Source: Acidobacteriota bacterium
GTDB taxonomy: Bacteria; Acidobacteriota; Terriglobia; Bryobacterales; Bryobacteraceae
DNA length: 45,519 nucleotides
Assembly (NCBI GenBank): GCA_947470805.1
Contig: CANIVU010000070.1
Location: 1-45,519, forward strand
Direction: 5' to 3'
The notes below the pieces were generated by a model. That model had not been told where the DNA came from and did no database searches. It was given only the letters and a program-made list of their open reading frames with translations. This document shows positions 1 through 45,519 of the stretch, in pieces. The stretch's first letter is position 1, and each line of letters opens with the position of its first letter. The position numbers were made by a program, and so were the translations under genes.

Positions 1-1104
1 CGCGTCACGCGCAACGGCATCGAAGACTTCCGCGCGGCCGTCCCCGGCGTCCAGATCGCCTTTCAGGACTCCGCCCCGGCTTCTACCGATTCCACGCTCC
101 GCACGGCCGCCCCAGCCTCCAAAGCGCCCGCCGCTATGGCCGCGTGGATCGAAAGGCTCGGTGGCCGCTCCAGCAGCGAAGCCGGCCAGATTCGCTCCGT
201 CGATCTCTCACGCACACCCGTTACGGAAGCTCAGTTGGCGCATCTGGCCGCCCTCCCGGCGCTGGAGCGGTTGCGGCTGAACACAACCGAAATCGGAGAC
301 GGCGGGATGGCGAACGTGGCAAAGCTATCGGGGCTGCGCGACCTCGACCTCGGCCACACGATGGTCTCCGATAAAGGACTCGCCCCGCTGGCCGCGTTGA
401 AGCATCTACAGCGGCTCACCATCAAACACACCCTCGTCCGCGGCACCGGTCTCGGCGTACTGACATCCATCGAAGATCTCGACGCCGCCAACGCGCCCAT
501 CAACGACGCGGGAGCCGCTGAGATAGCTCAGCTCACCAACCTCCACCGGCTCCGCCTCGCCTATACCGAAGTCACTGACGCGGGGATCAAATCGTTGGCG
601 CCCCTCAAAGCCATCCGCCACCTGGACCTGCTTAGCACCGACATTTCCGAAGAAGCGATGAAATCCGTCGCCAGCTTCACGGATCTCGAATATCTCAACA
701 TCAGCTACAACAAAATCGGCACCAAGGGACTCGCTCATCTCTCCGGACTGACAAGGCTGAACCACCTCGAGGGCGCGCGTACGCGCATAGACGACACAAC
801 CGTTCCCCACCTCGCCCGCTTCACCGCCCTCAAGCAACTGAACCTCGACTACACCGGCATCTCCGACAAAGGTCTCGCCGAACTCCAACCCGCACTTCCC
901 AAGCTGGAACTGCTACGCCTCGACACCGCCAACCTCACCGACGCCGCAATCGACACGCTCTCCAAATTCCCCGCCCTGCGCGACCTGAATATCTATCACA
1001 CGCTGATCACCGAAGCCGCCAACAATAAGCTACAACAGGCCATGCCTCAGTGCCGCATCGTCTTCGACCCCGCTTCGGCCCTGCCCACCCGGAGGAAGAG
1101 TTAA
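1..1104 (+). CDS. Leucine-rich-repeat protein, 5' end outside the window
   Basis: The reading frame is open from base 1, so the gene starts upstream; the ATG at 136 lies inside the protein. 367 residues are visible. The first about 20 residues look like the closing cap of one LRR domain. A Ser/Ala/Pro/Thr-rich linker follows, then a second module that opens with AWIERLGG and DLSRT. About ten 24-residue repeats of the form LxxLxLxxTxIxDxGLxxL follow, closed by an AMPQCRIVF cap. LRR arrays of this kind bind proteins or glycans, but no partner or enzyme domain is visible here. The next gene begins 2 bp after the stop and repeats the same module, so the pair probably arose by duplication and is co-transcribed. 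Location is unknown because the N-terminus is missing. Confidence 0.8.
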   Translation, partial: RVTRNGIEDFRAAVPGVQIAFQDSAPASTDSTLRTAAPASKAPAAMAAWIERLGGRSSSEAGQIRSVDLSRTPVTEAQLAHLAALPALERLRLNTTEIGDGGMANVAKLSGLRDLDLGHTMVSDKGLAPLAALKHLQRLTIKHTLVRGTGLGVLTSIEDLDAANAPINDAGAAEIAQLTNLHRLRLAYTEVTDAGIKSLAPLKAIRHLDLLSTDISEEAMKSVASFTDLEYLNISYNKIGTKGLAHLSGLTRLNHLEGARTRIDDTTVPHLARFTALKQLNLDYTGISDKGLAELQPALPKLELLRLDTANLTDAAIDTLSKFPALRDLNIYHTLITEAANNKLQQAMPQCRIVFDPASALPTRRKS

Positions 1105-1106
1105 TC

Positions 1107-1928
1107 ATGTGGACGCTCACGCTGTTGCTCGCCGCCACACTTTCGCCAGCGGACTGGGTGAAGGACATGGGCGGCACCGCGGAAACGAACGCGAAAGGCG
1201 AAATCGTCGCGCTCGACTTGTCCCGTACCTGGATCACCGATGGCGACCTCCGCCGCGTCGGCCAGATCCCCACGCTTGAACGGCTCGACCTCTCCCATAC
1301 CCGCGTCACCGACCTCGGCTTCTCCCATCTGAAAGGGCTCACCAAGGTCACTCATCTCGACCTCTACTACGCCGAACTCACCGGCGATGGCGCGCTCGCC
1401 GTCGTCAAGAACTGGCCCAAGCTGCAGTGGCTGAACCTGCGAGGCACCAAGCTCACCGACACCGGCCTGGCCCACCTTGCCAACCATCCAGAGCTAGCGT
1501 GGATCGACGCGGGCTATGCCGAAATGACCGACAACGGCGTCGAGTTTTTCGCCACCATGCCTAAGCTCCGCGCGCTCGCTTTCGGGGGAAATAAGATGAC
1601 CGACGTCGGCCTCACGCCGCTCCGCCTCATCGGGGGTTTGAAGGAACTCGACCTCGGCGGACTGCAACGCACGGACTCCGGGCTCTGGCAGGTAACCGTA
1701 ACCGACCGCGGCGCCGAAACCCTTTCCGGCATGACGCAGTTGGAAGTCCTCAGCCTCCGCAACAGCAAGATTACCGACGTCGGCATCGACAACCTCATCA
1801 AACTGAAAAATCTCAAACGGCTCGACGTCGTTAACACCAACCTCACGGATGCCGGTGTCGCCCGCCTTCGCGCCGCGCTGCCCAATTGCGATCTGCGCTC
1901 CGGCAAAGTAAACCAAGTCCGCCGATAG
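1107..1928 (+). CDS. Secreted leucine-rich-repeat protein
   Basis: 273 residues. The start at 1107 is preferred because a strong GGAGGAAG ribosome site at 1091-1098 lies before it, and it gives a short signal-like N-terminus (MWTLTLLLAATLSPA). The in-frame ATG at 1050 lies inside the upstream gene. After the signal, the DWVKDMGG/DLSRT opening matches the second module of the preceding gene. About eight LRR units follow (LDLSHTRVTDLGFSHLKGL type), closed by LRAALPNCDLRSG. It probably acts as an exported binding protein. No catalytic residues are evident, and the ligand is unknown. Confidence 0.75.
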   Translation: MWTLTLLLAATLSPADWVKDMGGTAETNAKGEIVALDLSRTWITDGDLRRVGQIPTLERLDLSHTRVTDLGFSHLKGLTKVTHLDLYYAELTGDGALAVVKNWPKLQWLNLRGTKLTDTGLAHLANHPELAWIDAGYAEMTDNGVEFFATMPKLRALAFGGNKMTDVGLTPLRLIGGLKELDLGGLQRTDSGLWQVTVTDRGAETLSGMTQLEVLSLRNSKITDVGIDNLIKLKNLKRLDVVNTNLTDAGVARLRAALPNCDLRSGKVNQVRR

Positions 1929-1936
1929 GAACCGAA

Positions 1937-3232
1937 ATGTCCATCACTCGCCGCGGCTTCATCGCCGCCCCCTTCTTCATCAGAAACCTCATCTCCGCGC
2001 CGCCCAGCGGCCGCGTTCGCCTCGCCTCCATGGGCGCCAACGGCATGGCCTGGGCTACGCTCCACGGCATCTCTACACACTCATCCGTGGATCTCATCGC
2101 CGCCGCCGATGTCGACACCGCGCGCACGGAGCGCGTAAAGACCACCTACCCCAAGGCCAAGCACTATCAGGATTGGCGAGAGATGCTCGACAAGGAGTAC
2201 AAAAACCTCGACGCGATCTGCGTCGGTACGCCGGACCATATGCACGCCCCGCAGGCCATGAGCGCCATGCGCCGCGGCCTCCATGTCTACTGCCAGAAGC
2301 CGCTCACGTCGCACGTCGCCGAGGCCCGCGCGCTGCAGAAGTACGCCGTGTCGAAGAAGCTCGTCACCCAGATGGGCATCCAGATTCACTCCAACGCCGA
2401 GTACCGCACCGCCGTCGAACTCGTCCACAACGGCACTATCGGCAAGGTGAAGGAAGTCCACGCCTGGAGCAACAAGAAATGGGGCGATCTCGATCCCCGG
2501 CCCACCACCACGGACCCCATTCCCGCCACCCTCGATTGGGATAAATGGATCGGCGTTGCGCGCCCCGAAGGCTACATCAAGAACTACTGCCACCCGGGCA
2601 ACTGGCGCAAACGCCTGGAGTTCGGCACCGGCACCTTCGGCGACATGGGCTGCCATATCTACGATCCCGTCTTCGGTGCTCTGGCCCTCACCGCGCCGTT
2701 AACAGTGCACGCCGAAGGCCCCGCGCCGAACCAACACAGCTGGGCCGTCAACGCCATCGTCAAGTACACCTTCCCCGGCACGCAGTACACCGATGGCAAA
2801 ACCGTCAACGTCACCTGGTACGACGGCGACGAACGCCCGCCGAAGGAAATCCTGGCGCTCATCGAAAGCGCAAAAGTGCCCGAGCAAGGCTCCATCATCA
2901 TCGGCACCAAAGGCGTCATGCTCGTGCCCCACGTGGCCTTCCCCGCCCTCTTCCCGGCGGCCACGTTCAAAGACTTCAAACTCCCCGAAGTCTCCAAGAA
3001 CGACCACTATCACCAGTTCGTCGACGCCATTCTCGGCAAGGGACCAACCTCCACGCCCTTCACCTATTCCGGCCCGCTCAGCGAAACGGTGCTCCTCGGC
3101 AGCCTCGCCACGCGCTTCCCGAAGACGACGCTCGAATGGAACTCGGCCAAGCTGCAGTTCCGCAATGAAAAGCAGGCCAATCAGTTCCTGAAGCGCCCGT
3201 ATCGTGATGGCTGGAAGGTAAAGGGCCTCTAG
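1937..3232 (+). CDS. Tat-exported Gfo/Idh/MocA-family oxidoreductase
   Basis: 431 residues. The N-terminus MSITRRGFIAAPFF is a twin-arginine signal. The mature part starts with a Rossmann fold (VRLASMGANGMAW). The conserved segment AICVGTPDHMHAPQAMSAM is followed by the family lysine motif in CQKPLTSHVAEA. The C-terminal half is the usual alpha/beta substrate domain. The family carries out NAD(P)-dependent oxidation or reduction of sugars and related polyols, or glycoside cleavage by a bound-NAD redox mechanism; the substrate cannot be read from the sequence. The start at 1937 fits the Tat motif, 8 bp after the LRR gene. The stop shares the tetramer CTAG with the stop of the convergent M20 gene, so no bases separate the two. 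Confidence 0.88.
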   Translation: MSITRRGFIAAPFFIRNLISAPPSGRVRLASMGANGMAWATLHGISTHSSVDLIAAADVDTARTERVKTTYPKAKHYQDWREMLDKEYKNLDAICVGTPDHMHAPQAMSAMRRGLHVYCQKPLTSHVAEARALQKYAVSKKLVTQMGIQIHSNAEYRTAVELVHNGTIGKVKEVHAWSNKKWGDLDPRPTTTDPIPATLDWDKWIGVARPEGYIKNYCHPGNWRKRLEFGTGTFGDMGCHIYDPVFGALALTAPLTVHAEGPAPNQHSWAVNAIVKYTFPGTQYTDGKTVNVTWYDGDERPPKEILALIESAKVPEQGSIIIGTKGVMLVPHVAFPALFPAATFKDFKLPEVSKNDHYHQFVDAILGKGPTSTPFTYSGPLSETVLLGSLATRFPKTTLEWNSAKLQFRNEKQANQFLKRPYRDGWKVKGL

Positions 3233-4617
3233 CGATCCCTGTAATTCAACGGCGGCGCGGCGTTCTTCGGCACGCGTGACTGGTACGAAAACCCCGCCCG
3301 CCGCTTTTCAAACGACTCCCGGATCGGCTCCAACAACTTTGGATTGGCGTAGATATCGGCGGCGGTCTGCGCCATCACCTTCGCCGCCAGGACCATTCCT
3401 TTACGGCCAATCGACATCCCGGCGCACGCCGTCGATTGCCAAGTGTGCGGCGAAATTCCCGGCACAAAGGTCGCAACATTCAACTGCGACATCGGCACCA
3501 CCCACGACACGTCCGACGCATCGGTCGACGCCGCACCGGCACCCGTCTGCACCGGCTGAATCGCAGTCTCGCTGCCCAGCGCCAACTCCGGATCCGTAAA
3601 CAGTGTCTTCCGCAACTGAGCCGCGAAGGTCCGCTCTTCCGGCGAATACTGCAAACCGCCAAACCGCCGCAGGTTCCGGTCGTACATGCCGGCCAGCGCA
3701 TCGTTCGGCAACAGGTTATAAACACTGCCAATCAACTGCTGTTCCACCCGTGTCTCCGTGGCTAATGCCGACCCCTCCGCAGCCTTTTCAATCCGCTTCC
3801 AAATGCCATCCAGCACCTTCATAGAAGCATGCCTCACAGTGATGGAAACCTCCGCCAGGTCCGGCACAATATTTGCCGCCGCTCCACCCTGCGTAACGAT
3901 GTAGTGCATCCGCGCCTCCGCCGGTACGTGCTCCCGCAGCAGGTCCACCGCATGCCCAAACAGCATCACAGCGTCCAGCGCGCTACGTCCCTCTTCCGGT
4001 GCCATCGCCGCATGCGAGGCCACGCCTCGGAACCGGAACTTCGCGCTGATATTGGCGTTCATCGTGCCCAAACTGGCGCCATTCGAATCGCCCGGATGCC
4101 ACGCCAACATCGCGTCCACACCAGCAAACAAACCGGCGTGAATCATATACACCTTCCCCGCCCCGCCCTCCTCCGCCGGCGTGCCGAACACCTTCAACGT
4201 CCCCTGGAAGCCCTCTTCCTTCAACGCAATCGCAGCCAGCACGCTCCCCGCGCCCAAAAGGTTATGCCCGCACCCATGCCCCGCCGTCCCGGCCACACGC
4301 GGCGCCCGCTTCGCCACATCCTCCTGCGATAATCCGGGCAGCGCGTCGTATTCCGCCATCAGGCCAAGCACTGGGCTCCCGCTCCCGTAGGTCGCCACAA
4401 ACGCCGTCGGCATCCCCGCCACACCGGCCTGCACCGTGAACCCTGCCCGTCGCAATTCGTCCTGCAGCAGCGCTGAACTCTTCGCCTCCTTGTAACCGAC
4501 TTCGGCCAACTCCCAGATCTGCCGCGACACACCCCCCAACCGCTCCGCGTGCGCGTCGACGCGAACCCCCACTTCGGCATATAACAATGGGGCAAGGAGC
4601 AGCAAACCAATACGCAT
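3229..4617 (-). CDS. M20D-family amidohydrolase/peptidase, exported, AbgB-like
   Basis: About 462 residues from ATG 4617, which gives a clean signal peptide (MRIGLLLLAPLLYA); an in-frame ATG at 4635 would add six residues. M20 metal-site motifs are present: GHGCGHNLLGAGS, then PAEEGGAGKVYMIHAG and AWHPGD. The AMLAWHP segment resembles aminobenzoyl-glutamate utilisation protein B and related amide hydrolases. The expected role is hydrolysis of an N-acyl or peptide-like amide outside the cytoplasm; the substrate is not determinable. It overlaps the convergent oxidoreductase gene by 3 bp at its 3' end. Its start is only a few tens of bases from the divergent PSD1 cytochrome gene, so the two promoters must overlap. 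Confidence 0.88.
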   Translation of the reverse strand: MRIGLLLLAPLLYAEVGVRVDAHAERLGGVSRQIWELAEVGYKEAKSSALLQDELRRAGFTVQAGVAGMPTAFVATYGSGSPVLGLMAEYDALPGLSQEDVAKRAPRVAGTAGHGCGHNLLGAGSVLAAIALKEEGFQGTLKVFGTPAEEGGAGKVYMIHAGLFAGVDAMLAWHPGDSNGASLGTMNANISAKFRFRGVASHAAMAPEEGRSALDAVMLFGHAVDLLREHVPAEARMHYIVTQGGAAANIVPDLAEVSITVRHASMKVLDGIWKRIEKAAEGSALATETRVEQQLIGSVYNLLPNDALAGMYDRNLRRFGGLQYSPEERTFAAQLRKTLFTDPELALGSETAIQPVQTGAGAASTDASDVSWVVPMSQLNVATFVPGISPHTWQSTACAGMSIGRKGMVLAAKVMAQTAADIYANPKLLEPIRESFEKRRAGFSYQSRVPKNAAPPLNYRDR

Positions 4618-4634
4618 ACGTCCATGGAACCACA

Positions 4635-4640
4635 TATAAT
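4635..4640 (+). promoter_or_regulatory. Perfect -10 box (TATAAT) for the PSD1 gene
   Basis: TATAAT lies 13 bp before the GTG at 4654. No convincing -35 box is seen 16-18 bp upstream. The box lies inside the longer reading frame that begins at ATG 4624, which argues that the true start is GTG 4654. Confidence 0.45.
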
Positions 4641-4653
4641 CGGGAACATTCGC

Positions 4654-7428
4654 GTGCGTGTTTTCCTACTCTTCACCACCGCCTGTCTGACCCTCGCCGC
4701 CGACCTCTCCGTCGACGCGCCAGCCCTCCTCGCGCGCCGTTGCGCCCACTGCCACAACGCCAAAACCAGGACCGCCGGCGTCGACCTTTCCACCCGCGAA
4801 GCAACCCTCAAAGCCGGCCTGCCCAAACTCCTCCGCCGCGTTCAACTCGGCCAGATGCCGCCCGACGGCGCCCTGCCCGCCACCGATCAGCAGACCCTCG
4901 CCAAGTGGATCGACGCCGGCGCCCCGTGGACCCAGCAGGGCTGGTGGTCGCTCCAGCCCCTCAAGCCCGCCGCCAAATCCATCGACGATTTCATCACCGA
5001 AAAGCTCCGCGCCAACGGCCTCGTCCCCTCCCCGCCAGCCGACCGCCGCACCCTCATTCGCCGCGCCACATTCGACCTCACCGGCCTTCCGCCCTCCCCG
5101 GAAGACATCACCAGCTTCGTCAACGATCCCAACCCCAAAGCCTACGAGAACCTCATCGATCGCCTGCTAAAAAGCCCCCACTATGGCGAACGCTGGGCCC
5201 GCCACTGGCTCGACGTCGTCCGCTTCACCGAAAGCGAAGGTTTCGAACGCGACGAACCCCGCGAACACGCCTGGCCGTACCGCGACTACGTCATCCGCAG
5301 CCTCAACGCCGACAAGTCGTACCTCGAATTCGCCCGCGAACAAATCGCCGGCGATATTCTGAAGCCCAAAGACCGCGACGCCGTCATCGCCACCGGCACA
5401 CTAGTCTTCGGCCCCACAGACGCCGTCGGCCTCACCTCCGCCGTGGAAAAGGAACGCGAAGCCGTCCGCGAAGATCAACTCGAAGAGATGGTCGGCGTCG
5501 TTTCCCAAACCTTCCTCGGCCTCACCGCCAACTGCGCCCGCTGCCACGACCACAAGTTCGACCCCATCCCCCAGCGCGACTATTACCGTTTCAAAGCCGC
5601 ACTCTCCGGAGTCTGGCAACCCTTCGCCGATCCCGCCTCCACCGAACTCTTCCCCGACGGCCGCATCCTCGATGAGTCGCACCAAGCCACTGCCGCCAAC
5701 ATAAAAACCAAAATCCGCACCGTCGAAAACCAGATCGCCGAACGGCACCAACAACGCACGACATTCGCCACAATCAAGCCCGTCGCCCAGTGGACCTTCG
5801 ATGTCGACGCCCACGACCAACTCGGCCCCCTCCACGCTCCCACAAACCTGAAAACCCAATTGGCCGACGGCCATCTCACCGCCGCCGCCCTCACCACTTC
5901 TCCCCTCGAACAGGACATCAAGGAGAAAACTCTCGAAGCCTGGGTCACACTCAAGAAACCCCTCGACGGCCACATCAACGTCTTCCAGATTTACAACCGC
6001 AGCGGCTACCGCGGCGCCGCCTCCGATGGTATTCAGTTCGCCGGCGGCACCAACAAACAGTGGCGCAACTTGAGCACCGCCAACTTCCGCACCCAAGACG
6101 TCAACGGCCCCAAGGAAGCCGCCGCCCCCGGCGAACAGATCCACCTGGCCTTCACCTACGACGCCGATGGCACCATTCGCCAGTACCGCAACGGCGCGCC
6201 CTATGGCGATCCCTTCCGCCCCGACGCGGGCGTGAGCGGCCAACTTCAAACCTACGTCGCCGGTGACGCCGTCCTGAAGTTCACCCCCACCGCCGAACTC
6301 GCCATCAACGAGGCGCGCCTCTACAACACCGCCCTCACGCCGGACCAGATCGCTGCCTCCTACAAATCCGGCCCCGCCCCAACGATTCCCAAGCAGGACA
6401 CCCCTCTCTTCGCCGAACTGCGACAACTCCAGCAACAACTCGCCGATCTCCCCAAGCCCGAAAAGGCCTTCGCCGCCGCCCCGCGAGATCCCGGTATCAC
6501 CCACCTCCTCCTCCGTGGCGACGTCAATCGCAAAGCCGAACCGCTCAGCCCCGCCGGCCTCTCGGCCCTCCCCAATGCCGACTTCCATCTCCCCCCCAAC
6601 GCCTCCGATGCTGACCGCCGCCGTCACCTCGCCGAATGGATCGCCAACCCCGCCAACCCGCTCTTTTCCCGCGTCATCGTCAATCGCATCTGGGCCCACC
6701 ACTTCGGCACCGGCATCGTCGAAAACCCCAATGATTTCGGGGCCAATGGCGGCCTCCCGTCGCACACCGAACTCCTCGACTCGCTCGCCACCCAGCTCAT
6801 CGAATCCAACTGGAGCCTCAAGAAACTCCACAAAACCATCCTCCTCTCCGCCGCCTATCAACAGTCCTCTAAACACAACAAAGCGGCCGCCGCCAAGGAC
6901 GCCGGCAACCGTCTCCTCTGGCGCTTCACCCCTCGCCGTATGGAAGGCGAAGTGGTCCGCGACGCCATGCTCGCCGTCTCAGGCAAGCTCAACACCGAAC
7001 AAGGCGGCCCCAGCTTTCGCCCCTTCAAAATCAGCCGTCCCGGCGGCTCCTACGTCAAATACGATCAACTCGACAGCGACGACAAAAATCTCCAGCGCCG
7101 TACCGTCTACCGCATGAACATCAACACCGGCGGCGACCCCATGCTCGAATCACTCGATTGTCCCGTCCCCGCCGTCAAGACACCCAAGCGGCCCTCTACC
7201 ACCACCGCCCTCCAGGCCCTCAGCCTGATGAACAACCCGCTTCCCGTGCGCCTCTCGAAGTCCTTCGCCGATCGCATCCGCCACGAAACCGACCCGATTC
7301 AAACCGCCTTCCAACTCGCGCTCGGCCGACCCCCGCGCGATCACGAACGCGAAGCTGCCAAACGACTCACCTTCGAAGAACTCTGTTGGGGACTTTTCAA
7401 TGCCAGCGAATTTATCGAACTTGAATAG
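4654..7428 (+). CDS. PSD1-type secreted cytochrome c (DUF1549/DUF1553) with LamG-like insert
   Basis: About 924 residues from GTG 4654 (signal VRVFLLFTTACLTLAA). Order of domains: a planctomycete-type cytochrome c domain with heme motif CAHCH at 30-34; DUF1549 at about 105-320 containing a second CxxCH (CARCHDHKFDP, 294-298); a beta-rich concanavalin/LamG-like region at about 370-560 (AQWTFDVDAHD to ARLYNTALTPDQ); and DUF1553 at about 645-895 (NPLFSRVIVNRIWAHHFG). The family is known from Planctomycetes and Acidobacteria, always exported and usually paired with DUF1501, but its reaction is not established. The 3' end overlaps the DUF1501 start by 29 bp, so translation is probably coupled. An alternative start is ATG 4624, but that sits upstream of the -10 box. 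Confidence 0.88.
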   Translation: MRVFLLFTTACLTLAADLSVDAPALLARRCAHCHNAKTRTAGVDLSTREATLKAGLPKLLRRVQLGQMPPDGALPATDQQTLAKWIDAGAPWTQQGWWSLQPLKPAAKSIDDFITEKLRANGLVPSPPADRRTLIRRATFDLTGLPPSPEDITSFVNDPNPKAYENLIDRLLKSPHYGERWARHWLDVVRFTESEGFERDEPREHAWPYRDYVIRSLNADKSYLEFAREQIAGDILKPKDRDAVIATGTLVFGPTDAVGLTSAVEKEREAVREDQLEEMVGVVSQTFLGLTANCARCHDHKFDPIPQRDYYRFKAALSGVWQPFADPASTELFPDGRILDESHQATAANIKTKIRTVENQIAERHQQRTTFATIKPVAQWTFDVDAHDQLGPLHAPTNLKTQLADGHLTAAALTTSPLEQDIKEKTLEAWVTLKKPLDGHINVFQIYNRSGYRGAASDGIQFAGGTNKQWRNLSTANFRTQDVNGPKEAAAPGEQIHLAFTYDADGTIRQYRNGAPYGDPFRPDAGVSGQLQTYVAGDAVLKFTPTAELAINEARLYNTALTPDQIAASYKSGPAPTIPKQDTPLFAELRQLQQQLADLPKPEKAFAAAPRDPGITHLLLRGDVNRKAEPLSPAGLSALPNADFHLPPNASDADRRRHLAEWIANPANPLFSRVIVNRIWAHHFGTGIVENPNDFGANGGLPSHTELLDSLATQLIESNWSLKKLHKTILLSAAYQQSSKHNKAAAAKDAGNRLLWRFTPRRMEGEVVRDAMLAVSGKLNTEQGGPSFRPFKISRPGGSYVKYDQLDSDDKNLQRRTVYRMNINTGGDPMLESLDCPVPAVKTPKRPSTTTALQALSLMNNPLPVRLSKSFADRIRHETDPIQTAFQLALGRPPRDHEREAAKRLTFEELCWGLFNASEFIELE

Positions 7429-8755
7429 CTCCCGCCGCCAGCTCCTGCTCAACGCCGGCTTCGGCTTCGGCTGGCTGGCCACGTCCTCTCTAGCCAACGC
7501 CCAACCCCACTTCGCCCCAAAAGCAAAACGCATCCTGCAGCTCTTCACCCTCGGCGGCATGAGCCACATGGACACGTTCGATTACAAGCCCGAACTCGAC
7601 AGGCGCGACGGCAAACCGTTCGACATGCCCACGTTCTTCGGCCAGGCCGGCAACCTCTACGCCAGCCCCTGGAAGTTCCAGAAGCGTGGCCAGTCCGGTC
7701 TCTACGTCAGTGACCTTCTCCCCCACCTCGCCACCCAGGCCGATAAGCTCACCGTCATCCGCTCCATGGTCGCCAAAAGCGCCAACCACATGCCGGCCGT
7801 CGCGCAGATGAACACCGGCTTCATCCTCTCCGGCTTCCCCTCCGCCGGCGCATGGATCACCTACGCCCTCGGCACCGAAAACCAGAATCTCCCCGCCTTC
7901 GTCGTCCTGCCCGATCATCGCAACTACCCCTGGGGCGGCTCGCTGCAATGGTCGAACGGCTTCCTCCCCGCCACGGCTCAAGGCACCGCGTTCAAGTCAA
8001 CGGGCGATCCCGTTCCCGACCTCACCAGCCCCTTCAATCAGACCAAGGCCCGCCAGTTCGCCAACACCCTCAACCGCTCCTATGCCGAACAGCACGCCGG
8101 CGATACGGACCTCGAAGCCCGCGTCCGCTCCTACGAACTCGCCGCCCAAATGCAGCTCTCCGTTCCCGACGCGGTCTCCCTCGAATCTGAATCCGAAGCC
8201 ACCAAACAGGCCTACGGCTTCGACAAACCCGAAACCAGCCACATGGCCCGCCGCTGCGTTCTAGCCCGCCGCCTCATCGAACGCGGCGTCCGCTTCGTGC
8301 AGGTTTACCACGGCGCCTCCGGCACCGATTGGGATGCCCATGGCGACCTCCTCGGCAATCACAACAAGATGGCGCGCGAATACGATCAGCCCGTCGCGGC
8401 CTTGCTAAAGGACCTCGACGAGCGCGGCCTGCTCAAAGACACGCTCGTCATGGGCATCACCGAATTCGGCCGTACCCCCGTCGCCCAGGGAGCCGGCAAA
8501 AAGGGCCGCGACCACCATCCCAACTGCTTCACCTGCTGGCTCGCCGGCGCGGGCGTCAAGCCCGGCACCGCGTATGGAGTCTCCGACGAACTCGGCTATC
8601 AACCCGCCGAAAATCCCGTCACCGTCTACGACTTCCACGCCACCGCCCTCCACCTCCTCGGCCTCGACCACCAAAAGCTCACCTACTATCACAACGGTGT
8701 CCGACGCCGCCTCACCGATGTCCACGGCCACGTCGTCCACCCCATCCTCGCTTAG
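7400..8755 (+). CDS. DUF1501 protein (alkaline phosphatase/sulfatase-like fold), Tat-exported
   Basis: 451 residues. A twin-arginine-like signal (SSRRQLLLNAGFGFGWLA) is followed by the DUF1501 body: FTLGGMSHMDTFDYKP near the start, then VIRSMVAKSANHMPA, GVRFVQVYHG and DWDAHGDL, and MGITEFGRTP and GRDHHPNCF near the end. The Asp/His-rich motifs resemble the metal site of the alkaline phosphatase superfamily, so a metal-dependent hydrolase role is plausible; no substrate is known. It starts inside the last 29 bp of the PSD1 gene. This gene order recurs at 24797-29022 on the other strand, so the two proteins probably work together in the periplasm. Confidence 0.88.
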   Translation: MPANLSNLNSSRRQLLLNAGFGFGWLATSSLANAQPHFAPKAKRILQLFTLGGMSHMDTFDYKPELDRRDGKPFDMPTFFGQAGNLYASPWKFQKRGQSGLYVSDLLPHLATQADKLTVIRSMVAKSANHMPAVAQMNTGFILSGFPSAGAWITYALGTENQNLPAFVVLPDHRNYPWGGSLQWSNGFLPATAQGTAFKSTGDPVPDLTSPFNQTKARQFANTLNRSYAEQHAGDTDLEARVRSYELAAQMQLSVPDAVSLESESEATKQAYGFDKPETSHMARRCVLARRLIERGVRFVQVYHGASGTDWDAHGDLLGNHNKMAREYDQPVAALLKDLDERGLLKDTLVMGITEFGRTPVAQGAGKKGRDHHPNCFTCWLAGAGVKPGTAYGVSDELGYQPAENPVTVYDFHATALHLLGLDHQKLTYYHNGVRRRLTDVHGHVVHPILA

Positions 8756-8801
8756 TTCAAGTATCTTGAACGCCCCCCTGCCATCCGGGTTCGCAATCTG
8801 A

Positions 8802-8807
8802 TATTGT
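8802..8807 (+). promoter_or_regulatory. Candidate -10 box (TATTGT) 6 nt before the TonB receptor start
   Basis: TATTGT ends six bases before ATG 8814, and no Shine-Dalgarno sequence lies between them. If used, transcription would begin at or next to the start codon, giving a leaderless mRNA. No clear -35 box is visible. Confidence 0.35.
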
Positions 8808-8813
8808 CCCGCC

Positions 8814-11800
8814 ATGCTACGGCGCCTCTCTATTCTCGCTCTCGTTCTCGCGGCCACTCTCCAAGCACAAGACTTCCGCTCCACGCTCCAGGGGACCGTC
8901 TCCGATCCCTCACAATCCTCCATCGCAAACGCCGCCATCACGCTCCGCAGCGTCGACACCGGCCAGGACCGCACCACCGTCACCAACGCCGACGGCTTCT
9001 ATATTTTCCAGCTCCTCCCCCCCGGAAACTACGAGCTAACCGTTAAGGCGGCCGGCTTCCGCACCTCTGTCGAGAAGGGAATCTCCCTCGCCCTCACCCA
9101 AACCCTCCGCCAGGACGTGGCCCTCCAACTCGGCGACACGGCCGACACCGTCAACGTCGTCGCCAACATCGCCGTCCTCGAAACGGACTCCACATCTCTC
9201 GGCACCGCCATCCGCTCCGAAGTCCGCGACAACCTCCCGCTCAAGGGCCGCAGTTCGCTCTTCATGTTTACCCTCACCCCCGGCGTGGTCAACAACCGCT
9301 ACGGCGAAGACACCCGCCCCAACGACACCATCACCAACATCTTCTTCTCCGCCAACGGCGCGCCCGTAGCCGCCACCGACGTCTTCGTCGATGGCGCCGC
9401 CAACACCGTCAACGTCAACCGCGGCGTCGCCATCTCCCAGTGGGTCCCCTCGGTCGATTCCATCGCCGAGTTCAAACTCGAAATGGGCACCCTCTCCGCC
9501 GAATACGGGCGCTCCGGCGGCAGCATCACCAACATGGTGATCAAGTCCGGTACCAACTCCGTCCACGGCACCGCATACCACTTCTTCCGCAACTCCGCGC
9601 TCGACGCCAATCTCTACTTCGCCCGCGGCCAGGGCCGCCCCCTCGCCGCCTTCTCCGCCAACACCTACGGCTTCGCCCTAGGCGGCCCGGTATGGCTCCC
9701 GAAACTCTACGACGGTCGCAACAAAACATTCTGGTTCACCAGCTTTGAAGGCGCCCGCGAAGGCAACGGCCAGGACAACATCCTCTCCGTGCCCACCACC
9801 AAAATGCGCGCCGGTGACTTCTCCGAAGTCCCCCAGGCCGTCTACGATCCCTTCTCCGTTGCCACCGTCAACGGCGCTCCCGTGCGCACGCCCTTCGCCG
9901 GCAACCTCATCCCCGTCACCCGCCAGGATCCCGTCTCCCAGAAGATCATGGGCTTCTGGCCCGCCCCCAATCGGCCCTCGCCCAACGCCGCCCAACCCTG
10001 GGTCCAGAACTACGGCTTCTCCGGCAAATGGCCGCGCAACTACGACATGTTTGTCGCCAAGTTCGACCACCGCTTCAATAACTCCTGGAACACCTTTTTC
10101 CGCATCAACAAGGGCAAAGGCCTGCTCATCTTCCCCAACGATTTCGACGGCATCGCCACCCAAGGCCGCAACGTCGTCACCCGCCCCAACCTCGGCTTCT
10201 CCTGGGGCAACACGTTCCTGCTGAACAACCGCACCACTCTCGACGTTCGCCTCGGCTACGCGCGCGGCATGGAAGATAACGTCCCCTATTCCGACGGCTT
10301 CAATCTCTCCTCCCTCGGCTTCAACAATCAGTTCATCGGCCTCACGCAGCGCCAGGCCTTCCCCACCATCGGCATCACCGGCTTCACCGGTCTCGCCAAC
10401 AGCCCGCTCATCAAAGACGTCGGCCACACCTACGTGCTGCAAACCAACGTCAGCCACCAGCGCGGCAAACACGTCTTCAAAACCGGCGCCGACCTCCGCC
10501 TCCTCTACGGCAACTTCTTCCGCAACACCAACCCCAGCGGCACGTTCTCCTACTCCAACGCCTGGTCCAACGGCCCCAACGCCCTCACCCCCGCAGGCAA
10601 TACCGGCTTCCCAATGGCCTCGTTCCTCATGGGCCTCGGCGGCGGCAGTCTCGATAACAACACCGGCGTCTCCATCCTGAACAAGTACTACGGCTTCTTC
10701 TTCCAGGACGACTACCGCATCACCTCGAAGCTGACCTTCAACATGGGCCTCCGCTACGAATACGAAACGCCGCGCACCGAACGGTACAACCGTGCCACCC
10801 GCGGCTTCGATATCTCCGCCCCCAGCCCCATCAAGGGCGGCGGCCTCAGCCCCGTCGGCGGCCTGCTCTATGCCGGCATCGGCGGCCTCGATCGCGGCAT
10901 CTATAACCCCGATCGCAACAACATCGCCCCCCGCTTCGGCTTCGCCTACACCTTCATGCCGAAGACGGTCATCCGCGGCGGCTACGCCATCCACTACATG
11001 CCCGTCGTCGGCTCCGTCGACCCTGTCGGCTACTCCACCACCACCGCCATGGTCACCTCGCTCGACGGCTTCACCCCGCGCGATCGCCTCAGCAACCCGT
11101 TCCCCACCGGCCTCGCCGCCAGCACCGGCAACTCGCTCGGCTTGTCCACGCTCGCCGGCCAGAACATCTCCTTCGTCAGCCCCAGCGACGTCACCCCGCT
11201 GCTGCACACCTGGAACGTCAACATCCAGCGCGAAGTCTTCTCCAAGTCGCTGCTCCAAATCGGATACGTCGGCAGCCGCGGCCTCCACATCACCAGCGAC
11301 CCCCAAACCGGTATCAGCGAAAACATCAACCAGGTCCCGGCGCAGTACCTCTCGCTCGGCCGCTCCCTGCTGGACTCCGTGCCGAACCCCTTCGTCGGCG
11401 TCATCCGCGTCGGCCAGCTCTCCGGCGCCACCGTACAGCGCCAGCAATTGCTCCGCCCCTATCCGCAGTTCCTGAACATCACCCGCAACCTGCCCACCTT
11501 CGGCAACACCGTCTACCACTCGCTGCAAACCAAATTTGAACAACGCCTCTGGCACGGCCTAACCACCATCGTCTCCCACACCTGGTCCAAAAACATGGGT
11601 GACATCGGCCCCTACCAGAACATGTATAACCGCCAGGTGGAACGCGCAGTCACCTCCTTTGACGTGCCGCACCGCCTGACCGTCACCACCTCCTGGGACA
11701 TGCCCATCGGCAAAGGCCACAAGTTCCTCGGCAACGCTTCCAAGGCGGTCGATCTCGCCCTCGGCCAGTGGAACATGGCGACGTTCTCCACCTTCCAGTC

Positions 11801-12227
11801 CGGCTTCCCCCTGAGCTTCGGCGTCAATCAAAACACCCTCTTCCTCACCGGTGCCGGCGGCCAGCGGCCGAACGTCCCCGGCGATCCCCAATCCGGCATC
11901 AGCGGCAGCATCACCGATCGCCTCGGCGCCTACTTCAACACCTCCGCCTTCGCCCAACCGGCGGACTTCACCTTCGGCAACGTCGGCTCCCGCGTCGGCT
12001 GGCTCCGCAACCCGGGCATGAACAACATCAACCTCACGCTCACCAAACAGTTCGTCATCACCGAGAAGCTGAAAGCCAATCTCCGCGCCTCCTCCTTCAA
12101 CCTGATGAACCACCCGGTCTTCGGCGGTCCCAACACCACCTTCGGCGCGCTCGGCCAGTTCGGCCGCATCACCGCCCAGGCTAACTTGAGCCGCCAAACC
12201 GAACTGGTCCTGCGCCTGATATTCTAA
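8814..12227 (+). CDS. Large TonB-dependent OAR-like outer-membrane receptor with carboxypeptidase regulatory domain
   Basis: 1137 residues. Signal peptide MLRRLSILALVLAATLQA. Residues about 20-105 form a CarboxypepD_reg-like beta-sandwich (LQGTVSDPSQSSIANAAITL, FYIFQLLPPGNYELTV). A plug region follows (TANGAP-like segment, FVDGAANTVNVNRG, EYGRSGGSITNMVIKSGTN). A long beta-barrel comes next, rich in Tyr/Phe/Asn and ending in LVLRLIF with the terminal Phe typical of outer-membrane proteins. Proteins of this kind are greatly expanded in Solibacter-like acidobacteria and are thought to import oligosaccharides or similar ligands using TonB/ExbBD, which are not encoded here. The four downstream genes follow with gaps of 2-8 bp, so this receptor heads a probable catabolic operon. 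Confidence 0.9.
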   Translation: MLRRLSILALVLAATLQAQDFRSTLQGTVSDPSQSSIANAAITLRSVDTGQDRTTVTNADGFYIFQLLPPGNYELTVKAAGFRTSVEKGISLALTQTLRQDVALQLGDTADTVNVVANIAVLETDSTSLGTAIRSEVRDNLPLKGRSSLFMFTLTPGVVNNRYGEDTRPNDTITNIFFSANGAPVAATDVFVDGAANTVNVNRGVAISQWVPSVDSIAEFKLEMGTLSAEYGRSGGSITNMVIKSGTNSVHGTAYHFFRNSALDANLYFARGQGRPLAAFSANTYGFALGGPVWLPKLYDGRNKTFWFTSFEGAREGNGQDNILSVPTTKMRAGDFSEVPQAVYDPFSVATVNGAPVRTPFAGNLIPVTRQDPVSQKIMGFWPAPNRPSPNAAQPWVQNYGFSGKWPRNYDMFVAKFDHRFNNSWNTFFRINKGKGLLIFPNDFDGIATQGRNVVTRPNLGFSWGNTFLLNNRTTLDVRLGYARGMEDNVPYSDGFNLSSLGFNNQFIGLTQRQAFPTIGITGFTGLANSPLIKDVGHTYVLQTNVSHQRGKHVFKTGADLRLLYGNFFRNTNPSGTFSYSNAWSNGPNALTPAGNTGFPMASFLMGLGGGSLDNNTGVSILNKYYGFFFQDDYRITSKLTFNMGLRYEYETPRTERYNRATRGFDISAPSPIKGGGLSPVGGLLYAGIGGLDRGIYNPDRNNIAPRFGFAYTFMPKTVIRGGYAIHYMPVVGSVDPVGYSTTTAMVTSLDGFTPRDRLSNPFPTGLAASTGNSLGLSTLAGQNISFVSPSDVTPLLHTWNVNIQREVFSKSLLQIGYVGSRGLHITSDPQTGISENINQVPAQYLSLGRSLLDSVPNPFVGVIRVGQLSGATVQRQQLLRPYPQFLNITRNLPTFGNTVYHSLQTKFEQRLWHGLTTIVSHTWSKNMGDIGPYQNMYNRQVERAVTSFDVPHRLTVTTSWDMPIGKGHKFLGNASKAVDLALGQWNMATFSTFQSGFPLSFGVNQNTLFLTGAGGQRPNVPGDPQSGISGSITDRLGAYFNTSAFAQPADFTFGNVGSRVGWLRNPGMNNINLTLTKQFVITEKLKANLRASSFNLMNHPVFGGPNTTFGALGQFGRITAQANLSRQTELVLRLIF

Positions 12228-12233
12228 GGGCCC

Positions 12234-13349
12234 ATGGCCACCGCAGTCGCAACCAAACAGGCGGCCGCTCCCCAGCGGCCGCCCGCCACGCCCTCCGCCC
12301 GTCTGGTTAGCCTCGATGCCTATCGCGGCTTCATCATGCTCATCCTCGCCGGCTCCGGCTTCGGCCTGGCCGTGTTGAAGAACTATCCCAACTGGGCCTG
12401 GCTCGCCGCCCAGGTGGATCACGCCGCCTGGGAAGGCTGCACCTTCTGGGATCTCATCCAACCCGCCTTCACCTTCATGGTCGGCATCGCCATGCCGCTT
12501 GCCTTCGCCCGCCGCGCCGCCGAAGGCGCAAAGAATCGCGAAGTCTTCAAACACGTCCTCAGCCGCGCCGGCCTGCTCATCGTTCTCAGCAACATCTTCT
12601 CCAACTGGGGCGCCACCGGTCCGCTCAAATTCCAGCTGATCAACGTCCTCTGCCAAATCGCCATCGGCTACGTTCTCTGCTTCCTCATCACCCGCCTCCC
12701 GTTCAAGCAACAGGCCATCACCGCCGCCGCCACGCTCGCCGGCTACTGGGCTCTCTACCTCCTCTTCCCCAGTCCCAACGGGCCGTTCTCGCAATACGGC
12801 AACGTCGGCGCCGTGCTGGATTTGAACCTTCTCGGCTACAACTACTCCGGCTACTACACCACCCTGAACGCCGTCGGCAACGGTATCACAATCCTCTTCG
12901 GCTGCTGGGCCGGCATGCTTTTCCAGTCCCAACACACCCACGTCGAAAAGATCAAAATCCTCGCCATCGCCGCCGTCGCCTGCTTCACCTTCGGCCTCCT
13001 CCTCCAGCCCTTCAACCCCATGATCAAACGCCTCTGGACGGTCTCCTTCACCTTCTGGAGCACCGGCTGGGTCCTGCTCATGCTGATCGCCTTCTACTGG
13101 ATCATCGAAGTCAAAGGCCACAAAAACTGGGCCTTCCCGCTCACCGTCGTCGGCATGAACTCCATCTTCATCTACTCCCTCGGTCAGATCGGCATCAAGG
13201 GCTGGCTCGACCGCGGCCTTGCCGGCTTCACGCGCAAATTCGCCCTCTTCGGCGACCTCGGCATCATCCCCCATCAATTGGTGGTCCTGGCCTTCCTGTG
13301 GTATGCCTGCTATTGGCTCTACCAACGCAAAATCTTCCTCAAGGTCTGA
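12234..13349 (+). CDS. Multi-pass membrane acyltransferase, DUF5009/HGSNAT-like
   Basis: 371 residues. Motif RLVSLDAYRGFIMLILAGSG near residue 25 and CTFWDLIQPAFTFMVGIAMP near residue 65 are hallmarks of the DUF5009/heparan-alpha-glucosaminide N-acetyltransferase-related family (NagX-like). About nine hydrophobic segments are visible. Eukaryotic HGSNAT moves an acetyl group from cytoplasmic acetyl-CoA onto a terminal glucosamine on the far side of a membrane; the bacterial members are assumed to acylate a sugar in the periplasm. The gene begins 6 bp after the TonB receptor and ends 2 bp before the enolase-superfamily gene. Placement next to a sulfatase supports a role in processing sulfated or amino-sugar glycans, but this is inferred. 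Confidence 0.82.
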   Translation: MATAVATKQAAAPQRPPATPSARLVSLDAYRGFIMLILAGSGFGLAVLKNYPNWAWLAAQVDHAAWEGCTFWDLIQPAFTFMVGIAMPLAFARRAAEGAKNREVFKHVLSRAGLLIVLSNIFSNWGATGPLKFQLINVLCQIAIGYVLCFLITRLPFKQQAITAAATLAGYWALYLLFPSPNGPFSQYGNVGAVLDLNLLGYNYSGYYTTLNAVGNGITILFGCWAGMLFQSQHTHVEKIKILAIAAVACFTFGLLLQPFNPMIKRLWTVSFTFWSTGWVLLMLIAFYWIIEVKGHKNWAFPLTVVGMNSIFIYSLGQIGIKGWLDRGLAGFTRKFALFGDLGIIPHQLVVLAFLWYACYWLYQRKIFLKV

Positions 13350-13351
13350 CC

Positions 13352-14533
13352 ATGACTCGCCGCCACCTCCTGGCCTCCCTCGCCCTCCTGGGCGCCGGCC
13401 AGCGTTTGAAAATCACCAAACTCGTCACCCGCAAACACTCCATCGGGAACCGAGACTATCTGTTCCTCGAAATCGAAACCGACGCCGGCATCACCGGCCT
13501 CGGCGAAGGCTCCGTCTCCGGCCGCGTCGATATCGTCGAACAGGCCATCCAGTTTTACACGCCCTACCTCACCGGCAAAGACCCCGGCGGCATCGAAGAC
13601 CACTGGAACCGCAACTACTTCCAACTCTCCCGTTACCGCAACGGCCCCGTCCTCATGTCCGCTCTATCGGCCATCGATATCGCCCTCTGGGACATCCTCG
13701 GCAAACAACTCGGCCAGCCCGTCTGGCGGCTACTCGGCGCCACAGAAGCCCGCCCCCTCCGCGCCTACTACAGCCACTGGAGCCAAACGCTCAACGACCG
13801 CACACCCGCCAAAATCGAAGCACTCGCAAAGCAGACCCGCGCCGAAGGCTGGACCTGCATCAAGTGGGTGCTCCCCAAAGGCGGCACCGAACAGGAACGC
13901 CTGATCCGATTAACCGCCGAAGTCGAAGCCGCCCGCAAAGGCGGCGGCCCGGACATGGAAATCGGCCTGGAAATGTGGGAGACATTCTCCGTCCGCTCCG
14001 CCCTCGAATTCGCCCGCGCCGTCGCCCCCTTCAAGCCCATGTTCATTGAGGAGCCCTTCTGGCGAGAGATACCGCAGGCCCTCGGCGAAATCGCGGCGAA
14101 GAGCCCCGTGCCCGTCGCCGGCGGCGAAGGACTCATCTCCCGCTTCGAGTTCAAACAACTCCTCGACGCCCACGGCGCGCAGATCATCCAGCCCGACGTC
14201 ATCCATTGCGGCGGCATCTCGGAGATCCGCAAAATCGCCCAACTCGCCGAAACCTACGGCGCCGAGATCTCCCCCCACATGTACTACGGCCCCATCGCCC
14301 ACGTGGCCTCGCTCCAAGCCATGGCCTCCACCCGCAACTTCCTCATCCAGGAATGGGACGCCGGCGCCACGCCAGGCTTCGCGCCGTTGACCAAAAACAC
14401 CTTCCCCCAAGCCATCAAAGGTGAAGTCACGCTCAACGACAAGCCCGGCCTCGGCCTCGAAATGGACTGGGCCCTCTGGCAGCAAAAGCACCCGTACAAA
14501 GCCGCCAGCCTCCGTCCGCCCGGCGGCCGCTAA
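13352..14533 (+). CDS. Tat-exported mandelate racemase/enolase-superfamily enzyme
   Basis: 393 residues from ATG 13352; the longer frame from 13298 lies in the upstream gene. The N-terminus MTRRHLLASLALLGAG is a twin-arginine-type signal, unusual for a superfamily that is usually cytoplasmic. Capping domain at about 20-135, then the barrel. Metal ligands are probably E207 (GLEMWE), E233 (FIEEP) and E259 (GGEGL), with H309 (SPHM) on the last strand. Compared with galactonate dehydratase, the first-strand Asp-x-His pair appears as Glu-x-Trp, so one catalytic His seems absent and the reaction may differ from simple sugar-acid dehydration. It sits between the HGSNAT-like gene and the sulfatase with 2-5 bp gaps, in an operon. 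Confidence 0.85.
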   Translation: MTRRHLLASLALLGAGQRLKITKLVTRKHSIGNRDYLFLEIETDAGITGLGEGSVSGRVDIVEQAIQFYTPYLTGKDPGGIEDHWNRNYFQLSRYRNGPVLMSALSAIDIALWDILGKQLGQPVWRLLGATEARPLRAYYSHWSQTLNDRTPAKIEALAKQTRAEGWTCIKWVLPKGGTEQERLIRLTAEVEAARKGGGPDMEIGLEMWETFSVRSALEFARAVAPFKPMFIEEPFWREIPQALGEIAAKSPVPVAGGEGLISRFEFKQLLDAHGAQIIQPDVIHCGGISEIRKIAQLAETYGAEISPHMYYGPIAHVASLQAMASTRNFLIQEWDAGATPGFAPLTKNTFPQAIKGEVTLNDKPGLGLEMDWALWQQKHPYKAASLRPPGGR

Positions 14534-14538
14534 CCCCA

Positions 14539-15963
14539 ATGACCCGCCGCCAATTCCTGGCCACTGCCACCGTCGCAGCAGCCGGCGCCAAGCGCCCGCC
14601 CAACATCATCGTCATCCTCGCCGACGATCAGGGCTACGGCGATCTCGGCTGCTACGGCTCGCCCTACATCCGCACACCCCACATCGACCGCATGGCCGCC
14701 GAAGGCCTCCGCTGCACGGACTTCTACGCCCAGTCCCTCTGCGGCCCCTCCCGCGCCGCACTCCTCACCGGCTCCTACCCCGCCCGCAACAGCCTCAACT
14801 TCAACCATCTCCCGGGTGCCAAAACCGGCATCCACCCCAACGAAATCACCATCCCCGAACTCCTCAAACAGGCCAACTACGCCACCGCCATGGTCGGCAA
14901 ATGGCACCTCGGCGACGCAAAGCAATTCCTCCCCACCCGCAACGGGTTCGACTCCTGGCTCGGCCTCCCCTACTCCAACGACATGTGGCCGTACCATCCC
15001 AAGGTCACCCGAATAGGCCCAGAAAATACCACCGCGAAAGCCGTCCGCGAACGCGCCGAACTCACCGGCTTCGACGGCCAGGGCCAGCACTACCCGCCCG
15101 ATTGGTTCCCGCCTCTCCCGCTCATGCGCAACGAAGAGGTCATCGAAACCAACCCCGATCAATCCACCCTCACCGCCCGCTACACCGACGAAGCCCTCCG
15201 CTTCATCGCCGCCAACAAGTCCCGCCCCTTCTTCCTCTACGTCGCCCACGCCATGCCCCACGTCCCGCTCTTCCCCGGCAAGGAGTTCGACGGTAAATCC
15301 CTGCGGGGCCGCTACGGTGACGCCATTGAAGAGCTCGACGACAGCACCGGCCGCATCCTCGCCGCCCTCAAACAGCACAAGCTCGATAACGACTCGCTCG
15401 TCGTCTACACCTCCGACAACGGCCCTTGGCTCCCCTACGGCATCGACGCCGGTTCCGCCGGCCCTCTCCGCTCCGGCAAAGGCACCGTCTACGAAGGCGG
15501 CATCCGCGTCCCCGCCATCTTCCGCTGGCCCGGCCACATCCCCGCCAATACCGTCACCTCCCAAATCGCCGCGACGATAGACTTCCTCCCCACCTTCGCC
15601 GCCGCCGCCCAAATCAAGCTCCCCACGGACCGCACGCTCGACGGCCACAACCTCCTCCCCGTACTCACCGGAGCCGCGAAACAAAGCCCACACGACACCT
15701 TCTACTATTTCGACACCGCCATCCACTACACCCCCGAAACCGGCCGCCCCGCCAGCAACTCGAACCTCCTCGCCATCCGCCAAGGCCGCTGGAAACTGCA
15801 TCTGGAATCTCGCGCCCTCTACGACCTCCAAAGCGACATCGGCGAAACCCGCAACGTCTCCGCCCGCGACCCAGAACTCGTCCGCCGCCTCACCGAAGCC
15901 GCCAACAAATTCCTGTCCACCCTCCGCGCCAACGTCCGGCCCATCGCCACGCTGCCCCTATAA
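14539..15963 (+). CDS. Tat-exported type I arylsulfatase
   Basis: 474 residues. Tat-type leader MTRRQFLATATVAAAGA. Metal-binding NIIVILADDQGYGDLGC has D29-D30, and the sulfatase signature CGPSRAALLTGSYPAR has C68, the cysteine converted to formylglycine by a maturase that is not encoded in this window. VGKWHLGD (second signature) and TSDNGPW are also present. Length is normal for the family. The enzyme cleaves sulfate esters from a glycan or aryl substrate in the periplasm. It starts 5 bp after the enolase-superfamily gene and is followed 8 bp later by a TonB receptor, which supports a sulfated-carbohydrate utilisation locus. Confidence 0.93.
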   Translation: MTRRQFLATATVAAAGAKRPPNIIVILADDQGYGDLGCYGSPYIRTPHIDRMAAEGLRCTDFYAQSLCGPSRAALLTGSYPARNSLNFNHLPGAKTGIHPNEITIPELLKQANYATAMVGKWHLGDAKQFLPTRNGFDSWLGLPYSNDMWPYHPKVTRIGPENTTAKAVRERAELTGFDGQGQHYPPDWFPPLPLMRNEEVIETNPDQSTLTARYTDEALRFIAANKSRPFFLYVAHAMPHVPLFPGKEFDGKSLRGRYGDAIEELDDSTGRILAALKQHKLDNDSLVVYTSDNGPWLPYGIDAGSAGPLRSGKGTVYEGGIRVPAIFRWPGHIPANTVTSQIAATIDFLPTFAAAAQIKLPTDRTLDGHNLLPVLTGAAKQSPHDTFYYFDTAIHYTPETGRPASNSNLLAIRQGRWKLHLESRALYDLQSDIGETRNVSARDPELVRRLTEAANKFLSTLRANVRPIATLPL

Positions 15964-15964
15964 T
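15959..15964 (+). promoter_or_regulatory. Perfect -10 box (TATAAT) overlapping the sulfatase stop, 7 nt before the next start
   Basis: TATAAT contains the sulfatase TAA stop and ends seven bases before ATG 15972. A start site there would make the second TonB receptor mRNA leaderless. The hexamer could also be chance, since it encodes the last residue and stop of the sulfatase. No -35 box is seen. Confidence 0.35.
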
Positions 15965-15971
15965 TGTGTCA

Positions 15972-18530
15972 ATGCGGTTGCAAAGGGTCTTTCTGTTGGC
16001 GCTCACGCCAACCCTCTTATTTCCCCAACAAAAACCAGCGCCCGAGCAGCCCGCCGCCGAACGTCGCACCGACCTCAATCTCCTCAACAAAACCGACACC
16101 GCCGCCGGCGAATCCCGACGCAACGAAAACGTCCAGTTCAACCTCATCGATAACAACGCCCTCAAAGAACTCAACATCCGCCTCGGCACCACCGCCACGC
16201 TGATCGATGACGTCAAGGCCGACCGCAACTACTTCGGCGCCGAATACGGCAACAAACCCGCCAGCCCCATTCATCTCTCCCCCACGAAGCCCACCCATAT
16301 CCACGGCTCCCTCTTCGAAACCCACGGCAACAGCGTCCTCAACGCCCGCAGCTTCTTCACCGTCGGCGCCCTCCGCCCCGCTCACGAAAATCAGTACGGC
16401 GCCAACATCGGCTTCCGGCCCTGGAAAGGCGCCGCCGTCACGCTCGACGCTGGCCAGCAGAAACTCCGCGGCAACGTCAACGGCAACATCGTCGTCCCCA
16501 AAGCCGACGAACGCACCCCCCGCACCACCAATCCCGCGGTCCGCCAAATGATCGAGCGCTACCTCAACGCCTTCCCCAAAGAACTCCCCAACCGCACCGA
16601 TATCAACGAGCGCGCCCTCAACACCAACGCCCCGCAAAACTTGAACGACAACAACGCCTCCGCCCGCCTCGATCAACAGCTAAACACCAGGCACTCCCTC
16701 AATCTCCGCTACGCCTTCACCGCCCAAATCCTCGACGCCTTCCAACTCGTCGCCGGCCAGAACCCCGACACCACCACCCGCGCCCACACCGCGCAAATCT
16801 CCTGGGCCTTCCTCAAGTCCGCCCAAACCTCCATCCTCACCACCGCCATGTTCGACCGCGTCGGCTCCCTCCTCGTCCCCGAACCCAACGCCGTCGGCCC
16901 GCAGGTCAACTTCTCCAACGTCATCACCACCCTCGGCCCCGGCTCCAACATCCCCATCGACCGTGCCCTGAACCGCTTCCGCTACGGCACAGCCATGAAA
17001 CAAACCAAGGGCCGCCACAACTGGTACGCCGGCTTTGACTACAGCCGCCGCCAGTTGAACGGCACCGAAGCCTCCAGCACCCGCGGCAATCTCTACTTCC
17101 GCAACGACCTCGGCCGCACCGTCATGGAGAACTTCCTCCTCGGCATTCCCAGCCGCTTCTCCGGCTCTGTCGGCAGCATCCACCGCGGCTTCCGCGGCCA
17201 CGAATTCGCCACCTTCATAGGCGACGATTTCCGCGTCAACTCCCGCATCACCCTCCACTACGGCCTCCGCCACGAAGCCATCACCGCCCCCACCGAAGTC
17301 AACGGCCTCAACAAGCTCCCCTACGACTGCGACTGCAACAACTTCGCCCCCCGCTTCGGCCTCGCCCTCCGGACCAAAGCCGGCGTCATCCGCGCCGCCT
17401 ACAGCGTCCACTTTGGTGAAATCTTCCCCGTCACCTACTCACAAATCCGCTACAACCCGCCGCTCAACAGCAAGTTCGAAATCCAGGTTCCCGACATCAC
17501 CAAACTCCTCAGCCTGCTCAACCTCCCGGCCGACCCCAACGCCCGCAGCACCTTTCTCTCCATCTCGCCGGACCTCGCCACCCCCTACTCCCACCTCTAC
17601 AGCTTCTCGCTCGAAAACACGCTCGCCAAAGGCTGGAAACTCCAACTCGGCTACGTCGGCAGCCGCGCCCACAAGCTGATGATGCTGCAGTACAACAACC
17701 GCTCCGTCGCCGTACCCGGCATCCCGCAGAACACCGCCACCATCAACGACCGCCGGCCCGACCCGCGCTACTTCGACGTTCGCAACGCCGTCAACGGCGC
17801 CCACGGCTACTTCGACGCCGCCCGCGCCACCCTCGTCCTCCCCCGTTGGCACGGCGCCAGCCTGGAGACCTCCTACTGGCTCTCCAAGGCGATCGACACC
17901 GGCGCGTCCTACACCAATACCGCCACCGGCGACGACGGCCGCCAAAGCCAGTCGCAAACCGAAAAGAACATCTGGGCCGACGTGAAATCGGTCAGCAGCT
18001 TCGATCAGAAACACGCCTTCCTCGCCCGCGGTAGCTACGCCACACCGAAGGTGAAGTGGCTCGGCTCCTGGGATCTCAGCGGCGTCTGGCTCGTCAAGAC
18101 CGGCACCCCCTTCAGCATCATCACCGGCTCGGACGCCCCCGGTTTCGGCAACGTCGATGGCGACCAGGGGGACCGGCCCAACATCGCCGATCCCTCCATC
18201 CTCGGCCGCACCATCGGCAATCCCGACACCTCCCGCGCCCTGCTCCCCCGCTCGGCCTTCAGCTTTATCCAGCCCACGCAGAACCGCGGCAATATAGGCA
18301 ACAACACCTTCCGCAAGGCCGGCATCGCCAACGTCAACGCCAGCGTCTCCCGAAATTTCAACCTCGGGGGGGACCGCAAACTGCTCTTCCGTTCCGAAGC
18401 CGTCAACCTCGGCAACACGCCGCAGTTCGCCCAGCCCTTCCCCGAGCTCTCGTCTCCCAACTTCGCCTTCATCACCAACACGCTCAACGACGGCCGCGCC
18501 ATCCGCTTCCATCTACGCTTCCAGTTCTAG
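15972..18530 (+). CDS. Short OAR-like TonB-dependent outer-membrane protein lacking the N-terminal regulatory domain
   Basis: 852 residues from ATG 15972; the frame continues upstream only as a shadow of the sulfatase. Signal peptide MRLQRVFLLALTPTLLFPQQ. Unlike the 1137-residue receptor at 8814, there is no CarboxypepD_reg sandwich: after a charged 40-residue stretch it enters a short plug-like segment (DDVKADRNYFGAEYGN) and then the barrel (HIHGSLFETHGNSVLNARSFF, FAPRFGLALRTKAG), ending RFHLRFQF with the terminal Phe. No TonB box is obvious, so it may be a passive or partner channel. The stop codon lies inside a 43-bp palindrome shared with the stop of the convergent DUF1801 gene. Confidence 0.82.
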   Translation: MRLQRVFLLALTPTLLFPQQKPAPEQPAAERRTDLNLLNKTDTAAGESRRNENVQFNLIDNNALKELNIRLGTTATLIDDVKADRNYFGAEYGNKPASPIHLSPTKPTHIHGSLFETHGNSVLNARSFFTVGALRPAHENQYGANIGFRPWKGAAVTLDAGQQKLRGNVNGNIVVPKADERTPRTTNPAVRQMIERYLNAFPKELPNRTDINERALNTNAPQNLNDNNASARLDQQLNTRHSLNLRYAFTAQILDAFQLVAGQNPDTTTRAHTAQISWAFLKSAQTSILTTAMFDRVGSLLVPEPNAVGPQVNFSNVITTLGPGSNIPIDRALNRFRYGTAMKQTKGRHNWYAGFDYSRRQLNGTEASSTRGNLYFRNDLGRTVMENFLLGIPSRFSGSVGSIHRGFRGHEFATFIGDDFRVNSRITLHYGLRHEAITAPTEVNGLNKLPYDCDCNNFAPRFGLALRTKAGVIRAAYSVHFGEIFPVTYSQIRYNPPLNSKFEIQVPDITKLLSLLNLPADPNARSTFLSISPDLATPYSHLYSFSLENTLAKGWKLQLGYVGSRAHKLMMLQYNNRSVAVPGIPQNTATINDRRPDPRYFDVRNAVNGAHGYFDAARATLVLPRWHGASLETSYWLSKAIDTGASYTNTATGDDGRQSQSQTEKNIWADVKSVSSFDQKHAFLARGSYATPKVKWLGSWDLSGVWLVKTGTPFSIITGSDAPGFGNVDGDQGDRPNIADPSILGRTIGNPDTSRALLPRSAFSFIQPTQNRGNIGNNTFRKAGIANVNASVSRNFNLGGDRKLLFRSEAVNLGNTPQFAQPFPELSSPNFAFITNTLNDGRAIRFHLRFQF

Positions 18531-18569
18531 GACAATTCCTGGGTGACTGTCACCCAGGAATTGTCCTAG
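18527..18569. repeat. Perfect 43-bp palindrome, copy A, spanning two convergent stop codons
   Basis: Two 20-bp arms (left arm begins CTAGGACAATTCC) flank a CTG centre. The left tip contains the TAG stop of the TonB protein and the right tip the TAG stop of the leftward DUF1801 gene. The inner TGGGTGACTGTCACCCA core is shared with copies B-D. In the outer arm the sequence is AATTCC/GGAATT where the other copies have AAATCC/GGATTT, a paired change that keeps the stem. A bidirectional terminator or a mobile palindromic element is likely. Confidence 0.9.
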
Positions 18570-18970
18570 CTCTTCCGCTCATTCTCCGCCACGCGCGTCA
18601 TCACCAACTTCCGCACCAACTGCGCCGGCAAGGGCTTATCCACCGCAAACCGGATCGCCCCCTTCGACGTCGGATACTTCGCCAACTCCACCGCGAACTT
18701 CACGATGACATCCGGATTCATCGGATAAAACCCACAGTGCTTCTCAAACGCCGCATACCCCACCAGCCCGCGCCTGTAAAAGAACGTCGGCATCCCATAG
18801 GCAATCCGCTCCGTCGTCCCCTCAGGCACCAACTCCCGGATCATCCGCCGCAACTCGGTCAACGTCCCCTTCGCCGGCTCTGGCAGTGCCGCCAGATACT
18901 CGTCCACCTTGTCCGATTCATCCACCGGCACCAAGGCTTCCTTCGGCTTCGTCTTCTTCGTCAACGCCAT
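18566..18970 (-). CDS. DUF1801/YdhG-like small protein
   Basis: 134 residues from ATG 18970; an in-frame start at 19027 would run into the promoter region of the divergent cytochrome gene. Characteristic segments are KVDEYLAALPEPAKGTLTEL, ERIAYGMPTFFYRRG, and the C-terminal GAIRFAVDKPLPAQLVRKLV. Members of this family include B. subtilis iron-chaperone-like Fra and YdhG, a single alpha/beta domain; a role in iron handling is possible but not shown here. It stands alone, convergent with the TonB receptor and divergent from the diheme cytochrome gene. Confidence 0.85.
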   Translation of the reverse strand: MALTKKTKPKEALVPVDESDKVDEYLAALPEPAKGTLTELRRMIRELVPEGTTERIAYGMPTFFYRRGLVGYAAFEKHCGFYPMNPDVIVKFAVELAKYPTSKGAIRFAVDKPLPAQLVRKLVMTRVAENERKS

Positions 18971-19012
18971 AACAACAGAGTAATCTCTCAACAATTCAGG
19001 GGACAAAAAATA

Positions 19013-19018
19013 TATACT
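19013..19018 (+). promoter_or_regulatory. Candidate -10 box (TATACT) for the cytochrome/PQQ dehydrogenase operon
   Basis: TATACT sits in an AT-rich stretch (TATATACTAA) in the 74-bp divergent region. It lies 26 bp before ATG 19045, with an AAGGAG ribosome site at 19034-19039 between them. Unlike several other genes here, this one therefore has a conventional leader. Confidence 0.5.
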
Positions 19019-19044
19019 AACTCCCAATCCGAAAAGGAGTGCCC

Positions 19045-19803
19045 ATGTTCTGGCTCGCCCCCTTCCTGCTCTTTCAACTGCAACAACCCCTCGACATCCC
19101 CGACAAGAACCCGCACACCACCGCGGCCGATATCGAACAAGGCAAGCGCCTCTACATGGGCCGCTGCGCCGGCTGCCACGGCCCCTCCGGTGATGGCGGC
19201 AAAGGTGCCAACCTCGCCGTCCCCACGCTCCCCCGCGCCGCCGCCGACCGCTCTCTCTACCGCATCATCCGCTACGGCATTCCCGACACCGAAATGCCCG
19301 GCTCCCTCATGGACGCCAAAGAACTCTGGCAAACCGCCGCCTTCGTCCACTCCCTGGGCCAGGTGCCATCAGCGCCCATCACCGGCAATCCCCAGGCCGG
19401 CGCGCAGCTCTTCAAATCCAAAGGCGCCTGCCTCAACTGCCACGCTCTCGGCAACGAGGGCGGCCGCATCGGCCCCTCCCTCACCGGCATCGGCGCCCGC
19501 CGAGGCGCCGCCCACCTGAAAGCCAAAATCGTCAACCCCACCGCCGACGTGCCCGACCAGTTCCGCCTCGTCCAACTCACCAACAAAGCCGGTAAAACCA
19601 TGCGCGGCATCCGCCTCAACGAAGACACCTACTCCATCCAAATCCGCGACTTCTCCGGTAACCCGCAGTCATTCTGGAAAGCCGACATCACCCAGATCAC
19701 CCAGGAAAAGAAAACCAACATGCCCGCCTATCAGGGCAAACTGACCGACACCGAATTGAACGACCTCGTCGCCTTCCTGGCCAACGAAAAAGGTGCCCAA
19801 TGA
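19045..19803 (+). CDS. Exported diheme cytochrome c
   Basis: 252 residues. ATG 19045 is placed 5 bp after AAGGAG; a GTG at 19039 is inside that site. Short signal-like N-terminus MFWLAPFLLFQ. First heme domain: CAGCH at 41-45 with a likely Met ligand in TEMPG. Second: CLNCH at 128-132, with the methionine in NMPAYQGKL as a possible ligand and a C-terminal LVAFLAN helix. The stop overlaps the start of the PQQ dehydrogenase (ATGA), so this is almost certainly its electron acceptor, passing electrons from PQQH2 to the respiratory chain. The substrate side is set by the dehydrogenase. Confidence 0.88.
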   Translation: MFWLAPFLLFQLQQPLDIPDKNPHTTAADIEQGKRLYMGRCAGCHGPSGDGGKGANLAVPTLPRAAADRSLYRIIRYGIPDTEMPGSLMDAKELWQTAAFVHSLGQVPSAPITGNPQAGAQLFKSKGACLNCHALGNEGGRIGPSLTGIGARRGAAHLKAKIVNPTADVPDQFRLVQLTNKAGKTMRGIRLNEDTYSIQIRDFSGNPQSFWKADITQITQEKKTNMPAYQGKLTDTELNDLVAFLANEKGAQ

Positions 19804-21374
19804 GACTCGCCCTGTTGCTCCTCTCCCTCCCCCTCCTCGCCCAGGTCACCCACCAGCGCCTCCTCAACGCCGAAAAGGAACCCGGCAACTGGCTCACCTA
19901 CTCCGGCAACTTCTCCGGCCACCGCTTCTCGCCACTCAAACAGATCACCGATCAGAACGTCGCCAAGCTAACCCCCGCCTGGGTCTACCAATCGAACTCG
20001 CTCCAGAAGTTCGAAACCACGCCCCTCGTCGTCGATGGCGTCATGTACATCTCTGAAGCGCCCTCCCACGTCACCGCCCTCGACACCCGGACCGGCCGCG
20101 TCATCTGGCGCTACCGTCGCACCCTCCCCGATGACGTCCGCGTCTGCTGCGGCCAGGTCAACCGCGGCGTCGCCCTGCTCGGCGACCTCGTCTACGTCGG
20201 CACCGTCGACGCCCATCTCGTCGCCCTCGACGCAAAAACCGGCGCCGTCCGCTGGGACGTCACCGTCGCCGACAACAAGACCGGCCACTCCATCACCGTC
20301 GCCCCGCTCGCCGTCAAAGACAAAGTAATCATCGGCATAGCCGGTGGCGAATACGGCATCCGCGGTTTCCTCGATGCCTACGACGCCAAGACCGGCAAAC
20401 TCGCCTGGCGCTTCTGGACCGTCCCCGCCGGCGGTGACCCCGAAGCCAAAACCTGGGCCGGCGAAAGCTACAAGCGCGGCTCCGCCGCCACCTGGGTCAC
20501 CGGCGCCTACGATCCCGACACCAACCTCCTCTACTGGGGCACCGGCAACCCCGGTCCCGATTGGAACGGCGAAGTCCGCGCCGGCGACAATCTCTACTCC
20601 GACTGCCTCATCGCCCTCGACCTCGACACCGGCAAACTGAAATGGCACTTCCAATTCACGCCCCACGACGTCCACGACTGGGACGCCACCGAAGTGCCCG
20701 TCCTGATCAACGCCGAGTTCCGCGGCCAGCCGCGCAAGCTTCTCCTCTTCCCCAACCGCAATGCGTTCTACTACGTGCTCGACCGCGTCACCGGCCAGTT
20801 CCTGCTCGGGAAGCCCTACGCCAAGCAAACCTGGGCCAAGGGCCTGGACGATAGCGGCCGCCCCATCCGCCTCCCCGGTACATTTCCCACGGTAGAAGGT
20901 ACCCGCGTCTGGCCCAGCGTCGCCGGCGCCAACAACTGGTACAGCCCCAGCTACAGCCCCGACACAAAGCACCTCTACGTCGCCACCCGCGAAGCCGGGG
21001 CGGTCTACTATTTCGGCAACGCCGAATACAAAGCCGGCGAACAGTTCAACGGCGGCGGCTTCCGCAGCATTCCCGGAGAGGAGGAATGGGGCGCCATCCG
21101 CGCCTTCAAGCCCACCACCGGCGAAGTCGCCTGGGAGTACAAGCTCTTCACCCCACCCTACTCCGGCGTGTTATCCACTGCGGGCAACCTCGTCTTCGGC
21201 GCCACGGCCGAAGGCCAAATGATCGCGCTAAACGCCACGACCGGCAAACTCCTCTGGCGCTTCCAAGGCGGCGGCACCGTCCGGTCCAACCCGATGAGCT
21301 ACCAAAGCGACGGCAAGCAATACGTTGCCATGACCCTCGGCAACTCTCTCTACGTCTTCCACCTCCAGCCCTAA
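19800..21374 (+). CDS. PQQ-dependent alcohol dehydrogenase-type quinoprotein
   Basis: 524 residues. Signal peptide MRLALLLLSLPLLA; WLTYSGNFSGHRFSPLKQIT opens the eight-blade propeller, whose TGxxxW-type docking motifs recur (TGRVIWRY, TGKLAWRF, TGKLKWHF, TGKLLWRF). The vicinal disulfide pair is C116-C117 (VCCGQVNRG). Predicted metal/PQQ residues: E184 (GGEYG), N250 (GTGNPGP) and catalytic D295 (HDWDAT). The residue two after the catalytic Asp is T297, whereas lanthanide enzymes have Asp there, so Ca2+ is the likelier cofactor metal. No heme motif is fused; the diheme cytochrome immediately upstream (4-bp overlap) supplies electron transfer. The substrate is unknown; PQQ synthesis genes are not in the window. 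Confidence 0.9.
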   Translation: MRLALLLLSLPLLAQVTHQRLLNAEKEPGNWLTYSGNFSGHRFSPLKQITDQNVAKLTPAWVYQSNSLQKFETTPLVVDGVMYISEAPSHVTALDTRTGRVIWRYRRTLPDDVRVCCGQVNRGVALLGDLVYVGTVDAHLVALDAKTGAVRWDVTVADNKTGHSITVAPLAVKDKVIIGIAGGEYGIRGFLDAYDAKTGKLAWRFWTVPAGGDPEAKTWAGESYKRGSAATWVTGAYDPDTNLLYWGTGNPGPDWNGEVRAGDNLYSDCLIALDLDTGKLKWHFQFTPHDVHDWDATEVPVLINAEFRGQPRKLLLFPNRNAFYYVLDRVTGQFLLGKPYAKQTWAKGLDDSGRPIRLPGTFPTVEGTRVWPSVAGANNWYSPSYSPDTKHLYVATREAGAVYYFGNAEYKAGEQFNGGGFRSIPGEEEWGAIRAFKPTTGEVAWEYKLFTPPYSGVLSTAGNLVFGATAEGQMIALNATTGKLLWRFQGGGTVRSNPMSYQSDGKQYVAMTLGNSLYVFHLQP

Positions 21375-21409
21375 GACAAATCCTGGGTGACTGTCACCCA
21401 GGATTTGTC
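21375..21409. repeat. Palindromic intergenic element, copy B (perfect, 35 bp)
   Basis: Arms GACAAATCCTGGGTGA and TCACCCAGGATTTGTC around a CTG centre. It begins at the base after the TAA stop of the PQQ dehydrogenase. No T-run follows, so it is not a textbook intrinsic terminator. Confidence 0.9.
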
Positions 21410-21423
21410 CGACCAGTGCTTGA

Positions 21424-21429
21424 TATACT
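21424..21429 (+). promoter_or_regulatory. Candidate -10 box (TATACT) 7 nt before the DUF4440 start
   Basis: TATACT, preceded by TTGA, ends seven bases before ATG 21437, with only a C-run between and no Shine-Dalgarno sequence. This fits a leaderless transcript beginning at or next to the start codon. Confidence 0.45.
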
Positions 21430-21436
21430 CCCCCCG

Positions 21437-21859
21437 ATGCGCCTATTCCTCGTTCTCCTCTTGACCGCCCTAACCTGCCTAGCCCAGGACAAGGCCGCCA
21501 TCCTCGCCCTCGACAAACAGTGGAGTGACTCAATCGTCAAAGGCGACACCGCCACCCTCGAAAAGCTCCTCTCCGACGACCTCGTCTACGCCCACTCCAC
21601 CGGCATCGTCGACACCAAAACCTCCTACATCGCCAAAATCAAAGAGCGCCGCCAGGTCTACAAATCCTTCGAACAACACAAACCCACCGTCAACATCTAC
21701 AAGGATTCCGCCGTCACCTTTTCCTACGTCCGCGTCACCGGCACCAACCAGGCCGGCGTCTTCGACGACAAAGTCATGCTCATCCACTTCTGGGTGAAGC
21801 AAAATAATACTTGGCGCCTCGCCGCGCACCAAACGACCAAAATCGACAAGCTCCCCTAA
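21437..21859 (+). CDS. Exported DUF4440/SnoaL-like (NTF2 fold) protein
   Basis: 140 residues from ATG 21437; the frame upstream is only a shadow of the PQQ gene. Signal peptide MRLFLVLLLTALTCLAQ. The body has the cone-fold pattern: ILALDKQWSDSIVKGDTATL helix, LLSDDLVYAHSTG, FDDKVMLIHFWVKQNNTWRLAAHQTT. Such proteins are small binding or isomerase-like domains, and no catalytic set can be assigned here. It is separated from the PQQ gene by a palindromic element and has its own -10 box, so it is probably a separate unit. The amidohydrolase starts 3 bp after its stop and is likely co-transcribed. Confidence 0.82.
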   Translation: MRLFLVLLLTALTCLAQDKAAILALDKQWSDSIVKGDTATLEKLLSDDLVYAHSTGIVDTKTSYIAKIKERRQVYKSFEQHKPTVNIYKDSAVTFSYVRVTGTNQAGVFDDKVMLIHFWVKQNNTWRLAAHQTTKIDKLP

Positions 21860-21862
21860 CCC

Positions 21863-22693
21863 ATGCCCATCATCGACACCCACCATCACTTCTGGAAGTA
21901 CACCGACAAGGAATACGGCTGGATCAGCGACAAGATGAAGGTCATCCGCCGGGACTTCCTCCCCGCCGACCTCCACAAGGAGCTCAAATCCGCCGGCGTC
22001 GATGGCGCGGTCTCCGTCCAGGCCCGTCAAACAGTCCAGGAGTCCGACGACCTCCTCGCCTACGCCGAAAAGAACGACTTCCTCAAAGGCGTCGTCGGCT
22101 GGGTCGACCTCCGCGATAAGAACTGCGACAAGGACCTCGAACGCCTCGCCAAACATAAGAAGTTCAAGGGTGTCCGCCACGTCATCCAGGACGAGCCCGA
22201 CGACAACTTCATCCTCGGCGCCGCCTTCAACGAAGGCATCAAGAAGCTGGCGAAATACGATCTCCGCTACGACATCCTGATCTTCGAAAAGCACCTGAAA
22301 CCGTCGATCAAGTTCGTCGACCAGCACCCCAAACAGGTCTTCATCCTCGACCACATCGCCAAGCCCCGCATCAAGGACCGCATCCTGAGCCCCTGGCGCG
22401 AGAACATGATCGAACTCGCCAAACGACCCAACGTCTACTGCAAAATCAGCGGCATGTTAACCGAAGCCGACTGGGACAAGTGGACCGCCGCCGATCTGGC
22501 CCCCTACTTCGATTCCACCCTCCAAGCCTTCGGCCCCAAGCGCCTCATGATCGGCTCCGACTGGCCCGTCATGCTCGTCGCCGGCAAGTACAAGCAGTGG
22601 ATCGACATGGTCAAACAAGTCGTCAGCCGCTACAGCGCAGCCGAACAGGACCGCATCTTCTACAAAAACGCCGTCGAAGCCTACAAGCTCTAA
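21863..22693 (+). CDS. Amidohydrolase family 2 (lactonase-like TIM barrel)
   Basis: 276 residues, no signal peptide. The metal motif HxH is in MPIIDTHHHFWKY at the N-terminus. VDGAVSVQARQTVQESDDLL, KGVRHVIQDEPDDNF, FILDHIAKPRI and GSDWPVM (metal-binding Asp) follow the pattern of L-fucono- and L-rhamnono-1,5-lactonases and related amidohydrolase-2 proteins. Sugar-lactone hydrolysis is therefore the best guess and would fit a window rich in sugar-oxidising enzymes, but the substrate is not fixed by sequence. Start 3 bp after the DUF4440 stop. Confidence 0.85.
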   Translation: MPIIDTHHHFWKYTDKEYGWISDKMKVIRRDFLPADLHKELKSAGVDGAVSVQARQTVQESDDLLAYAEKNDFLKGVVGWVDLRDKNCDKDLERLAKHKKFKGVRHVIQDEPDDNFILGAAFNEGIKKLAKYDLRYDILIFEKHLKPSIKFVDQHPKQVFILDHIAKPRIKDRILSPWRENMIELAKRPNVYCKISGMLTEADWDKWTAADLAPYFDSTLQAFGPKRLMIGSDWPVMLVAGKYKQWIDMVKQVVSRYSAAEQDRIFYKNAVEAYKL

Positions 22694-22700
22694 GTTCCCA

Positions 22701-22765
22701 GACAAATCCTGGGCTTGTCCTCCGAAGCCTCGGCGAAGGCGGGTGACTGTCACCCAGGATTTGTC
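22701..22765. repeat. Palindromic intergenic element, copy C, split by a 30-nt insert
   Basis: The left arm GACAAATCCTGGG (22701-22713) and the rest, TGACTG then TCACCCAGGATTTGTC (to 22765), match copy B exactly. Between them is about 30 nt (22714-22743, exact edges uncertain by 3 nt because GGG occurs on both sides). The insert contains the quasi-palindrome CCGAAGCCTCGG. It lies 7 bp after the amidohydrolase stop in a 232-bp gap between convergent genes; nothing else recognisable is in that gap. Confidence 0.85.
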
Positions 22766-22925
22766 CTAGCCATAAACAGCAACTAAATCGCCCAGGCGCT
22801 ATTTTTTCCAACTTTGACGCTAGTCTTCACTTTCATGTGACAGGCCTCTCTCCAATGCAGGGATTCAACAACATGCGTCGACTTTACCGCCGCACCGCCA
22901 GGCAGTCAACGAATCTCCCAAAACG

Positions 22926-23846
22926 TCATAGTTGTGACGCCCGCCGCCCCATCGCCAAATAAGCCGCACAACACGAAACCCAAACCAACTGCGCCAGCAA
23001 CAAGTGTCCAATCTGCACCACCCCAGGCGCCGCCAGCACGATATTCAGCACCCCCAGCACCACCTGCATCCCCACCAGCATCAACGGCCACCGCAACAAC
23101 GCCACCATCCCCGCATCCCCCGCATACCCCCTCCGCACAGCCCCCACCACCCCGCTCAAAAACGCCGCGCAAAACACCGCCACAAACGGGTGAATCACAC
23201 GCAATCGCACCAGAAAATGCTGCCCCGCCGTCAAATCCTCCCGCACCTTCGCCCATAATGACCCATCCAGCGTCGGCTGCAACGGGAACAACGTGTCCCC
23301 CAACGCCGTCACCGCGCCCGTCATGTTCGTAAACACCAACACCAGCATCGCCGCCAGCAACAATCCCCGCCCCGCCGCCCGCGTCGCCACCACCAAAGGT
23401 GACGCCCACCACGCCATCGCCGTCGCCGCCGCCACCAGCAACAACGTGTTCGCCAAGTGCAGCCCGATCACCACCGCCCGGCTCACCGACGCGTCGTTCA
23501 CCACCAGCTCTTTCTTCACCAACACCGCGCCCACAAACCCCTCGACGAGAATGAAGAACATCGTCGCCAGCGCAGCCCGCAGCACCCGCCGGTCCCCCAT
23601 CCGCCACGCCCACACAATAAACCCAATCCCGAACAGTCCGCACAGTCCGCTCGTCACCCGATGAGTGAACTCAATGATCGTTTTCGCCGCCGGCGCCACC
23701 GGCACCACGTCCCCATTGCACAACGGCCAGTGGTTCCCACACCCCGCCCCCGCCCCCGCAATGCGCACCCACGCGCCGAACAAAATCACCGCAATCAAAT
23801 ACCCAACAAACCACCACGCCCAACGCGAAAAAGTGTGCCGCTGCAT
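22926..23846 (-). CDS. ctaA: Heme A synthase (COX15/CtaA)
   Basis: 306 residues from ATG 23846 (MQRHTFSRWAWW); an in-frame ATG 23882 would add 12 residues. Eight hydrophobic segments. GAGAGCGNHWPLCNGDVVP has the paired cysteines C-x6-C seen in the B. subtilis-type enzyme. Heme-ligand histidines occur in EFTHRVTSG, VIGLHLANT, RLRVIHPFVAV and VQIGHLLLAQL. It oxidises the C8 methyl of heme O to the formyl group of heme A for terminal oxidases. No oxidase or heme O synthase genes are adjacent, which is unusual. It follows the unknown secreted gene by 39 bp on the same strand. Confidence 0.9.
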   Translation of the reverse strand: MQRHTFSRWAWWFVGYLIAVILFGAWVRIAGAGAGCGNHWPLCNGDVVPVAPAAKTIIEFTHRVTSGLCGLFGIGFIVWAWRMGDRRVLRAALATMFFILVEGFVGAVLVKKELVVNDASVSRAVVIGLHLANTLLLVAAATAMAWWASPLVVATRAAGRGLLLAAMLVLVFTNMTGAVTALGDTLFPLQPTLDGSLWAKVREDLTAGQHFLVRLRVIHPFVAVFCAAFLSGVVGAVRRGYAGDAGMVALLRWPLMLVGMQVVLGVLNIVLAAPGVVQIGHLLLAQLVWVSCCAAYLAMGRRASQL

Positions 23847-23885
23847 GCTGTTACCAGCGTACAGCGGCACCGGAAGATACACCAG

Positions 23886-24716
23886 CTATTCGAACTTGAT
23901 CACAAACTCCACCCCGCGGCTCAGCGTCACATTCGCGCCCAGCCCCAGGATCGGCATCGACCCGCTCGGAAACACCAACCGGTTACCCGTCGACAACAGC
24001 TTCGTCTTCGCCGTCGCCGCCGCAATCGTCAGCGTGTCCGATTGGCTCGCCGCCCGGAACGCCCGGTTCGGCACAAAGCCCGTGAACGCCCGAAAAGGCA
24101 GGCCCACCGGATCGCTCTTCGCCCGCGCGTTGATGTCCATCGAGCCCTCCAGCGAAACGTCCATCTTCAGCCCCGTCCCCTTATCCTCCACCTTGAACTG
24201 AAACTTCATCACGCCCGCGTCCTGCGAAACCTCCGCTTCCACCTTCGCCAACCGCGCCGCGCCGGCGCCGAATACCGCGTTCAACTCCGCCACGCCGCCC
24301 GACACTTCAAACAGCGGAAACACAATCTCGTTCCGCGACGGCACAACCGTCGTGTTCGTCGCCGTCGTCGTCGCCAACAGCGCTGTCACCGGCCCATACG
24401 TCGGCCCGCCCACGGTCGGCTGAAACCGCTGATCCAGGAAGAAATTCAACGTCACCGTCGCCGTCGCCGTCCCCGGCGCCGTCGGAATCGGCACAAACCC
24501 AGGCGGCAACGCCGCCGTCAAAGCATCCACCGGCACCAGCACCGGCACCGCGATCTGATACTGACGTACGCTGCGGTACGTGTACCCATCCACCAGCGGC
24601 GACGTCGGCCCCTGCGTGCCCTGCACATCCGGATTGTAGTCATAAGTAGGGGGCCCGCTCTGGCTCTGCGCCATCAAACCAGCGGCAACCAACTCCCCCG
24701 CAATCAACGTCTTCAT
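23886..24716 (-). CDS. Secreted protein of unknown function, possible acetoacetate-decarboxylase-like fold
   Basis: 276 residues. Possible signal MKTLIAGELVAAGLMAQSQ. The segment VDALTAALPPGFVPIP followed by beta strands (TATVTLNFFLDQRF, YGPVTALLATTTA, NEIVFPLFEV) resembles the layout of acetoacetate-decarboxylase-superfamily proteins, but no catalytic lysine motif can be pinned down, so that assignment is weak. The remainder is Thr/Ala-rich beta structure ending GVEFVIKFE. It lies between the DUF1501 gene and ctaA. A 16-bp palindrome upstream of its start could be an operator. Confidence 0.65.
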   Translation of the reverse strand: MKTLIAGELVAAGLMAQSQSGPPTYDYNPDVQGTQGPTSPLVDGYTYRSVRQYQIAVPVLVPVDALTAALPPGFVPIPTAPGTATATVTLNFFLDQRFQPTVGGPTYGPVTALLATTTATNTTVVPSRNEIVFPLFEVSGGVAELNAVFGAGAARLAKVEAEVSQDAGVMKFQFKVEDKGTGLKMDVSLEGSMDINARAKSDPVGLPFRAFTGFVPNRAFRAASQSDTLTIAAATAKTKLLSTGNRLVFPSGSMPILGLGANVTLSRGVEFVIKFE

Positions 24717-24755
24717 GAATTCGCTCTCCCATGCGCCAGCGGTCTAGGGTACCGG

Positions 24756-24771
24756 CGCACTAGGTAGTGCG
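24756..24771. promoter_or_regulatory. 16-bp perfect palindrome upstream of the unknown secreted gene
   Basis: CGCACTAGGTAGTGCG lies 40 bp upstream of the start at 24716 and about 25 bp after the DUF1501 stop. On the leftward strand the T-rich stretch comes before the stem, so it is not a normal terminator; an operator is the simpler reading. Confidence 0.35.
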
Positions 24772-24796
24772 AAAACAAAACGAAAAACGTCGCACG

Positions 24797-26233
24797 CTAA
24801 ATCAAAATTTTTGGATGAATAATCCCCGCAATATCGGTCAAACGGAAATCCCGCCCACTGTACCGGTACGTCAACTTATCGTGCTGCATCCCCAGGATGT
24901 GCAGAATCGTCGCGTGCCAGTCGTGGATGTGCATCCGGTCCTCAGTCGCGTGATACCCGATGTCGTCCGTGGCACCGTAAACAAAGCCCGGCTTCACACC
25001 GCCGCCCGCCATCCAAACCGTGTACCCATACGGGTTGTGGTCCCGCCCGTTGCCACCCTGGCTGATCGGCGTCCGGCCAAACTCCCCGGCCCACACCACC
25101 AGCGTATCCTTCAGCAATCCGCGAGCCTTCAAATCCTGCAACAACCCCGCAATCGGCTTGTCCACCTCGTACGCATTTTCCGTATGCTTCGCGTACAAAT
25201 CCCCGTGCTGATCCCACTTGTACGAATGCGTGCACTGCACAAACCGCACGCCCTTCTCGCACAGCCGCCGCGCCAGCAAACACTGCCACCCGAAGTCGGC
25301 CGTCTTCGGATCGTCCAACCCGTACAGCTTCTTCGTTTCCGGGCTCTCTTTATCCACTGCAAAAATCTCCGGCGCCTGCGTCTGCATCCGGAACGCCAGT
25401 TCAAACGCCTGGATCCGCGCCTCCAGATTCGCATCCACCGTCCGCATCTCCTGATGCTTCCGGTTGATGTTCTGAATCATGTCCAGCTCAAACCGCTGCT
25501 GCTCCGAAGTCAGCCCCTTGTTCACCAGATACTGAATCGGCTCGGCCTTGATCTCGTCCACCTTCATCCCCGAGTGGCCAATCGGAGTCCCCTGAAACGC
25601 CCCCGGCAAAAACGCCGAACCGAAGTTCTTCGCCCCGCCGTGCGATAGCGTCGGCTTGATCGTGATGTACCCCGGCAGATCCTGATTCTCGGTGCCAAGT
25701 CCATACACCGTCCACGCGCCCATGCTCGGCCGCACGAACGTCGACGATCCCGTGAACGTCTGCAACAGCGCCGCCCCGTGGTCCACGCCCTCACCCACCA
25801 GCGAACGGATCACGCACAACTCGTCCACCATGTTCCGCACATGCGGGAACAGATCGCTCACCGGAATCCCGCTCTGCCCGCCCGGCTTGAACGCCCACGG
25901 CGATTTCATCAACGGCCCCGGCGACTCGTCCGCGAACGCCAGCGGCCGCTTAATCGGCAACGGCTTCCCGTGGTCTCTGTCCAGCCGCGGCTTCGGGTCA
26001 AACGTGTCAATCGATGACGGCCCGCCGTGCATGAACAGGAAGATCACCCGCTTCGCCCGCGCCGCGTAGTGCGACGCCTTCGGTGCCAGCGGATTCGACG
26101 ATCCTGTCGTCGCCGCGCCCTGCAGCAACTGCGCCAACCCCACCGTGCCCAGCCCACACCCGGCCGCCCGCAGCGCCGCCCGCCGCGACATCGGCTTCTG
26201 CCGCCGTTTGAAGATCTCTTGAATCGGGTCCAT
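24797..26233 (-). CDS. DUF1501 protein (alkaline phosphatase/sulfatase-like fold), second copy, Tat-exported
   Basis: 478 residues from ATG 26233; the longer frame starts inside the upstream gene. A twin-arginine region (MSRRAALRAAGCGLGTVG) lies about 15 residues in. The DUF1501 body has FMHGGPSSIDTFDPKP, CVIRSLVGEGVDHGAA, GVRFVQCTHSYKWDQHGDL, VWAGEFGRTP and GRDHNPYGYTVWMAGGG. It is longer than the copy at 7400 and keeps the same Asp/His motifs. It follows the PSD1 gene by 8 bp in the same order, as PSD1 then DUF1501. A hydrolase-like role is inferred from the fold only. Confidence 0.88.
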   Translation of the reverse strand: MDPIQEIFKRRQKPMSRRAALRAAGCGLGTVGLAQLLQGAATTGSSNPLAPKASHYAARAKRVIFLFMHGGPSSIDTFDPKPRLDRDHGKPLPIKRPLAFADESPGPLMKSPWAFKPGGQSGIPVSDLFPHVRNMVDELCVIRSLVGEGVDHGAALLQTFTGSSTFVRPSMGAWTVYGLGTENQDLPGYITIKPTLSHGGAKNFGSAFLPGAFQGTPIGHSGMKVDEIKAEPIQYLVNKGLTSEQQRFELDMIQNINRKHQEMRTVDANLEARIQAFELAFRMQTQAPEIFAVDKESPETKKLYGLDDPKTADFGWQCLLARRLCEKGVRFVQCTHSYKWDQHGDLYAKHTENAYEVDKPIAGLLQDLKARGLLKDTLVVWAGEFGRTPISQGGNGRDHNPYGYTVWMAGGGVKPGFVYGATDDIGYHATEDRMHIHDWHATILHILGMQHDKLTYRYSGRDFRLTDIAGIIHPKILI

Positions 26234-26241
26234 GTTCAGCC

Positions 26242-29022
26242 TCAGTCCACGTAAATGAATTCGTTCGATGCCAGCAATACGCGCGTCATGCTCTGCCACG
26301 CGTCCGCCTCGTTGGTCTTCGGGAATCGCTGCCGGAAGCTCGCCGCGTAGCTCAACGCGTTGTCCACCTCCGCCGCCGATGGCGTCCGGTTCAGCACCCG
26401 CAGAAACACCCGCTCCACCTTCGCCTTCGGGTCGAGCGCGGCATCCGTCAACACGCTCTTCGCCACCGCATCGGCCTGCTCGGAAACGAACTTGGAGTTC
26501 ATCAGGAACAGCGCCTGCGGAGCCACGTTCGTCACCACGCGCCGCCCGTTCGGCGTCGTCGCATCGCCGAAATCGAACAGGTTAAACAGCGCCGGCAAGT
26601 TCGCCCGCCGCAACGGCATATAGACGGTCCGCCTCACCTGATCTTCCGGGCTGATGCTAAGCCGCCCGTTGGAGTTCTCGCCATCGGTGCCGAACCCGCT
26701 CTGCAGCGTCCCGCCCATCGTCGAGTCCAGCTTCCCGCTGATCGCCAGCATCCCGTCGCGCATCTCTTCCACCAGCAACCGCCGCCGCGGGAACCGCGAA
26801 AACAGCCGGTTCTCCCCGTCCACCTTCACGTGCTCCGGCGTCGCCGCGCTCGCCATCTGGTAGGCGCTGGAATTCACCATCATCCGGTGCATCGCCTTCA
26901 TGCTCCAGCCCTGCTCCACAAACTCCGCCGCCAGGTAATCCAGCAGTTCCGGATGCGTTGGCCGTTCGCCCATCTTGCCGAAGTTGTCCGGCGTCCGCAC
27001 AATCCCTTCGCCAAAATGGCCCTGGAAAATCCGGTTCACCATCACCCGCGCCGTCAACGGATTCTCGCCGCTCGCCAGCCATTCGCCCAATTCCAAACGG
27101 CCGCTGCCATTCTTCACAATCTGCCGTCCGGGCCCGGCAACAACCAGCGGGAACGTCTTCGGCGCTTCCTCGCCCAGGTTGCTGTAGTCCCCGCGCAGCA
27201 GCACCTTCTGCACCACAACCTTATCCTCAGCCACCGCGCACGCCATCTCTGGCTCCGGCGGCAAAGCGTCCTTCAGCTTCTTCTGCTCCGCCCGCAGCGT
27301 CTTCAACTCAGCCTTCCCCGCCTCGGTCGCCACGGGGTCAATCGTCCGCGCGCTCACGCCAAACGGCCCCGCGTCGGCAAAGACATCCCGGAAGAACCCG
27401 TCCTTTTCGTTGATCAGCTTCGGCATCTCCGAAAGCATGTTCTTCTCTTCAATCTGCTTCCGCTGCACCACCCGGTAGCGCGCCATCTTCTTCGCCCACG
27501 CCGCCAGGTTCTCCTTCGCCGAAGCCTGGAACTTCCGCGCCTCGGCCATCGCCCCGGCCTCATCGGCCTTGTGGAACGCCTCCAGCCACGGCCGCGGCAC
27601 CTCGTTCTCGTTGAAGTGCTTCACCCACCGCTTAATGATCCGCGCGTCCAGCCCATCGGCCTTCTCCAGCTTCTGCCGAGCCGCCATCATGTACTCCGGC
27701 AGCTTCTCAATCAGCTTCTCCTGCGCCAGCGTCCGCTCGCGGTCCATCACGATATCGATGTCCACGCCCTTGTTCGCCACCCCATTCTGGGCCTTCTCGT
27801 AGACGTCATAAACAGCCTTGGAAACCAGCGGCGTGAACAACAACTTCGACACGTGCGTCTCGGCGTCCTTGAAGCTCTTCGTCGACGCGAACATCCCCAC
27901 AATCCCGTAATAATCCTTCTGCGTCAGCGGATCAAACTTGTGGTCGTGGCACCGCGCGCACGCCAGCGTCACCCCCATCATCGCCTTCGACATCGTGTCC
28001 AACTGCTCGTCCCACACGTCGTACAGCATCTTCTGCTTGTCCTGCTGCGCAATCGCCTTCGCCCCTAGCGCCAGGAACCCGGTGGCAATCACGCCCCGCC
28101 GATTAATCTCCTCGCCCTTCGGCGCCGGCAGCAAATCGCCCGCAATCTGCTCCTTCACGAACTGGTTGTAAGGCAGATCGTTGTTGAACGCCTCAATCAC
28201 ATAATCCCGATACTTGAACGCGTACGGATACCGGTGGTCTTCGTCATTCCCGGTCGAATCGGCGAACCGCGCCACGTCCAGCCAGTGCCGCCCCCACTTC
28301 TCCCCATACCGCGGCGAAGCCAGCAACCGGTCAACCACCTTTGCGAATGCATCCGGCGCCGTATCGGCCAAAAACGCCCGAATCTCCTGCTCCGTCGGCG
28401 GCAGCCCATGCAGGTCATACGTCACGCGCCGCAACAACGCGGCCTTGTCCGCTTTCCCTGCCGGCGCCAGACCCTTCTCCTCCAACTTCGCCAGCAAAAA
28501 CGCATCCACCGGCGACTTCACCCAAGTCGAATTCTTCACCGCCGGAACCGCCGGCTTCCGCACCGGCTGGAACGCCCAGAACTTCAACTCCGCGTCCGTA
28601 ATCGCCGACCCATGCTTCCTCGTGCCCGACGGCGACAACGACGCCACCCCAGCCTTCTTCTCAAACCCCGGCCACGGCGCGCCCATCTGGATCCAAGTCT
28701 TGATTTTGGCGATCTCGTCGTCCTTCAACTTCCCCATCGGCGGCATCTTCAATCCGCCCTCGTAGCTCAGCGCCTGCAACAACAGGCTCTTCTCCGGCGT
28801 CTCCACATTCACCAGCGATCCACTCGCCCCGCCGGCAAAGAATCCCGCCGCCGTCGACATGTCCAATCCCGACGTCTTCGCCTTCGCGTTGTGGCACATC
28901 TGGCACTTCGTCGCCAGCACCGGTCGGACGTTCTTTTCAAAGAATTCCGCCTGCTCCACGCTCTGCCCAAACGCACCGATCCCGCCCAACAAAACCGACA
29001 AAATTAAGACTTGTTTCGACAT
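26242..29022 (-). CDS. PSD1-type secreted cytochrome c (DUF1549/DUF1553), second copy
   Basis: 926 residues from ATG 29022, which follows an AGAGGCGG ribosome site; an ATG at 29055 is upstream but would spoil the signal MSKQVLILSVLLGGIGAFGQ. Heme motif CQMCH at 40-44 (FFEKNVRPVLATKCQMCHNAK), then DUF1549 with CARCHDHKFDPLTQKDYYG, and DUF1553 (NPLTARVMVNRIFQGHFGEG). Where the copy at 4654 has a LamG-like beta domain, this one has a charged, mostly helical segment (about 400-600: ERTLAQEKLIEKLPEYMMAA). Exported, redox-active by its heme sites, reaction unknown. Confidence 0.88.
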   Translation of the reverse strand: MSKQVLILSVLLGGIGAFGQSVEQAEFFEKNVRPVLATKCQMCHNAKAKTSGLDMSTAAGFFAGGASGSLVNVETPEKSLLLQALSYEGGLKMPPMGKLKDDEIAKIKTWIQMGAPWPGFEKKAGVASLSPSGTRKHGSAITDAELKFWAFQPVRKPAVPAVKNSTWVKSPVDAFLLAKLEEKGLAPAGKADKAALLRRVTYDLHGLPPTEQEIRAFLADTAPDAFAKVVDRLLASPRYGEKWGRHWLDVARFADSTGNDEDHRYPYAFKYRDYVIEAFNNDLPYNQFVKEQIAGDLLPAPKGEEINRRGVIATGFLALGAKAIAQQDKQKMLYDVWDEQLDTMSKAMMGVTLACARCHDHKFDPLTQKDYYGIVGMFASTKSFKDAETHVSKLLFTPLVSKAVYDVYEKAQNGVANKGVDIDIVMDRERTLAQEKLIEKLPEYMMAARQKLEKADGLDARIIKRWVKHFNENEVPRPWLEAFHKADEAGAMAEARKFQASAKENLAAWAKKMARYRVVQRKQIEEKNMLSEMPKLINEKDGFFRDVFADAGPFGVSARTIDPVATEAGKAELKTLRAEQKKLKDALPPEPEMACAVAEDKVVVQKVLLRGDYSNLGEEAPKTFPLVVAGPGRQIVKNGSGRLELGEWLASGENPLTARVMVNRIFQGHFGEGIVRTPDNFGKMGERPTHPELLDYLAAEFVEQGWSMKAMHRMMVNSSAYQMASAATPEHVKVDGENRLFSRFPRRRLLVEEMRDGMLAISGKLDSTMGGTLQSGFGTDGENSNGRLSISPEDQVRRTVYMPLRRANLPALFNLFDFGDATTPNGRRVVTNVAPQALFLMNSKFVSEQADAVAKSVLTDAALDPKAKVERVFLRVLNRTPSAAEVDNALSYAASFRQRFPKTNEADAWQSMTRVLLASNEFIYVD

Positions 29023-29059
29023 TCCGCCTCTGCACACTAAAATATCAGATTGCACCCCC

Positions 29060-29065
29060 TAAACT
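29060..29065 (+). promoter_or_regulatory. Candidate -10 box (TAAACT) 6 nt before the tadA start
   Basis: TAAACT ends six bases before the GTG at 29072, and no ribosome site is present. It fits the leaderless pattern seen at 8814, 15972 and 21437. No -35 box is clear. Confidence 0.3.
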
Positions 29066-29071
29066 GAGTAT

Positions 29072-29518
29072 GTGGATCACGATTTCTACATGCGCGAAGC
29101 CCTCGCCGAAGCCCGCAAAGCCGAGGCCTCTGGCGAAGTCCCCGTCGGCGCCGTGCTCGTCCTGAATGGCGAAATCATCGCCCGCGCGCACAACACCCCC
29201 ATCACCACCCACGACCCCACCGCCCACGCCGAAATCAACATCCTCCGCACCGCCGCCGCCACCCTCCAGAACTACCGCCTCGACGACGCCACCCTCTACG
29301 TCACCCTCGAACCCTGCGTCATGTGCGCCGGCGCCATCGTCCACGCCCGCATAAAGACCCTGGTATTCGCCAACCGCGACCTCCGCTTCGGCGGCGTCCG
29401 CTCCAAATTCCAACTCGCCGATTCCGATCTCCTCAACCACCGCGTCGAAGTCATCGAAGGCCCCCTCGCCGCCGAGGCCACCGCCCTCCTCCAAACCTTC
29501 TTCCGCCACCGCCGCTAA
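29072..29518 (+). CDS. tadA: tRNA-specific adenosine deaminase TadA
   Basis: 148 residues from GTG 29072; DHDFYMREALAEARKAEASG is the normal TadA N-terminus, so GTG is preferred over ATG 29090. Zinc and catalytic motifs: TAHAEINIL (His and catalytic Glu) and EPCVMCAGAIV (two Cys). It converts A34 to inosine in tRNA-Arg(ACG) in the cytoplasm. A single gene, divergent from the PSD1 gene. Its stop is followed 3 bp later by copy D of the palindromic element. Confidence 0.95.
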   Translation: MDHDFYMREALAEARKAEASGEVPVGAVLVLNGEIIARAHNTPITTHDPTAHAEINILRTAAATLQNYRLDDATLYVTLEPCVMCAGAIVHARIKTLVFANRDLRFGGVRSKFQLADSDLLNHRVEVIEGPLAAEATALLQTFFRHRR

Positions 29519-29521
29519 CCA

Positions 29522-29553
29522 GACAAATCCTGGGTGACTGTCACCCAGGATTT
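29522..29553. repeat. Palindromic intergenic element, copy D (right arm incomplete)
   Basis: GACAAATCCTGGGTGA, CTG, then TCACCCAGGATTT; the last three bases of the arm (GTC) are replaced by CCC. It begins 3 bp after the tadA stop. Confidence 0.85.
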
Positions 29554-29579
29554 CCCTGAGCCTTTCCGCACAAATACAA

Positions 29580-29606
29580 CGGGGGTCGGCATCCTGCCGG
29601 CCCCCG
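29580..29606. terminator. GC-rich hairpin between convergent tadA and the cysteine-rich HTH gene
   Basis: Eleven base pairs (CGGGGGTCGGC with GCCGGCCCCCG, one G-T pair) around a 5-nt loop. Read leftward the stem is followed by TTGTATTTG, a U-rich tail suited to stopping the leftward gene at 29657. Confidence 0.6.
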
Positions 29607-29656
29607 TGTTTCCCCATGGTGCGAACGCCTTCCCTGGCGCCCGGATTGAACGTGGA

Positions 29657-30358
29657 CTAAGCCGCCATCGGCGGCCGCAACGGCAACGGGCTCTCCCGTT
29701 CTGGCACCGTAGCCACCACGTCCCGGGTCGCCCCGTAAAAGTATTCGTCCAACGGAAACAGCCCGTACGGCTCCTGCTCCCGGAACGCCTTCCCTAAACG
29801 GGCCTCAATCTTGTACACAAAGTGGAAGAAATCGCCGCGGTCCATCTTCAGCCGAATCGTGCACAACTTCCAATCGGCCCCCAGCAGATAGTGCATCTTA
29901 AAAATGCGGTATTCATCGTCTTCCAGCAGACGACGCGCCATCAGCAAAAAATCGGCGATGTACTCCTCATCCTTCCGGCCCCACGAAAAACTTCGCTCAC
30001 GTCCGCCCGTGAAATGCAAAGTGCACTGTGACAAGTGCTTTTCCTTCTCCACGCACTGCCGGAATCTCCGGAAACACGCGCGGAAAATCGCACGCAATAC
30101 GCAGTTGCACGGAGCATCCTTGCCCCGACGCCCTGCTCGCAAGCCCAATCCATGACAGGTGGTGCAGTGCACAAACGCTAACCCTAAGGTCTCCGACCGG
30201 GTCCATTCCATTTCGTTCTTGACCTCCCTAAGGCGTCCTTCGTCTCCATCAAAGGCGCCTCGATTCCAATTCCTTTTCCAATCTAAATCTATCCATAAAT
30301 TAGTCAACTCAATACCCTCATTTTTCTCATTTTTATTTGCGCAAACGAGGGTAGTCAT
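29657..30358 (-). CDS. Cysteine-rich zinc-finger/HTH protein of unknown family
   Basis: 233 residues from ATG 30358, or 249 from ATG 30406; the choice is open. CTTCHGLG at 65-72 with CNC at 84-86 looks like a zinc site, and C95, C102 and C112 follow. The C-terminal half (EEYIADFLLMARRLLEDDEY, then ADWKLCTIRLKMDRGDFFHF) reads like a helix-turn-helix similar to sigma region 4 or a phage antiterminator Q. Regulation of transcription is the likely role but is unproven. The first part is clearly more AT-rich than the surroundings. It is divergent from the LexA-like repressor at 30471, with three GCAAAC repeats at its 5' end. The pair may come from a mobile element. Confidence 0.6.
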   Translation of the reverse strand: MTTLVCANKNEKNEGIELTNLWIDLDWKRNWNRGAFDGDEGRLREVKNEMEWTRSETLGLAFVHCTTCHGLGLRAGRRGKDAPCNCVLRAIFRACFRRFRQCVEKEKHLSQCTLHFTGGRERSFSWGRKDEEYIADFLLMARRLLEDDEYRIFKMHYLLGADWKLCTIRLKMDRGDFFHFVYKIEARLGKAFREQEPYGLFPLDEYFYGATRDVVATVPERESPLPLRPPMAA

Positions 30359-30376
30359 TCGCAAACTATTGCAAAC
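30341..30376. promoter_or_regulatory. Three GCAAAC repeats spaced 20 and 10 bp, candidate operator
   Basis: GCAAAC occurs at 30341, 30361 and 30371. The offsets of 20 and 10 bp place the copies on roughly one face of the helix. They lie in an AT-rich stretch around the two possible starts of the leftward cysteine-rich gene, near the divergent repressor gene. Confidence 0.4.
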
Positions 30377-30470
30377 AAGGTCACACTCTGATTCCCCTAG
30401 TTGCATTTCCCTAGAAAACGCGAAATAATTTCCGTAGTCCTATTCGGGTTTTTCTTTCCCCCTATTTCCA

Positions 30471-31187
30471 ATGGAAATCGCCCCACTTACCTTCCAGCGC
30501 CTACAGAACCGGCTCCTCGATCTGCTTCGCGCCCGGATCGCCAACGGCGAATGCAGCGAGCGCAGCCTCGCCCGCCTCACCGGGATCTCCCAGCCCCACA
30601 TGCACAACGTGCTCAAAGGTGCCCGCGCCCTCTCGCCCGAATTCGCCGACATCGTCCTCGGCATCCTCCGCCTCTCCCCGCTCGACCTCCTCTCCCGCGA
30701 CGAACTCGCCCTCCACGTCGCCAAAATCAGCCCCCACCGCGAATCCCGCCTCCACCCAGTCCCCGTCCTAAACGGCCTCCTCGGCCTCAACCAACCCATC
30801 CCCCGCAAAGGCCCCCAGCGCGAAGTCCACACCATCCCCCTCCACCTCACCGAAGCCGCCACCGAGCCCCTCGTTGCCAGCCTCGCCGCCGACCCCGATA
30901 TGGAACCCCTCTTCGCCGACCGCGATCTCGTCCTACTGGATCAATCCGAGACCGCTCGTACCCTCTTCCAACGCGAAGGCTACTATATAGTCCGCACCGC
31001 AGAAGGCCCCTGCGTCCGCGCCCTCCTCCGCGAAGGCGACCGGCTCTTTCTCATCTCCGAAAAGAACCGTGCCGACCAGTCCACCTGGCCCCACATCGAT
31101 CTCCCCGGCCGCGACCTCCTCGACATCGTCCTGGCCCGCGTCATCTGGCTCAACCGCCGCCGTCGCTGGGAAGACCACGTCGCCTAG
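30471..31187 (+). CDS. XRE-type regulator with a LexA/S24-like domain lacking catalytic residues
   Basis: 238 residues. N-terminal helix-turn-helix at about 28-70 (SERSLARLTGISQPHMHNVL). The C-terminal half matches the S24 fold: ADPDMEPLFADRDLVLLD at 140-157 and YYIVRTAEGPCVRALL at 171-186. Where LexA-type proteins have the nucleophilic Ser in GDSMEP, this one has D143, and the catalytic Lys of VKRL is R183. Self-cleavage is therefore unlikely, so a stable repressor that may be switched by a ligand or a partner is inferred. The divergent cysteine-rich HTH gene is the natural target or partner. The start at 30471 has no clear ribosome site. Confidence 0.75.
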   Translation: MEIAPLTFQRLQNRLLDLLRARIANGECSERSLARLTGISQPHMHNVLKGARALSPEFADIVLGILRLSPLDLLSRDELALHVAKISPHRESRLHPVPVLNGLLGLNQPIPRKGPQREVHTIPLHLTEAATEPLVASLAADPDMEPLFADRDLVLLDQSETARTLFQREGYYIVRTAEGPCVRALLREGDRLFLISEKNRADQSTWPHIDLPGRDLLDIVLARVIWLNRRRRWEDHVA

Positions 31188-31195
31188 GATTTCCC

Positions 31196-32326
31196 CTACC
31201 GCTTCGCCAACACGTCCCGATACGTCTCCAACACCTGCCGTGCCGTGTCATACCAACTAAACCGCTTCACCTGCTCATGCCCCCGCGCAATCAGGTCCGC
31301 CCGCAACCGGTCATCCGTCAACACTTCCCGCACCCCCCGCGCAATATCGAACACATTCTCCGGCTTCACAATCATCGCCGCGTCCCCCACCACCTCCGGC
31401 AACGAACTCACCCCGCTCGTCACCACCGGCGTCCCCAGCGCCATCGCCTCTAACGGCGGCAACCCAAACCCCTCATACAACGACGGAAACACAAACGCCT
31501 CCGCGCTCTGGTAAAACACTTTCAATTCATCCCGCTTCACAAACCCCAAAAACCGCACCGAATCGTTCACCCGCGACTGATGCACTGCCCGCCGCAACGC
31601 CGGATACTTCGACATCTGGCCCCCGATAATCACCAACCGCAAATCCTTGTACCGCGGATGATCCACCAGGTCCTGCCGCAACAACGCCAGCGCCTCCACA
31701 ATCCGCGCCACATTTTTGCGAGGATTCACAGACCCTGCATACAGCAAATACGGATAGTCGATCTGATAGCGGTCCAAAACCTCCTGCCGCTTCCTTTGAT
31801 CCGTCTCAATCGCCAGAAATCCCGGGTCCAACGCGTTATAGATCTGCCGCACATGCTCGCTCGGCAGGTTCATCAGGTTCAACACGTCACGCCGCGTCGC
31901 TCCGCTCACCGCAATCACCCGCGCCGCCCGCGTCAACCCGCGCCGAAACTTCCACAAGTGCAACCGGTCCGGCGGATCATCCCCGTAATCAAACACCAAA
32001 CTACTCATGTCGTGAATCGTCACAACATAAGGACGCGGCATAAACACCGGCACCCGGTTCAACGGAATATGCGTCAGATCCGCGCCCAGCCCCCGGATAA
32101 ACCAGGGAAACGCCACGTTCTCCCGCCGCGCCGAATCCTCTCGCGGATACTCCACAAAACGGAAATTACCGGGCAGCGCGCCTAACTCCGACGCGCCCCC
32201 CGGCTTCGCAATCAATATGAACTGCAGCTCGCGCTCGAGCTCCGCCATCGTGCGCACCAGATTCCGGATATAGGTCCCATATCCAAAATCGGCCACGTGA
32301 CGGACGTCAATCGCGACAGTAGGCAC
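31196..32326 (-). CDS. GT4-family glycosyltransferase
   Basis: 376 residues. The start codon is GTG 32326, directly after the TAA of glyA with no gap, with GAGGG as a short ribosome site in the glyA end. The GT-B fold is indicated by DVRHVADFGYGTYIRNLVRTM at the N-terminus, LLYAGSVNPRKNVARIVEA in the middle and the E-x7-E motif in FPSLYEGFGLPPLEAMALG. It is probably a retaining enzyme adding hexose from a nucleotide sugar to a cell-surface glycan; donor and acceptor are unknown. It is the last gene of the rpiB-glyA unit. Confidence 0.9.
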   Translation of the reverse strand: MPTVAIDVRHVADFGYGTYIRNLVRTMAELERELQFILIAKPGGASELGALPGNFRFVEYPREDSARRENVAFPWFIRGLGADLTHIPLNRVPVFMPRPYVVTIHDMSSLVFDYGDDPPDRLHLWKFRRGLTRAARVIAVSGATRRDVLNLMNLPSEHVRQIYNALDPGFLAIETDQRKRQEVLDRYQIDYPYLLYAGSVNPRKNVARIVEALALLRQDLVDHPRYKDLRLVIIGGQMSKYPALRRAVHQSRVNDSVRFLGFVKRDELKVFYQSAEAFVFPSLYEGFGLPPLEAMALGTPVVTSGVSSLPEVVGDAAMIVKPENVFDIARGVREVLTDDRLRADLIARGHEQVKRFSWYDTARQVLETYRDVLAKR

Positions 32327-33616
32327 TTACCCTCGCGCCGCCGCGGTCTGCTTCCACTCGTACAACGGGAACCGGTCGGTCAACTGCGCCACCTTCCCGC
32401 GTACTGCCTCAATCGTCGGCGCCGCGCCCTCGCGCCCGCCCGCCGCCACTGCGTCCAAAACCTCGGCGATCAACGAGCCCACCGTCGTGAACTCCTCCAC
32501 GCCAAACCCGCGCGTCGTCAACGCCGGGCTGCCCAGCCGGATCCCGCTCGGGTTCAACGGCGGGTTCACGTCGAACGGAATCCCATTCTTGTTCGCCGTC
32601 ATGTACGCTTCGTCCAACGCCCATTCGGCGTCTTTGCCGCGCACGCCCTTCGCAAACACGTCGACAAGCACCAGATGCGAATCCGTCCCACCGCTCACCA
32701 CCCGGTAGCCCGAAGCCGCAATCGACGCCGCCAACGCCTGCGCGTTCGCAATCACCTGCTTCTGATACTCCACAAACGACGGTTGCAACGCTTCCAGGAA
32801 ACAAACGGCCTTCGCCGCCACAATGTGCACCAACGGCCCGCCCTGCTGACCAGGGAAAACACACCGGTCCACCGCCGCCGCGTACTGCTCTTTGCACAAA
32901 ATCAGCCCCGACCGCGGCCCGCGCAGCGTCTTGTGCGTGGTCGTCGTCACAATATCGGCCCACTTCACCGGGTTCGGATACAGCCCCGCCGCCACCAACC
33001 CCGAAAAATGCGCCATATCCACCAGGAAAATCGCGCCAATCGAATCGGCAATCTCACGGAACTTCGCAAAGTCGATGATCCGCGGATACGCGCTCGCGCC
33101 CGCAATAATCATCTTCGGCTTGTGCTCCAACGCCTTCGCCGCTAACGCATCGTAATCAATGCGCTCGTCTTCCTGCTTCACGCCATAGCCGACGACGTTG
33201 TACAGTTTCCCCGAAAAGTTCAGCTTGTGCCCGTGCGTCAAATGCCCGCCGTGCGCCAGGTCCATGCCCAGAATCGTGTCGCCAGGATTCAACACGGCCA
33301 TGTAAGCCGCCGCGTTCGCCTGCGAACCGGAGTGCGGCTGCACGTTCGCGTGCTCGGCGCCAAACAACTGCTTCGCCCGGTCCCGCGCCAGGTTCTCCAC
33401 CACATCGGCATACTCGCACCCGCCGTAGTACCGCTTCCCCGGGTACCCTTCGGCGTACTTATTGGTGAAAATGCTCCCCGCCGCTTCCAGAATCGCTTCC
33501 GACGTGAAATTCTCGCTGGCAATTAGCTCCAGCCGCGAGTTCTGCCGCGCCGTCTCATGCTGAATCGCTTCAAAAACCTGCGGATCCGCTTCCGCCAACG
33601 TCCGATACGTGATCAT
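32327..33616 (-). CDS. glyA: Serine hydroxymethyltransferase
   Basis: 429 residues, normal length. [40 protein letters not shown], and the PLP-binding lysine K229 in [14 protein letters not shown] are all conserved. It interconverts serine and glycine with tetrahydrofolate, feeding one-carbon units, in the cytoplasm. Its ATG overlaps the TGA stop of rpiB (ATGA), so the two are translationally coupled; the glycosyltransferase begins at the very next base after its stop. Confidence 0.97.
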
Positions 33617-34062
33617 TGCTGCTCTTCCTGCTCTAATTTGTTGATCTTTTCAATCCGCCGCATGTGCCGGCCGCCCTCAAATGGCGTGGTCAAAAACGTG
33701 TCCAATAGCGCCTCGGCCGTCGGTTCATCGGTATACTTCGCGCCAATCGCCAGCACGTTCGCGTCGTTGTGCTTGCGCGTATACCCAACCTCGTCCGTAT
33801 TTGTCCCCAGCGCCGCGCGCACACCGTGGATCTTGTTGGCGGCAATCGACATCCCCACGCCGCTCGAACACACCAACAGGCCTAATTCGGCCTCGTGATG
33901 AACCACCGCCCGCCCCACCGCCGCGGCATAATCCGGGTAATCGGTCGACTCCGTCGAATGCGTGCCGTAATCGACCACTTCATGGCCTTCGGCTCTGAGC
34001 TTTCCTAACAAACGCTCTTTCAGGGCGTACCCCGCGTGGTCAGCGCCTACGGCTATCTTCAT
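33613..34062 (-). CDS. rpiB: Ribose-5-phosphate isomerase B
   Basis: 149 residues. [19 protein letters not shown] at the N-terminus, catalytic C65 in [16 protein letters not shown], and [13 protein letters not shown] identify the RpiB/LacAB family. It interconverts ribose 5-phosphate and ribulose 5-phosphate in the pentose phosphate pathway. A GAAGAAGAG ribosome site lies just before the start. It is the first gene of the rpiB-glyA-glycosyltransferase operon and is divergent from proS, 45 bp apart. Confidence 0.95.
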
Positions 34063-34107
34063 GGGCTCTTCTTCAATCTTATCATGCTACCCTGTCATTC
34101 CCGCCCT

Positions 34108-35808
34108 ATGCTTTGGAGCCAACTTTTCATCCCCACCCTCCGCGAAACGCCCGCCGAAGCCGAAGTTGTCAGCCATCAACTCCTTCTCCGCGCCGGCTAC
34201 GTCCGCCAGCTCTCCGCCGGTATCTACAATTACCTCTTCCTCGCCCAGCGCTCCCTGCAAAAGATCCAGCGCATCATTCGCGAAGAAATGGAAGCCATCG
34301 GCGCCCAGGAAGTCCTCCTCCCCGCCCTCCAACCCGCCGAACTGTGGAAAGAGTCCGGCCGCTGGGACGTCATGGGCGACAACATGTTCCGCCTCCGCGA
34401 CCGCAACGGACGCGACCTCTGCCTCGGCATGACCCACGAAGAGAACATGACCGCCCTCGCCCGCGGCGAACTCCGCAGCTACAAACAACTCCCCCAAATC
34501 TGGTATCAAATCCAAACCAAATTCCGCGACGAACCCCGCCCCAAATCCGGCCTCCTCCGCGTCCGCCAGTTCATCATGAAGGACAGCTACTCCTTCGACC
34601 TGACACCCGCCGGCCTCGACCAGAGCTTCGATAAACACCACGCCGCCTACAACAAAATCTTCACCCGCTGCGGACTCGAATTCCTCTCCGTCGACGCCCA
34701 CTCCGGCGCCATGGGCGGCTCCCAATCCACCGAATTCATGGTCGCCTCCAACGCCGGCGAAGACTTCGTCGCCGTCTGCAAAGCCACCGGCTACGCCGCC
34801 AATCTGGAAAAGGCGGTCTCCCGCCCGCAGCCCCCCGCCATCCCCGATCCCGAAGGAGACCTCACCCCCGAGCCCTTCCACACCCCCAGCCAGAAAACCA
34901 TCGCCGACATCGCCCGCTTCACCGACCTCCCCGAAACCAGCCAAATGAAATCCCTGGTCATGGTCGCCGACGCCAAACCCGTCCTTGTCATGCTCCGCGG
35001 CGACCACCAAATGTCGGAAACCAAGTTCCAATCCGCCACCGGAGCCACCGACTTCCGCCCCGCCTTCCCCCACGAAATCCAGGAGTGGTTCGCCGCCGCC
35101 GCCGGCTCCCTCGGCCCCGTCGGCGTCACCAACATGCCCATCCTCGCCGACACCGCGCTCGAAGGCCGCAAAAACATGATCTCCGGCGCCAATCGCGACG
35201 ACTATCACTTCAAAAATGTGACTCCCGGCAAGGACTTCACCCCCCAGTGGCACGACCTCCGCCAAGTCGCCCAAGGCGATACCGAAGTCGAGTCCGGCCA
35301 ACCCCTCGAAATCGTAAAAACCGTCGAAATCGGCCACATCTTCAAACTCGGCTACAAGTATTCGAACGCCCTGGGTCTGAAGGTCCTCGACGAAAACGGC
35401 AAGGAAACCCCGGTCATCATGGGCTCCTACGGCATCGGCGTCGAACGCGTCCTCTGCGCGGCCATCGAACTCTACAACGACGCCAACGGCATCAGCCTCC
35501 CGCCCTCCATCGCCCCTTTCGGCGTAGTCATCACCCCCGTCAACCCAGCCGACCCAGCCCAGCGCCAAGCCGCCCAAACCCTCTACGAAGAAGCCAAAGC
35601 CGCCGGCCTCGACCCCCTGTTAGACGACCGCGACGAACGGCCCGGCGTGAAGTTCAAGGACGCCGACTTAATCGGCATCCCCTACCGCATCACAATCGGC
35701 AAAAAACTCGCCGAAGGCCTGGTCGAACTCACCACCCGCCGCACCCGCGAAACCATCACCCTCCCCCTAAAAACCGTGTCACACACAATTTCCCTGGCCC
35801 TCTCCTAA
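34108..35808 (+). CDS. proS: Prolyl-tRNA synthetase, bacterial type with editing domain
   Basis: 566 residues from ATG 34108 ([20 protein letters not shown], the usual N-terminus); a longer frame from 34036 lacks family similarity. Class II motifs: motif 1 region [13 protein letters not shown], motif 2 [17 protein letters not shown], and motif 3 [14 protein letters not shown]. The INS editing domain is present between them (about 220-400: [30 protein letters not shown]). The anticodon-binding domain follows. The last nine or so residues (KTVSHTI...) are encoded by a 21-nt repeat that recurs 77 bp downstream, so the very C-terminus looks extended or altered by that repeat. Confidence 0.96.
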
Positions 35809-35867
35809 CCACCTAACCCCAATGCTTCCAACACACCCCTCCCCCGAAAACCGTGTCACACACAATT
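35770..35867 (+). repeat. Two identical 21-nt direct repeats (35770-35790 and 35847-35867)
   Basis: Core CCGTGTCACACACAATT, preceded by AAAA in both copies. The first copy is inside the 3' end of proS; the second ends 3 bp before the aminotransferase ATG at 35871. The 56 bp between them are pyrimidine-rich and hold no gene. Confidence 0.85.
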
Positions 35868-35870
35868 AAA

Positions 35871-36980
35871 ATGCCCACCCCCAACTGGCCCCTCATCCGC
35901 TCCCGCTACCCAGCCCTCCAAAACTGGACCTACTTCAACACCGCCACGTACGGCCTCCTCGCCACCACCACCACCGAAGCCGTCAACAACCATTTCCAAC
36001 ACCGCGACGCCCTCGCCTGCTCCGACTTCCTCACCTGGTTCGACGACATCGACCGCACCCGCGCCAAAGCCGCCCAACTCCTCCACGCCCAACCCGAAGA
36101 CATCGCCTTCACCACCAACGCCGCCACCCCCCTATCCCTCCTCCTCGGCGGCATCCACTGGAAACAAGGCGACCGCATCGTCACCCTCACCAACGAATTC
36201 CCCAACCAGATCTACTACGCCGCCCTCCTCAAGGAAAAAGGCGTCGAACTCGTCGAAACCGAATGGCCCCAGTTTTTCGACGCTATCACCCCCAACACCC
36301 GCGCCGTCCTCATGAGCCAGGTGTCCTACTCCACCGGCTTCCGCCCCCCTCTCGACCAAATCGGCCCCTACCTCAAAGAACGCAACATCGTTTTCTATCT
36401 CGACGCCACCCAGGCCCTCGGCGCCCTCACCTGTAACGTCCAGCAGGTCCAACCCTCCATGCTCGCCGTCCACGGCTACAAATGGCTCCTCTGCCCCAAC
36501 GGCTCCGCCTTCTTCTACGTCAGCCCCGAACTCCGCCAATCCCTCCACCCCAACACCATCGGCTGGCGCTCCCATGAAGACTGGAAAAACGTCAACCGCC
36601 TCCACCACGGCGCCCCCGTCTTCAAGGATTCCGCCGAAAAATACGAAGGCGGCATGCCCCCCTTTCCCGCCATCTACGCCCTCGATGCCGCCCTCTCCGA
36701 TTTCCTCGAAATCGGCCCCGAAAAGATCGAACGCCGCGTCCTCGAATTAACCGCCCTCCTCCACGAGCGCCTCCACGAAATCGGCCACGTGACCATCCTC
36801 CACAAACATTCCCCCATCACCGCCGCCCACTTCCCCAATACCGACCCCGCCTCCCTCCTCCCCCGTCTCAAAGAGCACAAAATCCTCGCCTCCGCCCGCC
36901 ACGGCTGCCTCCGTCTCGCTCTCCATTTCTACAACGACGAATCCGACATCGACCACCTCATCACCACCCTCAAGCTCTAA
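35871..36980 (+). CDS. Class V aminotransferase (cysteine desulfurase-like PLP enzyme)
   Basis: 369 residues from ATG 35871; an in-frame GTG at 35853 would add six residues coded by the repeat and is less likely. RYPALQNWTYFNTATYG at the start, TTNAATPLSLLL, MSQVSYSTGFRPPLDQIG, FYLDATQALGAL (Asp that binds the PLP ring), and the Schiff-base lysine in VHGYKWLLCPNG. The family includes cysteine desulfurases, isopenicillin N epimerases and kynureninase-like enzymes; no specific substrate is indicated and the desulfurase active-site cysteine loop is not evident. Cytoplasmic, monocistronic. Confidence 0.85.
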   Translation: MPTPNWPLIRSRYPALQNWTYFNTATYGLLATTTTEAVNNHFQHRDALACSDFLTWFDDIDRTRAKAAQLLHAQPEDIAFTTNAATPLSLLLGGIHWKQGDRIVTLTNEFPNQIYYAALLKEKGVELVETEWPQFFDAITPNTRAVLMSQVSYSTGFRPPLDQIGPYLKERNIVFYLDATQALGALTCNVQQVQPSMLAVHGYKWLLCPNGSAFFYVSPELRQSLHPNTIGWRSHEDWKNVNRLHHGAPVFKDSAEKYEGGMPPFPAIYALDAALSDFLEIGPEKIERRVLELTALLHERLHEIGHVTILHKHSPITAAHFPNTDPASLLPRLKEHKILASARHGCLRLALHFYNDESDIDHLITTLKL

Positions 36981-36993
36981 GAATTAATTCCTA

Positions 36994-37024
36994 TTGCATT
37001 TGTCAGACATTCGCGGCATATTGT
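36994..37024 (+). promoter_or_regulatory. Weak candidate promoter for the collar-protein genes
   Basis: TTGCAT (36994) and TATTGT (37019) are 19 bp apart in an AT-rich 99-bp gap. A TGGAG ribosome site precedes ATG 37080 by 8 bp. Fit to consensus is poor. Confidence 0.25.
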
Positions 37025-37079
37025 AAAAGCTGTAGATTCGCTGTACCCGTTATTTACATTACTTTTTGGAGTATTTTCC

Positions 37080-37586
37080 ATGTCTGATCCGTATATCGGC
37101 CAACTCGCTCTGGTCGGGTTTAACTTTGCCCCCCGCGGCTGGGCCTTCTGCCAAGGCCAACTGATGTCCATCGCCGAAAACAACGCCCTCTTCGCCCTCC
37201 TCGGCACCACCTACGGTGGCGATGGCATCTCCTCCTTCGCCCTCCCGGACCTCCGCGGCCGCGCCGTCGTCGGTTTCGGCCAGGGCCCCGGACTCCAGAA
37301 CTACACCCAGGGCCAAGTCGGCGGCACCGAAACCGTCGGGCTGCTTCCCACGCAGATCCCCTCGCACTCCCACACCGTCGCCTGCTCCGCCGAAGAGTCC
37401 AGCAGCTCCTCGCCCACTGGCCAACTCCTCGCCAACGGCTCCATCTATGCCTCCACGCCCAACAACACGATGAGCCCCGCCATGATCGGCGCCTCCGGCG
37501 GCAACCAGGCCCACGAGAACATGCCTCCGTACCTTGTCCTCAACTGGATCATCGCCCTCGAAGGCGTCTTCCCGCCGCGCAGCTAG
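37080..37586 (+). CDS. Phage tail-collar domain protein (microcystin-dependent protein/MdpB-like), first copy
   Basis: 168 residues. The collar domain covers about residues 5-60: PYIGQLALVGFNFAPRGWAF, CQGQLMSIAENNALFALLG, FALPDLRGR. After the GTE...LPTQIPSHSH segment comes a variable Ser-rich part and the conserved end MSPAMIGASGGNQAHENMPP. These proteins are found in bacteria, mostly in pairs or triplets and without other phage genes. Their function is not established; a surface or tail-fibre-like role is only inferred. A paralogue follows 26 bp downstream. Confidence 0.9.
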   Translation: MSDPYIGQLALVGFNFAPRGWAFCQGQLMSIAENNALFALLGTTYGGDGISSFALPDLRGRAVVGFGQGPGLQNYTQGQVGGTETVGLLPTQIPSHSHTVACSAEESSSSSPTGQLLANGSIYASTPNNTMSPAMIGASGGNQAHENMPPYLVLNWIIALEGVFPPRS

Positions 37587-37612
37587 GAAGGCACACACCA
37601 GGAGAACTCTTC

Positions 37613-38116
37613 ATGGAATCCTACGTCGGCCAAATCATTCCCGTGGCGTTCAATTACGCACCGAAAGGCTGGTTTCTCTGCCAGGGGCAACTTCTCCCCA
37701 TCCAGCAGTACACCGCCCTCTTCTCCCTCCTTGGCGTCTACTACGGCGGCAACGGACAAACCACCTTCGCCCTCCCCGACCTTCGCGGCCGCCAACCCCT
37801 CGGCATGGGCCAGGGCATCGGATGGACCAATCGCGAACTCGGCGAAGTCGGCGGCGTGGAATCGGTTACCCTCACCACCGGCAACCTCCCGTCCCACTCC
37901 CACTCCGTCGCCTGCAACGGTGACGAAACGGACGTAGCCACCCCGGCCAACAGCGTTCCCGGCACCGGCGCCAACTACGCCGCCACCGCCACCAGCGCCA
38001 TGAGCCCGGCCATGATCGGACCCGCCGGCGGCAACCAGCCCCACGAAAACCGGTCGCCCTTCCAGGTCCAAAACTGGATCATCTGCTACGCCGGCATCTT
38101 CCCGCCGCGCAGCTAA
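37613..38116 (+). CDS. Phage tail-collar domain protein, second copy
   Basis: 167 residues, paralogous to the preceding gene: ESYVGQIIPVAFNYAPKGW, LCQGQLLPIQQYTALFSLLG, FALPDLRGRQPLGMGQG, and the same C-terminal MSPAMIGPAGGNQPHENRSP and INPPRS-like FPPRS end. An AGGAGA ribosome site lies 8 bp before the start. The two probably form one operon with the GNAT gene 50 bp downstream, although a strong hairpin lies in that gap. Confidence 0.9.
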   Translation: MESYVGQIIPVAFNYAPKGWFLCQGQLLPIQQYTALFSLLGVYYGGNGQTTFALPDLRGRQPLGMGQGIGWTNRELGEVGGVESVTLTTGNLPSHSHSVACNGDETDVATPANSVPGTGANYAATATSAMSPAMIGPAGGNQPHENRSPFQVQNWIICYAGIFPPRS

Positions 38117-38130
38117 CCAATCCAACCCGC

Positions 38131-38156
38131 CGGCCGCCCCCTCCCAGGGGCGGCCG
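38131..38156 (+). terminator. 10-bp GC hairpin between the collar genes and the GNAT gene
   Basis: CGGCCGCCCC and GGGGCGGCCG around CTCCCA. No T-run follows, so it may attenuate rather than end transcription. Confidence 0.5.
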
Positions 38157-38166
38157 CGTACTCCGC

Positions 38167-38604
38167 ATGCTCTCCCTCCATCCCGTCCAGCCTTCCGACG
38201 AACCGTTCCTCATCGATCTCCACGCCGCCACTCTCCCTTCCGGCCTCCCCCCGCCATTAATTCAAATGCAATACTTGGCCGAAAACGCCAGCTATAAAGC
38301 CACCTACCCCGAAACGGGCCACGCAATTATCAAGGAAAACGGCCAGCCCATCGGCCGCTGGTGGCTCCACCACACCGAAGCGGAAACCCGTCTGGTCGAT
38401 ATCCGCCTCCTCCCCACCGCCCAGCGCCGCGGCATCGGCACCCAACTCCTCCGCCAGCTCCAATCCCAATCCACCCGCCCCATCCGCCTCTCGGTCGCCA
38501 TCACCAACCCCGCCGCCCACCAGCTCTACACCCGTCTCGGCTTCACCCCAACCGCCCAATCCGGCATGCACATCCACATGGAGTGGCTGCCCCCGTCACA
38601 CTGA
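38167..38604 (+). CDS. GNAT-family N-acetyltransferase
   Basis: 145 residues. The acetyl-CoA binding motif A is VDIRLLPTAQRRGIGTQLLR (residues about 78-97), followed by the NPAAHQLYTRLGFTP segment typical of GNAT motif B. Substrate unknown. It directly follows the two collar proteins, an order that makes a link (for example N-acylation of a partner) worth testing but not shown. It overlaps the convergent DinB-like gene by 9 bp. Confidence 0.88.
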   Translation: MLSLHPVQPSDEPFLIDLHAATLPSGLPPPLIQMQYLAENASYKATYPETGHAIIKENGQPIGRWWLHHTEAETRLVDIRLLPTAQRRGIGTQLLRQLQSQSTRPIRLSVAITNPAAHQLYTRLGFTPTAQSGMHIHMEWLPPSH

Positions 38605-39048
38605 CACCCACCGCACCTCCACCCCCATACCCTCAAAGATCTGCCGCAAATGATGCTGCATGTGCAGCACATAATCAACAACCAAGTACTCCAGCGTCAC
38701 CGCCTCCGCCCCGCCAATCACACACGGCGCCCCCAACCGCCCCGCCGGAATCAACGCCACCAACCCTGCCAGATACAAATTGAAGCTCTCCCACAGCCCC
38801 ACCAGCAGCACCGGCTTCGCCCGCCCAAACTGCTGTACGCACACCATCGCCTCCTGGTCATACCCCGGCAAGGTCACTTCCCCATCCGCCATCGCCCGCA
38901 CAAACCGCTGATGATTGTTCCCCGCCGAATCAATCAAATGCCCCAGAATCTCCAACCGCGTCCAACTCCCCGCCCCACGCGTCCGTGTCCAATCGGCCGT
39001 CCCCATCTGCCGGAACACCCCGCTCACATCCGCCACCATCCGCGTCAT
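38596..39048 (-). CDS. DinB-like four-helix metalloprotein
   Basis: 150 residues. The helix ILGHLIDSAGNNHQRF and the C-terminal DYVLHMQHHLRQIF supply the spaced histidines of the DinB/YfiT metal site. Members of this family include thiol-S-transferases and stress-induced proteins; the specific role is unclear. Its stop overlaps that of the GNAT gene by 9 bp in convergent orientation. The 72 bp upstream, before the catalase stop, contains nothing recognisable. Confidence 0.82.
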   Translation of the reverse strand: MTRMVADVSGVFRQMGTADWTRTRGAGSWTRLEILGHLIDSAGNNHQRFVRAMADGEVTLPGYDQEAMVCVQQFGRAKPVLLVGLWESFNLYLAGLVALIPAGRLGAPCVIGGAEAVTLEYLVVDYVLHMQHHLRQIFEGMGVEVRWVSV

Positions 39049-39120
39049 CTACCCGGAGAGCATCATCATATCCATGCCCTCCGGTGTAACACATCCACCG
39101 CCCAACCCGGTCGCCCCCCC

Positions 39121-41214
39121 CTACGGAATAGCCACCTTCGCCCGCTCCCAATGCCGCAGGTTTCGACACGTCACCACAAACGCCGTGGCGCTCGCCGCCC
39201 CACTCAGCGCAATCACCCCCGCATCTATATCCGCCCGGATCCCTGCCTTCTCAATCAGCGGCATCGCATCCTTCACCCACCCGATAAACTTCAGGTGCAC
39301 AAACGCATCCGCCACAAACGCGCGCGCCGCCGCGCTCTTCGCAAACTCCGCCGCCCCCGCCGCCGACGTGATCACCGCCACCGCGTCGTAAAGGATCGAC
39401 GGCCCGCCTCCCACCTTCTGATCCGCCGCGATCACCGTCCCATCACTTGCCTCCACGCCGCCAATCGTAGGCGCAATCACGGCCAGCGTCGCGCCCTCGT
39501 TCCCCAACGCCGCCCGCAAAGCCTCCAATAACGAACGGTCCAACCCATCGCTCACCAGCGCGCCAACGCATCGCCCCCGGAACGTCCCCGGCGGATTCAG
39601 CGCAATACTCAGCGCCTGCGACGGCGGCAGATCCGTCCGCGGTGTCACCGCAGGAATCGCCCTCTTCACATCGCCGCGAATTCCGATTCCCTTTTTCACA
39701 CGCGCCGCCAGCGCCTCGTCAATATTCGGCAAATGGGAAACAACCCGCTCCCGGATCGCCGGCCGCTCCACCTTGCTCAATTCGAAAATCAAAGCGTCGG
39801 CAATATGGTCCCGCTCCAGCTCGGACTGGCTAATATAAAACTGTCTCGCCTGGCTGTAGTGATCCGAAAAACTCCCCGCGCGCGCACGAGTCTTCCGCCC
39901 CTGCTCTTCCCCCGCAAAACTCCGGAAACCGTCCTTGTGGCACTCCCGCGGCCCGCCCTCCTCGCCCCCAATCGAATTCGGTTCGTAGTTGGCTTTCCCT
40001 GCCACGTTCCGCATCGCCATGTGACCGTCCTGCTGAAAATTGTGGAAAGGACACTTCGGCGCATTAATCGGAATGTGCGTGAAATTCGGACCGCCCAGCC
40101 GCTTGATCTGCGTGTCCAAATAGGAGAAATTCCGCCCTTGCAGTAACGGGTCATTGGTGAAGTCGATCCCCGGCACCACATTGCTCGTACAAAACGCCAC
40201 CTGTTCCGTCTCGGCAAAGAAGTTGTCCACGCAACGGTCCAGCACCAGCCGCCCCACCCGCCGGATCGGCACCAGCTCCTCCGGGATCAGCTTCGTCGCA
40301 TCCAACACATCGAACGCGAACTCGTCGGCGAACTTCTCATCAAACAGCTGCAACCCCAATTCCCACTCCGGAAACTCTCCCTTCTGGATCGCGTTCCAAA
40401 GGTCCCTGCGGTGGTAATCCGGATCCGCCCCATTCAGTTTCACCGCCTCGTCCCACAACAACGACTGCATCCCCAGCTTCGGCTTCCAGTGGAACTTCAC
40501 GAACGTCGATTTCCCCTCCTTCGTCACCATTCGGAACGTGTGGACCCCAAAGCCCTCCATGAATCGCAGCGACCGCGGAATCGCACGGTCCGACATCGCC
40601 CACATAATCATGTGCATGCTCTCGGGCATCAGCGAAATGAAATCCCCAAAGCTATCGTGCGCCGTCTGCGCCTGCGGGAAGTCGCAATCCGGTTCCGCCT
40701 TGGCCGCGTGAATCAGGTCCGGAAACTTCATCGCGTCCTGAATAAAAAACACCGGCATGTTGTTCCCAACAATGTCCCAGTTTCCCTGCTTCGTATACAG
40801 CTTCACCGCAAACCCACGCACGTCGCGCGCCAGGTCGGGCGACCCCTTATTCCCCGCCACCGTGGAAAAGCGAACGAAAGCCGGCGTCCTCTCCCCCGGC
40901 CGCTGAAAGATATCGGCCGACGTGACGTCGCCCAGCGCCTCATACGCCTCAAAGTAGCCGTGCGCCCCATACCCCCGTGCATGCACCACCCGCTCCGGAA
41001 TACGCTCGTGGTCAAAATGAAAGATCTTCTCGCGGAAATGGAAGTCTTCCAGGGCCGTCGGCCCCCGCTCCCCTATCCGCAATGAATTCTGATCGTCGGA
41101 AACCGGCACGCCCTGTTGCGTCGTCAGCGCTGGCGCCCCAGCCCCAGCCGTCTGGTGGACTTCGCCGCCGCTGCCCACCATCGGCGCGGCTTTGCTCTCT
41201 TGCTTCTTTTTCAC
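39121..41214 (-). CDS. katE: Large-subunit monofunctional catalase (HPII type)
   Basis: 697 residues from GTG 41214, which follows AGGGAAAC; the frame continues upstream to 41481 but without family similarity. Distal H78 ([15 protein letters not shown]) and N151 ([11 protein letters not shown]), and the proximal heme ligand Y365 ([14 protein letters not shown]). The C-terminal 150 or so residues form the flavodoxin/class I glutamine-amidotransferase-like domain of HPII enzymes. The position of the HPII His392 that crosslinks to the heme tyrosine is C342 here, as often in bacterial relatives. It removes hydrogen peroxide. The gene is divergent from a stress-related gene cluster, suggesting joint control. 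Confidence 0.95.
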
Positions 41215-41545
41215 AGTGTTTCCCTTCTGAACTCGGCACCCGTGCGCCCTACGAAGAACGGTCTGCACGCACATCGCCAAAGCTCCGCCCACCCCTGCCA
41301 CGTCCTGCCAAGACCCGCCCAGTGGAAGATGACGGCACACCGCCACCTGACGAAATAACAACGGAACCAGCGGGAATCCCATCGCCGTTGCCCCAACAAC
41401 ACCCGGGAACAATGGCCATCGTCGTGCTCTTACCCCGGTAGCTCCTTCTGTCGCCGTTCCATCGGCTGGAGCGTGCAGCAAAGCCCTTGGAACGGCGACG
41501 AAGTAGTTCGAAGTTCAACTGCTTGGAACAGGATCGGGAGGTCCC
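41215..41545. other. 331-bp intergenic control region between catalase and the stress cluster
   Basis: No gene with support was found. It carries the 12-bp inverted repeat at 41450-41499 and GGAAC motifs at 41489 and 41525 that resemble -35 elements of ECF-type sigma factors, though no matching -10 element was confirmed. The start of the 27-aa peptide gene is at its right end. Confidence 0.5.
41450..41499. promoter_or_regulatory. 12-bp perfect inverted repeat with 26-bp spacer, candidate operator
   Basis: GTCGCCGTTCCA at 41450-41461 and TGGAACGGCGAC at 41488-41499, in the divergent gap between katE and the stress cluster. It could be a dyad regulatory site or a hairpin in an RNA leader. Confidence 0.45.
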
Positions 41546-41629
41546 ATGAAATACGGAATTGCCTACTTACTCGGAGTGCCAGGCACTCTGATCCTGGCCT
41601 GGTTCTTGTTCAACCAGGTCTCCTGCTGA
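41546..41629 (+). CDS. 27-residue single-span membrane peptide
   Basis: A short gene with ATG 41546 and TGA at 41627-41629, preceded by GGGAGG with a 4-nt spacer, a better ribosome site than most here. The peptide MKYGIAYLLGVPGTLILAW continues for eight more residues ending in VSC. It is one hydrophobic span with a short charged N-terminus. No function can be assigned. It opens the stress cluster and may be a small stress-membrane peptide; its shortness makes chance possible, but signal and context favour a real gene. Confidence 0.55.
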   Translation: MKYGIAYLLGVPGTLILAWFLFNQVSC

Positions 41630-41791
41630 CCGCTCCGGCGCCGCGCCACTTACACCGCCGCGGGGCGCTGAGTTACATCACACTTATCGATCATTGAGGA
41701 TGTTACATAACCCCCGTGCCCCGCCCGCCAGCAGCTTCATTGGCCGTCCAATTGCAACAACCGAATTGGAAGTTCGAAAAGGACATTATCA

Positions 41792-42346
41792 ATGGAAACA
41801 ATGAAGAGCGCGGTGGACCTGCTCGCCGCCGAGATCAAAGATCTCTACTCAGCCGAAAAGCAATTGACGAAGGCGATCCCCAAGATGATCGCCGGTGCGA
41901 AGGACCCCCATCTGAAAGCCGGGTTGTCGGCGCATCTGGATGAAACGAAGCAACAGATAGTTCGCCTCGAAACCATCGCGGGACTCCTGGAAATCGAGGC
42001 CTCCGGCAAGGTCTGCAAAGGCATGGAAGGCATCATCCTGGAAGGCGCCGAAGCGCTCTCGACCGACGCGCCTCCCTTGGTCCACGACCTCGGCATCATA
42101 GCCGCCGCGCGGCGCGTGGAGCACTACGAAATGGCTGGCTATATGACGGCGATCGCCATCTCCGACGAACTGGAACTCTCCGAAGTGACCGCACTGCTGC
42201 AGGCGACCCTGTTCGAAGAAAAAGGCGCCGAAGAATCCCTGCGGACCCACTTTGACGGTTTGCTGGTAAAGTGCACCGCCGTTGCCGCCGATTCCGGCAA
42301 GCCGCCGGCGAAACACACCCCCAACGTCATGGCAAAAACCGCCTGA
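41792..42346 (+). CDS. DUF892 ferritin-like protein (YciE/YciF family)
   Basis: 184 residues. Paired helices with SAVDLLAAEIKDLYSAEKQL and the conserved E/H positions of a ferritin-like four-helix bundle (ETKQQIVRLETI, RRVEHYEMAGYM). These proteins are induced by osmotic and other stresses in enterobacteria and are thought to bind a di-iron centre. The start has an AAAGGA ribosome site 7 nt upstream. Part of the stress cluster. Confidence 0.9.
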   Translation: METMKSAVDLLAAEIKDLYSAEKQLTKAIPKMIAGAKDPHLKAGLSAHLDETKQQIVRLETIAGLLEIEASGKVCKGMEGIILEGAEALSTDAPPLVHDLGIIAAARRVEHYEMAGYMTAIAISDELELSEVTALLQATLFEEKGAEESLRTHFDGLLVKCTAVAADSGKPPAKHTPNVMAKTA

Positions 42347-42412
42347 CAGCGCGCTCACACGCAAAGAAACAACCCCGGATCCGAAAGATCTCACGCAGAA
42401 AGAACAACAACA

Positions 42413-42769
42413 ATGAAGTGGATTCGCTATACAGCCCCGTTATTTTGTCTCGCAGCCGCCATGGCGCAGCCGCCGGACAACACCAAGGTCAATAAACGGG
42501 ACACCGCAAAAGAAGCCGTCACCGCCGGGACCCAATCCAACAGCAAGGCCGACCTGGAACTCACCCGCAACATCCGCCGTGACATCACGGCCGGCAAGGA
42601 GATGTCTACCTATGCCAAAAACATCAAGATCATCTCCCGCGACGGCGCCGTCACCCTGCGCGGCCCCGTAAAATCATCCGCCGAAAAACAACAGATCGAC
42701 GGGATCGCCAAGAAGTTAGCCGGCGACGCGAAGGTCGACAACCAACTCGAAGTCACACCGGATAAGTAA
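42413..42769 (+). CDS. Exported BON-domain protein
   Basis: 118 residues. Signal peptide MKWIRYTAPLFCLAAAMAQ; one BON domain at about 48-115 (LELTRNIRRDITAGKEMSTY, GAVTLRGPVKSSAEKQQI). BON domains bind membranes, and OsmY-like members are made under osmotic stress in the periplasm. It lies 66 bp after the DUF892 gene and probably shares its regulation. Confidence 0.9.
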   Translation: MKWIRYTAPLFCLAAAMAQPPDNTKVNKRDTAKEAVTAGTQSNSKADLELTRNIRRDITAGKEMSTYAKNIKIISRDGAVTLRGPVKSSAEKQQIDGIAKKLAGDAKVDNQLEVTPDK

Positions 42770-42815
42770 TCATTACCAGGTAACTTACCCACTTACTCTT
42801 TTTGAAGGAAACACA

Positions 42816-43382
42816 ATGAGCAAAAATACCTCAGCCTACGGGATTGCGAAAAGCCAGTCTCAGTTGGAAGAAACTCTGCACCTGCTTCGCACCTCCGGCT
42901 TTCGCGCTGCCGACATCTCGGTGTTGCAGCCGGAAACCATGGGGACGAAGGATATGGGCGTGGAGAATGCCACCAAGTCGCCGGAAGGCGCCGCTGTCGG
43001 CGGCACTGCGGGCGCCGTCACCGGGGGCGTCCTCGGCTGGCTCGTCGGCATCGGCGCCTTGGCCATCCCAGGCGTCGGCCCCTTCATTGCCGCCGGCCCC
43101 ATCATGGCTGCGTTGGCCGGCATGGGCGCCGGAGCCGCCCTCGGCGGCGCCAGCGGAGCGCTCGTCGGCCTCGGCATCCCCGAATATGAAGCGCAGCGCT
43201 ACGAAGGCCGTGTGAAGGACGGCGGAATCCTCCTGTCCGTCCACTGTGATGACAGCGAATGGACGACCAAGGCCAAATCCCTGCTCCAGAACAGCGGCTT
43301 AGAAGACGTTTCGTCCTCCGGCGAAGCCTCGGCCGATTTCTCCAAAACCGACAAGCCCATGCTCCGCGCCGGCGTGCGCTAG
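42816..43382 (+). CDS. General-stress-type glycine-zipper protein (YMGG/DUF1269-like)
   Basis: 188 residues. An N-terminal alpha/beta domain (SQSQLEETLHLLRTSGFRAAD) resembles stress proteins of the 17M type. The long Gly/Ala stretch at about 60-125 (AVGGTAGAVTGGVLGWLVG, AGMGAGAALGGASGALVGLG) would form a membrane-inserting glycine zipper. The GGILLSVHCDDSEWTTKAKSLL end matches related proteins. A GAAGGAAA ribosome site precedes the start. Probably an inner- or outer-membrane stress component. Confidence 0.8.
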   Translation: MSKNTSAYGIAKSQSQLEETLHLLRTSGFRAADISVLQPETMGTKDMGVENATKSPEGAAVGGTAGAVTGGVLGWLVGIGALAIPGVGPFIAAGPIMAALAGMGAGAALGGASGALVGLGIPEYEAQRYEGRVKDGGILLSVHCDDSEWTTKAKSLLQNSGLEDVSSSGEASADFSKTDKPMLRAGVR

Positions 43383-43394
43383 CAGCCACCCCCT

Positions 43395-43430
43395 CGTCAC
43401 TCCCGGTAAGCCGCTTTGCCGGGAGTGACG
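43395..43430 (+). terminator. 12-bp hairpin after the glycine-zipper gene
   Basis: CGTCACTCCCGG and CCGGGAGTGACG around a 12-nt loop, 13 bp after the stop. No T-run; possible terminator or 3' stabiliser. The remaining bases to 43638 show no gene. Confidence 0.6.
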
Positions 43431-43638
43431 CGTACAACCCTGCCGCCACCGCCCGCAAACTCCGCGGGCGAACCTGTTTTTATCTCCCTGCTCGCACCTC
43501 ACGGCAATGGCTGCATGCCGCCACCTGACCGGTCCGCGCCACCTCTCTCTCCTCCGCCGCGCTGCAGGGAAACGACATAACATCCAATCTCTTTCGGTCT
43601 CCCACGTGCATAGACATACATAGAAATGGAGGATGTGA

Positions 43639-44058
43639 ATGCAAAACAACACACCTTTTGGAAGCCCGTTAGCCGCCCCGGCCCCACCCCAACTCGGAGA
43701 CAAGATCTCTTACATCGCCACCCAGGTCAAAGACACCGTCTCCGGCTTCGGCGCCACCGCCGCCAATACCTTCGACGATAACCGCGAAGCCGCCGCCACT
43801 GGAATGAAGGATGCCGCTTCCTCCTTGCACCAGAACGCCGGCAGTATGTCCGGCGGTGACAAGCTCACCAGCATGGCCCACTCCACGGCCAGCGCGCTCG
43901 ACACCACCGCCGACTGGATACGCGAAAACAGCAGCACCAAGATCATGGCCGACGTCTCCAGCCTGGTCAAACGCAACCCCGGCCCGTCCATGCTCGCCGC
44001 CATAGCCGTCGGCTTCCTCATCGGCCGGACGCTCTCCCGGAACAACAACCACGGCTAA
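43639..44058 (+). CDS. DUF883/ElaB-like tail-anchored membrane protein
   Basis: 139 residues. Mostly amphipathic helix (QLGDKISYIATQVKDTVSGF, NREAAATGMKDAASSLHQNA) ending with a C-terminal span LAAIAVGFLIGRTLSRNN. The layout matches ElaB/YqjD-type proteins that bind ribosomes at the membrane in stationary phase, but residue-level identity is weak. A GGAGG ribosome site lies before the start. It is followed 11 bp later by the DUF1469 gene. Confidence 0.7.
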   Translation: MQNNTPFGSPLAAPAPPQLGDKISYIATQVKDTVSGFGATAANTFDDNREAAATGMKDAASSLHQNAGSMSGGDKLTSMAHSTASALDTTADWIRENSSTKIMADVSSLVKRNPGPSMLAAIAVGFLIGRTLSRNNNHG

Positions 44059-44069
44059 GGCGGATTATC

Positions 44070-44426
44070 ATGGCGGACCGATCCGTATCGACGGTGTTTT
44101 CCGACATCATCGGCAACGCGCAGGAGATCATCCGCGCCGAAGTCCTGCTCGCGAAAACCGAACTGCGCGACGAAGTCCTTGCGGCAAAACGCCGCATCGC
44201 ACTCCTCGCCTCGGGCGCCCTTGCAGCCATTTTCGCCATTCTGTTCACCCTGTTCAGCGCCTTCCATGCGCTCGCCAGTGTGTTACCGGAATGGTCCTCG
44301 GCCCTGATCGTGGCGGTGGCAATGGCCACCGCCGCCGCCATCCTGCTGCACGCGGGAAAGAAGGCTGTCCCGCACCTGCCCGCAAACCACATCTCCGTTG
44401 AGTCCATTCAGGAGGACCACGTATGA
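44070..44426 (+). CDS. DUF1469 (putative holin-like superfamily) membrane protein
   Basis: 118 residues. A helical N-terminal part (VFSDIIGNAQEIIRAEVLLA) followed by two hydrophobic spans (LLASGALAAIFAILFTLFSA; LIVAVAMATAAAILL). This arrangement is that of DUF1469/YqjE, which is usually next to DUF883 and DUF3618 genes. Its stop overlaps the start of the DUF3618 gene by 4 bp. No phage genes adjoin it, so a phage holin role is not supported. Confidence 0.8.
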   Translation: MADRSVSTVFSDIIGNAQEIIRAEVLLAKTELRDEVLAAKRRIALLASGALAAIFAILFTLFSAFHALASVLPEWSSALIVAVAMATAAAILLHAGKKAVPHLPANHISVESIQEDHV

Positions 44427-44809
44427 CCCAGACCAAAGAACAAATAGAAGCGCATATCGACCACGCCCGCATGGAACTGAACGCCAACCTCCACGAGCTC
44501 GAAGAGAGGGCCGCCTCCGCCATGAATTGGAAGCAGCACTTCGACGCAAAACCCGGCACGCTTCTTGCCGTCGCCTTCGTCGGAGGCATTGCCTTGTCCC
44601 TGCTCCTCGGCGGCGGTGGCGGCGTCCGTCGCCGGCCCCGCTACAACGGCATGCCCCCCTTGCCCCAACCCCGTGCCGCGCAAGCGGAGTCGGAAGTGTG
44701 GAGCCGGGTCAAAGGCGCGCTCATCGGCCTCGCCGCCGCCAGAATCACCGATTATGTCGGCCATATCATCCCCGCGGCTTCACCCCAAACGCTGAAGGAA
44801 TCACAATGA
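44423..44809 (+). CDS. DUF3618 membrane protein
   Basis: 128 residues. The N-terminus TQTKEQIEAHIDHARMELNA is the DUF3618 helix, with a single hydrophobic span (GTLLAVAFVGGIALSLLLGG) and a basic/Gly-rich tail. Typical third member of the YqjD-YqjE-like stress set. It overlaps both neighbours by 4 bp (ATGA at each end), giving tight translational coupling to the dehydrogenase downstream. Confidence 0.85.
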   Translation: MTQTKEQIEAHIDHARMELNANLHELEERAASAMNWKQHFDAKPGTLLAVAFVGGIALSLLLGGGGGVRRRPRYNGMPPLPQPRAAQAESEVWSRVKGALIGLAAARITDYVGHIIPAASPQTLKESQ

Positions 44810-45441
44810 AAGCTCTTGTCTACCATGGCCCGCGGAACGTAACGATCGACAAAGTGCCCGACGCGAAAATCGAAAAGCCAACCGACGTGGTCGTAAAAAT
44901 CACCACCACCAACATCTGCGGCTCCGACCTCCACATGTATGAAGGCCGCACCAACGTCGAGAACGGAAAAATCCTCGGCCACGAAAATCTGGGCGAAGTC
45001 ATCGAAGTCGGCAACGCTGTCGAGACCGTAAAGAAGGGGGACTACGTCTGCCTCCCGTTCAACGTCGCCTGCGGCTTCTGCGAAAACTGCGAACGCGGCC
45101 TCACCGGCGCCTGCCTCACCGTCAACCCGGGCACCGCCGGCGGTGCCTATGGCTTCGCCGGCATGGGCCCCTGGAGCGGTGGCCAGGCCGAACTCCTCCG
45201 CGTTCCCTATGCCGATTTCAATTGCCTCCAACTCCCCCCGGATGGGAAGGACAAGCAGGATGACTACGTCATGCTCGCCGACATCTTTCCCACCGGCTGG
45301 CACGCCACCCGCCTCGCCGGACTCACCCCCGGAGACTCCATCGTCATCTACGGTGCCGGCCCCGTCGGCTTAATCCTAAATCCGGCAGTTGAACCCGTTC
45401 AAACGGGTGCCGGCAACGCCGCCACCGGCCCACTCGGATAG
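44806..45441 (+). pseudogene. Zinc-dependent formaldehyde/alcohol dehydrogenase truncated by an IS
   Basis: The open frame gives 211 residues where the family has about 380. Catalytic zinc residues are present (NICGSDLHMYEGR, GHENLGEV), as is the four-cysteine structural zinc site (CGFCENCERGLTGAC). This matches glutathione-independent formaldehyde dehydrogenase-like proteins. Similarity ends exactly in the NAD-binding loop YGAGPVGL at about base 45370; the last 17-18 residues come from unrelated sequence that is the end of an insertion element. The rest of the domain is missing, so the product is almost certainly inactive. The start overlaps the DUF3618 stop by 4 bp. Confidence 0.85.
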
Positions 45442-45519
45442 AACTCACGGAAAATCACGCGCAGCAAACGCGCCCACCGTTCCGCCCGGCTCAACTGCTC
45501 CGCACTGGCTGCAAACCGA
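45373..45519. mobile_element. Insertion sequence, left part visible, interrupting the dehydrogenase
   Basis: Dehydrogenase similarity ends near 45370, and an element tip with CCTAAATCCGGCAGTTGA follows. The exact boundary, terminal repeat and target duplication need the other end, which lies outside the window. A 16-bp hairpin (ACCCGTTCAAACGGGT) at 45393-45408 covers the transposase stop. Confidence 0.75.
45399..45519 (-). CDS. Transposase, C-terminal fragment (continues past the window)
   Basis: 39 residues before the TGA at 45399-45401. The fragment AEQLSRAERWARLLRVIFRE is rich in Arg and typical of a transposase C-terminus, and the same frame is open to the window edge. The family cannot be named from this piece. 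It is transcribed toward the interrupted dehydrogenase. Confidence 0.6.
   Translation of the reverse strand, partial: RFAASAEQLSRAERWARLLRVIFREFYPSGPVAALPAPV

Follow-up and report, generated by a model that had tools for sequence, protein, structure and literature searches.

The palindromes that follow stop codons in the 45,519-nucleotide window (the whole stretch of DNA analysed) are very probably non-autonomous mobile elements dispersed in trans by RAYT-1, a RAYT-like transposase encoded elsewhere in the same genome. This reading is built on sequence comparison: palindromes flank RAYT genes, their tips match the RAYT that they adjoin (in two paralogues and at one swapped locus), and their sites are polymorphic for insertion. 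The initial annotation had offered a REP-like element mobilised by a RAYT-type transposase as one explanation of the hairpins, and it is the one that these associations support.

All four copies, with common arms around CTG, were found where they had been described, each starting within 8 bp of a stop codon (the upstream ORFs end at 18530, 21374, 22693 and 29518 for copies A-D). The position of copy D stood and its limits of 29522-29553 did not, the palindrome being slightly longer. The features are listed below, with stop codons from a mechanical ORF list.

18528..18530, + strand: stop TAG of the ORF 15426-18530, within the first four bases of copy A
18527..18569, + strand: copy A, perfect palindrome of 21+1+21, AATTCC type
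21372..21374, + strand: stop TAA of the ORF 19800-21374, directly preceding copy B
21375..21409, + strand: copy B, perfect palindrome of 17+1+17, AAATCC type
22691..22693, + strand: stop TAA of the ORF 21863-22693, 7 nt ahead of copy C
22701..22765, + strand: copy C, a composite, with left arm at 22701-22713 and tip plus right arm at 22741-22765
22714..22740, + strand: extra segment of copy C, 27 nt, CTTGTCCTCCGAAGCCTCGGCGAAGGC, separating the left arm from the tip
29516..29518, + strand: stop TAA of the ORF 29072-29518, 1 nt ahead of copy D
29520..29558, + strand: copy D, palindrome of 19+1+19, 89% paired

With up to 3 mismatches, the arm GACAAATCCTGGGTGA occurs as 8 half-sites in the window, against a chance mean of 0.18, and 0 of 100 shuffles reach 8. 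Segments like the extra one of copy C lie at the same point in other composites, one in the own genome (L079) and three in the relative G155 (L158, L187 and L220). Identity with an Rfam family is not supported, with 0 matches above the gathering score in window positions 17500-31000.

The window palindromes are members of a dispersed family. A genome-wide search, which had been proposed as a check on whether copies are few, returned 68 occurrences of the 13-bp core GGTGACTGTCACC in the 8.7-Mb genome (G000) and 0 of its reversed control. At the foot of the element, the commonest letters in the 66 tabulated copies are Y-C-R before GAC and Y-G-R after GTC. When arms joined to other tips were sought under loose settings, the matches listed were mostly noise, and no occurrence of the core strings was found in the literature searched.

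The RAYT gene that had been suggested as a companion was found outside the window. RAYT-1 is a single-copy RAYT-like gene on contig C13 of G000, with one core copy on each side, the two lying 632 bp apart and both on the '-' strand; the 85% orthologue in G155 has flanking copies at the same 632-bp spacing. RAYT-2, a paralogue 57% identical to RAYT-1, is surrounded by three palindromes, all on one strand, that have similar arms and a different, second tip, in which GTAG lies inside the hairpin and not at its foot. In G153, the locus syntenic with RAYT-1 (77% over 2,346 aligned nt) encodes a RAYT that shares 49-54% identity with RAYT-1, with the G155 orthologue of RAYT-1 and with RAYT-2; the second tip lies downstream of this gene and a one-letter variant of that tip upstream, both on one strand. 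A RAYT of G070, a genome from a different genus, is followed by the core GGTGACTGTCACC 4 nt beyond its stop codon. We infer from this pairing that the tip may act as a recognition module. A sample of second-tip matches runs in the predicted direction, with numbers too low to count as evidence (5, 2 and 1 matches in 0.40, 0.38 and 0.40 Mb of G153, G155 and G000, omitting five contigs that had already yielded loci, C4 and C12 in G153 and C6, C14 and C22 in G155). The RAYT proteins score above the cut-off for Pfam Y1_Tnp, and N59-H60-x-H62 and Y119 are invariant in 13 aligned proteins; we read Y119 as the putative catalytic tyrosine. No sequence relative was found among solved structures.

Several observations weigh against RAYT-1 as the agent of dispersal. 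No GT[AG]G tetranucleotide was found as a head at the palindrome foot in the 66 tabulated copies, and the flanking copies are direct, not inverted. The NCBIfam equivalog for REP-associated tyrosine transposase gave 52.5 and 54.7 bits, below its cut-off of 80 (the RAYT-1 query began 14 codons too far upstream, in frame, and was missing its last 14 codons, with the matched stretch inside it). G153 has 7 family copies, its eighth core match having unrelated arms, and no RAYT-1-type gene was found in this 75% complete assembly. GGTGACNGTCACC occurs in 0 of 80 more distant RAYT loci (up to 44% identity; 375,854 bases), and for 46 of these loci strong hairpins were listed. In G126, with 33 core matches on other arms, no core was found in the one RAYT stretch examined, which stops at a contig end. 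Apart from these observations, in a separate set of 40 RAYT loci, hairpins of unrelated sequence lie beside at least 4 (L043, L046, L059 and L068); this count is an underestimate because 1,500-nt flanks were assumed, which is wrong at contig-end loci and missed the known L189 copies.

Copy number is high in the two RAYT-1 carriers, G000 and G155, with 68 and 35 copies. Core matches number 35 in G155, 8 in G153 and 0-1 in 16 other congeners, where the listed matches to RAYT-1 included none above about 41% identity; absence in relatives is weak evidence because many of the genomes are incomplete. In G155, 21 of the 35 copies lie at a site shared with an own copy and 14 do not. Of the 25 own sites aligned to a relative, 7 show a short gap where the element would be (L005, L009, L014, L017, L026, L029 and L097; L019 runs off the relative's contig and is uninformative). 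Copy B is missing at the aligned G155 site, with a short gap instead, and copy D is present in G155 with changes and missing at the aligned G153 site. No target duplication was seen at element sites.

The bias to gene 3' ends that had been proposed from four copies holds genome-wide. A predicted stop codon lies within 20 nt of 46 of the 68 copies, compared with 607 of 18,909 control positions (3.2%); the gene calls and the control come from a simple codon score, for which 11 long ORFs of the window served as training set, and not from a published gene finder. The distance between the end of the stop and the element edge is exactly 0 or +3 nt in 22 copies, 18 at the left edge and 4 at the right, compared with 29 of 18,909 control positions. 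One orientation prevails by 38 to 5 (P = 2.5e-7), and gene starts alone have fewer copies than the positions after stop codons. Such placement and orientation are legible in the DNA itself, as is the paired variation of the arms, and the proximity to stops would reflect target choice as well as selection.

Hairpins in these positions could instead be intrinsic, possibly bidirectional, terminators or mRNA 3'-end stabilisers that are kept and spread by ending or protecting transcripts, an explanation favoured by the 46 stop-proximal copies, the covarying arms and the strong RNA folding of the window copies (A and B, -28 to -39 kcal/mol on either strand, z -6.0 to -8.7; D, -24.7 kcal/mol, z -5.2; C, -33.6 kcal/mol, z -3.0). 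However, no T-tract follows the stem (in the 66 tabulated copies, none of the ten columns that follow it has more than 44% T), a terminator scan called 0 of the 4 window copies, near relatives are without the element at several sites, and the RAYT-matched tips are left unexplained. We regard this function as unlikely, and the terminator proposed in the initial annotation is not upheld.

The difference between copy A (AATTCC/GGAATT) and the others (AAATCC/GGATTT), originally taken as a compensatory change, is real, and both types are common subfamilies genome-wide. Paired arm changes, which had been named as something to look for among copies, exceed the level of shuffles in 58 of the 68 own copies, a set chosen for diversity with composites left out and compared with shuffles that ignore relatedness. 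In the same 58 rows, CC and GGA outside the selecting 13-bp core are also invariant. That invariance, along with the near-perfect dyads, would suit operator-like sites for a DNA-binding protein of the host, multiplied by ordinary duplication; yet copies follow stop codons and are fewer at gene starts alone, their number is lineage-restricted with some sites lacking the element, and they adjoin RAYT genes, so that operators seem very improbable. Nothing independent speaks for a protein-binding site, other than that the transposase may bind there.

It is a serious possibility, compatible with dispersal by RAYT-1, that repair templated by the hairpin (template switching at quasi-palindromes), or the replacement of one copy by another, produced the paired changes, and not selection for pairing. 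The orthologous sites L006 and L020 have two paired changes and zero unpaired, the switch in L020 falls at the two subfamily positions, and the tip has been exchanged or flipped at the fixed sites L073, L075 and L104. Against this, changes on one side only (44) outnumber those on both sides (11) in the 253 orthologous arm pairs, which indicates that many copies decay uncorrected (of 28 listed pair rows, 23 entered the count, dropping four of the tandem, ambiguous L079 and the composite L098). The compensatory reading is retained in part: orthologous sites do have some paired changes, but the difference is partly a subfamily marker rather than compensation in place.

In the proposed mechanism of dispersal by RAYT-1, a short (35-41 bp), non-autonomous element would be recognised by this single-copy Y1/HUH transposase of the RAYT/TnpA-REP kind. 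The arms would fold to a hairpin in single-stranded DNA, with the tip as the part matched to RAYT-1, and RAYT-2 would pair with the other tip on similar arms. RAYT-1 would then cut and rejoin the hairpin at new sites without a visible target duplication, in many cases immediately 3' of a stop codon and with one orientation predominating. More tentatively, and rather doubtfully, the elements may be modular in two parts, the tip being the specificity module of one RAYT and the arms being common to different RAYT systems and tying the element to stop codons. At one fixed locus RAYT and tips would be swapped jointly, and the new tip would then spread over an overlapping set of gene-end sites, inserting directionally beside existing stops. 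If this is true, the elements would be stop-codon-targeting, modular miniature elements.

The present family bears on how RAYTs recognise and disperse palindromes and on why these gather at gene ends. New here are the RAYT-matched tips on similar arms, the direct flanking orientation and the placing of elements 0 or 3 nt from stops. Two paralogous RAYTs, together with a diverged RAYT at an orthologous locus, go with different tips on similar arms and so amount to a natural tip-swap, and the 0/+3 spacing with its orientation bias leads to a concrete hypothesis of target choice.

IS200/IS605 elements have hairpins at both ends on the same strand. The present family resembles them in its Y1 HUH transposase (PMC6006769, in the part available), in same-strand hairpins on both sides and in the lack of a visible target duplication; it differs in that the gene is single-copy at a locus common to three genomes and the hairpins are dispersed. 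Compared by motifs and not by a tree, the NHYH of the RAYTs is within the HUH motif set of TnpA-Y1 subclass 2.1, and, like that subclass, relatives within the order have a C-terminal tail, whereas the Y motif, YVERNP, is neither of the two listed in the available part of PMC6006769, and Pfam found no helix-turn-helix in the tails of the order relatives. The same part of that source reports no REP-like sequences beside subclass 2.1 genes.

REPtrons, as described in the available part of PMC2817692, combine a single gene with cognate dispersed palindromes whose abundance tracks that gene, the RAYT gene evolving faster than its neighbours with palindromicity kept; REPs lie near ORF 3' ends, and REP ends can supply stop codons (PMC3733652, in part). 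The family here has in common with REPtrons a single gene that evolves faster than its neighbours, palindromes that keep their pairing and lie near ORF 3' ends, where an element end can supply the stop codon, the HUH motif with a putative catalytic Y1 tyrosine, and the occurrence of palindromes both beside the gene and scattered through the genome. That abundance follows the cognate gene is suggested by G000 and G155, and less clearly by G153, with its 7 family copies and no RAYT-1-type gene found. The GT[AG]G head is lacking, in contrast, and the flanking repeats, reported as inverted in REPtrons (PMC2817692, same part), are direct at RAYT-1, RAYT-2 and the G153 locus.

TIRtrons, according to the available part of PMC3733652, consist of a RAYT-like HUH/Y1 gene (TIRYT) flanked by GTAG-less repeats, some of them self-complementary, and such repeats can be dispersed as a family of moderate abundance; one sharply delimited group of TIRYT proteins is acidobacterial, and a GGGGWSAS motif occurs in many, not all, TIRs. 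The family studied here differs in having two paralogous genes whose palindromes combine similar arms with different tips, in the exchange of RAYT and tip at one locus, in its 0/+3-nt stop spacing and polymorphic sites, and in that RAYT-1 and RAYT-2 are without a C-terminal block found in 9 of the 13 aligned proteins. In common with TIRtrons, RAYT-1 is flanked by GTAG-less, dispersed, self-complementary repeats. Agreement with the motif is partial: TGGGTGAC or TAGGTGAC, present in most family-1 copies, matches 7 or 6 of its 8 letters by eye. On the best reading, and within what that part of PMC3733652 describes, the family is close to the GTAG-less TIRtrons known from Acidobacteria.

The four palindromes that the initial annotation described in the window are borne out in position and structure, and half-arm matches there greatly exceed chance expectation (8 found; mean of 0.18 in shuffles).

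Copy A, 18527-18569; stop codon of the upstream ORF ends at 18530
Copy B, 21375-21409; stop ends at 21374
Copy C, 22701-22765; stop ends at 22693; a composite, with 27 extra nt separating left arm from tip
Copy D, 29520-29558; stop ends at 29518

Distinct from the palindrome, a G+C-rich hairpin (CGGGGGTCGGCATCCTGCCGGCCCCCG) lies 3' of copy D at 29580-29606, and similar ones occur in relatives without the element. It could act as a terminator at this site; the terminator scan called neither it nor any of the four palindromes. The composite copies at the following loci share a further hairpin-like segment of the type CTTGYCCNCCGAAGCC...GGCGAAGG, in an identical position between the left arm and the tip; it also adjoins a copy in L089:133 and a second-type tip in the congener G155 (L374:4308).

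Third hairpin-like segment in composites: window 22714-22740; L079:1447; L158:1470; L187:1531; L220 about 1630

The palindromes belong to a dispersed family with a consensus of ~41 bp, composed of YCRGACAAWTCCTN, a 13-bp core with a central T, and NAGGAWTTGTCYGR. To judge by the appearance of its genes and by some named RAYT relatives, the organism is probably an acidobacterium of the Bryobacterales. In its 8.7-Mb draft genome, of which the window is contig C70, GGGTGACTGTCACCC occurs 33 times and GGTGACTGTCACC 68 times, with no occurrence of the reversed control pattern, and the genome-wide search proposed in the initial annotation therefore returned many copies rather than few. A covariance-model search, in which only 150 candidates were scored per genome, gave 144 matches in this genome, 75 in G155 and 16 in a second congener, G153 (E 0.1 or less; many copies counted on both strands), including places that lack the exact core, such as C2:41134.

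The expected bias to gene 3' ends is clear. With gene ends taken from a simple codon-score caller, 46 of 68 copies have a stop codon whose end is no more than 20 nt from the edge of the element, versus 607 of 18,909 (3.2%) in the same kind of test at other positions of the same loci. In 22 copies, 18 of them on the left side and 4 on the right, the stop ends at a spacing of exactly 0 or +3 nt (control, 29/18,909). On seven left sides, with spacings of 15 and 19, the element itself contains the stop, either TAG (within CCTAGG) or TGA (within GGTGAC). In 38 one-sided cases versus 5 (P = 2.5e-7), the gene that ends next to the element has the central-T strand as its coding strand; in three more copies, genes end on both sides. 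The element may target stop codons.

A compensatory base change had been proposed for the arms, and this stands in part. Among 58 diverse copies from this genome (928 cells), 89.8% of cells are paired, against a shuffled mean of 85.1, and 38 cells have both sides changed, against 14 (0/500 shuffles as high in either case); the covariation score, 0.115, exceeds both the shuffled value of 0.049 and the maximum of 0.068 obtained with partners slid. The numbers of pairs with two-sided change (6 versus 4.3; 37/500) and of further pair types (10 versus 8.2; 55/500) are not exceptional. Across 23 orthologous copy pairs, arms diverge by 13.0% and flanks by 8.7%, and of 253 orthologous arm pairs 198 show no change, 44 a one-sided and 11 a two-sided change (pairing persists in 7 of the 11). 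Counted by cell, two-sided changes exceed shuffles, but arms decay in many orthologous copies, and sites L006 and L020 change over between whole paired states, which replacement by another copy fits as well as compensation.

The distribution in relatives, all incomplete drafts, is uneven. Eleven congeners of the order sample have one core match each in two genomes and none in nine; seven further congeners, whose best alignments to window 17000-31000 are 92-96%, have 35 in G155, 8 in G153 (one with unrelated arms), 1 in G151 and none in four. In G155, 21 of the 35 copies occupy a site common with a copy in our genome and 14 do not. When 30 sites were queried, G153 or G155 yielded an aligned locus for 25; one of these loci runs off its contig. 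A short gap where the element sits was found at L005, L009, L014, L017, L026, L029, L097 and window site B; at the element-free L005, L017, L026, L029, L097 and B the upstream gene end, as judged by eye, appears to be already there. No clean target duplication was seen. Other aligned sites hold unrelated sequence, larger gaps or the following altered versions, so that most aligned sites are not empty.

L077, core mutated
L073, centre flipped
L070 and L104, composite
L075, tip replaced on the same arms
L091, left half only

Among candidate transposases, the genome has eight Y1_Tnp matches. RAYT-1 (contig C13, outside the window; 212 residues) is flanked by two family copies spaced 632 bp apart, the first upstream of the gene and the second overlapping the 3' end of the gene, and part of its C-terminus is therefore encoded by a palindrome. 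At L038:2017-2053 the RAYT-1 reading frame includes the palindrome in its 3' end, and it stays open in the G155 orthologue. That orthologue (85%) sits between copies at the same spacing. RAYT-2 (contig C20) is 57% identical to RAYT-1, and its palindromes, two upstream and one downstream, have similar arms with a different tip, GGTAGCACGGCTCC. At the G153 locus syntenic with RAYT-1, the encoded RAYT shares 49-54% identity with RAYT-1, with the G155 orthologue of RAYT-1 and with RAYT-2. This G153 gene has an in-frame stop; it is followed by the second tip and preceded by a version of that tip differing in one letter. Gene variant and tip therefore differ together at one locus. The second tip also occurs in G153 at sites D (window), L088 and L094; a density sample (5, 2 and 1 hits in G153, G155 and our genome) is too small to weigh. 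The neighbours of RAYT-1, provisionally named, diverge less than the RAYT: against G155, moaA-like 99%, macB-like 89%, RAYT 85%; against G153, 94% (64 residues only), 86% and 52%. A RAYT of G070, which belongs to another genus, has the family core 4 nt 3' of its stop codon. These associations suggest that RAYTs act on the palindromes and that the tip is probably the recognised part.

Elsewhere, in genome G126 (L109-L124), the core matches 33 times, on arms of a different kind (GGGGGTTACGGTGACTGTCACCGAAAT type); several of these matches form close, REPIN-like pairs. Four further RAYT genes in the order (L043:2056, L046:1428, L059:1435, L068:2245) have strong hairpins beside them whose sequences are unrelated, and two identical 42-nt palindromes occur, at L302:771 and L302:1188, on a Methylocystis sp. 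KS32 contig that carries a RAYT.

The family works like the known RAYT/REP and TIRYT systems that four studies describe (PMC2817692, PMC3733652, PMC6006769, PMC8266576). These studies report inverted REPs flanking fast-evolving RAYTs that coevolve with them (PMC2817692); REPs near the 3' ends of ORFs, with termini that can supply stop codons, and TIRYTs with repeats lacking GTAG, including one sharply defined acidobacterial group (PMC3733652); no REP-like sequences found beside subclass 2.1 genes (PMC6006769); and group-specific ways of recognising own REPs (PMC8266576). Neither the placement near stops nor the pairing of a RAYT with a cognate repeat is new. In the open-access literature the core string was found in no paper, and no study of this palindrome family was among the matches listed. 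In contrast to the canonical REPtron, the family has no GTAG head and its flanking copies are direct, not inverted; since its RAYT protein also falls below the NCBIfam cut-off, we do not class it as one. It fits best as a GTAG-less, TIRtron-like variant.
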